Source: Microvelia longipes (taxonomy: Eukaryota; Arthropoda; Insecta; Hemiptera; Veliidae). From it: 64,000 nucleotides of DNA. Position numbers and translations under genes: made by a program. This document shows positions 1-64,000 of the stretch, piece by piece (positions within the stretch are counted from its first letter, which is position 1; each line of letters starts with the position of its first letter). Location: NCBI GenBank assembly GCA_018340805.1, contig JACMZG010001870.1:53372809-53436808 (forward strand), in the 5' to 3' direction. The notes below the pieces were generated by a model that did no database searches, had not been told where the DNA came from, and was given only the letters and a program-made list of their open reading frames with translations.

Positions 1-665
1 TGAAATTGTCATCTGTCACCCAAACAGTCCTATCTCGGTGGTGCAACAAGGAGCAGATGAAATTGTCATCTGTCACCCAAACAGGTCCTATCTCGGTGGT
101 CAACAAGGAGCAGATGTCTGTCATCTGTCACCAAACACTCTGATCTCGGTGGTGCAAAAGGAGCAGATGAGTCTGTCATCTGTCACCCAAACAGTCCATC
201 TCGGTGGTGCAAAAAGGAGCAGATGAGTCTGTCATCTGTCACCCAAACAGTCCTATCTCGGTGGTGCAAAAAGGAGCAGATGAGTCTGTCATCTGTCACC
301 CAAACAGTCCTATCTCGGTGGTGCAACAAGGAGCAGATGAGTCTGTCATCTGTCACCCAAACACTCTGATCTCGGTGGTGCAAAAAGGAGCAGATGAGTC
401 TGTCATCTGTCACCCAAACAGTCCTATCTCGGTGGTGCAAAAAGGAGCAGATGAGTCTGTCATCTGTCACCCAAACAGTCCTATCTCGGTGGTGCAAAAA
501 GGAGCAGATGAAATTGTCATCTGTCACCCAAACAGTCCGATCTCGGTGGTGCAACAAGGAGCAGATAAAATTGTCATCTGTCACCCAAACACTCTGATCT
601 CGGTGGTGCAACAAGGAGCAGATGAAATTGTCATCTGTCATCCAAACACTCTGATCTCGGTGGCC
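1..665. repeat. 57-bp tandem satellite array
   Basis: About 11.7 copies of a 57-bp unit containing the segments TCATCTGTCACCCAAACA and CTCGGTGGTGCA. The array touches the left edge of the window, so it continues beyond it. 57 is divisible by three and the unit lacks stops in some frames of both strands, so it gives long spurious reading frames with a 19-residue period. Units differ mainly at two places (TGAGTCTGTC versus TGAAATTGTC, and AGTCCTAT versus ACTCTGAT), and these variants are interspersed. The array stops at about 665 in AT-rich unique sequence. Confidence 0.95.
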
Positions 666-668
666 ACC

Positions 669-1206
669 TCGGTGCAATTTTTTTTAATTTTACTGCACAG
701 TGACAAAAAGAGAGGTTTAAATTGCCCCTACATAGATCAACTTAATATAAAGAAATATTACATTAATTTTTAAGATAAGTTTAAATTAAGTTTTTAATTA
801 ATTAATTATTTTCCAATTAGTAACAAAATAATAGTTCCCAATAATAAAATAAAGGTACCATTTTATCTTCGGTACACTGGGTGAAACATTTTAGATGCAA
901 CAATATTAAATCCTTAAAATTAAGGTGAAATTATGTCCTAGACTCTAGACTGTGGAAATGGTTACGCAATTCAGTAAATTGACTCTCGCGAGTGCAAACG
1001 TACCATTTATTATTTTGGTAACTACTACACAAAGATGTTAATTTTGTTATTATGTTTGGTAACTTTGAAAATTTAAGTCACAGGGTACTGTAATATTGCT
1101 TATTTTAGAAACCGCATTGAATAATAAAAAACTGAAACTAGTATCACTATATCCCGGTAATTGTTTTTAAGCAATTGTTTGACAAAAACACAAGAAAGAA
1201 ACATTT
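669..1206. other. AT-rich unique sequence, no gene seen
   Basis: Low-complexity AT-rich DNA between two satellite arrays. I see no splice-flanked coding segment, RNA gene or element end here. Confidence 0.6.
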
Positions 1207-1226
1207 TTAACTAAAATCTATTGTTG

Positions 1227-1397
1227 GACATGATAAATGTCGGACAGAGCGACATGATAAATGTCGGACAGAGCGACATGATAAATGTCGGACAGAGCGA
1301 CATGATAAATGTCGGACAGAGCGACATGATAAATGTGACATGACATGATAAATAAATGTCGGACAGAGCGACATGATAAATGTCGGACAGAGCGTCA
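1227..1397. repeat. 24-bp tandem satellite array
   Basis: About seven copies of a 24-bp unit, gacatgataaatgtcggac plus agagc, with one irregular copy near 1325-1355 where a short segment is duplicated. It lies immediately next to the 3' tail of the minus-strand LINE remnant that begins at about 1400. 24 is a multiple of three, so the open frames across it are artefacts. Confidence 0.9.
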
Positions 1398-1399
1398 TG

Positions 1400-2316
1400 A
1401 CCGCAATAAATAAAATAAAATAAATAAAAATAAATCTTTATTTGCATAAATACTAATACAAGTACAATGGCAAATCGTCAAATATACAAAAATTAGAAGT
1501 AACATAAATTACTCAAACATAATTTTATTAGAGAAGTACTCATTAATACTATAAAAAGGCTGCTCTGTCAAGGCTTTTTTTACGGCTTTTTTGAAATTAT
1601 CTATTGGCAACTCTTGAATTTTTACATCTAAATGATTGAAAAGTTTTACCCCCAATACACTATGACCCACTTCTGACTTCTTAAGTCTATGACTTGGTAT
1701 TGTAAGTACATTTTTATTCTTTGTATTATATCTATGATAATCACTATTGGTTTTAAATTTATTTAAGTTCTTTTTAATAAAAAGCACAGAATTAAAAATA
1801 AAAAGATTTATGACAGTCATTATTGCCAGTCTCTTAAATGAAGATTGACAGTGTGAACCAGGTTTGGCTCCCGTTATTCTTCTAATTATCTTTTTTTGAT
1901 AATAAGCAATGGATCTAAATTGACGTGTCCCAGGCAATAATAGCATAATTTAACCTGCTCTGAACAAGAGATTTGTAGACGAGCACAAGAGTTTCTTCTG
2001 GTAACGAGTCTTTTAACTTTCTAAAAACAAATAAGTACCTAGCAATACTTTTAGGCATTGTTGTGACATGGTCTTTCCAATTTAATTTACCGTCAATAGT
2101 GACTCCCAGAAATTTTACTGGTTGTTGTTTGTAATCAAGTCGGAGACTTATGATTAATGACTGTGTTTTATCTTTATTTAGTATAAAGTCATTGCTACTA
2201 AACCAATATTCCATTTTACTTAATCTTTGATCTCCTATTTTTTTCAGCTTAGTTTCGTCAGAAAGTATAAGTATTAATAATATAGTCACATTATTAATAA
2301 GTACGTTCACACACAC
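1400..2316 (-). pseudogene. Non-LTR retrotransposon remnant (reverse transcriptase C-terminal part and 3' end)
   Basis: Reading the minus strand from about 2316 to 1509, two frames carry the C-terminal region of a jockey/R1-like LINE ORF2. The first (2316-1915) has the usual thumb-region signature: an LNKDKTQ segment, KFLGVTIDGKLNWKDH, then a helix with SLVQSRLNYAIIAWD. The second (1946-1509) continues with YQKKIIRRITGAKPGSHC and ends in the HRLKKSE..GVKLFNHL type tail seen in arthropod LINEs. A frameshift near 1915-1946 separates the two. The minus-strand 3' end is a simple TTTAT-like tail at about 1400-1435. Catalytic RT motifs are missing, so this is a 5'-truncated dead copy. A second copy of the same 3' end lies at 24045-24170. 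Confidence 0.85.
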
Positions 2317-2461
2317 TTTAGATCCGCGTATCGTATAGAGTACGATCTCTCAATACGGTAATTTAAGCTGTATGAACCATGCGGAGGGGATCCGATCGCA
2401 TACGCTAGAACTAGGGAGATGGAATCTAAATGGATCCCCCGATACGCTGTCTTTTTGTGTG

Positions 2462-2770
2462 TGGGTAACTGCACATTACCTGGGATATCTGAACCATGTA
2501 ACTGCACATTACCAATAGTTCATTTAACAATGACCCTCCGACGAGACATTTGTAAACCAGTCTTAAATTCCTATGTCCACCACTACACATTACCTGGCAT
2601 AACTGCACCAGGTAACTTCACATTACCTGGGATATCTGCACCATGTAACTGCACATTACCAATGTGCAGTTACCTGGTGCAGATATCCCAGGTATTGTGG
2701 AGTTACCTCCCAGGTAATGTGCAGTTACCTGGTGCAGATATCCCAGGTATTGGGGAGTTACCTCCCATTC
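2462..2770. repeat. Cluster of direct and inverted ~40-bp repeats
   Basis: Repeated variants of CACATTACCTGGGATATCTG and its reverse complement occur at least seven times. Direct copies fill 2470-2660. At 2660 the orientation flips, giving a foldback: an arm at about 2622-2660 pairs with one at about 2663-2697, followed by further inverted copies to 2765. The cluster separates two minus-strand LINE pieces, so it may have inserted into or replaced LINE sequence. Confidence 0.8.
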
Positions 2771-2790
2771 TGAGCATTCACTCGTGTCCT

Positions 2791-3240
2791 CTACTTTATA
2801 AACCATGGTTCTAAGAAATCATGATGGTCATGCGTATTATTTGAAGCCTGAACTAGATCCGTGCGGACTAATAGGTTATTTTTGTAATCTGAAAAGGATA
2901 CAACTAAAGTAAAGGGATATGCAGGGAGGTCTGAAGTGTACAATACGTAAAGTAATGGAGAAACGATTCTTCCTTGCGCAACTCTGGATGTTATGTTATC
3001 AATTTTGGACAGGGAATCTTTGTATCTAACTTGAAAGACACGGCAGAAAAGGTGAGACTTAAGAATAGAGAAATAAGTGGATGGAAGGAGACTGTTGAGT
3101 TTCAGCAACGAGCCTAGGGGTCAAACTCTATCGAAAGCTTGCTTCACATCCAGCATGATAGAAGGAGAATATTGCTTGGAGAAAGGGTATGGATTATAAC
3201 AATATACAGCAATTTGATGGATGCAGCTGTTTGATGCATG
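2791..3240 (-). pseudogene. Jockey-like LINE reverse transcriptase fragment, degenerate
   Basis: On the minus strand, from about 3165 down to 2791, the frame reads a typical LINE RT palm: a SIMLDVKQAFDRV block with an in-frame stop where Trp usually follows, then LLPSTYFSILKSHLFCR, then VAQGRIVSPLLYVLYTSDLP. The last is the usual GVPQGSVLGPLLYLLYTSDLP block with substitutions. The catalytic F/Y-A-D-D region that should follow is replaced by SFSDYKN, so the copy is inactive. It could belong to the same insertion as the remnant at 1400-2316, interrupted by the repeat cluster at 2462-2770. The family (jockey-like) is inferred from motifs only. Confidence 0.8.
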
Positions 3241-4060
3241 TAAAATTGCGAATTTTCATAAGGAAGATAATAAGAGTTTAATCATACTGCATTTTAATAA
3301 TACTAAATTATTAATTAATAAATCAAAACATTTCTAATTTTAGGAAACTAGATTTATTAATCTAAGGTCACTAAAGATATAAACAAATAAACAAATTTAT
3401 AATAAAACTGTTTATTATATAAACAAATTTGATGTCATGATACTAATAATAGATCATAACGTCAATTTATTTTGATTCAATTAAATAAAAAGCTCCTCGA
3501 CCAAAAGGAAGGGGCTCAGTCTTTTGGTAAAGTTATAGTTATGTAAATGGAAAAGTTATTGTGAGTTTCATTAGTTCTTTTTAAAGATAATTATCATATT
3601 AGTTTCATTAGTAAAGTAAAGTTTCTGAAGAAATAGTGCTAGCAATACTCAGATAGAATGGTCTCGTAAGTTGATCAATAATTATTTGTAAATATGTACA
3701 AGGAAAAGAAATTTAATATATAATCTTAATTAAATTTAAAAAAGATGTAATCATCATGCTTATTAATTAATTAATGTAAACGTTCAGACTTATGTTTGTA
3801 AAATTTAGTTTTTTTTAATTATAAAATATCTTGTGTTAATCTTCTGTTTTTGAGTTCTACCCTACTTAGATGAACCACCAAAAAGAAATAAAAGATCACA
3901 ACGGTACCTATGAAATGTTCTAAGGGCTATTTATGTGTTGAACTTATCAAATAGACCCCTAATGTTATAGGATATAAGTAAAAGGCATGAGGCGTAAAAC
4001 GAATAGCACCTGAAAATTACTTTTTGGTATAACTCACGTTCATAAAAACGTTCGGTTTTT
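3241..4060. other. AT-rich intergenic DNA, nothing identified
   Basis: No coding segment, RNA gene or clear element end was recognised. Confidence 0.5.
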
Positions 4061-4215
4061 AAATAAGTCTTAACTCTTTAATATAAACACACTACAATGA
4101 TAATAGACACAGGAAAATACAGACAGACAACTTAGGAAATCCACAAAGGTCTTAAAACACACGAAATCCCGGTTTCGGATATTACTATTTAGTACGGTAA
4201 GAAGAAATAGTAAAC
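4060..4215 (+). repeat. Dispersed-repeat 3' fragment (CCCGGTTTCGG family)
   Basis: Contains AGGTCTTAAAACAC, AATCCCGGTTTCGG and TACGGTAAGAAGAAATAG. These correspond to the terminal part of the family seen more completely at 38970-39270 and 42010-42415. It is divergent and truncated. Confidence 0.55.
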
Positions 4216-4920
4216 AATTTAAACTATTGACTTTGCTTTCGTTTTATTTAGCTTCTAAATTTGTACATATTAGAGTTTATTACTTTTATTATTGGATTCA
4301 AAAAAATCAGCTTAATGGAGACCCTGAGTCGTAGATTTTCTTTTTTTAGAAACGAGGGCAACAATGATTTAATAAAATGTAATCTTTCATCTGGTATTTC
4401 AAGTCTAGAATAAAGTTCAAAACAAACAACAACACTGTAAATCACCCACAGGTAATGAGTAATTCACACAAAACCAGTTTATTTTGACAGTGTTGCACTC
4501 GAAAAAAATTAAAAATAAAAATTCAATTAGATGATTAATTACTGCCACTTGTCCACTATTTAACAAGTTTATTAAAATGTATTTTTAAATGTTTGATAAC
4601 AATACTTGACGACAATTTGTCAACACTGATCGGTCGTTCGTCATGAGTGGGCGCCAACCTAAGGCGCCCAGCATTTTGCTGGATTTTTTACTTGATATTA
4701 CAGGTTTATGAATGAAATTGTTATCAGTAAAAATTAACGTAAAGATTTGAATGAATGATTTCATATTGGTAGAGTATTGTGTTCTTAAACCCTGTATTAT
4801 TAAAAGCATTCCACAAAAGTTTAAGAAATAGATGGTTTTATAAAAAAAAAACTCGAACATCATTGAGAACAAAGTGCCAAGTTAATGTACTCGTCAAGTT
4901 AAATCCTTAGTTCTGAGATA
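4216..4920. other. AT-rich intergenic DNA with one short hairpin
   Basis: No gene seen. A GC-rich perfect 8-bp stem (TGGGCGCC / GGCGCCCA) with a 7-nt loop lies at about 4648-4670 in otherwise AT-rich sequence. Confidence 0.45.
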
Positions 4921-4927
4921 CACAGTC

Positions 4928-5292
4928 ATGATATTCCTTAGTTCTAAGATCTATAGTCACGAGATTCTTAGTCCTGAGATACTTAGTCCTGAGATACTTA
5001 GTCCTGGTATACTTAGTCCTGAGATACTTAGTCCTGGGATACTTAGTCCTGAGATACACAGTCATGATATTCCTTAGTTCTGAGATCTATGGTCTTGAGA
5101 TTTTTAGTCCTGAGATACTTAGTCCTGAGATACTTAGTCCTGGGATACTTAGTCCTGAGATACTTAGTCCTGAGATACTTAGTCCTGAGATACTTAGTCC
5201 TGGGATACTTAGTCCTGAGATACTTAGTCCTGAGATACACAGTCATAATATTCCTTAGTTCTGAAATCTTAGTCTGAGATTCATAGTCAGAT
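4928..5292. repeat. 15-bp tandem repeat array
   Basis: Repeats of TTAGTCCTGAGATAC with variants (TGGGATAC, TGGTATAC). Longer higher-order segments containing ACAGTCATGATATTCC recur at about 4920, 5055 and 5237, so the array has a nested structure of roughly 120-180 bp. Open frames here translate to a 5-residue periodic peptide and are artefacts. Confidence 0.9.
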
Positions 5293-5428
5293 AAAGTAAC
5301 AAAGGTTTGCAGCATTTTTTATTTCTGCAATACAAAATGATTACGCAATAAGAATTGCAGAATTATTCCTCAATTGTGGTTCCGCCAAGCGAATGACCAC
5401 AATAGACATATGTTAAGAATGGAATCTA

Positions 5429-5430
<2 letters not shown>

Positions 5431-5505
<75 letters not shown>

Positions 5506-5537
5506 GTAGTTTTAGTAGTTTTGCCATCATGAATAGA

Positions 5538-5587
<50 letters not shown>

Positions 5588-5592
5588 GATTA
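5431..5592. repeat. (TA)n microsatellite, two blocks
   Basis: Pure TA dinucleotide tracts at about 5431-5500 and 5539-5590, separated by about 40 bp of unique sequence. Confidence 0.95.
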
Positions 5593-5747
5593 TATACATA
5601 TGAGTTTTTATGAACGGAATGGGTCTCGAAATTTTTTAAAACCCTGTTGTTGATGAAATGTGTATGATTTCAAAAATTATTTGATCAGGATAAATTTAAC
5701 CTTACCAAAAACAACTTGGGCGGAAAAATACTCCCCGCCAAGTCTTT

Positions 5748-5899
5748 GGCCCAAAAAAATAGTTATTTATGCCATAAGGCTGAGAAGTGTGTCTTTATGT
5801 CACGGCAATTAGATTTACCGACGAGCGAAGCGAGTCGGGGAAAATTGCCAAGACATAAAGACATTCTCAGCCGGATGGCATACACTATTTTTTTGGGGT
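5748..5899. mobile_element. Foldback (hairpin) MITE-like element
   Basis: Imperfect palindrome. The left arm runs through AAAAAAATAGT, ATGCCAT, GGCTGAGAA, GTCTTTATGTC and GGCAATT; the right arm is its reverse complement through AATTGCC, GACATAAAGACA, TTCTCAGCC, ATGGCAT and ACTATTTTTTT. The centre is GACGAGCGAAGCGAGTCGG, itself a small inverted repeat. No coding capacity. A continuous open frame across it (5716-5901) is a by-product of the palindrome. Confidence 0.75.
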
Positions 5900-6119
5900 A
5901 GCACTCATTAAATAAACTGCGCTATATACTTAATTGAAAAAAAAAACAAACGTAAAAAAATAAATACATGTTTAATTATAATGAAAAATAAACAAACAAA
6001 TGACAAATAAATACCTGTTTAATTATTTTTTTAAAGAAACCTCATGAAGTTTTTACACAGATTGTTTTTTTGAACACGCTACATTACAGTAATGGCGGCA
6101 ATATATGAATTACTTTTAC

Positions 6120-6250
6120 GTCCTAGGAGTTTTTTTACATTCATTATTGTCCTCGGAGGTGAAAAGTACTAAATAACCTCCTATAACAATAATGATTGGC
6201 TTCTCATCCTAAAAACGGTCCAATAAAGTGCTCAATTACGTACTACCTAA
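6120..6250. repeat. Dispersed repeat, inverted copy also at about 56935-57035
   Basis: The segment from CCTCGGAGGTGAAAAGTACT through ATAATGATTGGCTTCTCATC to GCTCAATTACGTACTACC is present as a near-identical reverse complement at about 56935-57035. The family is unknown, and neither copy shows coding capacity. Confidence 0.8.
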
Positions 6251-6954
6251 AAAAAAAAACTTTTCTGTCCCGCCATGTCGTGTATGGTTTGGTTGGAGAC
6301 GGTCATTGTATACACCTATACATACAAAAGGCTGTGGTAAGGACGTGCAATCTGTACGCATGAATAATTTCTAGAAAAAAATCTATTTATACTTAGTGAT
6401 AAGGATTCCCCTCTCGTTTATCAGGTTTAAATGAAGTCATGTGATTTCTTTGAAAACCTCACTTCAAGTCAAGTTGAAACGGTAGCCGAAGTAAACAAAC
6501 TGGAGTGCTTTGTTTACTTTCTTTTGTCATAGATTTTGTAAGAGGTTGATTCTTATCATATAGGTAAGGTACGGCTACTGTTGCCGTGTACGTCACTGAT
6601 AAAAATTTTGATAAGAGACGTCATTGCAACGTCATTGAGTAACGAGCCTACTATATTATTAGCACAGAGTTATTTCCGAAATAGGTTTAAAGTTCTCCCA
6701 AAATATCATATTAAATCTCACTTATTATAGAATACACCACCTTCTCCCCTCATAGAGTCTTGCTATCAGCCCTTAGACTATAAGTAATATCAGCTTATAC
6801 ACGAATTGTTAACCGTACTCCCGCCATACAAACCTACTCCCGCGTATAGGTCCCAGCATGCGAACGTACTTCCGCGTATAGGATCCGCCATGCAAATATT
6901 TTTGAAAATACATTATTTTTAATAAGGAAACATGTTGGGGTCATGAAGGTGATG

Positions 6955-6955
<1 letters not shown>
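6251..6955. other. Intergenic DNA, nothing identified
   Basis: No gene recognised. Two short direct repeats of a GTACTCCCGC / CTACTCCCGCGTATAGG type occur at about 6812-6885. Confidence 0.45.
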
Positions 6956-7052
<97 letters not shown>

Positions 7053-7058
7053 TATAAT
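6956..7058. repeat. (TA)n microsatellite
   Basis: About 100 bp of TA dinucleotides directly beside the Penelope-like palindrome. Confidence 0.95.
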
Positions 7059-7059
7059 A

Positions 7060-7395
7060 AACTGCGTTGTATAGGCGCATGTAGGCTTCCGCGGTTATTG
7101 TCATGAAGATTTTGGTCTTCCGGTGGTGACCGCGTCAACGTAGATGAAGAATCCGACGTTTCGCTTCCACTGTGGGAGGCATCTTCAGGGGTGTAGGACA
7201 TCATGGATAGAAACACAATGCTCTACAAAACTGAACAGTTTTGTTTCAGTTCAACTGTTCAGTTCAGTTTTGTAGAGCATTGTGTTTCTATCTATGATGT
7301 CCTATATCCCTGAAGATGCCTCCCACAGTGGAAGCGAGACGTCGGATTCTTCGTCTACATTGACGCGGTCACCACCGGAAGACCTAAATCTTTAT
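7060..7395. mobile_element. Large palindrome of Penelope-like-element terminal sequence (tentative)
   Basis: Two arms of about 125 bp in inverted orientation (about 7105-7232 and 7268-7393) flank a short AT-rich centre. Each arm, in its outward sense, reads CCTGAAGATGCCTCCCACAG, TGGAAGCGAAACGTCGG (GAGACGTCGG in the right arm), TTGACGCGGTCACCACCGGA and AGACC. I associate the CTGAAGATG..GCGAAACGTC wording with non-coding terminal regions of arthropod Penelope-like retroelements. That attribution is from memory and untested. The left arm continues about 40 bp further (GCGGAAGCC...GCGCCTATAC) beyond the palindrome. No RT or endonuclease coding sequence is present. Confidence 0.5.
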
Positions 7396-7800
7396 TTATA
7401 TAAATATTAAATTATATTAAATGGGAAATAATCCAATTGAGTTGAAATTTGGTACATGTGTAGTCCTGAACGCAATAAAAAGTAGAAACTAAGTTTCGTT
7501 CCAATACAAGTACGTCTATTGTTTTTGTTCCAACAGAAACTATAAATATACTTAGTTTTGATGCTTTTTGTGAATAAGTTTAATTAGTGAATAAGTAATT
7601 AGAATTAATTAATAATAATAATTACAAGAATATTTTAGTTAAATATGTATACCCACATAGCACTGGAGTTTCTTCCTATTATGTGGGTTAACCTTTCTAT
7701 ATATTTTTTGATTTTGTGATTATTTATTTATTTAAATAAAGGAATTAATAAAAAAAAAGTATTTACTGCATATTTATAAATATGCTTAACTTTTATGATC
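7396..7800. other. AT-rich intergenic DNA, nothing identified
   Basis: No gene or element recognised. Confidence 0.5.
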
Positions 7801-7805
7801 CATCA

Positions 7806-7858
7806 TTAAGTTAAGCAGCATCGAGCGTGGTCAGTGTCTTGATGGGTGGACGCGGGGA
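7806..7858 (+). pseudogene. 5S rRNA-like fragment (3' half), possibly head of a 5S-derived SINE
   Basis: The stretch AAGTTAAGCAGCATCGAGCG then TGGTCAGTGTCTTGATGGGT resembles the internal-promoter region of animal 5S rRNA (A-TTAAGCAGCGTCGGGCGCGG TTAGTACTTAGATGGG). About 50 bp match, with the 5' half missing and the sequence diverging after GGACGC. It is not a functional 5S gene. It may be a pseudogene or the remains of a 5S-derived SINE. Confidence 0.5.
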
Positions 7859-9540
7859 ATGAAAGGAATGAATTTACTCTTTGAGGACGTGCGTAGCGAG
7901 TCCGAGGACGTGTTACAAAATAAATGTAACCACTTTTATATCCTGAGGACGAGCTAAGCGAATCCTGACTCTTATAACGACAGATTGGATTTGTCCTATT
8001 TAACCGAAAAAAATATAACCTAAACGGATAATTTAAACAAATATTTTACAAAAAAGAGTGAATTTAGTGAGTTATTAGTTATTTTAGTGAGTAAATAAAA
8101 TTGATTATAAATTAAAACACCATTATAGTATAGCAGATTATCATCAGTTAATTTAAATACCTGCTACAACTAATTTAAACAATTTAATACAATTTTGTGT
8201 GTTTTGCAAACTAAAATTATTTAAAACTAACATTAATTGACAATAAATAAAAATAAAACACGATACATTGAGATTTTCACCTTCTTATCACTCAATTTAA
8301 ATACTCGTGACAACCCATTAAAACTCTATTTTTCAATGAAATAGTGATTCTACTGAGTTGATACGCCCTAAAATTACTCTAATTAAAGCACTTTCAGAAA
8401 AAAATTAAATAAATTATAGTCACAAATAAGAAAAATCAAAAAACCTCCATAAGGGCTATAACACGATCGCCCTTTCGTTATCGGTGGCGCTGCTACGGAC
8501 TTAGAATCGCGAATGGTGTGCAGTATGGCATGAGTTTCCACAGTTTTCTTTTCGGAGTATATATTCCTTACATTTTTCTTTTAAATCGTCTGCCCATCTG
8601 ACTTTAAACAGTATGCACTATAATTCATTTCCTAATTTGATTAGGGGGGGGGGGGGGGGGGAAACGACCTGGGCCTCGGAGGCGGCTATATAAATTATCC
8701 CAGATATATTACTCAAGTTTATTCCATTCTCCATTTGATGGATTATTAGGTCTGTATTTATTTTTCAAACTTCTTCACTGATATTACCAGACAGACAGAC
8801 ATAGACTCGGTACATTCCACACGAGTCGAAACGAGTTGTACAGCTGAGTGAGGGGTTGTCTGGCGTCCAACTGATACCCGTTTGCTTGTCTGTTTGTGTC
8901 TGCGGGTCTTTTATTTCTTTAGTACAAATCCAGCGATCGAATAGTAACTGTTACTTCCCGCAAACCATTTTAGTTCATTCGCATTTTTAACTAAGGTACA
9001 TAAAACATATATTGTTCACAATTTCCAAAATTTTAATCAAAATTACATAGGATACACTACACACACTATAAGGGGCATTCTAATCAATGGGGGGGGGGGG
9101 GGGGATAACCATCGTACTTAGGTTTTTTGCCTAACTGTTTTATTTTGGGTAGTTCTTAATCGGGGATTTAATATTGGCTTTAACTTTAAATTCTAACTAG
9201 AAGGTTTATATTGTGATATTTGAAAGCATTACTTATGCTGTCGATGTAAAATAAATAACAGGTTTAAATAACGCAGCTAAAAACTCTGAGCGTAGCGAGT
9301 AATATCTTTATACATGACGTAAAACTTTAAAGGCTTTTAAAAAAGGGAATGAAAAAATTTACAGCCTCTGGCTTTAAAAAAATAAAGTTTAGCTCGTCTA
9401 CCGGATGCTATAAAAACTTCAAGTTATATAACCTTTTTTTATAGGTCTTTTTTTATTAAAGCTGTAAAATGAAGTTTTATATAGTCGGGGAGGGACTGAA
9501 GTAATAAATTGCCGGTTTACGGCCGGTCCCCCTCTCAAGA
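7859..9540. other. Intergenic DNA with two poly-G tracts
   Basis: No gene recognised. Runs of 18 G (8644-8661) and 16 G (9089-9104) occur. Short GTGCGTAGCGAGTCCGAGG / GAGCTAAGCGAATCC motifs at about 7887 and 7949, and GCGTAGCGAGT at 9289, resemble the palindromic cores of foldback elements elsewhere in the window. Confidence 0.5.
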
Positions 9541-9821
9541 AAACATTTCACTGCGGCTTGGCGCAGAGTCGAGTTTAGTGTGTTCTGTAGTTCGTTCACG
9601 CTCCACCAGGTTTCACCTCCGTATTTTTTTATAACCTTTTTGTGGGTTATAAATTATTTTTTTGTTTTTGTTTACTTTCACTGTGCAGTTTTGAAAAAAG
9701 TTAACGCGTTTTATGTGATTGATTGTTTTTTATCAATGTGTTGAATTTTACTATATTGGTTAGGATTTTGTCGAGTAAATTAGTCCTAATTTAAGTGAAG
9801 TTACTGTCGAAAGAAATAAAT
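9541..9821 (+). promoter_or_regulatory. Putative promoter and 5' leader of YR exon A
   Basis: The 280 bp before the ATG include a locally GC-richer stretch (about 9548-9620) followed by a T-rich leader. No clear TATA box or initiator was identified, so this is placed by position only. The chosen start codon is ATG 9822 in the context aataaATGG-like with A at -3; the upstream GTG in frame is not a credible eukaryotic start. Confidence 0.3.
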
Positions 9822-10895
9822 ATGGGTGACAATAGCGAGATTATAGATTTAGAAGACGATTCTAATCCTGAGTTTACCCTGACTGAACTCCCTGAGAAAA
9901 GTAGAATTATTTATGAAAATACGTATAACATGTTTATTAAGTGGGCCCAAGAGAATAACTGCGCTGATTATTCTGAGGAAACTTTGCTGGAATATTTTCA
10001 AGAATTGGCCAGGAATTACAAAAGTTCCACACTGTGGTCCAAGTATTCCATGCTTAAGAGACTTATGCTTACCAAGGTTAATATAAACATGTATGGATAC
10101 AGAAAGTTACTGAATTTTGTTAAAAAATGCAATTCGGATTATGTTCCTAAATCTACAAAAGTTTTTACTCAGGAACAATTTGAAAATTATTTAGAGTATG
10201 CACCAGACGAGGAACATTTAGCTGCTAAAGTCATATTGATTTTTGGTGTATATGGAGCCTGTCGATGCGAAGAATTAAGAAGCATATGTGTCGACGATAT
10301 AAATGACTTGGGACGTGTTGTTTTTGTTTCTTTAAAAGATTTAAAAACAAAAATGTCGAGGTCATTCACAATATCGGGTGAGAAGTATTGCAATATTTAC
10401 AGGAAGTTTGCTTCTCTGAGACCCACGTGTATGGAAACGGATAGATTCTTTATAAGGTACCACCAGGGTACATGTACTCGCTGTGTTATGGGAATCCACA
10501 CTATAGGCACAGTACCTCAAAAAGTTGCTAAATTTTTAAATCTACCGAATCCGGAAGACTACACTGGTCATTGTTTTCGAAGAACATCGGCTGAATTTTT
10601 AAGTTTAAAAAGATACGGTGGTTGGAAATTATCATTACCTGAACCACCCTCAACCGAAAAAACCGAAGCAAACTATAACCCGATACTCGACAATGAAGCT
10701 CTAGATTCCATTGTAAGCAATGAGTTGGTGGATCCACCCATTTCTTCAACGCAACCTATCTTTGGTGTACACCAACCTGTAGCTTCTATGCACCAAACGT
10801 CATCACCTATAACCAGCGTCCAGCTTGGTATCACTAACAGTGAGAGTGATGTAACAATGAACCAAGAAGAAGAAGAAGATCTTTTCAATGATGGT
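9822..10895 (+). CDS. Crypton-type tyrosine recombinase-like domain protein, exon A (predicted N-terminal half of a YR/MADF-BESS fusion)
   Basis: A single intact exon of 358 codons starting MGDNSEIIDLEDD. An acidic leader of about 25 residues precedes a helical core-binding-like region (LPEKSRIIYENTYNMFIKW, then SSTLWSKYSMLKRL) and a catalytic-like region. Residue R148 lies in GACRCEELRS, the tyrosine-recombinase box I context. H250 and R253 lie in YTGHCFRRTSAEFL, the H-x-x-R box. Compared with active YRs, the stretch between AEFL and KRYGGWK looks shortened, and I see no catalytic Tyr after GGWK, so strand transfer is unlikely; a DNA-binding role is inferred. The tail (residues about 275-358) is Pro/Ser/Gln-rich and ends in an acidic EEEEDLF. 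The exon ends at GATGGT followed by GTAAGT, a consensus donor in phase 0; unspliced reading runs only eight codons to a stop. The acceptor at 15287 has matching phase. Family assignment (Crypton/DUF3504-like) rests on motifs and is moderately sure. Confidence 0.8.
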
Positions 10896-11519
10896 GTAAG
10901 TATTTTCTATTTTTCATGATCAACCATATTGAGACATTCATAGTATGTACTTTCACATAGTGTTTATGTGAGCTTCATAAAGCACTACAACCCTGTAAGG
11001 TAAACAATTCTATTTGTACTCAGACCAAAGCCATGATTAAATTTCCCTCTTAATGTCATCTACCCTTGGCTGTGCCGTCTCTTAATATCAGGACTTTAGA
11101 CATTTTACCTTTTGTTAAACATTTTTGGATTAGTTGTTTGATTCTAACCAAAAATTGAACAAATAAGGCCTGTACTGATGTCAATTAGTAAAGTCAGTCT
11201 TTAATAAAATAGAGAGCTCTCATGTTTATTTACGTTATTTTAAATTGATTTTAATTTACACACATGTAAAAATTTATAAATTTGAAAAAATGGCTCGACA
11301 TGTTGAGCACTTAGGTTAGATTTGCTTCAGTATGCAACGAGTTCCTCCTTGCATAGGGTTTAATTAGCAGAACTGTTTGTTTGAGTTAGTTTTGTCAATC
11401 AGCTTTGATTTGTTTCCTAATAAGAGAAGTATAACACTATATATTTGAAGTAAATCGTGACTTCTTTGTTCTGTGAGACTTTTTTACACGTGCTAATCTA
11501 ACCACACAACCTTACTTCC
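10896..11519 (+). other. Intron or intergenic DNA after exon A
   Basis: Begins with the donor GTAAGT at 10896. No coding segment was recognised. If exon A splices to the MADF exon, the intron would be about 4.4 kb and span exon set B. Confidence 0.5.
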
Positions 11520-11539
11520 ATCTAATGGCCATACTTAAA

Positions 11540-11655
11540 TCTATCCAGCCATATTTACATCCATCCAGCCTTAACTACATACATCCAGTCATACTTACAG
11601 CCATCCAGCCTTACTTACATCCATCCAGCCTTATTTACATTCATCCAGATGTACT
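11540..11655. repeat. 20-bp tandem repeat (about 5.5 copies)
   Basis: Copies of CATCCAGCCTTACTTACATC with point variation. It lies between the two YR exon sets. Confidence 0.9.
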
Positions 11656-12080
11656 TATTATCAATTTGTTGTTTTATTCACCATGGATTTGTAAAGCGTT
11701 GTTTATAAAAACTATAGTAGGACAAGAAAAGTGAATACTTGCTCATATGCTGACATACATACATCAACTGGTGCTTTTTGTCTCCTATAATTGTTATAAC
11801 TGCACGACAAGCGTCATCAAATAAACTTGTTTTAGCACCCACAAAAAATACCCCAAACAAATATATACCCAAATAATAGAAAAAAAATGAATGTGCACTT
11901 TTTGATATACAATGAATGCAATGCAATGACGAAACAGTACAAATACCAAGTCCTACAACCAACAAATAACTTAAAGAGAAATGTCAACATGTACACATAA
12001 TCTTTTTTTTTATTTCCCAAAAATGGTTAAATAATTTCTAAAATTATATCTAGTCAAACACTTTATAGGGACCTTTATTT
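11656..12080. other. AT-rich DNA, nothing identified
   Basis: No splice-supported coding region. Reading frames on both strands are low-complexity. Confidence 0.5.
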
Positions 12081-12084
12081 TAAA

Positions 12085-12168
12085 TTATTAAAGCTTTTGA
12101 GGAGGAATAGGTTCAAATAATAAAAAAAAAATTTTGGACCTATTCCTCCTGAAAAGCTTTAATAATTG
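12085..12168. repeat. Hairpin-forming inverted repeat between the YR exons
   Basis: The left arm ATTATTAAAGCTTTTGAGGA then GGAATAGGTT pairs with the right arm GGACCTATTCCTCCTGAAAA then GCTTTAATAATT around an A/T-rich loop. Arms are about 32 bp with few mismatches. It may be a very short MITE or a hairpin in the transcript of the A-type pre-mRNA. Confidence 0.75.
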
Positions 12169-12821
12169 AAGTAAATTTTAATAATTAAAACATTGCCAAG
12201 AAAATAAGGGTAAAATAGCCTGATATACTTCTTGCTGGGACTTTTTTTTCTTAAAACTCAGTGGTGCCTAAACTGACCTGTCAAGATTTTTAAACTAAAC
12301 GATAGACTGTAGTGCAAGTTTTTAGTTATCTGTCTCTATCTAACAAGATCTCAATCACACCCGAAACTTACCATATATTGTTTGGTCGACACCAAAACAA
12401 ACTGTGTTTTGGCGCAGCGGATGTGATTAGTCAGCAGATTGGTCCCGTATTATTTGATTGTATTATTAGAAAGTTTGTTTTCTTGTTGTTAATGAAGTGC
12501 ATGTTTACCGTGATGTTTAAATCATTTTCCTTATTTTAGTCAAATATTTGATAGTAGTCATTCTTTTCAATTAAATTAATTAAAGTTCATAATAATTATA
12601 ATCATATCATAATAATTATAATCATTATAATAAGAGTGTAATGTCTGACGTTTTATGTTAAAACTTAAAATTAAAAAACAACAATAATATTGTCCGCCAT
12701 ATTTAGTTAAGCAAACGTAGTGATAACGGTAAAGCAGTAAACGTAACCAAAACAAACAAACCGTTTCGGAATTTTTGTTAAGGGCTTTTGTGATATTTAA
12801 TAGTTTTCCTCCAAATATCCG

Positions 12822-14504
12822 ATGGAGTTAAGTGATTCGGAAGAAGATTCACCGACCGACATTGCGAGTGAGGATTTCTTTGAGGAAGACGGCTCGGAAA
12901 ATAAAACTACTTTGATCGTTACCATACCTATCACATCTGAAGAGAGATACGAGAGTGCTTACAGAAAATTTATCAGTTGGAAAGAGAAAAGAAGTGAAGA
13001 AGAATTTCATATATTTTCAGAGGATGTATTTATGATGTATTTCGAACATATGTACCATGACAAGCAAATGAAATCGTCTTCGCTGTGGTGCAACTATTCC
13101 ATGCTGAAAGCCAAAGTCTTTATCAACCATAACGTAGATATTTCTAATTACAGTAAATTGAAAAGGTTCATTAAAAGCAGAGCTGTCAATCACGTACCTA
13201 AAAAGACTAAATTGTTTCAAACTTGCCAAATTAATGATTTCTTGCGCAACGCTCCAGATGATACATATTTATTAATTAAGGTATGTCATATTTCTATGTT
13301 TAAGTATAGTAGATAGCATTGTTCTGACTCTATCTCTTGCTATGGTCCAGTCTGTCAAATTAGTTTTTTTTATTGGCTGTAATGGGCTACATACCCCTAT
13401 CTAGATCAATTCTCTTTGTTTTGATTAGTTATCTAATCATATACATATCTAAGTAACAAGATATGTATATGCACTGTTAAGTTTTGCATACTACATTACA
13501 GCTGTCCTTAGTGGCAGTCCAGGTTTCTCTAACGTACGACTTAAAGCACCAATTTTACCTTATTGGAGAAAACGTTAAAGTCAGAGCACTGTACTGACCA
13601 CTTATCCCTTATATTTTATTCAGTTTATGTGACACTAAATTTAAGGTGAGTCATTTTGCCAATTCACATTTTAACTTTAAGAAAATTACGAATACAAGTG
13701 TTTTGCTGCCCCCTCCCACATTTCCCTTTTATATCTCACCCTGATATTGGGCTCAAATAGTCAACCAAAGCTGATACAAATAAAAAATATCAATTGAGTG
13801 TCGGAGCTCAAATTTATTAATTGGAGGAGTTGAACTATAGGTTCTCTTGGGGATTAAAGCCTCATCAGATGTTTAGATATTTGCACGTTTCAGTAAGCTT
13901 TTAGAAAATGTTTTATTACTTTGAAAATCCTATTATTTTATCTAATGTTATATTGGTATTTTTCTAGGTGGCATTGATAATTAGCTTGGCTGGTCAATGT
14001 CGAAAACAGGATCTACGCAACTTGAAGGTGGCGCATTTGAAAGATCAAAACTCGATCCTACACATTTCTCTACCAGGTTTCAGAAATAGAGCTCCCAGAA
14101 CTATCACTTTAACCGGTTTCTTTTATGAGATTTACAAGAAGTATGCGGTACTCAGGCCGGCTAACTATGACGGTCCGTGGTTTTTTCTCAAATACCATAA
14201 AAACAGATGTTACCGGGCGGTTGTTGGGGTCAACACGTTTGGGAGAATGCCTTTAGCCATAGCCAAGTATTTAAAACTAACGGATCTCGACTGCTACACT
14301 AGTTCGAGTTTCAGACGATCATCACATTATGTCATTGAAGAGTTAAATTGTTTTGAAGTCGTTGCAACTCAAAGTTTTGGTGAATTAGAATCCTCTCTGG
14401 ATTCCCAACATAGTGAAAGTTTTAATGAGGAAATTAGCAGCTCTGTGAATGATTATGAGGCTCCATCTAGCTGTCATAGTTTTATATCTGATGATAACTT
14501 ACTT
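12822..14504 (+). CDS. Crypton-type tyrosine recombinase-like domain protein, exon set B (exons 12822-13280 and 13968-14504)
   Basis: Two exons of 459 and 537 bp (332 codons). The first starts MELSDSEEDSPTD and ends ...LLIK before GTATGT at 13281. The second begins VALIIS after TTTTTCTAG at 13967. Both junctions are phase 0, and the joined sequence aligns with exon A throughout: SLWCNYSMLK versus TLWSKYSMLK, HVPKKTK versus YVPKSTK, GQCRKQDLRNL versus GACRCEELRSI, YKKYAVLRP versus YRKFASLRP. Box I Arg is R165. The H-x-x-R box reads YTSSSFRRSS, so the catalytic His is replaced by Ser266 while R269 remains. Nothing like the GGWK segment or a catalytic Tyr follows. The tail is Ser/Glu-rich. The exon ends SDDNLL before GTAAGC (14505), phase 0, matching the MADF exon acceptor at 15287. 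Likely non-catalytic and DNA-binding. Clearly an old, diverged duplicate of exon A rather than a recent copy. Confidence 0.8.
13281..13967 (+). other. Phase-0 intron within YR exon set B
   Basis: 687 bp bounded by GTATGT and TTTTTCTAG. It splits the domain just before the box I Arg region, at a point where exon A is uninterrupted. Confidence 0.85.
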
Positions 14505-15286
14505 GTAAGCATGTATAAAGTATTTCATCTTTATTTGCCTTAGGAAATTTTAAAGGAAAGTAATATTTGGGATAACTGTGGATGTGTATGTTTCCTAAAC
14601 ACTCATATCCACTGTGAAATACATTGTTTTCCCTAATATCAACATGGAAAATAATAATTTTACTTCCATAAATTTAAATGTTTCAAAAATGTATAATACA
14701 ATATGTCAAAATGGGTAAACCTTACAGGTTTAGGCTACCTTCATACATATATTCTCATCTAGTTTTGGTGAATTCACTGAATTCCATCTTTGATTGGATT
14801 CCTCTTGATGTAAAAATAAATAAATTAGTGATTTATGAAATGTTTCAGTGCTGTATTAAAACTACTTTTATCTGCATTTCTGTGATTTTTTGGTATTAGT
14901 TTGTTCATACCTTACCTACATTTACTCTTCAACACATCTGTGTTAGTAGTGCTCTAAACATTGTTCTAGTGTTCCATACCCCCCCCCCCACAAAGAGAGA
15001 CTCTATTTCCAATAGACAGTTTGAGAAACACTGAAGGCCTGAAGGGAAAGCTGCTAGATTTGCCCAAAAGTTTTAACTCTACCTGTTTACATGAAATTAT
15101 TTATTCGTTTTAATTTCTTATTAATATGTCTTAACTTGTAACAAGTTGTTTTTGTTTGGAATATTAATGTTTAGAAATAAAAAGTTATGTTGCAAAAAAA
15201 CGAACGAGACGAGTTGGTTTGCTTTTGGTATTTTCTGCAGCGTGATATTGCTGTTTGTCTAATTTAGTGTTTATTGTTTGTTCCAG
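14505..15286 (+). other. Phase-0 intron joining YR exon set B to the MADF exon
   Basis: 782 bp from GTAAGC to TTGTTCCAG. It contains a C-run at about 14979-14989. The phase at both ends is 0, and the frame stays open across the predicted junction (…DNLL then CINMNSDQ…). Confidence 0.7.
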
Positions 15287-17143
15287 TGTATAAACATGAA
15301 TAGTGATCAGTTAATAGAGTTGGTCAAGGGCTATCCATTCCTGTATGATGTAGGTCATAAAGAGTATGGTGATTATCAGAAGAAAGAGGTGGTCTGGAAA
15401 TATATAGGCTCTCAGCTCGGCTCTAATGGTAACAAATGTCATTATAATCTAATAGACTATATTCATATTATTAATAAAGGGGTTTGTATGGCTCAAGACC
15501 TGGGTCACCTGCCTTTGTAACACAAGTCACTTTCTAACAGGTTCAAGTCCCACTGGGGACAGTTTTTTTTATGTTAAAAGGTTTTATTTCTTAATGAAGA
15601 GCAGAATTGATATTTTCCTTGTAGCCTAACTAAAATTGATTATGGAGCCTATGCTGGGACCCCTGAGTTGCTAGTAAGGTGAATAATGCTTAGTTAACAT
15701 CCTTGAGTTATCTGACTGTGGCTTCTGGGACTGTCAGTGTATTGCCCAGGGAGTAGAACAAGCTGTTCTCATCACTCCTGTAAGCCTAATTACATTTTAC
15801 TTATTTCCTTCCCTCTGCTAGAACATTATATTAACTACATCATTTATTTATTTTTATTATTTATATTTTATAAGTTAGAAGCCTCTCTCTCCGTGGACTT
15901 GACACTCAAAGTTCATTTGTTCCCAGTTTGAGTTTTCCAACTAATCTACTTTTGCTGTTAATAAATTAGTATTAACCAGTAACTGCAAGTTTAAATTAAA
16001 ATGCCATTATACATCTGTTCCTCTCTGTGGGAAAAATGTTATGTCGTACATTAAATTGCATATTAACTAAAACACTTTCAAGTTTAATTTAAGTATGATA
16101 TGCAAGTATGATTAATTCATATGTCAGTAGTAATTTTTTCTAGATTTCCAAAATGAAATATGCTAAATCACTTTAATGTTGCACTTTATTGCTATTTCCT
16201 TGAAAAATTAAAAAAATGATTTATTAGTTGAAGTGGTGCTTAGACCGAAAAATGGATTATTGAGCAAGAAATCAAGCATTGCACTGTAAATTTACCCAGA
16301 TTGTAGGCCACTATGCCAGGATTTCAAATTAAGGGGCCTCGAACTAAAATATTCTGCTTATGCACGCTATAATTGCGAGCTGAGTTCATAATCCAGTCAG
16401 TCCCATTAATGTGCGTGCAAAAATCAATTTCATTAATATAGATTAATTTACATTTGTATATTTTTTTAGAATTTGATTGTAAAAGAGCTTGGGCTTTATT
16501 GAGGGATGCATTCAGGAGAGCAATGAAACGGCACAAAGAGACGTCAGCTCCGCTGAAAAAATGGAAATATGAAGACGAGATGTCATTTTTAGTACCTCAC
16601 CTAAAGGAGAGATCAGGCGGTAAATATTCACCTCAAGTTAATGACCATGGTTACCCAGGTCCTTCTGGAGCACCGCTAAACGACAATTCAAATTCACCAC
16701 CCCAAGGGAATAATGAAATTTTGTCTCCTCAAAATCCTCATGAATTATTAGATAGTAGTGTTAGGAATTCTACAGAGTTGACCAATAAACGAAGGAGACT
16801 AGATGATCAATCACTTTCTGGTCAAAACGATGAACTACAGCAATTCTTCAACGGAATGTTGCTGACAGTGAGAAAATTTCCACCGAGGGACCAAGCTATT
16901 GCGAAAGCCAAAGTGTTCAAAATTATATCTGATCTAGAAATTGAAATTTTGAGTAGGCCTCAAAACCATCATAACCATTCGAATGAACAAACGATTCAAT
17001 TAAAAAATTTAACTGATTTAATCTACGACCCTTCCTCTTCTTATAACACTGAAGTTAAAACTGAATATAACAGTAACTATGAACTCAGCGCTCAGAATTT
17101 CTGTCAAGTTGAAATGAAACAGAATCAAATGAACCCCAGTTAA
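15287..17143 (+). CDS. MADF-BESS DNA-binding protein module (exons 15287-15428 and 16470-17143)
   Basis: Exon 1 carries the first half of a MADF domain: LIELVKGYPFLYDVGHKEYG then YQKKEVVWKYIGSQLG. The donor at 15429 (GTAACA) cuts after the first base of a codon. The acceptor TTTTTTTAG at 16469 restores the frame with EFDCKRAWALLRDAFRRAMK and LKKWKYEDEMSFLVPHL, completing the roughly 85-residue MADF domain with its usual conserved Trp residues. After about 90 Ser/Asn/Pro-rich residues comes a BESS motif (about 16838-16953) beginning QQFFNGMLLTVRKFPP and ending ISDLEIEIL. The stop is TAA at 17141-17143. MADF domains bind DNA and BESS motifs mediate protein interaction in insect transcription regulators (family knowledge). 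Translation could start at ATG 15296, four codons into the exon (256+ residues, standalone), but the exon is in frame with both upstream YR sets, predicting a 603- or 629-residue fusion. No frameshift or internal stop. Confidence 0.85.
15482..15566 (+). repeat. tRNA-like SINE head inside the MADF intron
   Basis: A perfect-looking B box GGTTCAAGTCC at 15540-15550 lies about 50 bp after an A-box-like TGGCTCAAGACCTGG at about 15488. Acceptor-stem pairing is not evident, so this is read as a SINE head or decayed tRNA pseudogene rather than a tRNA gene. The associated body probably extends to about 15800. Confidence 0.45.
16138..16469 (+). other. 3' part of the MADF intron
   Basis: AT-rich and ends with the polypyrimidine tract and TTTTTTTAG acceptor at 16461-16469. 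No other feature. Confidence 0.6.
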
Positions 17144-19717
17144 TTTTTAAGATGTTTCAACTTTATTAGGGACCTTTCTCTCTCTAATCCTTAAAAAAAG
17201 TTTTGTACAAGGTAAGGCAAGAACAGCATGGAATAATGGCACTGCAGAAGGTAAGGAAAGAAAAACATGGAAAAGTGGTACTTAAGAAGGTAAAGCAAGA
17301 TTCTTACTTTAGAATATCTAGCTATGCCATTCTGTCACAAGTAGTGTCTTATTGCCATGAGGAGTTGAATTGGCTCTTACTTTAGTGAGCTTACTAGACT
17401 CTGCCATGGAGTAGGTAATAATGTGATATTTGGTTATAATAATAATCACTTAAAATCCTCAGTATATTGGATCATTATTTTATAATCACTTGAAATCTCT
17501 CTCGTATAGTTATATTATTGTAAAAGCATAATTGTCAGATGAAAATTTACTAAATTATATAACTATGTTGTTGTCATGATGGTCAGATAGGTTTGTAAAC
17601 AAGTTACGTTTGTATGTTAAAAGATGTTGTTAATGTTACTGCAGACTGTTTGTCCGTAAGTTACGAAATTATGAAATTGAAATGCTGTGTAAATACTCAA
17701 CTCAAAGTTTTTTTTTCCGAAGATGTTCAAACATATTGGAATAATATTTTTTTTTTATAAAATATTATATATCTTATATAATATATTTATATAATCTTAT
17801 ATTTTATATTTATATAAAAAGTTTCAAAACTCAATACCTATATACATTTGGTACTCTTTTTAACATTTGGTTGGCCGTTTCTGTATTTTTTTAAATTTTT
17901 TTCCTATTAGTGTTGTTATGAATCACCTGTTACCAAAATTCATGTTGGAAATAAGAAAACAATATTGGTCTTGGATTCTTGTTTTACTTTATTTTATTAA
18001 ATATATCATTTTGTTGTTATGTTGTTAAAGAATCATTGTCCCAATTATACTTGAAACCAATAAGATAATGTTACTAAAGAGAGTTTGCTAGGGCCTGTCT
18101 CAATACATCTGGATGCCAAACTAATGTTTATAGGGTCCTTAAAGTGCTATGTAGCTTCCTCTCAGAGTTATAAAGTTATAATTAATAAATTGATTTTAGT
18201 GTTTTAGACATTGCAAACAATTCATATTTCTTGCTTATGTGATGTACTGTATTTTTTCTGTTAATTTATTTTTTTAACTTTCGTAGGTGTTGATGTTATC
18301 AAGTGCTGCAATAACCCTCCTTTCAAACGACATTATTATTATTATTATTTTATTCTAGTCAGGTAAAAAAAATCAGTGGCTTATGACTTTGCAATATTTA
18401 TTATTACCAGTTTTAAATTTAAATTTGCTTCAAGTCAAATCCCTTTCCACATGATCTCTTTCATATATATTTCAAGCTCTAAACCAAATCTTCCTCTGAT
18501 AGATTTAAATTTAGGTTAAATCACTTATATTAACTCTAAATTAAATCTTATAAATAATTCTTTAACTTGAATTTTTTACCATGTTAGATAAAAAGATGAC
18601 TAAGTTAGTGGTTTAATAACTGATTGTGATTGTCAGGCTCAAGTCAAGCCACCTTCTTTCCTGCTCTCACTTATTCAAGTCTGGTCACAAAAACTTTTTA
18701 GTTGAGCTTACCTTATGTCCTTATTATCCTTGACCAACTCTATAATTGAGATTTACTTTAAAAGTTAATCCTCAAACAGTATTGTCTCTAATATTGTAGT
18801 GTTAAATCAATCTTGTTTATAAATAAAATTAAATTAAGATGAGTTAATTATGGCAAAAGAGCAGTAGGTACCTCAGTCTCTCTACAAATAATTTTGTTTA
18901 TTTCCAAAAATTCTCAAAACCCTTTGGGCCTAACCAGAGACCATTTCAGTGCCTGGCAAAATAAATAAAACTTAAACATAGTTGACAAATATAAATGTGA
19001 AAAGTTACATTAAAAGTAAAATGATAAGTATATAATAGAAAAATAAAAAAAGTAGAGAAATATAATAAAAGCATTAAACTTAATTGCATTTCTTATTGAC
19101 AATGTCTATCTATATGAAGAGTAGAAAGAAAGACATATTTAAAAATGTGGCTTCAAAGCATTACTTAATATTTATGGTTAACTATGTGATCCCATGAAGT
19201 GCCTGCAGAGCACTGATGATTGCCACATGGCTGAAACCTTATTCTATATTTATACTTATATAGTATTATTTGAATGAAAAAGATTTTTACAGTAATAATG
19301 TTTGAATAAAATTAGTAGTTTTACTGTCGAGAGACTGATTTTCATCAGCTAGCCATATTTTGTATTGCACTACTTATCGTGTTCATCTAATTCTAAACAA
19401 ATATAGAAAGTGAGAAAATGTGGCAATATTTGTAAATAATGTAAATATATATGTATGTAATAAAGTATTTAATTATTAAGTTGTGTATTTCTTTGTGAAT
19501 CTTCAAAAGAAATCTCTATTGAGCCCAGGAAGGACCAGTTGCAGCGATTTAGTTGTTCTATAGCAACTACGTTCCCTTAAGGCAGCAGAGAAAATAGTTA
19601 AGCTTGCCAGCTTTAATCGGTTAGACTCGTGTATTTCTGGTGTCAGAAAAACTAGAGTACTCAATTTTTACTTGATTATTAGATATTTGTTATGACGGTT
19701 TAAACATTATTTTATAA
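17144..19717 (+). other. 3' flank and possible 3' UTR of the MADF-BESS gene
   Basis: A 39-bp imperfect duplication at about 17206-17284 (GTAAGGCAAGAACAGCATGG versus GTAAGGAAAGAAAAACATGG, then a third partial copy) follows the stop codon. Candidate polyadenylation signals AATAAA occur at 18184-18189 and 19459-19464; which one is used cannot be judged. The rest is AT-rich with no other coding signal. Confidence 0.5.
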
Positions 19718-19719
19718 TA

Positions 19720-20280
19720 GACCAAGAGCCCAGGGGTGTTTTGTTAATAAAAAGTGTAATGGCTGGAACCGGTCTTAATTTTTCGTAAATACCTTCCTGA
19801 ACAAGGATCCGCAATTCTGCCGACTCGTATCGGATGGGCGTCTTAGGCAAAACGCACTTTGAAGGTCAAATTTACCACTCAAGTTAATAAAAAGTCTAAT
19901 GGCAGGAAACGGGTTTAATTTTTTGTAAATACTTTCCTGAACAAGGATCTGGAATTCTGCCGACTTGTATCGGATGGGCGTCTTAGGCAGAACGCACTTT
20001 ACAGGTCAAATTTACCACCCAAGTTAACAAACAGTGTAATGGCTTGGAACCGGTCTCAATTTTCATAAATACCTGCTGAACAAGGATCTGCAGTTCTGCC
20101 GACTCGTATCGGATGGGTGTCCCAGGCAGAACGCACTTTAGGGGTCAAAGGTTCTGCCCGGGACACCCATCCGATACGAGTCGGCAGAATTGCAGATCCT
20201 TGTTCAGGAAGGTATTTACGAAAAATTGAGACCGTTCCAGCCATTACACTGTTTATTAACAAAACACCCTGGGCTTGGTC
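19720..20280. mobile_element. 561-bp TIR element with TA target duplication and internal triplicate repeats
   Basis: The ends are GACCAAGAGCCCAGGGGTG and its complement CACCCTGGGCTTGGTC, flanked on both sides by TA (19718-19719, 20281-20282). Inside are three direct copies of an approximately 141-bp unit starting GTTAATAAAAAGTGTAATGG, beginning at about 19743, 19884 and 20025. The right part is an inverted copy, so 20055-20260 folds into a hairpin. No transposase. TA duplication suggests a Tc1/mariner- or similar-mobilised MITE, but the internal structure is unusual. Confidence 0.8.
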
Positions 20281-20282
20281 TA

Positions 20283-20757
20283 ACCATTTGTAAACGTTGG
20301 ATTGAAAAAATGTTTAATAATTTTTCATTTGATGAATTCTTTGAAACTCGACTCATATTACTTATTGTTATGTATCATTACAATGATACATAACTACATG
20401 CTTTTACTATTTGTGTTACATAAATATCTCTGCTATACATTTTTAAAAACAGCAAAGTGCCGAGTTTTTTTTGGCTCTGTAGTGACACTTTTTTCTTTGG
20501 CACATTTTATTAATTGAAAATAAAACTGGAAGTGTGCTACGCTGTGCCAATACAGCTAGAAGAGCCAAATTCCACACAAAGAAGAGGGTAGTTGGCAATC
20601 TTACCTTATAGGGGTATATTATCTGTGGTTGAGCTCTAGGTTGCTGGTCACGAATATACAGATATATATATAGCCTTTATATTAATATATTATATAGCTT
20701 TTATATTAAAAATTATACCTTTTTAGGTGAAGGACCCTTCATTTCAGCCTTGAAGCT
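20283..20757. other. AT-rich DNA, nothing identified
   Basis: No gene recognised. Confidence 0.5.
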
Positions 20758-20758
20758 C

Positions 20759-20800
20759 CCTCTCTGCAGCACAAGGCGTAAGCCTTGTGCTGCAGAGAGG
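20759..20800. repeat. Perfect 19-bp hairpin with GTAA loop
   Basis: CCTCTCTGCAGCACAAGGC at 20759-20777 and its exact complement at 20782-20800 enclose a 4-nt loop GTAA. As RNA the loop would be a GNRA tetraloop. A related GGCGTAAGCC centre occurs in the foldback element at 51314-51496, so it is more likely the core of a foldback MITE than an RNA gene. Confidence 0.8.
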
Positions 20801-21059
20801 TAACCTTAATATTAGAATATAATTATTTATTATTTGTAATTTATTCAATAAAGGTATTTAAAAAAAAATTAAACAGAGAGTGATGGCTCAACAAGAAATG
20901 GTGCTTCTTACATCAATTTCATCTAAATTTAATTAATGTTTGAATTTCTTTAACGTGAGCCCCAGTATCTTCTAGCCAAGTATTCGCTATGCTTCGCCTA
21001 ATTTTTCACATTAATTTAATATCATTTACAATAAATATAAAGTTATATCTATAAATGTA

Positions 21060-21450
21060 TGAAGAAATTATTAGGCTTGTTAAACTAGCCCTAAAGAGGT
21101 TGATAGTAAGGCAATGTGGATACTGAAGCTTGCTTCTCTCGACCTAACAATATTAAGGGTAGAAAATGTAAATACTGGGGTTCACTACGCTCGCCCTAAA
21201 GAAATTATAGTGTGAGAAATGTGAATGCTGAAAGTAGTGAAGAAATGAATGCTGGGGCTCGCAACGCTCGACCTAAAGATATTAATAGTGAAGAAATGTG
21301 AATGCTGGGGCTCGCAACGCTCGACCTTAATAGTGAAGAAATGTGAATGCCGGGGCTCGCAACGCTCGAGCTAAAGAGGTTGATAGTGTCAAAAACGTGA
21401 TTATCGGGGCTCGCTATGCTAGCTCTAGATATTCATTGTGATAAATAATG
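21060..21450. repeat. Degenerate ~55-bp tandem repeat (GGGGCTCGCAACGCTCGACC)
   Basis: Six to seven imperfect units containing GAAGAAATGTGAATGCTGGG and GCTCGCAACGCTCGACCTAA. The central three are the most alike; the outer ones are increasingly diverged. Immediately followed by a partial foldback arm at about 21560-21640. Confidence 0.75.
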
Positions 21451-21554
21451 GCGTTAAGCCGAAACCGGTCCAGGGATATTTTAATCCTACAGCAAGTGTT
21501 GATGGTAATTCATTATTCAACTGCTTTTTCAACTTATAAAACTTTTCTCTATAC

Positions 21555-21645
21555 CGGAAATGGATTGTTAAGCACGGACGCACGCATTTCATGCGTGCTT
21601 GATTGCGCCGGCTTGCGGACCACCGTGCAGTATTTTATTTCGAAG
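21555..21645. mobile_element. Partial foldback-family arm (GCGGACCACCG type)
   Basis: TTAAGCACGGACGCACGCAT and GGCTTGCGGACCACCGTGC match the terminal arms of the elements at 38160-38600 and 57375-58140. Only one end is recognisable. Confidence 0.6.
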
Positions 21646-21689
21646 GAATCTTGTCTCATATTTGGCAGCTTAGCTAAGTAATGAAGTTA

Positions 21690-22455
21690 AACTGATAGTG
21701 ACGCACGAAAGCGGACTTAATGAGAGCGAGAATAATTTGTAAGAAGTCATTAAGACCGAGCACGCATACCTCTGGACCTCCCCACACTAAATTGATATGT
21801 CAGCAATTATCTACTTGTTGAAAACTTAAGGAAAGAGGACTACTTATTTTCTAACGAAGAAATAGATGACGTGAAATGACTTTGCCTTTGACTTGCTTAA
21901 TGGTTTTTTACTTTCTTCAAATTTACCCAGGTTTGTATGAGGAAAATAATGTGGGTTGTTATCTAGTTGTCTGTCTATAAATGTGCCTGTATATTTGAGC
22001 TCACAGTCAGTGTTGCCAAAGTGTTCAGCTTTAGGGTTTATTTAGCTTTAGACGAAACAGAGTGGGACATGCCATTATGTCCAGCCATCAATTATGCCAA
22101 ATGATGGAACAGTTGCCAGATGTAGCATTGCATTTGGCTTGTTACATTTCCTAGGTGTCTCTCACGATATTATATTGTGTCAACTATTCATGTTTTGCAA
22201 AACTCAGTAGTATCAAATGATATATGAAACTTAGTATGTTTATTTATTACATTAAGTGTCTCTTGCCCTAAATTTTTATCTCGAATTATTTTTCGTTTAA
22301 AATAAAGATTTTTTTAAAACGTATACAAGACATTGGATAAAAATTGAACTAATGCTGATATGTCATGCAATGTACATGACTATATTTGTATGACTTATAT
22401 AAAAATAAAATTAAATCGACCGAAAATTTGTGGGCGTTCTATTAATCGAAATAAA
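21690..22455. other. Intergenic DNA, nothing identified
   Basis: No gene recognised. The 3' part has vague similarity to the start of the dispersed repeat at 42010, but this is not firm. Confidence 0.4.
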
Positions 22456-22465
22456 AAGCATCGTC

Positions 22466-22676
22466 TTCGCGGTGGAGGTCAGTACGGCGTTGGTATTTAT
22501 ACTGACCTTTGACACCTCGGAAGCCTTGGGTTCGCATCCCAGATTATGCTCTCAGTTTAAGATCATTGTTCGAATTAATGATAGCCAACTTTAGAACTGA
22601 CTTGAGCATAGCGTTTCCGCAGGGCTTATCTCGCAAAGGCTCTGAATATGTATTATTATCTGTATTATTATATTAC
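22466..22676 (+). repeat. tRNA-derived SINE, degenerate copy
   Basis: Shares with the copies at 23157 and 24747 the segment CTGACCTTTGACACC, the B box GGTTCGCATCC and the downstream ACTTTAGAACT...GCTCTGAATATG tail ending in (TATTAT)n. The A-box region (GGTGGAGGTCAG) is damaged and an internal deletion removes the CCCGAGGTGGT segment. Confidence 0.75.
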
Positions 22677-23109
22677 CAATAAGCAAATAATTACTATTGA
22701 CTGAATCTCGACACTGAAAAGAACTATCTTTTTAATCTATTTGTTGACAAAATACTTATTTTTCTAGTTAGTTTCTAAATAAGTCTTTTGGCCATGATTC
22801 ATAAATAAAATCATTAAGTCCAATGAACTTGATGCTTTAAACTTAATTTAATAATAATTACAGTGTCATCAAGTCCTAATATGTAACTAGAAACAGAGTT
22901 AGTAGGTTGGAACTATTGCTCTGACACCTACCTGTACCTGTATCTATACCAGACCAGACTGCCTGTAATCACGTGTACCACTATTAATTTAAATTATCTA
23001 TAGATTAAGGTTATTATAAGTTTTAGAATTTGAAACTTATTTTGGCTCAAAGTGATAACGTTGCTTATTTGCCATCCTCCCTTTTACTGCTACTACTAAT
23101 ATTATAAAA

Positions 23110-23144
23110 ATAATATCAGTTCGACGCCGCCTCGAACTGATATT
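23110..23144. repeat. Perfect short palindrome adjoining the SINE
   Basis: AATATCAGTTCGA and TCGAACTGATATT (13-bp arms) around CGCCGCC. The outer AATATCAGTTC recurs directly after the SINE tail at about 23398, so it may mark an old target-site duplication. Confidence 0.6.
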
Positions 23145-23156
23145 ATGATGCCGCCT

Positions 23157-23397
23157 CCGTGGCCGAGGTCGTTAAGACGTTAGTATTTACACTGACCTTT
23201 GACACCACGGAGGTCTGGGGTTCGCATCCCAGGTTACGCTCTCAGTTTATAGAAGATTATTGTTTAGATAAATTATCGGCAGCTTTAGAATACACTTAGA
23301 GCGTAACGGTTGCTACTACCACCCGAGGTGGTTCCCGCAGGGGTTATCCCTGATGAGCCGCAAGGCTCTAAACGGGCATTATTATTATTATTATTAT
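23157..23397 (+). repeat. tRNA-derived SINE, full-length copy
   Basis: The head has an A box (GTGGCCGAGGTCGTTAAG) and a B box (GGTTCGCATCC), reminiscent of a tRNA-Ser/Leu type. The body has AGCGTAACGGTTGCTACTAC and CCCGAGGTGGTTCCCGCAGG, then GATGAGCCGCAAGGCTCTAA. It ends in an (ATT)n tail. Confidence 0.85.
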
Positions 23398-23636
23398 TAA
23401 TATCAGTTCTGGATCATTAAATCCTGTCGTCCTGTCCCTTTAAATGTATCACCTTCCCTCCATGACCCACACATTTTTTTTGAAATTCGCAACAATGATG
23501 TCATAACTGGGTCCAACCTAGATTCCATTAGAAGATTGTATTTTGAAAAGGTTTTGAAGTTAAAATAATTATAATAATAATTCGTTTATTTATAGAATTA
23601 ATATAAATTAGTATTATAGTTATTTACAATAATTTT

Positions 23637-23735
23637 AAACTTGTTAGGTTGGCTTGCGCCGGAGTGAACTGAGTGAGATACACGGAACGGTAGGAGCGCA
23701 AGGCACATCGGACCTCCCTTGATCGAAATCTTTAA
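23637..23735. other. GC-rich segment, unidentified
   Basis: GGCTTGCGCCGGAGTGAACT followed by GAGTGAGATACACGGAACGG stands out from AT-rich surroundings. It resembles foldback cores in wording but I found no second arm. Confidence 0.3.
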
Positions 23736-24044
23736 AATAAATAATAAACAAAAATTAAATCTTTTTGTTCAGTACGTTCAGAAGGGTATTCAGGATTGGT
23801 AGTGTTCCTAAACTGCATGATTATGACTCCTTTGTTATTTTGACTTATGTCCAGAGAGAGGGAGGAGGAGTAGATAAGGAAATAAAATTATAATTTTCTC
23901 TAAAAATTTAGTTGTTAAATAGTATCCAATAAAAAGACTAAATTGTGATTTCATTACTTTTATCTCTAAGTTCAAAATTTTTCTTAAGTTATTCATTTTA
24001 TTTCTTATTATACTCTTTCACTCTCTTAAATAAACCAATTATTT

Positions 24045-24170
24045 TATATAAATAAATAAATAAAAATCTTTATTTGCATAAATACTAATAAAAGTACAAT
24101 GGAAAATCGTCCAAGTACAAAAATTAGAAGTAATATAAATTATTCCAAAGTTTCTTAAATTGAAGTCATT
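24045..24170 (-). mobile_element. 5'-truncated LINE 3' end
   Basis: The plus-strand text CTTTATTTGCATAAATACTA, AAGTACAATGG and AAAATTAGAAGTAA matches the 3' terminal region of the LINE remnant at about 1430-1515. The minus-strand tail is a TTTA-type simple repeat (24048-24066). Confidence 0.8.
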
Positions 24171-24731
24171 AAATTTAATTCAAATTTTAGTTTTATATTA
24201 AAAAGAAAAATTTATTTTACAGCAGACAATCACTTAGATTCTAGCAATATCATTATTATTTAAATAAACTAAATTTTTTTTTGTACTAGTCACCTAAACT
24301 ATTTCTTCCTATTTTTATTTATTTTATTATATCTTATTATTTTTATTTGATTCATTTAAATTCTTTGATTTATCATTATACCTTCTTAATTTTAATACAC
24401 ATGCTTTATTAAAAGAATATTGATATGAAACTTGCCCTCTGCAAATGATAGCCTGTGATTTGTCTCTGCATCCTTTTCTCTATGTTTCATTTTTATTTTT
24501 TTTTATTTTTAATTGAATGTAAAAGAAGGATTTATTTTATTTTTTAATTTCAACCTACCTTTAAATTGTTGAATACATATCAATCATAACTTGGTACTCC
24601 ACCCTATAAAACCTTTATGGTAAAGGGTTACATGATCAATTTTTTGTTATTGTATTTTTTGAATAAATAAATATAATTATATATATATATAAAATAATTT
24701 TTAAGCAAATTGTAAATAGTTATTTACAATA
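24171..24731. other. AT-rich DNA, nothing identified
   Basis: No gene recognised. Confidence 0.5.
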
Positions 24732-24746
24732 ATTATTAGAGCAACT

Positions 24747-24963
24747 CCGTGGCCGAGGTCGTTAAGGTGTTAGTCTTTAAACTGACCTTTGACACCACGG
24801 AGGTCTGGGGTTCGCATCCCAGGTTACGCTCTCAGTTATAGAAGATTATTGTTTAGATAAATTATCGCTAACTTTAGAATACACTTTGAGCGTAACGGTT
24901 GCTACTACACCCGAGGTGGTTCCCGCAGGGGTTATCCTGATGAGCCGCAAGGCTCTAAACGGG

Positions 24964-24991
<28 letters not shown>
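24747..24991 (+). repeat. tRNA-derived SINE with target-site duplication
   Basis: Same family as 23157-23397, with intact A box and B box and an (ATT)n tail. The sequence ATTAGAGCAACT flanks it on both sides (left at about 24735-24746, right at 24992-25003), the direct repeat expected from LINE-assisted insertion. The best-preserved copy in the window. Confidence 0.9.
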
Positions 24992-24995
<4 letters not shown>

Positions 24996-25009
24996 GAGCA
25001 ACTATCTAA

Positions 25010-25560
25010 CTTATTTAAGTCTTATTTAACGCGGCTTAAGTCTTTTTTTATGTTTCTATTTTATTTAAATAGTTTAATAGTTTTATTTAGTATCCCAACA
25101 AAAACACTCCGTGAAAAAATTTAGCCAAGTCTTGCGTAAAAAGTTAAGATATCATAGTTTATGCCAAGTCTATTCATTCACAGTTTTCATAAATCTTGAG
25201 AGATATAGATGTTTATTTAATATCCGCAACGTATGCGCTCAAAAGCCTTACAAAATTTAACAGTAAAGACATTTCTGACTAGACAAGAACGCAGAGGTAA
25301 AGTTAATCAATCATTAATTTTCTTCTTCCAATTAATATTGAAGGGTTTTTTGTATATAGGAATTTCTTACTTATTTATTCTATTTCTAATTTCGTTATTT
25401 AGCGTTTTGGCCTAGTAACTTCTAATATATAAATATATATAACAATACGAGTATATATATTATAAAGATATATTAGATATATAATAACTTGGCACACACA
25501 CATAATAAGGTAAGACTTACCTTTTTTAGATCGTAAGTTTTGTACCATTAATTAAGCGTA
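25010..25560. other. AT-rich DNA, nothing identified
   Basis: No gene recognised. Confidence 0.5.
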
Positions 25561-25562
25561 TT

Positions 25563-25657
<95 letters not shown>

Positions 25658-25768
25658 ATACTACCGAGTTTTGCAAAATGAATAGTTGGCACACTATATA
25701 TTGGTTGACACAACATGAATAGTTGTTCTGACAATTTATTTGTGTCATATATATATATATATAATATA

Positions 25769-25812
<44 letters not shown>

Positions 25813-25820
25813 ATTTGTGT
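25561..25820. repeat. (TA)n microsatellite blocks
   Basis: TA tracts at about 25568-25652 and 25748-25814, separated by about 95 bp of unique sequence and followed by a short (TG)n. Confidence 0.95.
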
Positions 25821-26164
25821 GTGTGTGCCAAGCGTGTGTAAGAGTTTGTTTCCTTACATAATGGGTAAGTAGTTAGTATATTGTTAGCAGGTAGTAGAAG
25901 TACCTCGTATTTTTAATTAGTGGAATTCAAGCGAGACAAGAATTCAATAAATTAAGTACAGTACTTGATTGTTATCAATTTTCTAAAAGTAAGGTCCTTC
26001 CCTCAACAGTTTTGCACTCAAACAACAGCAACTTATTGAAAACTACGTCACAAACAAATACAATAATATAATACTTTTTATTTTGGATTTTACTTTACTT
26101 TACTTTGGTTTGTTATATATTACGTATATATAACTATACGTATATAATCACTATACTTAATCAC

Positions 26165-26231
26165 TATACGTATATATATATATTATATATATATATATTA
26201 TATATATATATATATATAATATATATATATA
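26165..26231. repeat. (TA)n tract flanking a TIR element
   Basis: The TA repeat continues at 27423-27620 on the other side of the TIR element, as expected for insertion into a pre-existing TA tract. Confidence 0.9.
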
Positions 26232-27420
26232 CAGGGTGTTTCATATAAAGTGTCCACCAGAAAAGGAGGTGATAGTACTTCCTCAAAAGGAACAAAAAAT
26301 CTCCTATAATATAAACCCGATCTCCAACCGTTTCCCACAAGGTCAAATTTAATATTTCAAAAAAATATTTGACCTCACATCATAAAATTGTTAATAGGGT
26401 TTACTATTCAAGCAAGAAAGGCAAAATTGGTATCATTAGAAAGCTGAGTAAATTTCCTAAAGGACTAACTACTAACTATGTCAAATATTTTGGAACTACT
26501 GCCCAAAATTTTGCATGAACATGATTTTTTTAAAAAATTAATTTTATGGAATTTTTGTAGTAGGGCATTAGAGGAAGTAAGAGATGAGCAAAAGTTCAGC
26601 CAAGAACGGAAAAAACTTCTCTTATGACTGCCCTTTAAGGAAACTTAAATAATTTTATACATTCAATAGTCAAAATTTTAAGCCATTCTTCCTAGAAGTT
26701 GGAAAAAATGTGATATTTTTTGGCATTTTTGCATATGTCTACAATGTTTATTACATGGTACATCAAATAATTAAAAATCTCTAAAGCAAGAGAAAAGAGT
26801 GGTTTTAGAGAAAAACGTGTAAGAATAAAATAGGTTTATTTTACCTTCTAGAGTCTAAAAATCGTATTATTAAATTATTTTCGAAAATAAAATATTGTGT
26901 TAAAATAACACATTATTTTCACTTTTATACGACAAAAATTATCCAGTTTTTGCAACTTCTAGCAACAATAGCTTACATTTTTGACTATTGAATGTATAAA
27001 ATTATTTGATTTTTCTTAAAGGGCAGTCATAAGAGAAGTTTTTTCCGTTCTTGGCTGAACTTTTGCTCATCTCTTACTTCCTCTAATGCCCTACTACAAA
27101 AATTCCATAAAATTAATTTTTAAAAAAATCATGTTTCATGCAAATTTTGGGCAGTAGTTCCAAAATATTTGACATAGTTAGTAGTTAGTCCTTTAGGAAA
27201 TTTACTCAGCTTTCTAATGATACAATTTGCCTTTCTTGCTTGAATAGTTAAATCCCTATTAACAATTTTATGATGTGAGGTCAAATATTTTTTTGAAATA
27301 TTAAATTTGACCTTGTGGGAAAACGGTTGGAGATCGGGGTTTATATTATAGGAGATTTTTTGTTCCTTTTGAGGAGTACTATCACCTCCTTTTCTGGTGG
27401 ACACTTTATATGAAACACCT

Positions 27421-27422
<2 letters not shown>
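26232..27422. mobile_element. 1.19-kb TIR element with arms of about 480 bp, inserted in (TA)n
   Basis: The left end is CAGGGTGTTTCATATAAAGT and the right end complements CAAGGTGTTTCATATAAAGT. The inverted arms (about 26232-26715 and 26940-27422) are near-identical apart from small indels and surround about 225 bp of unique AT-rich DNA. TA flanks both ends. No transposase motif is seen; the open frame in the right arm (27129-27404) has no recognisable domain and its left-arm counterpart is disrupted. Probably a non-autonomous, mariner-like foldback element. Confidence 0.85.
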
Positions 27423-27493
<71 letters not shown>

Positions 27494-27532
27494 TATATAT
27501 ATATAATATATATTCCCTATATAATATGAATG

Positions 27533-27622
<90 letters not shown>
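27423..27622. repeat. (TA)n microsatellite
   Basis: About 200 bp of TA repeats with small interruptions. Confidence 0.95.
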
Positions 27623-27623
<1 letters not shown>

Positions 27624-28215
27624 CGTGTTATTAGGAATGCGAGATTATATGCTGGACATCAAGTAACTAATGATTACTTAAATGATTTATGATAGTCATT
27701 CAAACATTATCGTCAAGTTTTATAAATTTGTTTGGTATATAGACAAATACAAAAAAGAATTAAATTAATCATGAGAAGTATCAAAATCCTGGAAAAGGGC
27801 AAAATTCAGAGGCCTCGAAGTAGCTTTATTATAACGTCATACTTGCGTCTGTCATGTAGCTTCTAAACTATGGGTTGTTTAGTTTTTGAGCGGGGGCACA
27901 AGTTGTTTCTAGTTTTCACAATACTATAGTTCGGTGAGAACATATGAATGTTTGAATAGCATAAGCATGAAATCAACACTTGCTAGAATTAAACGAAATA
28001 AAGCACTATATATGCTAGCACTATTTATTTATTTATTTTATTTTTATATGCTAGGGAGTCGGTAAAAAGGGCTCAACAACGGGGCCTACTTGCTAGGTAA
28101 TTATCACCTCTTCCCTATAGTACTACTTCTACTAAGCAATTGAATGAAAAGTTAACTTTTTTTTATTTGTATAGGTAAGGGGGCTCAGAGGACTTAAAAA
28201 AGTTACGTTTCGGCG
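27623..28215. other. Intergenic DNA, nothing identified
   Basis: No gene recognised. Confidence 0.5.
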
Positions 28216-28219
28216 CGCC

Positions 28220-28915
28220 CCGTGCTTAAGCTACGCCTCTGAATATGTTATCTTACTCTAATTCTTTACTCTGAATATGTTATCTTACTCTATTCTTAAG
28301 CTACGTCTCTGAAATATTTATCTTTACTCTAATTCTTTAAGCTACGCCTCTGAATATGTTATCTTACTCTAATTCTTAAGCTACCTCTGAATATGTTATC
28401 TTACTCTAATTCTAAGCTACGCCTCTGAATATGTTATCTTACTCTAATTCTTAAGCTACCTCTGAATATGTTATCTTACTCTAATTCTTAAGCTACGCCT
28501 CTGAATATGTTATCTTACTCTAATCTTAACGCCTCTATACTCTAATTCTTAAGCTACGCCTCTGAATATGTTATCTTACTCTAATTCTTAAGCTACGCCT
28601 CTGAATATGTTATCTTACTCTAATTCTTAAGCTACGCCTCTGAATATGTTATCTTACCTAATTCTAAGCTTACGCTCTATATCTTTCTCGTTATCTTACT
28701 CTAAAACGTCTCTGAATATGTTATCTTACTCTAATTCTTAAGCTACGCCTCTGAATATGTTATCTTACTCTAATTCTTAAGCTACGCCTCTGAATATGTT
28801 ATCTTACTCTAATTCTTAAGCTACGCCTCTGAATATGTTATCTTACTCTAATCTTAAGCTACGTCTCTAAATAGGTTACCCTATACTCTAATCCTTAAGC
28901 TATACTCTAGTTATA
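28220..28915. repeat. 39-bp tandem array with frequent indels
   Basis: About 17 copies of TTAAGCTACGCCTCTGAATA plus TGTTATCTTACTCTAATTC. Several copies carry single-base gains or losses or larger deletions, especially at 28375-28400, 28525-28550 and 28655-28705. Confidence 0.95.
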
Positions 28916-28919
28916 TGGT

Positions 28920-29780
28920 ATTCTAGATTTATTGGTTCTCCTAAAGAAGGTCATACGATATAAAAACTGTTAGGAATTGAGATCTACAGATTCGAATTCT
29001 AAAATTTGACTCACAAAGGCCAAGAAGAACATTCTAATGGTACGATAAATCAAGCACTCTTATTTACAGGCAGGTCCGTTATATTTTTTAAATTTCTTTT
29101 TTAACAACTTCATACCAACTATTAAATAATTTAATAATTTTCTAAATAGAAGAAATATAATTATTTTAAAATAAGTCCCTGAGTAGGTTCATAATAAGGA
29201 CTGTAAAAATTTCGGACGGTAGGCGGTTAGATACATCCGGCCTAGGTGGTTTTTAGGCGGTACAATTTGTACCCCGCATATTTCATTCGAATTCCGTCAT
29301 TTAGAACTCATCTTTTTTTCTATGGCATGTAATACTTTCTCAGTTTGAAAATAAAAAGAAAGAAAAAAATTGCGTAGGTTATTTGTTATAGTTTTATTAA
29401 TGAATGGATTAGAATTACGAGAATGAAATTTTGCGATGGGATGGGAGTATGTTAATTAAGATGATGTCATGACGAGAGGTTTTGTTTCAGTTTCAGACCT
29501 GGTCATCAAGTTGACTGGAATAATTCATATTTTCCTTATACAGTTGTACGGAGTGAACTCAAAGTGTTTCAATGGACTGCATACATGTAATGTAATAGTA
29601 AGTACATATAGTTGTTATAATATTGCAAGGTAAAGCTGTCAGGGCCTGGTACCTGAAACTAGAGAACCTCAACAGGTACTGGATACTCAAAACTTTTCAA
29701 CAAGAGGTAAAAGATCTTATGCAAGTTTTATTTAAATAGGGCTTGTATGTCAGGGGTTATCATCAGATGAATAACAGCAT
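28920..29780. other. Intergenic DNA between two satellites
   Basis: No gene recognised. Confidence 0.5.
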
Positions 29781-29784
29781 CAAG

Positions 29785-32700
29785 TGAGGTCAGGACTTCG
29801 CGTAGTCAATCCGAGCAGAAACTTAGCGTAGTCAATCTGAGCAGAACTTAGCGTAGTCAATCTGAGCAGAACTTAGCGATGAGCAGAGCCAATAGCAGAA
29901 CTTAGCGTAGTCAATCCGAGCAGGACTTAGCGTAGTCAATCCGAGCAAAAATCGAGCAGAACTTAGCGTCAATCCGAGCAGCGACTTAGCGTAGTCAATC
30001 CGAGCAGAACTAGCGTAGTAATCTGAGCAAACTTAGCGTAGTCAATCCGAGCAGAACTTAGCGTAGTCAATCTGAGCAGGACTTGTAGTCAATCCGAGCA
30101 GAACTTAGCGTAGGTAGCAGGAAGTCCGAGCAGAACTAGCGTAGTCAATCTGAGCAGACTTAGCGTAGTCAATCCGAGCAGGACTTAGCGTAGTCAATCT
30201 GAGGGTAGTTAATCTGAGCAGAACCTTAGCGTACAATCGAGCGGACTTAGCGTATCAATCCGAGCAAGAACTTAGCGTAGTCAATCTGAGCAGAACTTAG
30301 CGTCCAATCGAGCAGAACTTAGCGTAGTCAATCCGAGCAGAACTTAAGCGTAAACTTAGTCAATCTGAGCAGGACTTAGCTAGCGAGCAAAGTCAATCCG
30401 AGCAGAACTTTAGCGTAGTCAATCTGAGCAGACTTAGCGTAGTCAATCTCGAGCAGGACTTAGCGTAGTCAATCTGAGCAGGACTAGCGTAGTCAATTGA
30501 GCAGGACTTAGGTAGTCAATCCGAGCAGAACTTAGCGTAGTCAATCCGAAGCTTTATGAACTTAGCGTAGTCAATCTGAGCAGAACTTAGCGTAGTCAAT
30601 CCGAGCAGAACTTAGGTAATCTGAGAGAACTTAGCGTAGTCATCTAGCAGAACTTAGCGTAGTCAATCTGAGCAGGACTTTAGCGTAGTCATCAATCGAG
30701 TCAGGACTTAGGTAGTCATCTGAGCAGGACTTAGCGTAGTCAATCCGAGCAGAACTTAGCGTAGTAATCTGAGCGAACTTTAGCGTAGTCAATCGAGCAG
30801 GAACTTAGCGTAGTCAATCTGAGCAGGACTTAGCGTAGTCAATCCGAGAGAACTTAGCGTAGTCAATCTGAGCAGGACTTAGCGTAGTCATCCGAGCAGG
30901 ACTTAGCGTAGTCAATCTGAGCAGGACTTAGCGTAGTCAATCCGAGCAGGACCTTAGCGTAGTCAATCTGAGCAGAACTGTAGTCAATCTGAGCAGGACT
31001 TAGCGTAGTCAATCTGAGCAGGACTTAGCGTAGTCAATCTGAGCAGGACTTAGCGTAGTCAATCCGAGCAGGACTTAGCGTAGTCAATCTGAGCAGGACT
31101 TAGCGTAGTCAATCCGAGCAGAACTTAGCGTAGTCAATCTGAGCAGGACTTAGCGTAGTCAATCTGAGCGTAGTCAATCTGAGCAGGACTTAGCGTAGTC
31201 AATCCGAGCAGGACTTAGCGTAGTCAATCTGAGCAACTTAGCGTAGTCAATCCGAGCAGGACCGAGTCAATCTGAGGACTTAGCGTAGTCCATTAGCAGA
31301 ACTTAGCGTCAATCTACTTAGCGTTAGTCAATCTGAGCAGGACTTAGCGTAGTCAATCTGAGCAGGACTTAGCGTAGTCAATCTGAGCAAGAATTTAGCG
31401 TAGTCAATCCAGCAGACTTGCGTAGTCAATCTGAGCAGGACTTAGCGTAGTCAATCCGAGCAGACTTAGCGTAGTGAGCAGGACTTAGGTAGTCAATCTG
31501 AGCAGGACTAGCGTACAATCTGAGCAGGACTTAGCGTCAATCTGAGCAGGACTTAGCGTAGTCAATCCGAGCTTAGCGTAGTCAATCCGAGCGGACTTAG
31601 CGTAGTCATCGAGCAGGACTTAGCGTAGTCAATCTGAGCAAGACTTAGCGTAGTCAATCGAGCAGGACTTAGCGTAGTCAAATCTGAGCAGGACTTAGCG
31701 TAGTCCGAGCTGAACTTAGCGTAGTCAATCCGAGCAGGACTTAGCGTAGTCATCGAGCAGGACTTAGGTAGTTTAGCGTAGTCATCTGAGGACTTAGCAG
31801 TCAATCTGAGCTTAGCGTAGTCAATCTGAGCAGGACTTAGCGTAGTCAATCCGAGAACTTAGCGTAGTCAATCTTAGCGTAGTCAATCGAGCAGACTTAG
31901 CGTAGTCATCTCGTAGTCAATCTGAGGACTTAGCGTAGTCAATCTGGCAGAACTTAGCGTAGTCAATCTGAGCAGGACTTAGCGTAGTCATCTGAGCAGG
32001 ACTTAGCGTTAGTCAATCTGAGCGAACTTAGCGTAGTCATCCGAGCAAACTTAGCGTAGTCTAGCGTAGTCAAGAGACTTAGCGTAGTCAATCTGAGCGA
32101 ACTTAGCGTAGTCCAATCTGACTTAGCGTAGTCAATCGAGCAGGACTTAGCGTAGTCAATCTGAGCAGAACTTAGCGTAGTCAATCTGAGCAGAGCGTAG
32201 TCAATCCGAGCAGAACTTAGCGTAGTCAATCTGAGCAGAACTTAGCGTAGTCAATCCGAGCAGAACTTAGCGTAGTCAATCTGAGCAGGACTTAGCGTAG
32301 TCAATCAGCAGAACTTAGCGTAGTCAATCCGAGCAGGACTTAGCGTAGTCAACTGAGCGAACTTAGCGTAGTATTAAGTCATCGAGCAGACTTAGCGTAG
32401 TCAATCTGAGCAACTTAGCGTATCAACTCCGAGCAGAACTTAGCGTAGTCAATCTGAGCAGGACTTAGCGTAGTCAATCGCAGGACTTAGCGTAGTCAAT
32501 CTTTAGCGTAGTCAATTAGGCGTAGTCAATCCGAGCTGAACTTAGCGTAGTCAATCTGAGCAGAACTTAGCGTAGTCAATCTGAGCAGACTTAGCGTAGT
32601 CAATCTGAGCAGAACTTAGCGTAGTCAATCTGAGCAGGACTTAGCGTAGTCAATCCGAGCAGAACTTAGGTAGTCAACCTGAGCAGGATTAGCGTAGTCA

Positions 32701-33864
32701 ATCTGAGAGGACTTAGCGTAGTCAATCTGAGCAGGACTTAGCGTAGTCAATCTGAGCAGGACTTAGCGTAGTCAATCTGAGCAGGACTTAGCGTAGTCAA
32801 TCCGAGAACTTAGCGTAGTCAATCTGAGCAGGACTTAGCGTAGTCAATCTGAGCAGGACTTAGCGTAGTCAATCTGAGCAGGACTTAGCGTAGTCATCTG
32901 AGCAGGACTTAGCGTAGACAATCAGGCAGGACTTAGCGTAGGAGCACTTAGCGTAGGTCAATCCGAGCAGGACTTAGCGTAGTCAATCGAGCGACTTAGG
33001 TAGTCAATCTGAGCAGGACTTAGCGTAGTCAATCTGAGCAGGACTTAGCGTAGTCAATCTGAGCAGGACTTAGCGTAGTCAATCCGAGCTGAACTTAGGT
33101 AGTCAATCTGAGCAGAACTTAGCGTAGTCATCTGAGCAGGACTTAGCAGGACTTAGCGTAGTCAAACTGAGAGGACTTAGCGTAGTCTTAGCGTAGTCAT
33201 CCAGAACTTAGCGTAGTCAATCGAGCAGGATTAGCGTAGTCAATCTTAGCGTAGTCAATCCGAGCAGGACTTAGCGTAGTCAATCAGCAGGAGCTTAGCG
33301 TAGTAAGCGTAGTCAATCCGAGCAGAACTTACAATCTGAGCAGCGTAGTCAATCTTAGCGTAGCTGAGCAGGACTTAGCGTAGTCAATCTGAGCAGAACT
33401 TAGCGTAGTCAATCTGAGCAGACTTAGCGTAGTCATCGAGCAGAACAGCTAGTTTCTTAGGTAGTCAATCTGAGCAGAACTTAGCGTAGTCAATCCGAGC
33501 AGGAACTTAGCGTAGTCAAACAATTAGCGTAGTCAATCTGAGCAGGACTTAGCGTAGTCATCCGCAGAACTTAGCGTAGTCAATCCGAGAGCAGGCTTAG
33601 CGTAGTAGTCTTAGCGTAGTCAATCGAGCAGAACTTAGCGTAGTCATCTAGCAGGACTTAGCGTAGTCAATCTGAGCAGAACTTAGCGTAGTCCAGCAGA
33701 ACTTAGCGTAGTAGGACTTAGCGTAGTCAATCGAGCAGGATTAGCGTAGTCAATCCAGCAGAAACTTAGCGTAGTCAATCCGAGCAGAACTTAGCGTAGT
33801 CAATCGAGCAGGATTAGCGTAGTCAATCTTAGCGTAGCGAGAGGACTTAGCGTAGTCATCTGAG
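29785..33864. repeat. 4-kb array of a 25-bp satellite
   Basis: The unit is GAGCAGGACTTAGCGTAGTC plus AATCT. The length gives room for roughly 160 units. Two alternations are mixed throughout (CAGGACTT/CAGAACTT and AATCTG/AATCCG). Many units have one-base deletions or insertions or are truncated, which makes the period irregular. There are no spacer sequences. The array ends abruptly at about 33864 in unique DNA. Confidence 0.97.
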
Positions 33865-33865
33865 T

Positions 33866-35228
33866 ACCCTCAACCCGATTTATATGTTTGTTTTCTAACC
33901 ACGTAAAATCAATTATAATAAATATTTTTGAAACTAAACTAATTGATAGGAAGTTATTATGAAACAGAATAGAGAGCACCACGCACCAGTACAAGTTTAC
34001 CAATCCAGACTACGAAGTGTCTAAATTCTTATTAAAATCTTGTTTTCTTATTAATTCTGTTAATTCTGCGTGAAACAAAATGTCGAACCGTGTAAGAATG
34101 TTTCGATGTACTAACTCTGATTGTACTATAGTTAGCTTAGACCTTACAAATATACCATACTCACATACTTTACCGTAACCTTGTCATAAATCATAAGTAG
34201 CACATATCTATGGTACCAGGGAATTGCCATTTATGTTATCTATATCACCTAAGAGTCATTAATGCTGAGGGCAATAAATTTAGCTCAGGCTTCCTCGCCC
34301 CATTATTGTTTTGTATTTTTAATTTTTCATCAAAGTAATTCCATTTTTCAGTTAACACTATTATTTTTGTCTCAAGGTCTATTTGTATCTTTGGTCTAGA
34401 AGAGTGGCAGTAGATCTTGTCTTGCGACAAACATGACTCAAACTTAAACTCTTTTCAGAAAAGAAACTGAAAATTATTTTTTTATTTAATCGTCGAGTTT
34501 AAGCCATTATATGAATTCCTTAGCTTTGAATATGCAGACATTTTTGGTCAATCAAAGCAGAAAAATTATTTCACCAGATAACTTTGATAAGAAGAAAGAC
34601 AGCATTTGAATTCCAGGTCTGTTTCTTGAACTATCATTCGGAAAGAATCTTCCATAGTCTGCCTGTTATTCTACGGTAGATTAAAAAGAAAATAATCTTG
34701 CATACGAAATTTTAAACGATTAATCTCTGAATCGATAGGTATATTAACATTTAAACTGAAATAATCAATTATCCGTTTCAATTAAAAGAAATAAGGAAAT
34801 CATGGATTCATTTCCTAACAATCTTCTTGATTTATTTATTTATAAATGGAAAATATTATTGATTAAGTCAGTTATTAAAATATTACGTCACAGAAACGAG
34901 AATGCAAGATGTACGAGTATGTTCTACGATAAATCAACTATAAAGCTCTCCCGCTGTAAGAGGGGGTGAAACTAAAGCAAACCAGCAGAACTGTACAATT
35001 TCAACTTCTCTTCTAATTATAATTCTGGTTTAATCCAGTGGCGGTATTCGGTCACCATCTGGGGAGGAGTAACCGATGGGGAGGGGGGGGGGGGTTTATA
35101 GACAGCCACTTACACACACTTTGACTGAAATATTCAGTTGTAAAATATTACCTCATATAATGGCGAACGGAACAAGCCATAGAAAATTACTTTCTATTCT
35201 TACTTTTGTCAACAGAGTAAACATAGTG
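33866..35228. other. Intergenic DNA, nothing identified
   Basis: AT-rich. A G-run is present at about 35080-35094. No gene recognised. Confidence 0.5.
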
Positions 35229-35278
35229 GATTCCAAAAGATTTTAGGAAAAAATTTTCTTAAAATCTTTTGGAATCCC
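35229..35278. repeat. Near-perfect hairpin
   Basis: GGATTCCAAAAGATTTTAGG pairs with a right arm of CTTAAAATCTTTTGGAATCC around AAAAAATTTT. About 23-bp arms. Confidence 0.8.
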
Positions 35279-35931
35279 AGGTTGTATGACCGGAGGAGGC
35301 CGCCCTCCAAGGTTTCAAATCTGTCGACAGTAAATTAGTGGCGAATTTCCAACATCCAATGCAATAAAATGCCAAGTGTTCAAAACGCTTACTGAGTAAC
35401 CGATTCAAAATATAACTTAAATAAATTATTTATAATAAATAATTACAAAATAAAATAATTTATTTTATTTTAAATTGGTTTTAGTTTAAACTAAAGCACG
35501 GATTTATTATAAGTTAAATAATAATTTACTAAATTCTTATCTGTTGTCTAATTAAAACCGAAAAACTGTAATATCTTAAAGTGAATAGAGATTGTCAATG
35601 ACGTCACAATATGTAAGGTATTGGTTGCATCCTGAGCTCGAGGAGCCTTGTATTAATACGATATAATATTTATGAATGAGACAGAGTATTAATATATTCA
35701 GATAGTTGAATAGAGAGGCGTAACTCATCCCAATCAGAACTATAACAACTATTAACATTATTTATTACTATGAATGACAAATACGTCACTTGAGTACTTG
35801 GACCATTTCTTTAATCTTGAATGGATTTATCTTTAATACGATACGGTAAGATATCGCTTTCTTTTATCCCGATGTGCTTTTTATTGCATTTCTATAATTT
35901 GATTATGTAAGTTTGATCTAACTTAGAAGAT

Positions 35932-36110
35932 CCGTGGTCGAGGTAGTTAAGGCGTCAGTTCTTTTACAGACCTGTGACACCACGAAGGTCTGGAGTTCGC
36001 ATCCCAGGTCGCGCTCACTTAAGATTATTGTTCAAATAAATTATCACCAACTTTAGAATACACTTGGTTGCCTCTACCACTTGAGATGGTTGCCACATCA
36101 TCAGATTTTA
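35932..36110 (+). repeat. tRNA-derived SINE, diverged copy
   Basis: CCGTGGTCGAGGTAGTTAAG, GACACCACGAAGGTCTGG and a B box AGTTCGCATCC align with the copies at 23157 and 24747. The body is diverged and shortened after ACTTTAGAATACACTTGG. Confidence 0.8.
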
Positions 36111-37255
36111 TTTTTCATCACATCATCAGTTATTATTTATTATCCTTGTATCGATTATTTGATCAATTTGTACTTAATGACATGTATATATGGTTTGAAT
36201 TTAACGAAAATCAAGGAATGAAATAGAAATTTGGTTTGAAATTAAGGGTAACATAAATTAAAGGTGATTTGAATATTGTGAAGACGAGCTTCACTTGACC
36301 TTAGCATATAATGGCAAGCAGAGGTGCTGACGATGAGAGAAGGCATCCTACATCGAGCAAAACTTCTGAGACACCCTGTGCCTGATTTTTATAAAAATAA
36401 ATCAATAATAAATAATAAATCCATGGTATAGATGTGAAAGACCAAGTCCTTGCCGAAACGGTGCTATTTGAGAGCTTTCTATTTGTGGTCATCATCAGTG
36501 TTCACGAACCATGTATGCAGCAGATACAAATTCATTTGTTAGCTCAGACAAGTTGGACTAACACAATTACACCTATTACAGTATAACTCAGGTACACGTG
36601 TTACAGTATGTGAAACTCAGGTACATGTATTACTGTTTATGAACCTCAGGTACACGTAGTATAGTTTGAATAAAAGCTATATTGTATTTAATTGTGATAT
36701 ATTCTCGATATATTTAATGTAATCTTGTGGTAATATATATTGTCATAACTTATTGAATCGTTGTGAAATTATTTCAAATTAAATAAGAAGGAAAACATGA
36801 AGTTTATATGATTTAGATGTCACACCGATTATAATTTTAAAACTCTAAATATTTAAAACAAGTTTCTCACGAGCCGTAACTTCAACCTTATTACGAATAA
36901 TCAGTGAAAGCGTGAAATTTTCTTTTCCAGCATAAATTTATTTGCTTTAGCATTTATTTATTATTATTATAAAATCGGTTATTGTGATCAGTGGACTCTG
37001 TGATTGCGGGCAATCAACAGTACTCAGTACTCATACTACATCTTCAGTACATCTTCAGGCGGGGATCCAGCTCAAATTCTTGGGAAAGGCGATTATTGAG
37101 GGCTTAGTATAATTTTAATAATTTTGCATGAGTGCAGGTGCCTTAATTAGGGCTCATGTGCCTTAGTTATTGTATCGACTCATCACTGATTCAACTTAAC
37201 ACCCACATAACGATGCTACATAAAAAACAATACCTTCCTCGCTCAGTTATTACAT
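36111..37255. other. Intergenic DNA, nothing identified
   Basis: A short direct repeat of CTCAGGTACACGT type occurs three times at about 36586-36655. No gene recognised. Confidence 0.45.
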
Positions 37256-37278
37256 ATATACATACATATACATATATG

Positions 37279-37361
<83 letters not shown>

Positions 37362-37362
37362 T
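37255..37362. repeat. (TA)n microsatellite
   Basis: TA tract with CATATA variants at the left edge. Confidence 0.95.
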
Positions 37363-37369
37363 TGTGTAT

Positions 37370-38155
37370 GATAATAAAGTTCGTCTCAAACAGTCCAAAC
37401 AGCGGCATAGATAAAACAGAAGGTAATGATGTTTTTATTCAACAGCCTTATCTCGTTAGATATGTTAAGTTATGCCTGAACTAAGTCCTGAAATATCACT
37501 TGGTTACGGACTTTACTCGAACTTTAGAAGTAGTTAATGCATTGTCAGGGTTACTTGACATTTATATTGGAAATTTGTAACCTAACTAAAGCTTACTATA
37601 TTATAAGAGTATGCTTACTCCTCATAGAAGGAAAACATCAAACAACATCTGTACTGTTACCTAAGTTTTTATATGCATGGATGGTGACAAAGCCACGCCC
37701 CTAAACAAACCTTTATCTATACCAAGGATTTGACTAAATTTAAAAGCAGTTGAGTAAGTTTTTATGGCGGGAACCTGAAACCTTCTTTATGCAGCTTTAG
37801 CCTCTCTGTGCTGTACAATGAGATATATAACCTCAAGAATAGGGTAGAACAGGGACGTGATTTTTAATTAACCAAATTCATATGACGTAACAAGAAAAAG
37901 AAAAAGTACTATGTATTGTGACCTCACTGCCAAGCTTGATAAGGGTAAGAAACCTATGTAATCCGAACAAATTGTTACAACCTTAGAAGAATTGCCAAGA
38001 GAGCCAAAAACGGAATCGAAAGACCAAATAAATTGGCGTCTTATAAATAGGCACGAAAAGCCCTTTGCCGAGCTATAAAGAAAATCTGAGTTTTGGAGAC
38101 AACTGGTAGAGAACACCGAATCAGACCCCTGGGGCCTAGGCTATGAGTTTGTAAT
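37370..38155. other. Intergenic DNA, nothing identified
   Basis: No coding signal that I trust. Confidence 0.45.
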
Positions 38156-38159
38156 AAAA

Positions 38160-38625
38160 AAAATCTGGCGCGGTGGTCCACATGTCGGGCGAATTTCCTT
38201 TGGATGCGTATTTCCGTGCTTAACAACAATCCTGGTTGGAATGATAATTTCTATAGTTTTTTACATTATATAAGTTTACAACTACTAAATAATTCCGGAG
38301 CGGTGGTCCGCTGTCGGGCGAATTTCATTAAGAATGCGTTTTTCTGTGCTTAACAACCCATTACTTGCTTAAAGTTCCGGTTCATGCTTTAGAACCTAAG
38401 CAGTTATTCAATTGTCAAGCAATGCTCGTAACTCATTTTGTCTGTATTTTTCAAAGGAAATGCGCATAATTATCTAGTTGGTTATACGAAACTATGCCTC
38501 TAAAATTAGAAGTACGCACTATTATTTGCACTAGTTTAAAGCTTAGTTACTTATCTTTAAGCTTAGTCAGTTATCTTTAAAGGTTTTAGCGCATTTCCTT
38601 TGAAAAATACAGACTAAATTTATGA
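38160..38625. mobile_element. Foldback-family element, left portion interrupted by (TA)n
   Basis: Carries CTGGCGCGGTGGTCC, GGGCGAATTTCCTTTGGATG, then a second inner GGAGCGGTGGTCCGCTGTC and the shared body through TCAAAGGAAATGCGCATAAT and AGCGCATTTCCTTTGAAAAA. It aligns almost base for base with 57375-57850. The long right arm present there is missing here; the sequence runs into a TA tract at about 38630. Confidence 0.8.
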
Positions 38626-38629
38626 CGTG

Positions 38630-38871
<242 letters not shown>

Positions 38872-38969
38872 CGTGAAAGAATCCACTTGTACTAAATTTC
38901 AAATTAATTAGATTATATTTCAATTTTTTCAAAAAACGTCAACCGTCTACAAGTCATTCGATATAAATT

Positions 38970-39275
38970 GAAATAATGGTAATAATGAGATGAAACTTAG
39001 CACATATTTTATGTGAGTTTTAAAAGTCCTCATTGAAGGTTAATGGCGTCATAAACATATTTTTCAAAGAGCAAAAATTGACATAAAGAATGATATTGGT
39101 ACGAAGCTTCTATGGGTGCTACGATAATAACAGGCACACACATATTGACAGACAATTTTGTAAACACTACTCAAGAAGTCTTAAAACACTACATAATTTA
39201 GGTGGTATCCCGGTTTCGGATTTTTTCCCAAACAGAATACTTTTTCTGTAACTACGGTATAAAAGAGGAAAAGTA
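38970..39275 (+). mobile_element. Dispersed-repeat copy (CCCGGTTTCGG family)
   Basis: ATGAGATGAAACTTAGCA near the start, GACAGACAATTTTGTAAACA in the middle and ATCCCGGTTTCGG...TACGGTATAAAAGAGG near the end match 42010-42415 in order. No coding capacity, so probably a non-autonomous retroelement or LINE 3' region. Confidence 0.65.
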
Positions 39276-40495
39276 AAAAAGAAAGCCAGAAAAATGTATT
39301 TGTATCACTTTTCTGAAGAAATATATTAAAAGTTTATAACTTATGTTATTATACATCTTAAATTAAAAATATTTGTAAGTAGGAATAACTTTATACTTAA
39401 TTATCGCCTACACTAAGTTAAAGTAGTTATCAAGCTCCCAAATAATGGTGATCTCATAACTAAGTTATAAACAGCCCCCCCGGCAAATAAAAACCATTAT
39501 CATACTTTCTATAGTCGTAAAAAATTACCGACGGAAAGGATGACTCACAATTATTTTATGTTGTGTCGGTCATGTCGATACAATGTATGTCTTGAAAATC
39601 AGCTCCATCAATGTTAAATCGATACGAATCGACTTATCGATAAATCAAACAAACATTTTTAAGGCTCTAAGGTCCGACAAACAAATCGTATGCAGCAAAT
39701 AACTCCGGGAATTTGGATCCACATCTGGTTCACGCGATATTCAGACCTCTCTGATTATTATGCGTGGTATGTTACTATTTCAGCATTGAGTCAAATGTTT
39801 ATGGTATCTAGCCATTGTACTAAAAATTAGCAATATCTATGTAATAAAATCCTGGAATAATCGAAGTATTTATCTATGAAATATTGGCCATTTTTAGCAC
39901 CGATGATCGTCCTCATTTATCACAAATTAACGAACAATAAAGGAATAAAAGAAGAATTTTCAACGGCTCCCATGCTAATCCTATGATAAAAAAATTTGAT
40001 CACCCTTTCGTTTTCCCGCCATTGGTATTGCCAACCTTACAACTATCTCTTTGAATCGCGAATATCCCAATCCCCACCACTTTCGTAATTTGAAAATCCC
40101 GTAAAGCATAATTTTCTAATAAAAATTCGCTATAAGTACTTTATTCTTACAAAAAAATTAAAATGCACCCTTCACTTAAATATAAAAATATTTTAAAAAA
40201 TTTCATAATTTTACTGTTATTGGCAATTTGGATCCTTTAAAACGAGCCCTGTATTAAGTCTGAAGGACTTGCATATCAGGTGAAACCTGCTAATCAGCCA
40301 CTTACATCCATCATTATATTATTGAAATAAATAATTATTGGACTTTTCAAATAAATTAAGGTAAAATAATGATAATTACATAATGAATATAATAATAATA
40401 ATGAAATAATTTACATATAATAACATACGCATCGTTAAGCAAATCGTTTATTATTATATGCAAATTATAAATATTTTCAATAAAAAAATTCAGGT
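39276..40495. other. Intergenic DNA, nothing identified
   Basis: No gene recognised. Confidence 0.5.
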
Positions 40496-40750
40496 GTGAA
40501 GGTCTGCAAGGCCAGCGAATTACCTTTGGAATGCACCGATGCTTGGCTTTCTCGTGTAATAGCTGATTTCTGCTCAGTGTTTTGGTTTTTGCTTGACACT
40601 GCGAACACTAACACATTGTTTGTGTGTTAGTGTTACACTGTGTTAGTGTTACATTGGTTGTGTGTTAGTGTTACACAACACTAACACATCTACTTGTTCG
40701 TCAGTTTTCCTGTATTTTACAAAAGGAAATGCGTTTCTTTATTCCATAGG
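40495..40750. mobile_element. Foldback-family remnant with GTGTTAGTGTTACA repeats
   Basis: The ends resemble the foldback family (GGTGTGAAGGTCTGCAAGG...GAATTACCTTTGGAATGC and AAAAGGAAATGCG). The centre holds short direct and inverted copies of GTGTTAGTGTTACA and AACACTAACACA at about 40605-40690. Confidence 0.55.
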
Positions 40751-42005
40751 TTGCACAATTGAATGATTGTCCTAAATCAGCCCTGCCCAACACTTTGTGC
40801 ACTCATGCAAGGCTCAATCTATGCCTAAACCAAACACTTGAGCAATACACAATTCTTTTCCTTTATACCTACGGTAAGAAAATTAATAATAGTAAATTTG
40901 AATTTAAATTTTATTTTAACCGGGAAATGAACCAGAGCATAATTATTTGAGTGCTTAGTGCAGAACCGGAGAAGTAAAAGGATCCCTTGCCGATCTCTTT
41001 ATTTCCGGAACGAGTTTTTTGAATCAGAGAAAGTTATCAAGTTCCTGTATAGGAACGTTGGCTGGACCAAATGTCTCTCACCTAGGTATGTCAAAGCAGG
41101 AAATCTACTTAGCACATGTGAGGAGTCTCCTCCTCTATCTCACACAGCCTGCAAAAGAGAGACGCTGTCAGTATTAATAGGTGTAAATGACGATTAAGCC
41201 AAGACATTGACCAGATACTTCTTTTGAGGGCTATGCGTAATGAGCATTTTTATTCAACTCACAGGCTCAAAAAACATCGAAAACGATTCCCCACTAAGGA
41301 TTAAAAGACACATTTAGTCTTACAAACAGAATGATAACGGGCTGCCCCCTAGATTTATCTGCATGATGAGCATACCAGTGCCTGCTTGTGACATGTCAGA
41401 TCCTGGGGTAGAAAACATGTTCGAAAGTCTAGCACCACGTTTTTACAAATGTTTAGGCATTTAAAGTTAATATTTTATACATATTTGTATTATAGTACTT
41501 CATACACATTAAAAAGTTTTACAAAACATATTATTTCCTAATAAGAGACCTTTAAAACGGATTTGCGTGACACATCCGGGTCGAACTCCTTTCATGCCAT
41601 ATATTTCATTATTGATTTTGTTTCCTGAGGAAAATCGCCTAGATCACTGAAATTTTAATTAATTTATCTTACATCTATATAATATAACTTTAACAAAACT
41701 TTAAAATACTTGTTTAAAAACAAGAAAGTAAAACAATGGGTCCAGGGTTCCTCTTTTCCTCACTACATCGGATTTGCTACGCTCATCCTCCCGTAATGTT
41801 TTGCCGTTATTTTTTGCTGCTTAACATTCATGATCCAACAAAAACTATAGATATACTTATAGTGCTAGATAGATATGTTTATACAACGTATTGAAACGAA
41901 ACATTAGTGTACTTATTTATTATGTCAAGTTACACACTTTGTACCGAATTGCTACTCAATTGCCTTATTTTCCCATTTATTTCATTTTTTTAAATAACGT
42001 ACTCA
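40751..42005. other. Intergenic DNA, nothing identified
   Basis: No gene recognised. The open frames here match no family I know. Confidence 0.45.
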
Positions 42006-42009
42006 ATCA

Positions 42010-42415
42010 TATAGGTTAAACTAATGCTGATAATGAAATGAAACTTAGCAAATATGTTAGCCCCATACATGGCTACATGCGTGCCGAATTTCAATCTGAT
42101 CGCAACATTTTATCGCGTTTTATGACTTTTAGAAATTTTGCTGTCATTATTGTGGGTTAATGACGACATAAAAATTTCAGGTAGTACAACATCTATAAAC
42201 TTATATTTGTACAAAGTTTCAACTCTCTAGCATAAATACACTGCGAGCTGCGATGATAACACACACATACAAACAGACAATTTTGAGAAAACTATTCAGG
42301 AGGTCTTAAAAACACCTAAAAACGGATGATTCCAGTGGAATCCCGGTTTCGGCTTTTTTTGCAAACACAATACTTTTCCTATATACTTACGGTATAAATG
42401 AGGAAAAGTAAACTA
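42010..42415 (+). mobile_element. Dispersed-repeat copy (CCCGGTTTCGG family), longest example
   Basis: Runs from about CTAATGCTGATAATGAAATG through GAATTTCAATCTGATCGCAA and CAGACAATTTTGAG to GGAATCCCGGTTTCGG and a terminal TACGGTATAAATGAGGAAAA. Its 3' end is shared with the SINE-like copy at 43387-43580. Confidence 0.65.
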
Positions 42416-42814
42416 ACATAATTAGGCCAATAAAGAAGGTTTATAAGACCAATAAATTTGTACTTAAAATGAAATAAATTATGATTTTATAGCGCCTCGT
42501 AATCACGTGTGAAGGCGTTCCTTAATGTGTCTGGTGATTCATGCACTGCAGCGGATGCAGTCAGTCTGCGAGTCGCTCAATATCGAAATTTTGCCTCAGG
42601 TAAGTTAACACATCAAGACTTAACTTGCCTTAAACTTATCTCTAGCTAAGTATTTTTGTTGCCGACTTGAAACGACTAATTTAAACATCAAAATTTACTG
42701 TGACGGATTTTTTACCTGCACATTGTAAATTACTTTGCCGTTTTGATATTTGAATTAGATATTAAATATAAATTTATGATAACTTGCTCAAGTACTACCT
42801 AGATATATAGACAA

Positions 42815-43215
42815 TAGTTCCGGCGGGTGGTCCGGTATCCGGTCCAATTTTATATAGAATACTTGCTTTCCTGCTTATCAATGAAGTTCATGCATTTGTA
42901 CCGCTCATAATCATAGTCAATTTGCATGGATTTTTTAAATGAAATGAGCATTTTTCTGTATTTTTCCGTCTACATCCTAAACTCAGTTAATGCTAATCTA
43001 CAAAATAATTTAGCGCATTTTTATTTTTATAATCATTTTATTTTGTTATTTAAAATCCATGCAACTTGACAGACTACTGTTCATGCCACTGTTGCGACTA
43101 TGAACCATAAACCTGAGCAAGACAGTGGATTAGTGCGCAGTAAAGCGAGCCAAGGTAATCAGCCCGACTTGCAAACCACCGCGTTAGAATTATTTAGTAA
43201 TTATAAACTTATAAA
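42815..43215. mobile_element. Foldback-family element, degenerate
   Basis: The left terminus GTTCCGGCGGGTGGTCCGGT and right terminus CAAACCACCGCGTTAGAATT are inverted. Internal AAATCCATGCAACTTGACA / TCAATTTGCATGGATTTTTT arms pair. Same family as 57375-58140 but strongly diverged. Confidence 0.65.
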
Positions 43216-43244
43216 GTGAAAATGTATCGATAAAAATTATTCTC

Positions 43245-43385
43245 CTGAACTAAGATTCGAACCCGGACCTCTGGGTTTGAGTACTTTGAGTACTCGGATC
43301 GAGTCCAAACTAATTTTATTCAATTCAGAGCCCCAAAAATATTGAAAATGACACCCTACTTGAAACTTGATGTCACCTACCGTAT
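43245..43385. repeat. Single ~150-bp foldback-associated unit
   Basis: TTCGAACCCGGACCTCTGGG, GTCCAAACTAATTTTATTC and GACACCCTACTTGAAACTTG match units repeated at 55630-56020 and 58190-58725. It lies directly right of a foldback arm, as at those loci. Confidence 0.65.
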
Positions 43386-43386
43386 T

Positions 43387-43580
43387 TTATCTGCCTCCGA
43401 GGCTGCAGTCGTATAGTACTGGACTTCGGCACCGGAGGTCCGGGGTTCACAGCCCGGGCTTAGCTTAGCTTGTTGTAAAAAGATTTCGCAGGAGGTCTTA
43501 AAAACATATGAGAGGGATAATTCAGGTGCAATCACAATACTTTTCTTATATACGTACAGTATAAATGTGGAAAAGTAAAA
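43387..43580 (+). repeat. tRNA-like-headed SINE with a 3' end shared with the CCCGGTTTCGG repeat
   Basis: The head GCCTCCGAGGCTGCAGTCG and B-box-like GGGGTTCACAGCCCGGG suggest a tRNA-derived RNA polymerase III head. From about 43485 the sequence GGAGGTCTTAAAAACATA then TATACGTACAGTATAAATG and TGGAAAAGTAAA matches the last 100 bp of 42010-42415, apart from a deletion that removes the CCCGGTTTCGG motif. Confidence 0.6.
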
Positions 43581-43600
43581 ATTATTAATGCTACTGCTCA

Positions 43601-44760
43601 TGCTATGAAAAAGGAACCGAGAACATAAACAAACATATATAGTTAAATACGCAAAGCAAGTTCACATTGAAAGATAACTCCGGCATGCGCACCTGTGCGA
43701 CAGCATTTTTAGCGCTATCGTGGACTTACTGTATGTCCACGCATTGTGTTGCGTATACGTGTCAATGCCAACCAAAATCATTTTTCAACAAAAAGTTACT
43801 CTACATAAAAACCTTGAGCTTTTAAATGAATATTTATCGCAATAAAAAATTTGTATCTCGAAACCAAATATTACACTTGTATATAAAGTGGGTAACAAAA
43901 CTGTACTGTAGACAGAAAGTTTTTGTATTACATTATTGACTGGCTATGTAGTGTAATCCTTTTCCAAGTCTCTTTTAATATTCAATATTTATTTTGTTTA
44001 TTTTTTTATATTTTTTTGGTATGATTTTTGGTTATTTTTTGGGGTGTGAGGGGGTTTGTTTAGGTTAAGGATAATTTCATATTTCTTGGTTTGGGTATTT
44101 TTTTTCTAAATTTTTGTTTATTTTTCTGTAGAATTTTTAAAAGTTGATATTTTTTATGGTGCTTTAAATACATACTAGATACATACTAGAGGGGGCATAG
44201 CCTATCTTAATACATTGAGAGGCCTGAAACATTTTTAGTGGGGCTCTCAGGGGCTCTGTGTAACCTCATTGAAACCTCCTCAAAGAGGGAGTTAAGGTTA
44301 TAATCAATTGTTTTCGGCTTCTCGCAGATTGTTTATGTTGTGATTTGTATTTTAAACATTCTCCTATATAATTTACTGTTTTTTTGTTCTGTTTATTTGA
44401 TGAAAATGATAATCGAATGTGGTCAGGTTACTTTTTCGATGTTTCAAAATTCATCCAATAGGGCCCCTCTAGTAATATATCTCTATGTTTAAATAGGTCT
44501 GTATTGTAAATATAGTTCGAATGAGTGTCAAAGAGGGTTTCCTATGCAGTCTGTGGGCTGACTTGTGCTGAATCTACCTGGCATTTCCAAAACTTTTAAT
44601 TAATTAACCTGAAGTTATAATAACACCTCAGACCTAGGCATTGCGGGTACTTCATTATGCTGAAATCTAGCTTAGCCAGACTCAGGTTATAATAGCTTGG
44701 ACACTACAATGGGGAAACATCACATTATGAAAACGAACCTAGCGATTAATAAGCAATATA
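43601..44760. other. Intergenic DNA left of the provirus
   Basis: T-rich with no coding signal. Ends at the AAGTA target duplication (44761-44765). Confidence 0.5.
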
Positions 44761-44765
44761 AAGTA

Positions 44766-44970
44766 TATCGCTGCCGTTTCACAGGCCAGCGAGATGCTAT
44801 CACTTCTTTACTGCTACAGTAATCTATTTAACACTCTATTTACCATAACGTAAATTTATTTGGGTTTCTAGTATTTTCAAGATGACAATAAATGTATGAC
44901 AAATTATTGACAAATTATTAAACAATAAAAAAAATTAACAAATAAATAAAAATTCACGGCCACGCCGACA
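44766..44970 (-). repeat. 3' LTR of the BEL/Pao element
   Basis: On the minus strand it begins TGTCGGCGTGG and ends GGCAGCGATA. It is 205 bp; compared with the other LTR it lacks about five bases in a GTAAAGAAATTT segment and has one small difference in an A-run. Confidence 0.9.
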
Positions 44971-45098
44971 TGGCTCCCCAATTCATACCTTCGGTTGAAT
45001 TTCAATCTGCAGGCTCTTTGGCGGGGATCATCCCTGGGTCTTCTTTTTTAATAAGTAATACTATTCCCGTAGCCGGGCGCTTTAGGATGGTAGCTGTA

Positions 45099-46325
45099 TT
45101 ACCAATTCTTACCTCCACTTTCCGTACAAGCCCATCTTGACTTGGGAACACTTGCGTTATGACAGCGGGGCCAGGTATTTCTCGGTTGTGACTGGTCTTT
45201 AACTATCACGATGTCCCCTACTTCCAGATTTCTTTCTTTCCTTGTCCATTTTTCTCTATGCTGCAATCCTAGCAAAAACTCTTTTTTCCATCGCGACCAA
45301 AATTCTTGGCTAAGGTGCTGGACATGCTTCCAGCGTTTTCTACTGTACAAGTCGCTCTGTCCAAAGTCGCCAGGTGGTGGTGCTCCTGGAGGGTCCTTTA
45401 AGGTCAAAATATGGCTGGGTGTTAGTGGCTCCAAAGAATGCGGATCAAACAGATTGTTAACTGTTAATGGTCTACCGTTAATAACAGCTTCACACTCACA
45501 GAAAAATGTCCTCAAACCATCATCACTTAAAAGGCCCTCATGCGTTCTAAGAGATAATCTAGAATGCGTCTAGCTGACCCAATCTGTCTCTCAACGACTC
45601 CATTCATGTGGCTGGCTGTCGGGGTGTTAAACAAGAACTCACAAGACTTGTCTGCCATAATTTTTCTAACTGCCTCCACATCGATCTCTTCTAAACCTTT
45701 TTGCAATTCTTTCTTCGCTCCCACAAAATTTGTTCCCATATCACAGCGTAATAGCTTAACGTCTCCTCTTCTACATAAAAACCTCCGTAGAGCGTTAATA
45801 AACGAACTGGTGTCTAAACTATCCAGTAAGTCTATGTGCACCTCTACACGCTAAGCAGGTAAAAAGAATACCATAACGCTTAACCTCTCTTCGTAGATTT
45901 CTGACATAAAAAGGCCCGAATACGTCGACCGCGCTATGAGTGAATGGTGGAGCTGGTGTGACACGATCAGTCGGTAGATCATTCATTTTCTGATGAATGA
46001 ACGGACCCCGTAAACGTTTACACGACACGCATCGCCCGATAAAATTAGCAATCGCTGAACTACCCCCAATAATCCAATAACCCCTGCTTCTAATTTCGTT
46101 AGCTGTAATGCCACGACCCTGATGGTGTACGGCCTGATGATAGTGCCAAATTAAAAGAGTAGCGAGGTGTGACTTTCTAGGAATGATAACGGGGTGCCTT
46201 TCCGATCCTGGGAGGCTGGAATGTTTAATTCTACCCCCCACTCTTAATATTCCTAGAGGGTCTAAAAGGATCAAGGGGTGAAATACTGGTTCTTTTCCTC
46301 CCATCCTTGATTTAAGGACCTCCAA
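45099..46325 (-). pseudogene. BEL/Pao integrase and DUF5641-like C-terminus, frameshifted
   Basis: The first segment (46325-45819) has the zinc-binding HHCC region (HYHQAVHHQGRG ... CVSCKRLRG) and the first catalytic Asp in HSAVDVFGPF. The next (45841-45527) has the second Asp in LLRCDMGTNFVG, where a DNG/DRG type triplet is usual, and the catalytic Glu in NGVVERQIGSARR. The third (45515-45099) begins CECEAVINGRPLT and includes LEPLTPSHIL and VGDIVIVKD, typical of the C-terminal DUF5641-like region. Two frameshifts separate these parts. The integrase would insert element cDNA in the nucleus, but this copy cannot encode it in one frame. Confidence 0.9.
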
Positions 46326-46327
46326 AT

Positions 46328-47187
46328 CTAACTGAAAGTACTTATTTTATACATTTTTATAATATGACTCTCAGCTAAGCTTAATTCCGAAATCGATAAA
46401 GGTTTATTAGTTAAACTGTACCGCGTACAGTCTTCCCCCCTCAAACGTACCTGTAAAATCAAAATTAGTCTACGAATAATGGCTACGTGTCGCTTTAATT
46501 TGGTCCAATTACTAAACTTATCGATTTTCTTTTCAAGAAAGTTATTTTTACTAGAACTTACAACTTTTCTTACGTGAAAATTACCTTGCTCTTTCCTAAT
46601 TTCAGGATCTTCCGAATTAACTTCTATTTTTGGGTGTTCAACCCAAGACTTAGACTCTTCCCAAAGAAATGTTGGTCCTCTAAACCAACATGAGCTCTTC
46701 AGGTCTAAAACTGAGGTGCCTCTAGAAGCAAAATCAGCAGGGTTCTCTTTAGATGACACGTATTGCCATTCCTGTGGCTCTGAACAATCACGCAAAATTT
46801 GTACCCTATTCGCTACAAAAGTGTGAAAACGTCTAGTTTCATTATTTATATATCCTAAGACAACCTTACTATCCGTCCACATATACCTTTTCAGAATATT
46901 ATAACCCAATTCTTTTGTAAGCGTTGCTGCCATACAAGCCATAGACACGGCTGCCGTCAACTCAAGTCGAGGTATAGTTATCTCTTTTAACGGTTTAACC
47001 CTAGCCTTACCGAAACTATTCCACAATGAATTTTTCCACCATCATAGACAAACCTCAGGTAGCTCACGTATCCATATCCTAGTTCAGACGCGTCAGAGAA
47101 ACAGTGCAATTGAATGTCTTCTATTTTTTGCGCATTCTCTGGCTTATAGCATCGTGCTATCTCTATAGGGTTCTGACTAATTGACAA
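46328..47187 (-). pseudogene. BEL/Pao RNase H region, frameshifted
   Basis: Two overlapping frames. 47187-46987 contains LHCFSDASELGYGYVSYLR with the first catalytic Asp. 47026-46328 contains ITIPRLELTAAV (Glu) and MWTDSKVVLGYI (Asp), followed by the conserved WQYVSSKENPADFASRG stretch that in BEL/Pao elements follows RNase H. The acidic triad is present, but one frameshift near 47000 separates the first Asp from the rest. Confidence 0.9.
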
Positions 47188-48151
47188 TACTTCCCGTATC
47201 CATTTTTCCCATTTGTATTTTTTCCTGTACAGGTATTTCTTCGTCCCAGTTTTGGCTGTTTCCAGAAATTCTGCTTAGCCGACAAAGGTCTTGTAAAATA
47301 AATTTCCCAACTATTACTACAGGTGATAAGAATCCTAACGGATCATAAATTGAACATATGGTTGACAAGATGCCCCTTCTTGTAAATGGTTTGTCACTAA
47401 TGACGATTCTAAACGTAAATACATCTGCCTCAAGACACCAAGATACACCTAGAGCTCTTTCCACCGGTAATTTGTCTAAAACTTTTAATTCTTGAATCCC
47501 GGTTGCTCGATCTTCTAAAGGTATAGCTTCTATAACCTCAGGATGATTCGATATAATTTTGTGAAAACGGAATCCTCCCTGAGAGCATAACTTTTGTACT
47601 TGCTTGATTAAATTAACGGCAGAAACCACCGTAGGGGTAGATCCGATTCCATCATCAACGTAAAAATTGTCAAAAATAAATCGAGCAGCTTCAGAGGTAA
47701 CTAAATGTCCCCAGTCTTTTGCTGTTCGACGAAGCGCGTAATTCGCACATCCCGGCGACGAGGCTGCCCCAAAAAGATGCCTTGTCATACGGTATTCTTT
47801 TGGTGTTTTAGAAGTATCTCCCCCCTCCCACCAAAGAAAAGAGAAAAAATTCCTATCTTCTTCCGGAACAAATACTTGTAAAAACATCCCCTCAATATCT
47901 CCCATGAAAGCAATTCTCTCTTTTCTGAACCTAAGCAAGACGCCTATTACTGAATTTGTCAAATCTGGACTTGATATTAGAAGGTTATTTAGAGCTACCC
48001 CCTGGTATATAGCCGAGCAATCAAAAACAACGCGAATTTTTTGTTTCTGGGGATGATATACTCCGTGATGTGGTAGATACCACACTCTCCCTATTTTTTG
48101 ATGCTCAGGGTTAGCTTCTTCAGCGTATCCCTTTTCAAATAGATCATTCAT
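47177..48151 (-). pseudogene. BEL/Pao reverse transcriptase with Pao-type peptidase region
   Basis: The longest intact pol segment (324 codons). RT motifs in order: VWYLPHHGVYHP, KIRVVFDCSA, LRFRKERIAFMGDIEGMFLQ, RMTRHLFGAASSPGCANYAL and the catalytic box FYVDDG. The C-terminal part (VERALGVSWCLEADVF ... RGILSTICSIYDPLGFLSP) matches the region annotated as Pao retrotransposon peptidase (A17). The N-terminal RT start lies in another frame at 48216-48626. The catalytic Asp pair is intact, so the domain itself looks functional. Confidence 0.93.
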
Positions 48152-48215
48152 AAATTTTAAATAATCTTCTTTATACTTCTCGTCACTAACTTTCTTTTTA
48201 GTGACTTCAGCCTAG

Positions 48216-48626
48216 CTATAGCCATAGCCTTATTATTTCTACAGATATATTATCATCTTTGAGCGGCAGCGGCATTTCGTAGTGTTTATCCTCTCTATGT
48301 ACAAGTCCTCTCTCAATTTTTTGTACAAATTCTCTATCCGAAATTGATGGAGCTAAATTATAACTAACTTTTTCACTTCCATCATCTATTTGAAAAATAT
48401 TCATGATTTCTTTAACCGAAATTCTATTTGAAACAGATATATGTGTACCATAAGGCTTAGGGCCTATTATCCCCCATCCAAGAACCGACTTTCTTCCGTA
48501 TGGTTCATTCGGTCGGCCTTGTCTAACATCCAAAGGGCAAAGGGCCTCAGGACAGTTATTTCCTATCAGCATCGAAATACTTATATTTTTTATTATTGGT
48601 GTAATATTTTTAGCGATATCTTTCAA
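48216..48626 (-). pseudogene. BEL/Pao protease-RT linker region
   Basis: 136 codons with ISMLIGNNCPEAL and PYGRKSVLGWGIIGP, the conserved stretch between protease and RT in BEL/Pao polyproteins. Ends in a frame change before the RT segment at 48151. Confidence 0.85.
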
Positions 48627-48731
48627 ATGTGCAAACTGATTGGCTAACTCTGGTGTTGCTATTTCTTCAATGGTTCCCGTATAAAATCCCTAGTGTAAGT
48701 TTTTTTAGGTAAACCTATAACAGTGCTTTCG

Positions 48732-49055
48732 TCATAACTTGAAACTATTATCCCTTCCAGTCTCGTCGTGTTTATTAATTTTTCCATGCATCGTGCTTAG
48801 TTCTAATGTAGTATCTATACCCTGCACTTCTAAATTTGTTGCTAAATGTTCTTCCAAGAAGCATGTATCGCTCCCCTCGTCTAACAATGCATAGATCAAA
48901 ATTTTATTGTTTGGGTTATCTTTATGATGAACAAATACAGGAATGACAAACGAAGTTGTCCCATACTGATCGACTTTATTGGATAAAGTTTGATATCTAA
49001 CATTTATAGTGGACGTTTCCATAACGTTCTTTGTATTTAAGTTAAGACGATGCAA
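48732..49055 (-). pseudogene. BEL/Pao aspartic protease (DUF1758-like)
   Basis: The active-site region reads YALLDEGSDTCFLEEHLA, the L-L-D-x-G-S-D/N arrangement usual for BEL/Pao retropepsins. It follows the zinc knuckles. A stop at about 48730 splits it from the downstream linker in the same frame. Confidence 0.85.
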
Positions 49056-49265
49056 GGCTGTAGGATGGGTTTTATTGCATCCTTCCTTTTCACATTTTAA
49101 TCTGTTCCGACAAAATTTGGATAAATGAAATTTTCCTAAACACGCAAAACAAAGCCCTTCTTTTTCTATGAATAACTTTTTATTTTCCCAACTTTTATCT
49201 CTAAAATCTTTACAATCATTTAATTTATGTAACCCTGAGTGGCAAAACAGACATGTTTTTTTTTA
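49056..49265 (-). pseudogene. Gag zinc knuckles of the BEL/Pao element
   Basis: On the minus strand a C-x2-C-x4-H-x4-C knuckle (CLFCHSGLHKLNDC) is followed by a second CCHC region (GLCFACLGKFHLSKFC) and a KCEKEGCNKTHP stretch. This is the usual gag C-terminus, just before protease. The segment lies outside the longest reading frames because of frame changes on each side. Confidence 0.85.
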
Positions 49266-49273
49266 TCGGTTTA

Positions 49274-50971
49274 TCAATCCTTCGAAAAATTGCTTAATAT
49301 TTTTGCTTTGTTTTGTTTACTTGTGTCAAATCTAAATGTTTGGTTTTTATTTTTATCCAAAGTTTTATAAATTGGATGGTTGTGAATTTTAGCTACCTTG
49401 GATACAAATATGGCAAGATCCTCTAAGTTTTCATTTCCGTCTTTTTCCGCTACAGGAAATCCAACTGACTTTAAATTTGTACGGAAGTTTTTCCACAATC
49501 CTTTAAACACCACTTAGAATTAATTTCTTGATTGTCTTTTAATACTCGACTGGCCGTAGATAACAGATCTGCCAATTTTGCTAAACCTGTAGAATCATTG
49601 TACGCTATTTGGGGCCCTTCAGTTAACCTAGCTACCCACGACTCTACTATAGCGATTTTATCCCCAAACCGTTTTTCTAATAGTCGCATATACTGTTCAA
49701 AGGATAACCCTGGGTTACTCTGATACAATTCCAAGGCTTTACCTTCTAAGAACTTTGATAACAACGCAGGTTTGACCGCATCTGGTAAGATGTTATCATC
49801 TAAAAAACCTAACTTCTTTTTCAAAAATAGGGTAAAGTTGGCTATCACCATTAAATTTTGTAGGGGTTAACGAATTTAAGAGTTGTAGTTTTGTGTTTAA
49901 CACTAAAGGATTAGTTTCTAAACAACCGTGTAATTTATATGGAATTTCGGATGATGTTGGTAAAATAATTTGACCGGAACGGGACGTGGATGAGGCAGGG
50001 TTCATGGCTTTGGACTGTGCTATCCCATCTATCCCAGGTTGCAGTTCTAAGAGTTGGTTGGGATAAATAGGTGGGGTATGGGTTCCATATTTTTTAGGCA
50101 CATCATCAGGCTTCACACAATTCGCATTATCTACATTATCTAAGGTTTTGTATGAAGAATCAGGGGTTACTGGTAGAGGAGTGTTCAGGTTACGAACGGA
50201 ACCGGAATCTTGTTTTGCGTTAGTACGAGTTACTAGTGACTCTAAATTTTTATCAAACAACTTCGCTGTACTTAAGACTTCCTCAAGTTCCGCTCGACCT
50301 AAATTCTCGTCTTCCAGAGCTTCTTCTATTAATTTATTTTTTGAAATCTCTCCCTCTAACTCTAACTCCTGACGACGTAATTCTAACTTTTTTTGCTCTA
50401 AATCTATTTGTTTAAGTTTGAGCGCATTGTCTCGAGAACTTGTTTCTATTTTAGCTATAAGTATTTCAGCACTCGCTTTCGAGGTAGTGCTGCTTATTCT
50501 AGAATTAGACCTCTGGGACCTTGCGCCTACTATGGATGGTGCTTTAATAGAGTTACTACTTTTTAATTCCTCGGTAACCTTCTCAGTAATTATTTTTTTA
50601 TGAGCAACAATGAATGATTTAAGGCCCATAAGGTAAGTTTGGGCATCTAACAATTGAGGCTCTGAATCGTACTCTAACAACATAGAGTCAACTACAGGAG
50701 ATATTTCCCAAATACCAACATCTAATTCTTCTAATACGGTATTTAATATAACAGCATAAGAATCGAACGAGCCGCCCATCTTATCCACCCTTTTAAGCAG
50801 TTGGACAACCTCCGCTTGCTTCATCTTAAGCTCTCTGGTAGAAGCACGGAGATCTCGCAACTGCTTATCTAATTCTACGGGTATACCTTTCTCTGAGTTG
50901 GCGTCGTTTGCCGATTCCTCGTGATAATCCTTACCACTCTTCCTTCCACTCTTGAAGGATCTTACAGACAT
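49274..50971 (-). pseudogene. BEL/Pao gag, frameshifted
   Basis: Starts MSVRSFKSGRKSGKDYHEES at 50971, 54 bp inside the 5' LTR boundary. An N-terminal helical region and a long charged coiled-coil (about residues 175-245, with LKQIDLEQKKLELRRQELEL) precede LTPTKFNGDSQLYPIF, the conserved gag core motif where WPTF-like residues are usual. It continues in two more frames (49851-49471 and 49513-49274) with LPDAVKPALLSKFLEGKALE and FGDKIAIVESWV. Gag would form the particle. Two frameshifts are present. Confidence 0.9.
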
Positions 50972-51024
50972 GCCTCTTGATCTTGATTCAAAATTCTAGG
51001 GAATCAGTGAATAAATTTCTTTAC

Positions 51025-51235
51025 TATCGCTGCCGTTTCACAGGCCAGCGAGATGCTATCACTTCTTTACTGCTACAGTAATCTATTTAACACTCTATTT
51101 ACCATAACGTAAAGAAATTTATTTGGGTTTCTAGTATTTTCAAGATGACAATAAATGTATGACAAATTATTGACAAATTATTAAACAATAAAAATGAAAT
51201 TAACAAATAAATAAAAATTCACGGCCACGCCGACA
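51025..51235 (-). repeat. 5' LTR of the BEL/Pao element
   Basis: 211 bp, near-identical to 44766-44970. On the minus strand it starts TGTCGGCG and ends GCGATA, so the terminal dinucleotides are TG and TA rather than TG and CA. The following GTAAAGAAATTTATTCAC would be the primer-binding region; I could not match it to a tRNA. Confidence 0.9.
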
Positions 51236-51313
51236 AAGTACCTAGTCTTAAAATAATTGTTAATTTTCCTCATTATTCATACCTAACAAATGTTGGAAAA
51301 GTATTAAGATTGT

Positions 51314-51496
51314 AATAATAGTATATTATGCTACTAGGCAGCAAAATGGAATTTTGCAGACGAGTTTTATAAATTTACCCCCCGAGCAGAAGGCGAGGGC
51401 GGGCTATGGAAATTACCTGCAGAGGCGTAAGCCGAGGCAGGTAATTAATTGCACGAGTCTGCAATGTTTCCTTTGCTGCATAGTAGCATATACTAT
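51314..51496. mobile_element. Foldback MITE with GGCGTAAGCC core
   Basis: The outer arms TAGTATATTATGCTACTAGG and GCAGCAAA pair with TTTGCTGCATAGTAGCATAT. Inner arms TTGCAGACGAGTT and GTGCACGAGTCTGCAA-like segments pair next, then ATTACCTGC / GCAGGTAAT around a GAGGCGTAAGCCGAGG centre. No coding content. Lies 80 bp from the provirus. Confidence 0.7.
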
Positions 51497-51599
51497 TTTA
51501 TCTACTAACGGCAGAAAAAATACACAAGAGATTATTTTAAATACTTGCTGCGAGATTTTACAGGCAGTAAAGACTGCTTTGAAGTAGATGCAACGCTGA

Positions 51600-52135
51600 C
51601 AATATCAGGTGGAGTGTGGTCCAATAACTCGTCAATGTCAACAATGTTTGTATCTTTATTTACTTCACTGTTGTTCTCACTCATTATGTTTTAGTAACTT
51701 AACTTTGGTTTACAGATTTAGTTTTTGATAACGTTCTATTTTTGTAACTTTATATACTTAAACTAAATATAACAACATGAAATACAAAATCTGACGACTT
51801 AAACATTAAAAATCTGTCGATTCATAAACAGCTGGTAAATAATTTAATTTAATGCCAAAATTATCAGTGTTGCCAATTTGTTTTCAAAACATTATATATT
51901 ATTAGATAAACAAATGTTAAATGTTAAACATTTAATAATAATATCGTAATTTTAAGTAACAATAAAGAAAGTTACCTACTAGAAACAAGCTAGAATAAAT
52001 CATAGTTTACAAAATAAAACAATACCGAAATTCACGCAATAATTTGTAAAATAATAACCTCCGCTCATTCATTTTCCCGCCTAGGGAGTTTTGACTTGTT
52101 TTCCATGTTATTTAAATGAGCCATAACTCCCTAGT
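51600..52135. other. Intergenic DNA, nothing identified
   Basis: No gene recognised. Confidence 0.5.
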
Positions 52136-52144
52136 ACTTTTTTC

Positions 52145-52220
52145 ATTACCAAAACATTTTGCGTACTGTTTTGAAACATTTTGCGTACTGTTTTAAAATA
52201 TTTCCCGTATTGTTTGACAG
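52145..52220. repeat. 24-bp short tandem repeat, about 3 copies
   Basis: Copies of ACATTTTGCGTACTGTTTTG, the last diverged. Confidence 0.75.
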
Positions 52221-55085
52221 TGTAGGTAAAATGACATTTTGCAGCTTATAAACAGTCCAGTAATGGTAATTGCTGCCGTGAGTAGATAAAATCATAAACC
52301 GACTTTTCACCTGAATCATTTGTTTCAGGTGTTTTAAGATCTTATAAGTTGTTTTTACAAAGTTGCCAGTGTACGTGTGTGAGTGAGTGTATGTGTCTGT
52401 TGTCTTCGTAACAGCCAGTATGTTTGTACCAAAGAATTTAAACTTGGACCAAGAAATCAATATTTAGGTCTAGATGTGCTATCTGGAAAATAATTTTTTC
52501 AATGACCGTCATTAACTGACAATGACTCAGTAAATATTCACAAATTCAATAAAAATTGAAGATAATGACGTCATTCAACGCAAATGTAATTGGCAAAGGC
52601 CATGGATGTTAGTGACATGAAGACAAATTAATCCAGTATATTTTTATTTTGATATTAATAGCTACTATAAAAATATTGATGAGCAGTACAAGAAAAAATG
52701 ACAGCTATTTATCTGATAGTCTAAAAATTATCGTCTAATTTTACTGCATTAAAAAATTCAGAAACTGAGAAAAAAGTCCCTTAACTTTAGATCAAATCTG
52801 CGATCATTTTAGACAAAACTTCTGCTGAATCGAATAGAGGCAGTGTCTAAGCGACTTGATGAACCTATGGGCTACTATTATTGATTAAAATGGTCGCCAT
52901 AGCTTTTTTAAGTATTAATTATTTAATCCAACGACTAGACGACTTTTTAGAGTCCAACGGTTAGACTCTAGACAAACATGATTAAACTTTTTTGTTTTAT
53001 TTATTACAATAAAATATGACAGGCTTTAAATAAATTTCTTTTGAACTATTTCCTACAGAATCATCTTTTGCTGCAGGCAACACTTAGAATGCCTCGAATA
53101 ATTAACGCACCTATTCTACATGTAAACCAATAGATAAAAGTTAATATTGTTTCGGTTAATATATCGATCTATTAGAAGCAAGCCTACGCATAATAAAATT
53201 CAATGAAATAAACTTATTCTTTTTCAGTTTATAATTTTAATGTAATTTTTACTGAGTTAAGATGGGGTTGATGGTTTCGAAACAATGCTTTGGCTCAAAG
53301 AGACAAAGCAACAATTTATTTCGTCTTTTTCTCAAATACTAAATATGAGATAACAGACAAGCAATGAGGGGAAGGAGTGACTCTCTCCGGTCTGAAAGTA
53401 GTAAGGCAACTCAAGCTGAAGGCCTGCTTTACCTATTTATTGGGTTTTGTTGAGAAACTCAAAATAATGAAGCTGGATTTCCCTGTAATAATAATAATAA
53501 CTGTGTATTAAATAAATAAGTTTAACAAACAATGTACAAAACTAAATTATAACTACATGACACTTTATTTATTTAATCAGCCATTGCACAAGATTTTTTT
53601 CTGCAGAGAAGTATGATTTTAATCTGTAAAAAATAAATACATTTTAGATTGAAGAATAGGGGAAGCAAATCTGACGAAATTAGATCCATTTCCTAGGTAG
53701 TTCGTTCTAAATTTATTTATTAAAATAAATAACTTCACAAGCTTTTTAGATAAAAATTCTCTAAATATAATAATAATATAAAATGGTATAATATATTCCG
53801 CTTTATTCAAACCAAACACTTCCCAGAATCTCAAAAAACCACAAATGCACTTCAAATTCATCCATAAGGGGCACGCGAAGCAGCCATGCAGGTCACCTGT
53901 TGCTCTACTCCGCCTCAAGCTAAATAATTATTATAGATCAGATTTTCAAAAAAAAAATAAAAATGCTTAATTGATTTGAACTTCCAATAGATTTATATAA
54001 TCAAAATCACGCTACGGGGTATATTAAATATTTTTATCTTGCTATCGGATTCAGTAGGGTCTACAAGTCGTAAAATAGTCTCACATATCTATTTATAAGA
54101 AGTTGAATGACATTTTTATTCAATTTAGATAAAATTGTGAAAGTTGAATTATAATTTTTCTGATTTTTATTGTTAAATTTTAATTTAATAATCATAAAAA
54201 TACTGCTACATTTAAATAAGGAGGGTGAAACCTTGCTGAAAGATGACCATGTCGGTACCGAATATTTTTTATGATAAAACAAAATAGTCATTTTATGCTT
54301 TGTTCTCATTTACTTTTTGAAGAAACCAGAAGTGTTAACTTGGTATTTAAATAATATATTTATTAATACCAATATTTGGAATTGTTTTATATTATTGTTT
54401 TAATACATATAATGGCACATTTGAATTCGCGCAAAGTCTAGAGCCGCCTAAGACCATGTTTGACCCACAAATTTAAGGGTTTACTCTTGGTGCATTTGGA
54501 ATGTTCTACCTGGTATATATATTTAATTAATAGACATATAATTAAATATATATGATCAACCACCCACTCCTTACTCTATTACTTAGCCTAATTTAACGAA
54601 CGTCAGTGAGTTCTTCCATTTCAGAAGTCAGGAATGGCGTGTCTGTTTGTGTGTACGTGTCACGATGGCTGCCGTAAAAATTAACCGATTTTAATGAAAC
54701 TCGGTATACATGTTGTAATAATCAGTCTTCAGAACCGTAAAGTTTTTGGTTATAGTGTGACTAATATTGTTAAAATGACCGCCAGTATGGTAAACCATTC
54801 ATGAGCGGAAAAATCGTGTTGCATATTGTGTCAAAGATCTCGCAGAGTAGATGAAGAAAATGCAAGTGAAATTGTGACATGCACAAAACCCATCATTTTA
54901 TACTTACTGCCAATTTGGCGTACCAATTTTCAGTATATGTAATAATGTTGTATTTCCCAAGTAGAAAATAAGATATTAAAATCTATGTTTTTTCATTTTA
55001 TTTATTTTTTCCTTGTTAAATTTTTTTTAGCAATTTCCTTATTATTTAATTTTAATATTTTCTTAAGTATACATGAATACTTTGA
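52221..55085. other. Long AT-rich stretch, no gene identified
   Basis: A segment at about 54645-54840 (TGTGTACGTGTCACGATGGC ... TTAACCGATTTTAATGAAAC) has the wording of widespread arthropod non-coding repeats, but I found no second copy here. Otherwise nothing. Confidence 0.45.
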
Positions 55086-55094
55086 TTTAATAAT

Positions 55095-55580
55095 GACAAT
55101 TTGGTGTGGAGGTCCTATCCGTATGACAGGGTGAATTCCCTTTGGAATGCGTGCTTCCGTGCTTAATCACGGAATATTGATAAAAATAATCAATTTCTTG
55201 CTTTTGTTTCCGGCTTCAGCTTTAAACTTGGGCACTGGTATTACTGGTAGTTACTAAAATTGTAGATTTTTCAAAGGAAATGAGCATATTTATGCCTTTG
55301 GCACACAAATATACTTATCGTCCTAAAGTTGGCATGGCACACAATTATTAACACTAATTTAAAATCAGTTAATGCATATCTGTCCAAGGTTTTAGCGCAT
55401 TTACTTAGACAAATGCACTAAAAATTTAGTGACATCTAGTTATACTATTGCACAAGTTTTAAAGTATAAACCGGAAATACGAGCAAGAAATGAACCCATA
55501 AACTCGGAAACACGCATTTCAATAAAATTGGCACGGCATGCGGACCTCCGAGCCAAGATTATTTGGTGGTTATTTTATTG
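55095..55580. mobile_element. Foldback-family element, diverged
   Basis: The left terminus GTGTGGAGGTCCTATCCG...GAATTCCCTTTGGAATGCGT and the right terminus AAACACGCATTTCAATAAAA...GCATGCGGACCTCCGAGCC are inverted relative to each other. The centre carries TTTTTCAAAGGAAATGAGCA and GGTTTTAGCGCATTT as in 57375-58140. Confidence 0.7.
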
Positions 55581-55619
55581 TGCTTATGTGATGAAAATAA
55601 AGAGAAAAATATTAAAATA

Positions 55620-56020
55620 CTATCGACGTAACCAAGATTCGAACTGAGGTATCCTCGCTTTGAGAGATTGTTAGGTCTTCGAACCGTTTTATTCATATCT
55701 AAGGCTCAAAAATCATTGAGAAAGACACCCTAATCAAAATTTGTTAGGGTTAAATTGGATTTCCCGACCGTATTTAAGATTTTCCGTTTTCCCACTGTTT
55801 TTTTTTACTTCTTGATCAGTTTAAGTGGTCGTACCGAGTTCGAACTAGTTTCATTAACTTCAGAGCCTCACCCCCCATGAAAAACGATATCCCCATTTAA
55901 ATGTATATCGACCGTCTTTCTGGTTTTCCCGTTATTTCCCTAGTTTTTTGAAATGGTCACTTAGGGAGGTTGTATTGACTTCGGACCGGTTCTATTCGAT
56001 TCAGCGCCTAAAAAACATAA
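55620..56020. repeat. ~150-bp tandem units associated with the foldback element
   Basis: About 2.5 units containing TTCGAAC/TTCGGACCGGTTCTATTCG, GACACCC and GGTCACTTAG. Same family as 58190-58725 and 43245-43385. Confidence 0.7.
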
Positions 56021-56930
56021 GTAATAAAATTAATAAATTACTTAAATTTTCCTAAAATGCTGCTAAATGTAGCGTTATACTATTATTTATTTAGACCTCA
56101 GTACGAAACTGATTTGATTTTGGGATCCTATTGTTTTAATAATCAAAATAAGGAAAAGTTGTCGAAAAGTTAAAAGGATGCTAAGTCGGTTATAAGGATT
56201 TCCAGTGACGTCCTTAAGTGTTGTTAGAGAGAGAGGCTTTTACCACATCTGTGGCTGGCAAAGTTCTAAAGCACAGATACTCGAGTGTTAATAAATGCTT
56301 TTCCATGATATAAGTGTGAGAAGCTTTTTTCCATACTGAGCAGATAGGTTTTGCAATGCAATCAAGGTATGTATCATGAAATATGACTGTTTTTATAGTA
56401 TTTTCATTACGAATTACATATGTAATACAATACCTAAACTGTATGCAGTGTAATTTATTGTACTTACTTTTTTTTAATCTTGATTATATACTGACTACGT
56501 AACATAAAATTTGAATTTATGCCACGACGAGTTTTATTATTTGTAAAATTTAATAAGGAAAAATCATAACATAAATATCATTTAACTACTGTGTCTAATC
56601 CATTGAATTATAAGAAATCATTTTATATGTAAATATAAGTTTTTCTTGTTAATGTAACCTTTTTAACTTGATTTATTACAAATTTTATTAGCTTCAGATT
56701 TTATTAGACAGTATGTTTACAATACTTTGCTAGAAATACCATCTCACTAGCGAATTTTCCAAAGAAAATTCCCTTAAATAAACTCATTACAAATGCTGGC
56801 GCGGAATACTGCGAGCTGAGCAAATTTTCTATGCAATGTGTGTATACTTCCTCAAAAATCAATGCCTTGCTTTAGTTTAAGCTCCATAACCTGAGTTGCT
56901 ACAGTTGTCATAACTTGTTATTTAATTTTT
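56021..56930. other. Intergenic DNA, nothing identified
   Basis: No gene recognised. Confidence 0.5.
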
Positions 56931-56934
56931 TGAG

Positions 56935-57035
56935 GTAGTACGTAATTGAGCAGTTTATTGGACCGTTTTTAGGATGAGAAGCCAATCATTATTGTTATAG
57001 GAAGTTATTTAGTACTTTTCACCTCCGAGGATTTT
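56935..57035. repeat. Dispersed repeat, inverted copy of 6150-6250
   Basis: GGTAGTACGTAATTGAGCAG through GATGAGAAGCCAATCATTAT to AGTACTTTTCACCTCCGAGG is the reverse complement of the copy near 6.2 kb. Confidence 0.8.
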
Positions 57036-57168
57036 TTACTTTTAGTGTCGTTTTTATTTTATCTGCTCACAGCAAGAAAATGAAGTATTATTGAACTGAT
57101 TTCAGAAGATGAAATAGGATTTACCACATCCACTACCATGGGCATAGCCAGGGTGCCTTTTAGGGGGG

Positions 57169-57340
<172 letters not shown>

Positions 57341-57377
57341 TCTTGTGTATGTAAGGTTTAGGGTTTTTTTTAAATAA

Positions 57378-58135
57378 TTCTGGCGCGGTGGTCCGCATTT
57401 CAGGCGAATTTCTTTTGGATGCGTGTTTTCGTGCTTCCAACCAGGATTGTTGTTAACAATCCTGGTTGGAATAATAATTTTTATTGTATTTTACATTATA
57501 TAAGTTTACAACTACTGAATAAATAATTTCGGCGCGGTGGTCCGCTGTCGGACAAATTTCATTTAGAATGCGTGTTTCTGTGCTTAAAAACCCATTTCTT
57601 GGTTAACGTTCCGGTTCATGCTTTAAAACCTAAGCTGTTACTCAATTGTCAAGCACTGCCCGTAACTCATTTGGTCTGTATTTTTCAAAGGAAATGCGCA
57701 TAATTATCCAGTTGTTTAAAACTATGCCTCTAAAGTTAGCAGTACGCACTATTATTTGAAATAGTTTAAAGCTTAGTTACTTATCTTTAAGCTTCGTCAG
57801 TTATCTTTCAAAGGTTTTAGCGCATTTCCTTTGAAAAATACAGACAAAATGAGTTACGAGCAGTACTTGACAAGCGAGTAACTGCTTAGGTTCTGAGTAT
57901 GAACCGGAACCTTAAACAAGAATGGGTGTTAAGCACGGAAACACGAATTCTAAATGAAATTCGCCCGACAGCGGGACCACCGCGCCAGAATTATTTAGTA
58001 GTAATATACATATATAATGTAAAAAAAGAATAAAAATTAACGTTCCTACCAGGATTGTTGTTAAAAAAGGAAGCACGCATACCAAAGGAAATCTTCCGAT
58101 ATGCGGACCACCACGCCAGAATTATTTTGTAGTTA
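57378..58135. mobile_element. Nested foldback element (GCGGACCACCGCGCC family), most complete copy
   Basis: Two levels of inverted arms. The outer pair is CTGGCGCGGTGGTCCGCAT (57380) and GCGGACCACCACGCCAGAAT (near 58110). The inner pair is CGGCGCGGTGGTCCGCTGTC (about 57529) with CGACAGCGGGACCACCGCGC (about 57965). The inner arms extend about 190 bp inward, through TTCCGGTTCATGC / GTATGAACCGGAA and CTGTATTTTTCAAAGGAAAT / its complement. Between arms lies AGTTTAAAGCTTAGTTACTT sequence. No coding capacity. Confidence 0.85.
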
Positions 58136-58189
58136 TAAACTTATTTTATGCAAAAAAAAAACAATAAAAAATATCGTCCCAACCAGGAT

Positions 58190-58725
58190 TTAAACCCAGG
58201 AAAGAGTTTGAGTAATTGCATCGACTCCGGACCACTGCCATTCAACACACAGGCCCAAAAAACATGAAAAACGACTCCCCACTTGAAATATGTTATTTAG
58301 GGTCCAAAATTTAGGTTTTCCTGCATTAATCACCGTTTTTTGACTTTTGGTCACTTAGAGTGGCCGTATCGACTTCAGACCGAATTTATTCGATTCGACG
58401 CCCAAAAAAACATAGAAAACGACACCCTACCCATAATGTTTTGTTCATCAACCGTAATTTTGGTTTTCAGTAATTTTTTGTGCTTTTTCGACTTTTTGGT
58501 CATTTAGAGTGATTGTATTGACTTCAGACTGGTTTCATTCGATTCAGTTCCCAAAAATACATAGAAAACAATAACACCCTACTCTAAATTTATTTATTTT
58601 TTATCGACCTAAATTTTGGTTTCCGGTAATTTACAAGGGTTTTTTCGACTTTTTGGTCATTTAGAGTGGTTGCATTGACTTCGGACCGGTTTTATTTGAT
58701 TCAGCGTCTTAAAAAACATATGCAT
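58190..58725. repeat. ~150-bp tandem units, about 3.5 copies
   Basis: Each contains ACTTTTTGGTCATTTAGAGT, GACTTCGGACCGGTTTTATT and a CCCAAAAAACATAGAAAACG type segment. Copies are 70-90% alike by eye. They adjoin the foldback element on its right, as at 55.6 kb and 43.2 kb. Confidence 0.8.
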
Positions 58726-59136
58726 TGACCTTTTTTGCGGCGAAAAATATTAACCCTGTGAATTTTGCTGATTTTTTTGACAATTTTGCTGACTCAGCAA
58801 AACTAGGTTAATGATGTTACAAAAACCTTGTTTTCAATAGGGTCGTGTCCTTCCAAAGGTTGATTTTGTACCAAGTTTGATTAAAAAAAATAAATCCGTT
58901 CGAAAGATAGTGTTTTTACAAGAAACTGATGCCTATTCCATTAGCGAATTTTATTCCCAAAGGAAATTCGCTAAAAATCATAGCTCTTAGAGGACAAATC
59001 AAAACAATTTTTTTTTAAAAGTCTTAATGAAAAACAAAAAACAATCCCCTAAAACAAAATACAAATTATTATTAAACTGAACTGAACTAATATTGGTTTT
59101 ATTTAATAATATATAAACCACAAAGTTAATATGTCG
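58726..59136. other. Interior of the hAT-like element, non-coding
   Basis: Includes a short hairpin TTAGCGAATTTTATTCC / AAGGAAATTCGCTAA at about 58942-58975. No frame of interest. Confidence 0.5.
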
Positions 59137-59371
59137 AACAAAAAAACAATTTAATTTTAAGACAAAAGCTACCTTTAAGCTCTAAATTATTATAAATAAA
59201 AATTATAAAATTAATTAATTTTTTTATAAAATTAAAATTTAATTAATTTTATAAAAAAAAATGTTTTTCCTTGCCTGAACCATAGTTTTTATATAATTTT
59301 TGCAACAACCCTGCTCGGCTAGGGGGGGAGGGGGCCCGGGCCCCCCACCTGGCTACGCCCATGTCCACTAC

Positions 59372-59770
59372 TAAAAATAGGTTAGACATGAATAACAGCT
59401 ACTTTACTAACCTAGGGAGTTATAGAAAATAAATAATAATAGTTAGTATAATAATTATATACGCTACAAGGGATCAAAGTATGTTGTCCTGCACGAGGTC
59501 CAATTTTCTCCGCAAGAGAAAACGTTTGAACATTGAACATTTGAGAAAACATTTGCTCCCGAGGCTTGCCAAAGGAGTTAATTTCACTTTTATTCCCCGA
59601 GGCGGATAAACTGATGTACTTGGAATTAGTAAAAATATCGATATAAATTCATTGTTGCTGTGCATTTATTACAAATAATATTTCCAGTATTAATAATAAT
59701 GGGTTGCACTACAACAGGTTTTGGAGTTGCTTTGTACATTATAATAGTCTTAATGTATGTTAAATTGTTA
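59372..59770. other. Intergenic DNA, nothing identified
   Basis: No gene recognised. Confidence 0.45.
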
Positions 59771-59771
59771 A

Positions 59772-59955
59772 ATATGAAATTAAATTCCATGTTATTCCTT
59801 GATAATAATTTATTTAAATAATTAAGACAACATTTGCATGCTGATTCTATGATACATTTTTTAAATAATTTATAATTGAACCATCATGTAAACGTTGTCT
59901 TAATTATTTAAATAAATTATTAACATCAAATAACATAGAATTTTAATTTAATATT
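59772..59955. repeat. AT-rich inverted repeat
   Basis: The left arm (AAATTCCATGTTATTCCTTG ... TTATTTAAATAATTAAGACA) pairs with the right arm (TGTCTTAATTATTTAAATAA ... AATAACATAGAATTTTAATT). Possible MITE. Confidence 0.65.
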
Positions 59956-60169
59956 TAAAAAATAAACATACACATGACTAAACAGACTACCATTTACGCA
60001 CTACTACAAGCACCATGCACCTAGTTCTGAATCTACAATTAGAATACGTGCATTTATACGTATTGTTTGATTAGTTAATTAATAATTATTTAAATATTAA
60101 ATATACACAAGTAGTATTAAATTACAATTTTTGTTATTTATTAAATAATCAATTTATATTTCTTTATAT

Positions 60170-60240
60170 AATATATAATATATATATATATATATATTAT
60201 ATATTATATATATATATTATATATATATATATATATTACA
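60170..60240. repeat. (TA)n microsatellite
   Basis: TA tract with TATTATATA slips, directly left of the palindrome. Confidence 0.9.
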
Positions 60241-60249
60241 ATCTTTTAT

Positions 60250-60452
60250 AATAATAATAACTACAGGAGGTGAAGCGAAGAGATTTAGAGGGGTTTTGAA
60301 ATTTCGACATATGTCTTCTTCGTCAGGTAAGGTTGGGAAGTCCCGAGTCACTCGGGACTTCCCAACCTTACCTGACCGAAGAAGACATATGTCGAAAATT
60401 TTCAAAACCCCTCTAAATCTCTTCGCTTCACCTCCTGTAAGTTATTATTATT
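60250..60452. repeat. ~200-bp near-perfect palindrome
   Basis: Arms of about 98 bp. From the outside inward: ATAATAATAACTACAGGAGG, TGAAGCGAAGAGATTTAGAG, TCGACATATGTCTTCTTCG, TCAGGTAAGGTTGGGAAGTC, with a 3-nt TCA centre at about 60349-60351. Differences are limited to a few indels. No coding function; frames through it mirror each other. Confidence 0.9.
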
Positions 60453-60499
60453 TAAAAGGATTGTTATGTTATACTTTTAGTATTTCCTTTTTCATTTGT

Positions 60500-60596
60500 A
60501 ATTATATATATATATATATATATATATTATATTTATATATATATATATATATAATAATATATATAATATATATATATATATATTTCTTTATAATAA
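60500..60596. repeat. (TA)n microsatellite
   Basis: TA tract with ATTATAT slips. Confidence 0.9.
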
Positions 60597-60742
60597 TATA
60601 TCATCTTTTAATAATTAAAATCTATACATTTTTTCTTTTTCTAAAACTTACTATTTATTTAAAATATTTATAAACAATCAAACGAGCAAACATCGTTATA
60701 CTATAATAATGTAAGCCAATGGCAAGCTGGTAGAATATCAAA

Positions 60743-62209
60743 GGTGATTCAATAAGAGGGTTTTAAAGAATGAAATCAAATTTTTGACTTGTTAGGTTAT
60801 AGTCTGGAATTGACGTCATTGCAGCAATAAATAGTAAATTTTCAATGTTGACCGCTACACCGATAAAAACGTCATTGATAAAAACGTCAGGTTATAACCT
60901 CCGAATGCATTTGGTTTGTTTACATCAAGGATGTTGAATAAAGGGGATGACGCTCTAAGTCGAATTGCCATTCAACAAAATGACCCCATCGAAAATCAAA
61001 ACACAGAGAAGAATTCAACACGAAACACACGTCAAAAACTAACTGCACATGCTTGGTATAAACAGCGCATGCTTATGATCCTTGTAACAGCGCAGGTCTT
61101 AAAATTTAGAGGCAAACTCTTAGAATAATACTATATATAGAAGGAGCACTACTGATAACACGAAAGTCGGTTCACTGGTGCAACTAAGTAATGCTGCCAC
61201 CCTAACAATATATAATTTTCTTATAAAAGTTGGCAAATACTTCCGGTTGCTGATTATTATGTTCTATTATTAATTAATGATTGATTATTCATAAAATACT
61301 AATATAAATATCGTGTATTACAATATTTAAAGCATTTTAAATTGTAGTTTAAACGTATTTATTAAAATTAGTCCTCGTCAACTAAATGTAGATTCTTGTA
61401 TTCGCCACCCTTTGCCATCTAAGACCAGTTTATTAAATACTCAGCAGTGTTTAAGTTTATATTTGTTCTTTACGATCTTTCTTCATTAATAGATATTTAT
61501 GACAAATATTTAAAATAATGTTTTGTTGTCAGGTTGGCAGCATTACTTAGTTGCACCAGTCAACCGGCTTTCGTGTTACAGTGGAATTACATTGTGTTTA
61601 CGGTCCTGTGTCCTTCTATATATAGTATTATTCTAAGGGCAAACTTAACTCTCAGTGGGTTTCCCATTGTTTTGCTTGCGAAGGTTATAAACAAATAGAA
61701 AAAAGTTCATACTTTTTTACTGTTTTTTTGTTAATATTGCTTAAAATTTAACAACATTAAAGAAAATTAAGAACATTACAATCAAAATGAATTCTTGAAA
61801 ACTAGCAAAACATTTCACTAAGCTAACAAAAACAAAATATTAACACATTTAACTTACTCTGTACGAAAAGTAAACGGTTAAAGCTTTCAATTACTGTCAT
61901 AAAAGTGGCTATAGAGGTCCGCAAAAAATGTAAATAATAGCACAAATGACTTGACAAGCACCAAAATAACAATAACGAAAGCACTGAAGAAAGTTAGAAG
62001 CAAACCTCGACTACCTAGAATTGTAATAACAACTTAGCAACATAACCTGCGTTTGACGTCTTTTTTAATTAAACCTAAGGGAAGGTAAGTTGGCTCTATT
62101 TCTCTATCTCATACAAACTCCATGGGGTCAGAAATATTCTTAATGCGTCATCCCCTTTATTCAAAATCCTTGGTTTACATCGAATTGAATCACCTTATAA
62201 ATGTTTAAC
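60743..62209. mobile_element. Outer TIR element split by a nested insertion
   Basis: The ends AGGTGATTCAAT (about 60743) and ATTGAATCACCT (ending about 62209) are inverted. A subterminal GAATAAAGGGGATGACGC (about 60945) and its complement GCGTCATCCCCTTTATTC (about 62145) are inverted too, with TTTACATC beside each. The left side is longer than the right. No convincing target duplication. The open frame at 60934-61128 has no recognised domain. Confidence 0.6.
61119..61637. mobile_element. 519-bp MITE with 8-bp target duplication
   Basis: The termini CTTAGAATAATAC and GTATTATTCTAAG are exact complements, and the inverted arms run about 85-100 bp, including GGTGCAACTAAGTAATGCTG. The flanks are GGCAAACT on both sides (61111-61118 and 61638-61645). 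The 8-bp duplication points to hAT-type mobilisation. It sits inside the outer TIR element. Confidence 0.9.
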
Positions 62210-62930
62210 ATGTTGAACCAGTGGTTCTTCTCCTAGGTACGACAAGAAATTAGAATCATTGGAAAGGTTACATTGCTTGCGTGTCGTGTAATATAATCAT
62301 TGGTTCTTCTTACTTGAATCATAGAGCCTGTTGTAAAAATAATGACACCATAAACCTAACTTTATTAGTAAAAAAATAAATAAAATCGAAAGTATTAAAG
62401 ATTTTTTCGGGGTAAATCATTACACACACACCCACACATCACACACACACACAACATATATATCTATATATATATATTAATTATTTATATATAATAATTA
62501 TATATATATATCAATATATAGATTAAATTTCATTAGCGTGATTTAACATTGAGTGGTGGATTGAATATTGTTTAATTTCGTCATGTTAAATATTTTCAAT
62601 ATTTTTTATTTTTTAGGTGCAGAAGGAGATGTTAAGAATACAAAACGTGTAGTGTTGGGTGAGGATTGAAAAAGAAATAGTTTAGAGTAATATATGATTC
62701 CTCTATACAGTTTCTTTGACTAACATGTCAACTAGGTCGTAAACTAGGAGAAGTCAAGTCAGAGGACAAAGTGGTAAAACTTGACAAACAGAATGTACCA
62801 ACATAGTGGACTTCCTTTCTTTAATATTGAAAAGAAAGACTTAGTACTTATTACTGGAGTTCTGTGAGATCAGAGCATAGCAAATGCCACAGTTGTTAAA
62901 GTCGATACATTGCTATGCTGGCAACTGTTA
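62210..62930. other. Intergenic DNA, nothing identified
   Basis: A short (CA)n and TA-rich patch lies at about 62420-62520. No gene recognised. Confidence 0.45.
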
Positions 62931-62934
62931 AATC

Positions 62935-63110
62935 TTTTTTTTTTTTTTTTTTTTTTTTTTAATTCTCTTTATTAATAAAAATATAAAATTACAATTGACA
63001 AAATTAAATTTTTCAAAGAAATAAAAATAAAACTATACCACTAAACAAAATACAAAGAGTACCTCTCATAAAAGGACCAGGTCCTGCGGCATGAGAGGGA
63101 GTATTTTTAT
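62935..63110 (-). mobile_element. 3' end of a minus-strand retroelement (poly-A tail plus hairpin)
   Basis: A run of 26 T at 62935-62960 is a poly-A tail on the minus strand. About 100 bp upstream in that sense is a stem-loop: CCTCTCAT (63062-63069) pairs with ATGAGAGG (63091-63098) around AGGACCAGGTCCT. The arrangement suits a LINE 3' UTR, but no ORF2 sequence follows within the window, so it is 5'-truncated. Confidence 0.65.
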
Positions 63111-64000
63111 TTGATTTATTCATCCCTTCTTAAGGTTTACTTACATATTTTTAATGTCATTTAGATATATTTACTTATTTAGCTCAAAGATATTGCTTTA
63201 ATTATTAAATATTAAATATTAAGAAGCAAAGCTTAAAATACAGTGGAAGTTTACATAAGATTTCACGACAAGCTTAATAGTCACACAGATGTTATTGACA
63301 ATTACTACGCGCGAAAGCTTTCAAGCGCATGGCTAGCACCCCAGATCCAATTCCTCGCAGACTAAAAGCGCGAATAAGAGCAGAATTCAAACTAGCCAAA
63401 AAAAAAAAAAAAAAAATTTACCTATTTAAGTTCCGTCTCAACGAATCTACAACCAGCAACCGAATCTACAATCACGAACCAGCAACCCTCATTTACACTC
63501 CGCAAAAGAACAGATCCAGAATGCCAAGCACGCGCCCAAAAAAACCACCGCGCAAAGGAAGAAAAGCATTGTTAGAAGTAATATATCTGCACTATGCGCA
63601 CTAAACAGACACGCACGCAACATTTGTGTACTAATTAGCGTTATAGCAATAATAATACAATATTATTATTGTATTACATAATACAAATAAATATAATAGC
63701 ATAATTTATATAACAAAGAGTTATAATAAATACTAGTAATGTTATCTTATCGTGAACCCAGGTTTATCTTGATTTATATTGTGACTAATCTTATAAATGA
63801 ATAAACAATTTAATGAATGAAAACAGAACTAAGTTTTAATTATTTTATTTATAATTTTCTATTAATAGTTGATAGAAAATATTCTTTTAGTTTCTTTTTG
63901 AAGATTTGGAAATCAGAAAAGGTTTTTAGATGGCTAGGAAGAGAGTTAAATATTGTAATAGTTTATAAATCCATTGTTTTTGTGCTGCCCGAGGTATTAT
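63111..64000. other. AT-rich DNA to the right edge, no gene identified
   Basis: The open frame at 63329-63604 is Lys/Arg-rich because of an A17 run (about 63400-63417) and has no recognisable domain. Nothing else seen. Confidence 0.45.

Follow-up and report, generated by a model that had tools for sequence, protein, structure and literature searches.

Host genes are known, in principle, to capture transposase domains, and two described genes offer the nearest layouts to the one considered here. In the sections of PMC5021357 that treat its organisation, BEAF-32 is one gene yielding, presumably from alternative promoters, two proteins with different N-terminal DNA-binding modules and a common C-terminal half whose BESS domain mediates self-association. 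In vertebrates, KIAA1958 carries two Crypton-derived domains in separate, alternative exons (26% identical in human), presented as isoforms in the relevant sections of PMC3212892, which report no experimental confirmation of the alternative splicing; on CryptonI, that paper states that animal Cryptons lack a C-terminal domain.

A comparable locus lies within a 64,000-nucleotide stretch of the Microvelia longipes genome (the window), where a conserved MADF-BESS gene is preceded by two tandem tyrosine recombinase (YR) units, A and B, both catalytically dead and probably domesticated. The preliminary description of this DNA knew of no gene of such a design, a statement that has to give way to these two precedents as far as the cited sections describe them. 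The BEAF-32 N-termini differ in comprising ~80 residues with BED fingers rather than YR domains, those sections describe no MADF, and both BEAF-32 proteins are established, whereas the M. longipes fusions are predicted (PMC5021357). KIAA1958 is vertebrate and of the DUF3504 type, and MADF is absent from PMC3212892. An open-access literature search returned no paper combining Crypton with MADF, or MADF with tyrosine recombinase. If the predicted junctions are real, a MADF-BESS gene captured a Crypton-derived domain twice at one locus, the two-headed layout would have arisen again from other transposon parts, and a direct test of DNA-site choice by a dead YR domain would become available; if they are not, the locus still holds two YR genes, both probably domesticated.

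Layout of the locus

The features, all on the forward strand, are as follows.

9150..9821, +: CpG-rich 5′ flank of exon A, putative promoter and 5′ UTR (CpG observed/expected 1.31 vs window background 0.92)
9822..10895, +: exon A, YR domain at ~residues 17-261 with a ~97-residue tail; catalytic Tyr absent
10896..12350, +: A-to-B spacer with intron-like CpG depletion, opening with GTAAGT
12351..12821, +: CpG-rich 5′ flank of exon B, putative second promoter (CpG observed/expected 1.43)
12822..13280, +: exon B1, encoding the N-terminal half of YR domain B; matched by no Pfam family
13281..13967, +: intron within B, at a position where many genomic Crypton copies also stop matching
13968..14504, +: exon B2, encoding the catalytic half of YR domain B, which has lost the catalytic His, Trp and Tyr; GTAAGC phase-0 donor
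14505..15190, +: B-to-MADF spacer, nearly CpG-free (1 CpG vs 15.3 expected)
15191..15286, +: small CpG cluster (15201-15241), competing acceptor 15241 and the acceptor before 15287; possible MADF-proximal promoter
15287..15428, +: MADF exon 1, with its own ATG at 15296, the start position in several relatives
15429..16469, +: intron interrupting the MADF domain
16470..17143, +: MADF exon 2, encoding the second half of the MADF domain and the BESS-like C-terminus; stop codon 17141-17143

Rebuilding the exons from the DNA reproduced all of the coordinates, phase-0 frames and fusion lengths (629 residues for A-MADF, 603 for B-MADF) given in the preliminary description, and the coding exons are intact as it claimed, with no internal stop or frameshift. 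Exon A spans 358 codons and ends in phase 0 at GATGGT/GTAAGT; exon B, its two exons joined, spans 332 codons and ends in phase 0 at TTACTT/GTAAGC; the MADF exon opens after TTCCAG, its first three codons (C I N) leading to ATG 15296. Stops make up 7.1% of codons in the noncoding sequence of the locus, so chance does not account for frames this long (P ~4e-12 for A, ~2e-11 for B).

Recombinase-derived units and the MADF-BESS gene

The proposed YR nature of both N-terminal halves was borne out by protein matches, profile comparison and a structure model of A, which point to a Crypton-like insect family. A protein search with A gave 14 matches (best E 3e-59), with proteins of moth, ant, wasp and firefly among them; profile comparison placed B in the A family with a probability of 100; and A models as a Cre-like fold, its predicted structure matching Cre with a Foldseek E of ~1e-7. 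The YR arrangement of a SAM-like N-terminal domain and a catalytic core was thus recognised in A by Pfam and the Cre fold, and in B by profile. The Pfam matches of A (SAM-like E 2.4e-5, Phage_integrase 2.6e-4) both fall below the curated cut-off, B1 has no Pfam match, and B2 matches Phage_integrase at E 0.21. Three NCBIfam matches of B1, all far below cut-off, were judged to be chance, and a PDB sequence search with A gave no match.

A complete YR catalytic set reads R-K-H-R-H/W-Y. Exon A retains R148, K175, H250, R253 and W268 and has no Tyr, while B retains only both Arg, the K, H, H/W and Y positions being changed; neither has the full set expected of an active Crypton transposon, and on their active-site residues both are catalytically dead. 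The ~97-residue tail of A is predicted to be disordered, with an acidic end. Eleven insect Crypton-like YR proteins (P0001-P0011) belong to the same family, with 37-43% identity to A in local alignment; the C-terminal Tyr region is lost in 4/11 of these models, as in A and B, whereas the other 7/11 retain the Tyr motif, and their precomputed Pfam listing contains no MADF. A and B are 36% identical to each other, with terminal branch lengths of 1.12 and 2.15 changes per site, respectively; in a one-clade test (p-AU 0.38, long branches), their kinship as tandem duplicates was neither supported nor rejected.

At least 115 genomic matches to A were found, many containing stops, and a recent Crypton repeat is present in the same genome. 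With 114 of 878 candidates scored, the next full-domain matches to A are 38-39% identical, and the near-identical multicopy state expected of an active Crypton transposon was not seen for A; the best match to B outside the locus, among loci fetched for A, is ~39% identical. Domestication is suggested because A and B are intact YR homologues without the catalytic tyrosine and A has no near copy. The match to A breaks off exactly at residue 137 in 10 of the 28 fetched loci; A lacks the intron that B has in common with many Crypton copies of the genome.

The downstream gene had been called MADF-BESS, and Pfam together with alignment to relatives confirms the MADF domain (71.6 bits, cut-off 22) and a BESS-like C-terminus, the BESS motif scoring 16.0-16.5 bits, under its cut-off of 21, in a region that can be aligned to 13 relatives and contains conserved columns. 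It belongs to an arthropod Adf-1-like family (relatives P0015-P0030; 33-51% identical among 13 aligned), with which it shares MADF, the conserved C-terminal motif and a similar start; the M. longipes copy differs in missing part of the middle region. It is single-copy, a genome search giving two matches, both its own exons, so that a second genomic copy was discounted. No YR domain appears in the domain listings of 16 MADF relatives (one relative has no listing), nor at E 1e-3 beside eight other genomic MADF places (3.1-3.3 kb each). Among nine aligned, N-terminally complete relatives, seven have Met at the position of ATG 15296; five start at that residue and the other four 1, 4, 24 and 27 residues earlier. 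Since relatives list no YR and 7/9 have this Met, the MADF exon can serve as its own start. A PDB sequence search with MADF gave one match (E 0.064), not meaningful.

Splice signals and CpG pattern

Both YR donors and acceptor 15287 are in phase 0, so the frames allow A-MADF and B-MADF fusion, and A and B may be spliced onto MADF as two alternative front halves. In an approximate splice model, the A and B donors score 2.68 and 1.99, which places them in the top 2.4% and 3.8% of the window's GTs, compared with 6.9% for the MADF intron and 0.35% for the donor internal to B. GTs that match or exceed the lower of these scores are found at 0.0020 per base, a chance of 0.047 (A) and 0.076 (B) of finding one near the ORF end. 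Within exon B2, 14505 is the top-scoring donor; within the A ORF, a GT at 10378 scores above the A donor, and a further phase-0 GTAAGC lies at 10713. Both donors are weak on the exon side, with T instead of G at -1, and beyond them the A frame stops at the 8th codon and the B frame at the 13th. A competing acceptor at 15241, 46 bases 5′ of 15287, scores 5.2 vs 4.6 in the same approximate model and, read in phase 0, meets a stop after eight codons; between B and MADF, that model gives no donor scoring >0.8 able to serve acceptor 15287. A protein search at fusion length yielded no YR-MADF protein among 1179 candidates.

Against a CpG background of 0.92 (sd 0.19; 499 overlapping windows), observed/expected ratios are 0.32 in the A-B spacer and 0.07 in the B-MADF spacer, beside 0.33 and 0.26 in the two accepted introns and 0.22 in the 3′ flank; coding exons A, B1, B2 and MADF exon 2 retain CpG (0.68-1.07). 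Two of three segmentation settings call only 10709-12282 and 14398-19504 depleted, apart from the initial 761 bases of the window in one of them; the third divides the second domain and finds four more depleted stretches elsewhere. Segmentation does not mark the B region (12283-14397) as depleted, even though the B intron is. Four CpGs lie at 15201-15241; the rest of the interval between 14361 and 15417 contains a single one. The pattern is compatible with, but does not establish, a single transcription unit that has at least two promoters. In this genome, depleted domains are frequent (2/5 arbitrary 10-kb stretches, 28% of bases), and two other MADF genes have undepleted introns (0.70 and 0.87). 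Codon-position CpG, used as a test of protein constraint, lacked the predicted pattern. Long 3′ UTRs of separate genes would likewise be CpG-depleted.

One gene or several

The preferred reading, with a probability of roughly 0.45, is one ~10 kb transcription unit in which two Crypton YR copies, turned into host sequence upstream of the MADF-BESS gene, splice onto the MADF exon. Each YR unit would have its own promoter, as the CpG-rich flanks suggest, and its phase-0 donor would join 15287; the outputs would be YR-A-MADF-BESS, YR-B-MADF-BESS and the ancestral MADF-BESS, the last arising from the small promoter or the conserved ATG 15296. The YR halves would serve as non-cutting DNA-binding modules, and the BESS-like end might pair the forms, by analogy with BESS in BEAF-32. 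Counted in favour are the phase-0 donors near both ORF ends, acceptor 15287, the depleted spacers and the CpG-rich flanks of A and B; counted against are the 16 MADF relatives without a listed YR, the absence of YR-MADF proteins among the fusion-length candidates, the slightly stronger acceptor 15241, the weak donor exon sides and the mixed CpG controls. The full extension of this reading, a three-output gene whose two unlike dead Crypton heads sit on one MADF-BESS regulator and pair mutually and with a head-less form through BESS, as a transposon-built BEAF-32 counterpart joining two transposon-linked domain classes, is doubtful.

Three adjacent genes, comprising two tandem domesticated YR genes with their own 3′ UTRs and a stand-alone MADF-BESS gene with a small promoter near 15200 and its start at ATG 15296, form a tentative alternative with an appreciable chance of being correct. 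The relatives without a listed YR and the Met in 7/9 of them favour such a start, the CpG cluster at 15201-15241 suggests a MADF promoter, the stops soon after both donors close the YR frames, acceptor 15241 would terminate YR messages, and AATAAA follows each stop within ~300 bases (11203, 14815); this motif, however, recurs every 383 bases in the window and carries little weight. Three genes also leave a phase-0 GTAAGY directly before the stop in both YR ORFs, and depletion of the A-B spacer up to 12282, near the CpG-rich B flank, would demand a 3′ UTR of ~1.4 kb for A. That B alone is spliced to MADF, with A an independent intron-free domesticated YR gene, is improbable: B lies nearest to MADF and ends in the best donor of its exon, and A lacks the B intron, with AATAAA shortly beyond its stop, but the A donor scores slightly above that of B and the A-B spacer is similarly CpG-depleted. 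Decaying Crypton insertions with coincidentally intact frames and donors would suit a genome with many stop-bearing matches to A and a recent Crypton repeat, yet this is very improbable for the pair, given stop-free frames at long branch lengths (which may partly date from a mobile past), no near-identical copy of A among the candidates scored and active-site loss, which speaks against autonomous mobility; for A itself, decay was rejected on the long intact frame, active-site loss and lack of near copies among those candidates. Retention of A and B as coding sequence is instead suggested because no stop has entered their 358 and 332 codons despite long end branches.

An Rfam scan of 9000-19500 returned no match at gathering score. 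The A-to-B spacer contains a 20-bp tandem repeat and a long hairpin.

Two recombinase-like units upstream of a MADF-BESS gene

Two intact units encoding Crypton-type tyrosine recombinase (YR) domains without the catalytic tyrosine, A and B, are arranged in tandem with a conserved MADF-BESS gene, on one strand and in compatible frames:

9822–10895, forward strand: exon A, 358 residues, GTAAGT next
12822–13280 and 13968–14504, forward strand: exons B1 and B2, 332 residues, GTAAGC next
15287–15428 and 16470–17143, forward strand: MADF exons 1 and 2, with their own ATG at 15296

All of these exons, rebuilt from the DNA, agree in position and frame with the preliminary description, in which A or B would be spliced as alternative N-terminal halves onto a shared MADF-BESS half. 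Given a stop-codon frequency of 7.1% outside the coding exons of the locus, the open frames are not due to chance, even in the tail of A alone (97 stop-free codons, P ∼0.0008). The YR assignment of A is borne out by 14 matches among the 1071 candidates drawn from 5.8 billion proteins (37–47% identity by local alignment, best E 3e-59), including YR proteins from moths, ants, wasps and one firefly. An AlphaFold2 model of A (15 sequences; mean pLDDT 70.9), confident over residues ∼17–261 and disordered thereafter, gave 66 Foldseek matches at E ≤ 0.001 (best 9.8e-8), the best 50 of which are all tyrosine recombinases by name, with Cre and its derivative Tre on top. Pfam places A near YR families, below their cut-offs, and yields almost no signal for the B exons; B is upheld as a YR domain by alignment to the A-family profile (242 columns, probability 100, E 2e-46). 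At the positions which we take to be catalytic, read off the alignment, A retains R148, K175, H250, R253 and W268, carries Y in place of H at 265 and has no tyrosine at the nucleophile position, while B retains only the two arginines. Among the database proteins matching A, P0007 of Cotesia glomerata (named isoform X3) is a 617-aa model whose YR domain stops short of the tyrosine and which has ∼350 more residues that no Pfam family matches; this may be a further case of a host gene with a YR head.

The MADF-BESS identity holds for the MADF domain (71.6 bits, Pfam cut-off 22); BESS, at 16.0 bits, falls below its cut-off of 21. The gene is single-copy in its own genome, and its 268-residue protein found 16 matches in a set of 269 candidates; beetles, butterflies, moths, a bee, a wasp, aphids, a millipede and a scorpion are represented. 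In an alignment of 13 of these (nine N-terminally complete, four fragments), the fragments all start internally, and for three the start falls on the window's MADF intron position or beside it, hinting that this intron is conserved. MADF genes are thought, with some reserve in the account of PMC10027918, to be derived from PIF transposons.

Domestication of the recombinase units

Searching its own genome with A returned at least 115 matches; among the 114 candidates scored out of 878, the best full-domain matches besides A itself reach 38–39% identity, and one short stretch reaches 51%. Of 28 fetched loci, four of them overlapping in pairs, 10 lose the match to A exactly at residue 137, where B has its intron, so an intron here is common in the family; A lacks it, and a few other copies are likewise uninterrupted at this point. 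A ∼1.3-kb repeat, with exon 1 as the sole Crypton part identified, is 88–98% identical between one fetched locus (L022) and at least 14 others and looks like a non-autonomous Crypton family; A and B are members of no such near-identical group. Their end branches in the tree measure 1.12 and 2.15 changes per site, some of which may have accumulated before the lineage lost its mobility, and a pairing of A and B as mutual closest kin is neither backed nor refuted (p-AU 0.38). Taken together, the intact frames, the active-site loss and the absence of near copies point to domestication rather than mobility. At a separate locus (L012, 1423–3000; C518, ∼38.527 Mb), a 525-aa open frame holds two tandem YR domains, its halves 82% identical in DNA and the match of each stopping before the tyrosine region; this locus is related to L017, L026 and L036 at ∼71%.

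Joined or separate transcripts

The layout in which both YR heads are joined to MADF-BESS is assigned a probability of about 0.45: transcripts from a promoter at A or B would splice to 15287, giving YR-MADF-BESS proteins, and MADF-BESS alone would still be produced from ATG 15296. Such proteins would contact DNA through the YR part, which would leave it uncut; the MADF part would associate with DNA or chromatin, and BESS would bring the products together in pairs. Under an approximate splice model, the acceptor before 15287 falls within the top 0.85% of the window's AGs, and both A and B have a stronger donor than the MADF intron. The chance of a donor at least as strong as the weaker of the two is 0.047 in the last 24 bases of the A frame and 0.076 in the last 39 of the B frame, or 0.0036 jointly, with a further factor of ∼9 for phase 0 in both, computed post hoc on sites already seen. 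Because donors in the B–MADF interval are weak (at most 0.8 by this model), the partner of acceptor 15287, if used, probably lies in B, A or further upstream. That B alone is joined to MADF-BESS is improbable. Counting against the junctions, the coding sequence of A contains a GT stronger than its donor and a second GTAAGC, and acceptor 15241 rivals 15287 and would bring the protein to an end eight codons further on.

That A, B and MADF-BESS are three separate genes is an appreciable possibility. Five of the nine complete relatives begin at the residue of ATG 15296 and the others 1, 4, 24 and 27 residues earlier, with a methionine aligned to this ATG in seven; no YR domain appears in the domain listings available for 15 of the 16 matches. 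No protein combining YR and MADF emerged when proteins of ∼346–1100 aa were searched with the MADF half; the lone match among 1179 candidates, 363 aa long and Adf-1-like, comes from a scorpion and has no YR. This absence is weak evidence, because species close to M. longipes seem to be missing from the protein database, in which neither A nor MADF has a near-identical match.

CpG dinucleotides decay along methylated gene bodies. Against a background observed/expected ratio of 0.92 (sd 0.19; 499 overlapping 1.1-kb windows, 2–9 kb and 19–64 kb), the ratio is 0.33 and 0.26 in the introns of B and MADF, 0.32 in the A–B spacer, 0.07 in the B–MADF spacer and 0.22 in the 3' flank to 19 kb, and reaches 1.31 and 1.43 in the flanks upstream of A and B; exons A, B1, B2 and MADF 2 stand at 0.76, 1.07, 0.80 and 0.68, and MADF exon 1 at 0.21. 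Four CpGs cluster at 15201–15241. Two-state segmentation of the 64 kb marked 10709–12282 as depleted in all three settings and 14398–19504 as a single piece in two (split in the third), leaving the B region (12283–14397) unmarked; one setting adds no further domain, another also marks the initial 761 bases, and four more stretches of 286–1299 bases appear in the loosest. The pattern is consistent with a single methylated transcription unit read from promoters at A and B, and possibly from a small MADF promoter; introns and long 3' UTRs are indistinguishable in it. Controls were mixed: depleted domains occur in two of five arbitrary 10-kb stretches (28% of bases), the introns of two other MADF genes, delimited by their split MADF matches, are undepleted (0.70 and 0.87), and the 28 loci matching A average 0.74 (sd 0.18, lowest 0.48), several with depleted domains. 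Methylation favours gene bodies in many invertebrates and, in the cnidarians studied, is higher in introns than in exons, promoters and intergenic DNA, as described in PMC8857917.

Known counterparts and other features

The preliminary view that no gene of such design had been described gives way to two precedents for elements of the layout. As presented in PMC5021357, the single gene BEAF-32 joins either of two DNA-binding N-termini to one half containing a BESS domain that mediates self-interaction, the choice presumably being made through alternative promoters; KIAA1958, as presented in PMC3212892, is a gene with a pair of alternative Crypton-derived exons, their alternative splicing being unconfirmed there too. 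The pairing of a Crypton YR with MADF-BESS would be new, and searches of the open-access literature yielded nothing on Crypton with MADF or on MADF with a tyrosine recombinase. Elsewhere the window contains:

1918–2349, reverse strand: reverse transcriptase remains (RVT_1 E 0.0006, under cut-off)
29791–33833: long tandem array, unit ∼25 bp, GC 0.45–0.48 versus 0.34 in the window
45000–51000, reverse strand: BEL/Pao-like retrotransposon remains in several frames, Peptidase_A17 in two and integrase zinc-binding in one; two more frames are without a match

A near-perfect hairpin (arms of at least 38 bases, loop ∼15) lies at 12075–12175 in the A–B spacer, with a fold z-score of -12.6 and none of 200 shuffles as stable; having no Rfam match and no further copy in the fetched loci, it is possibly a precursor of small RNA or else a fold-back element.
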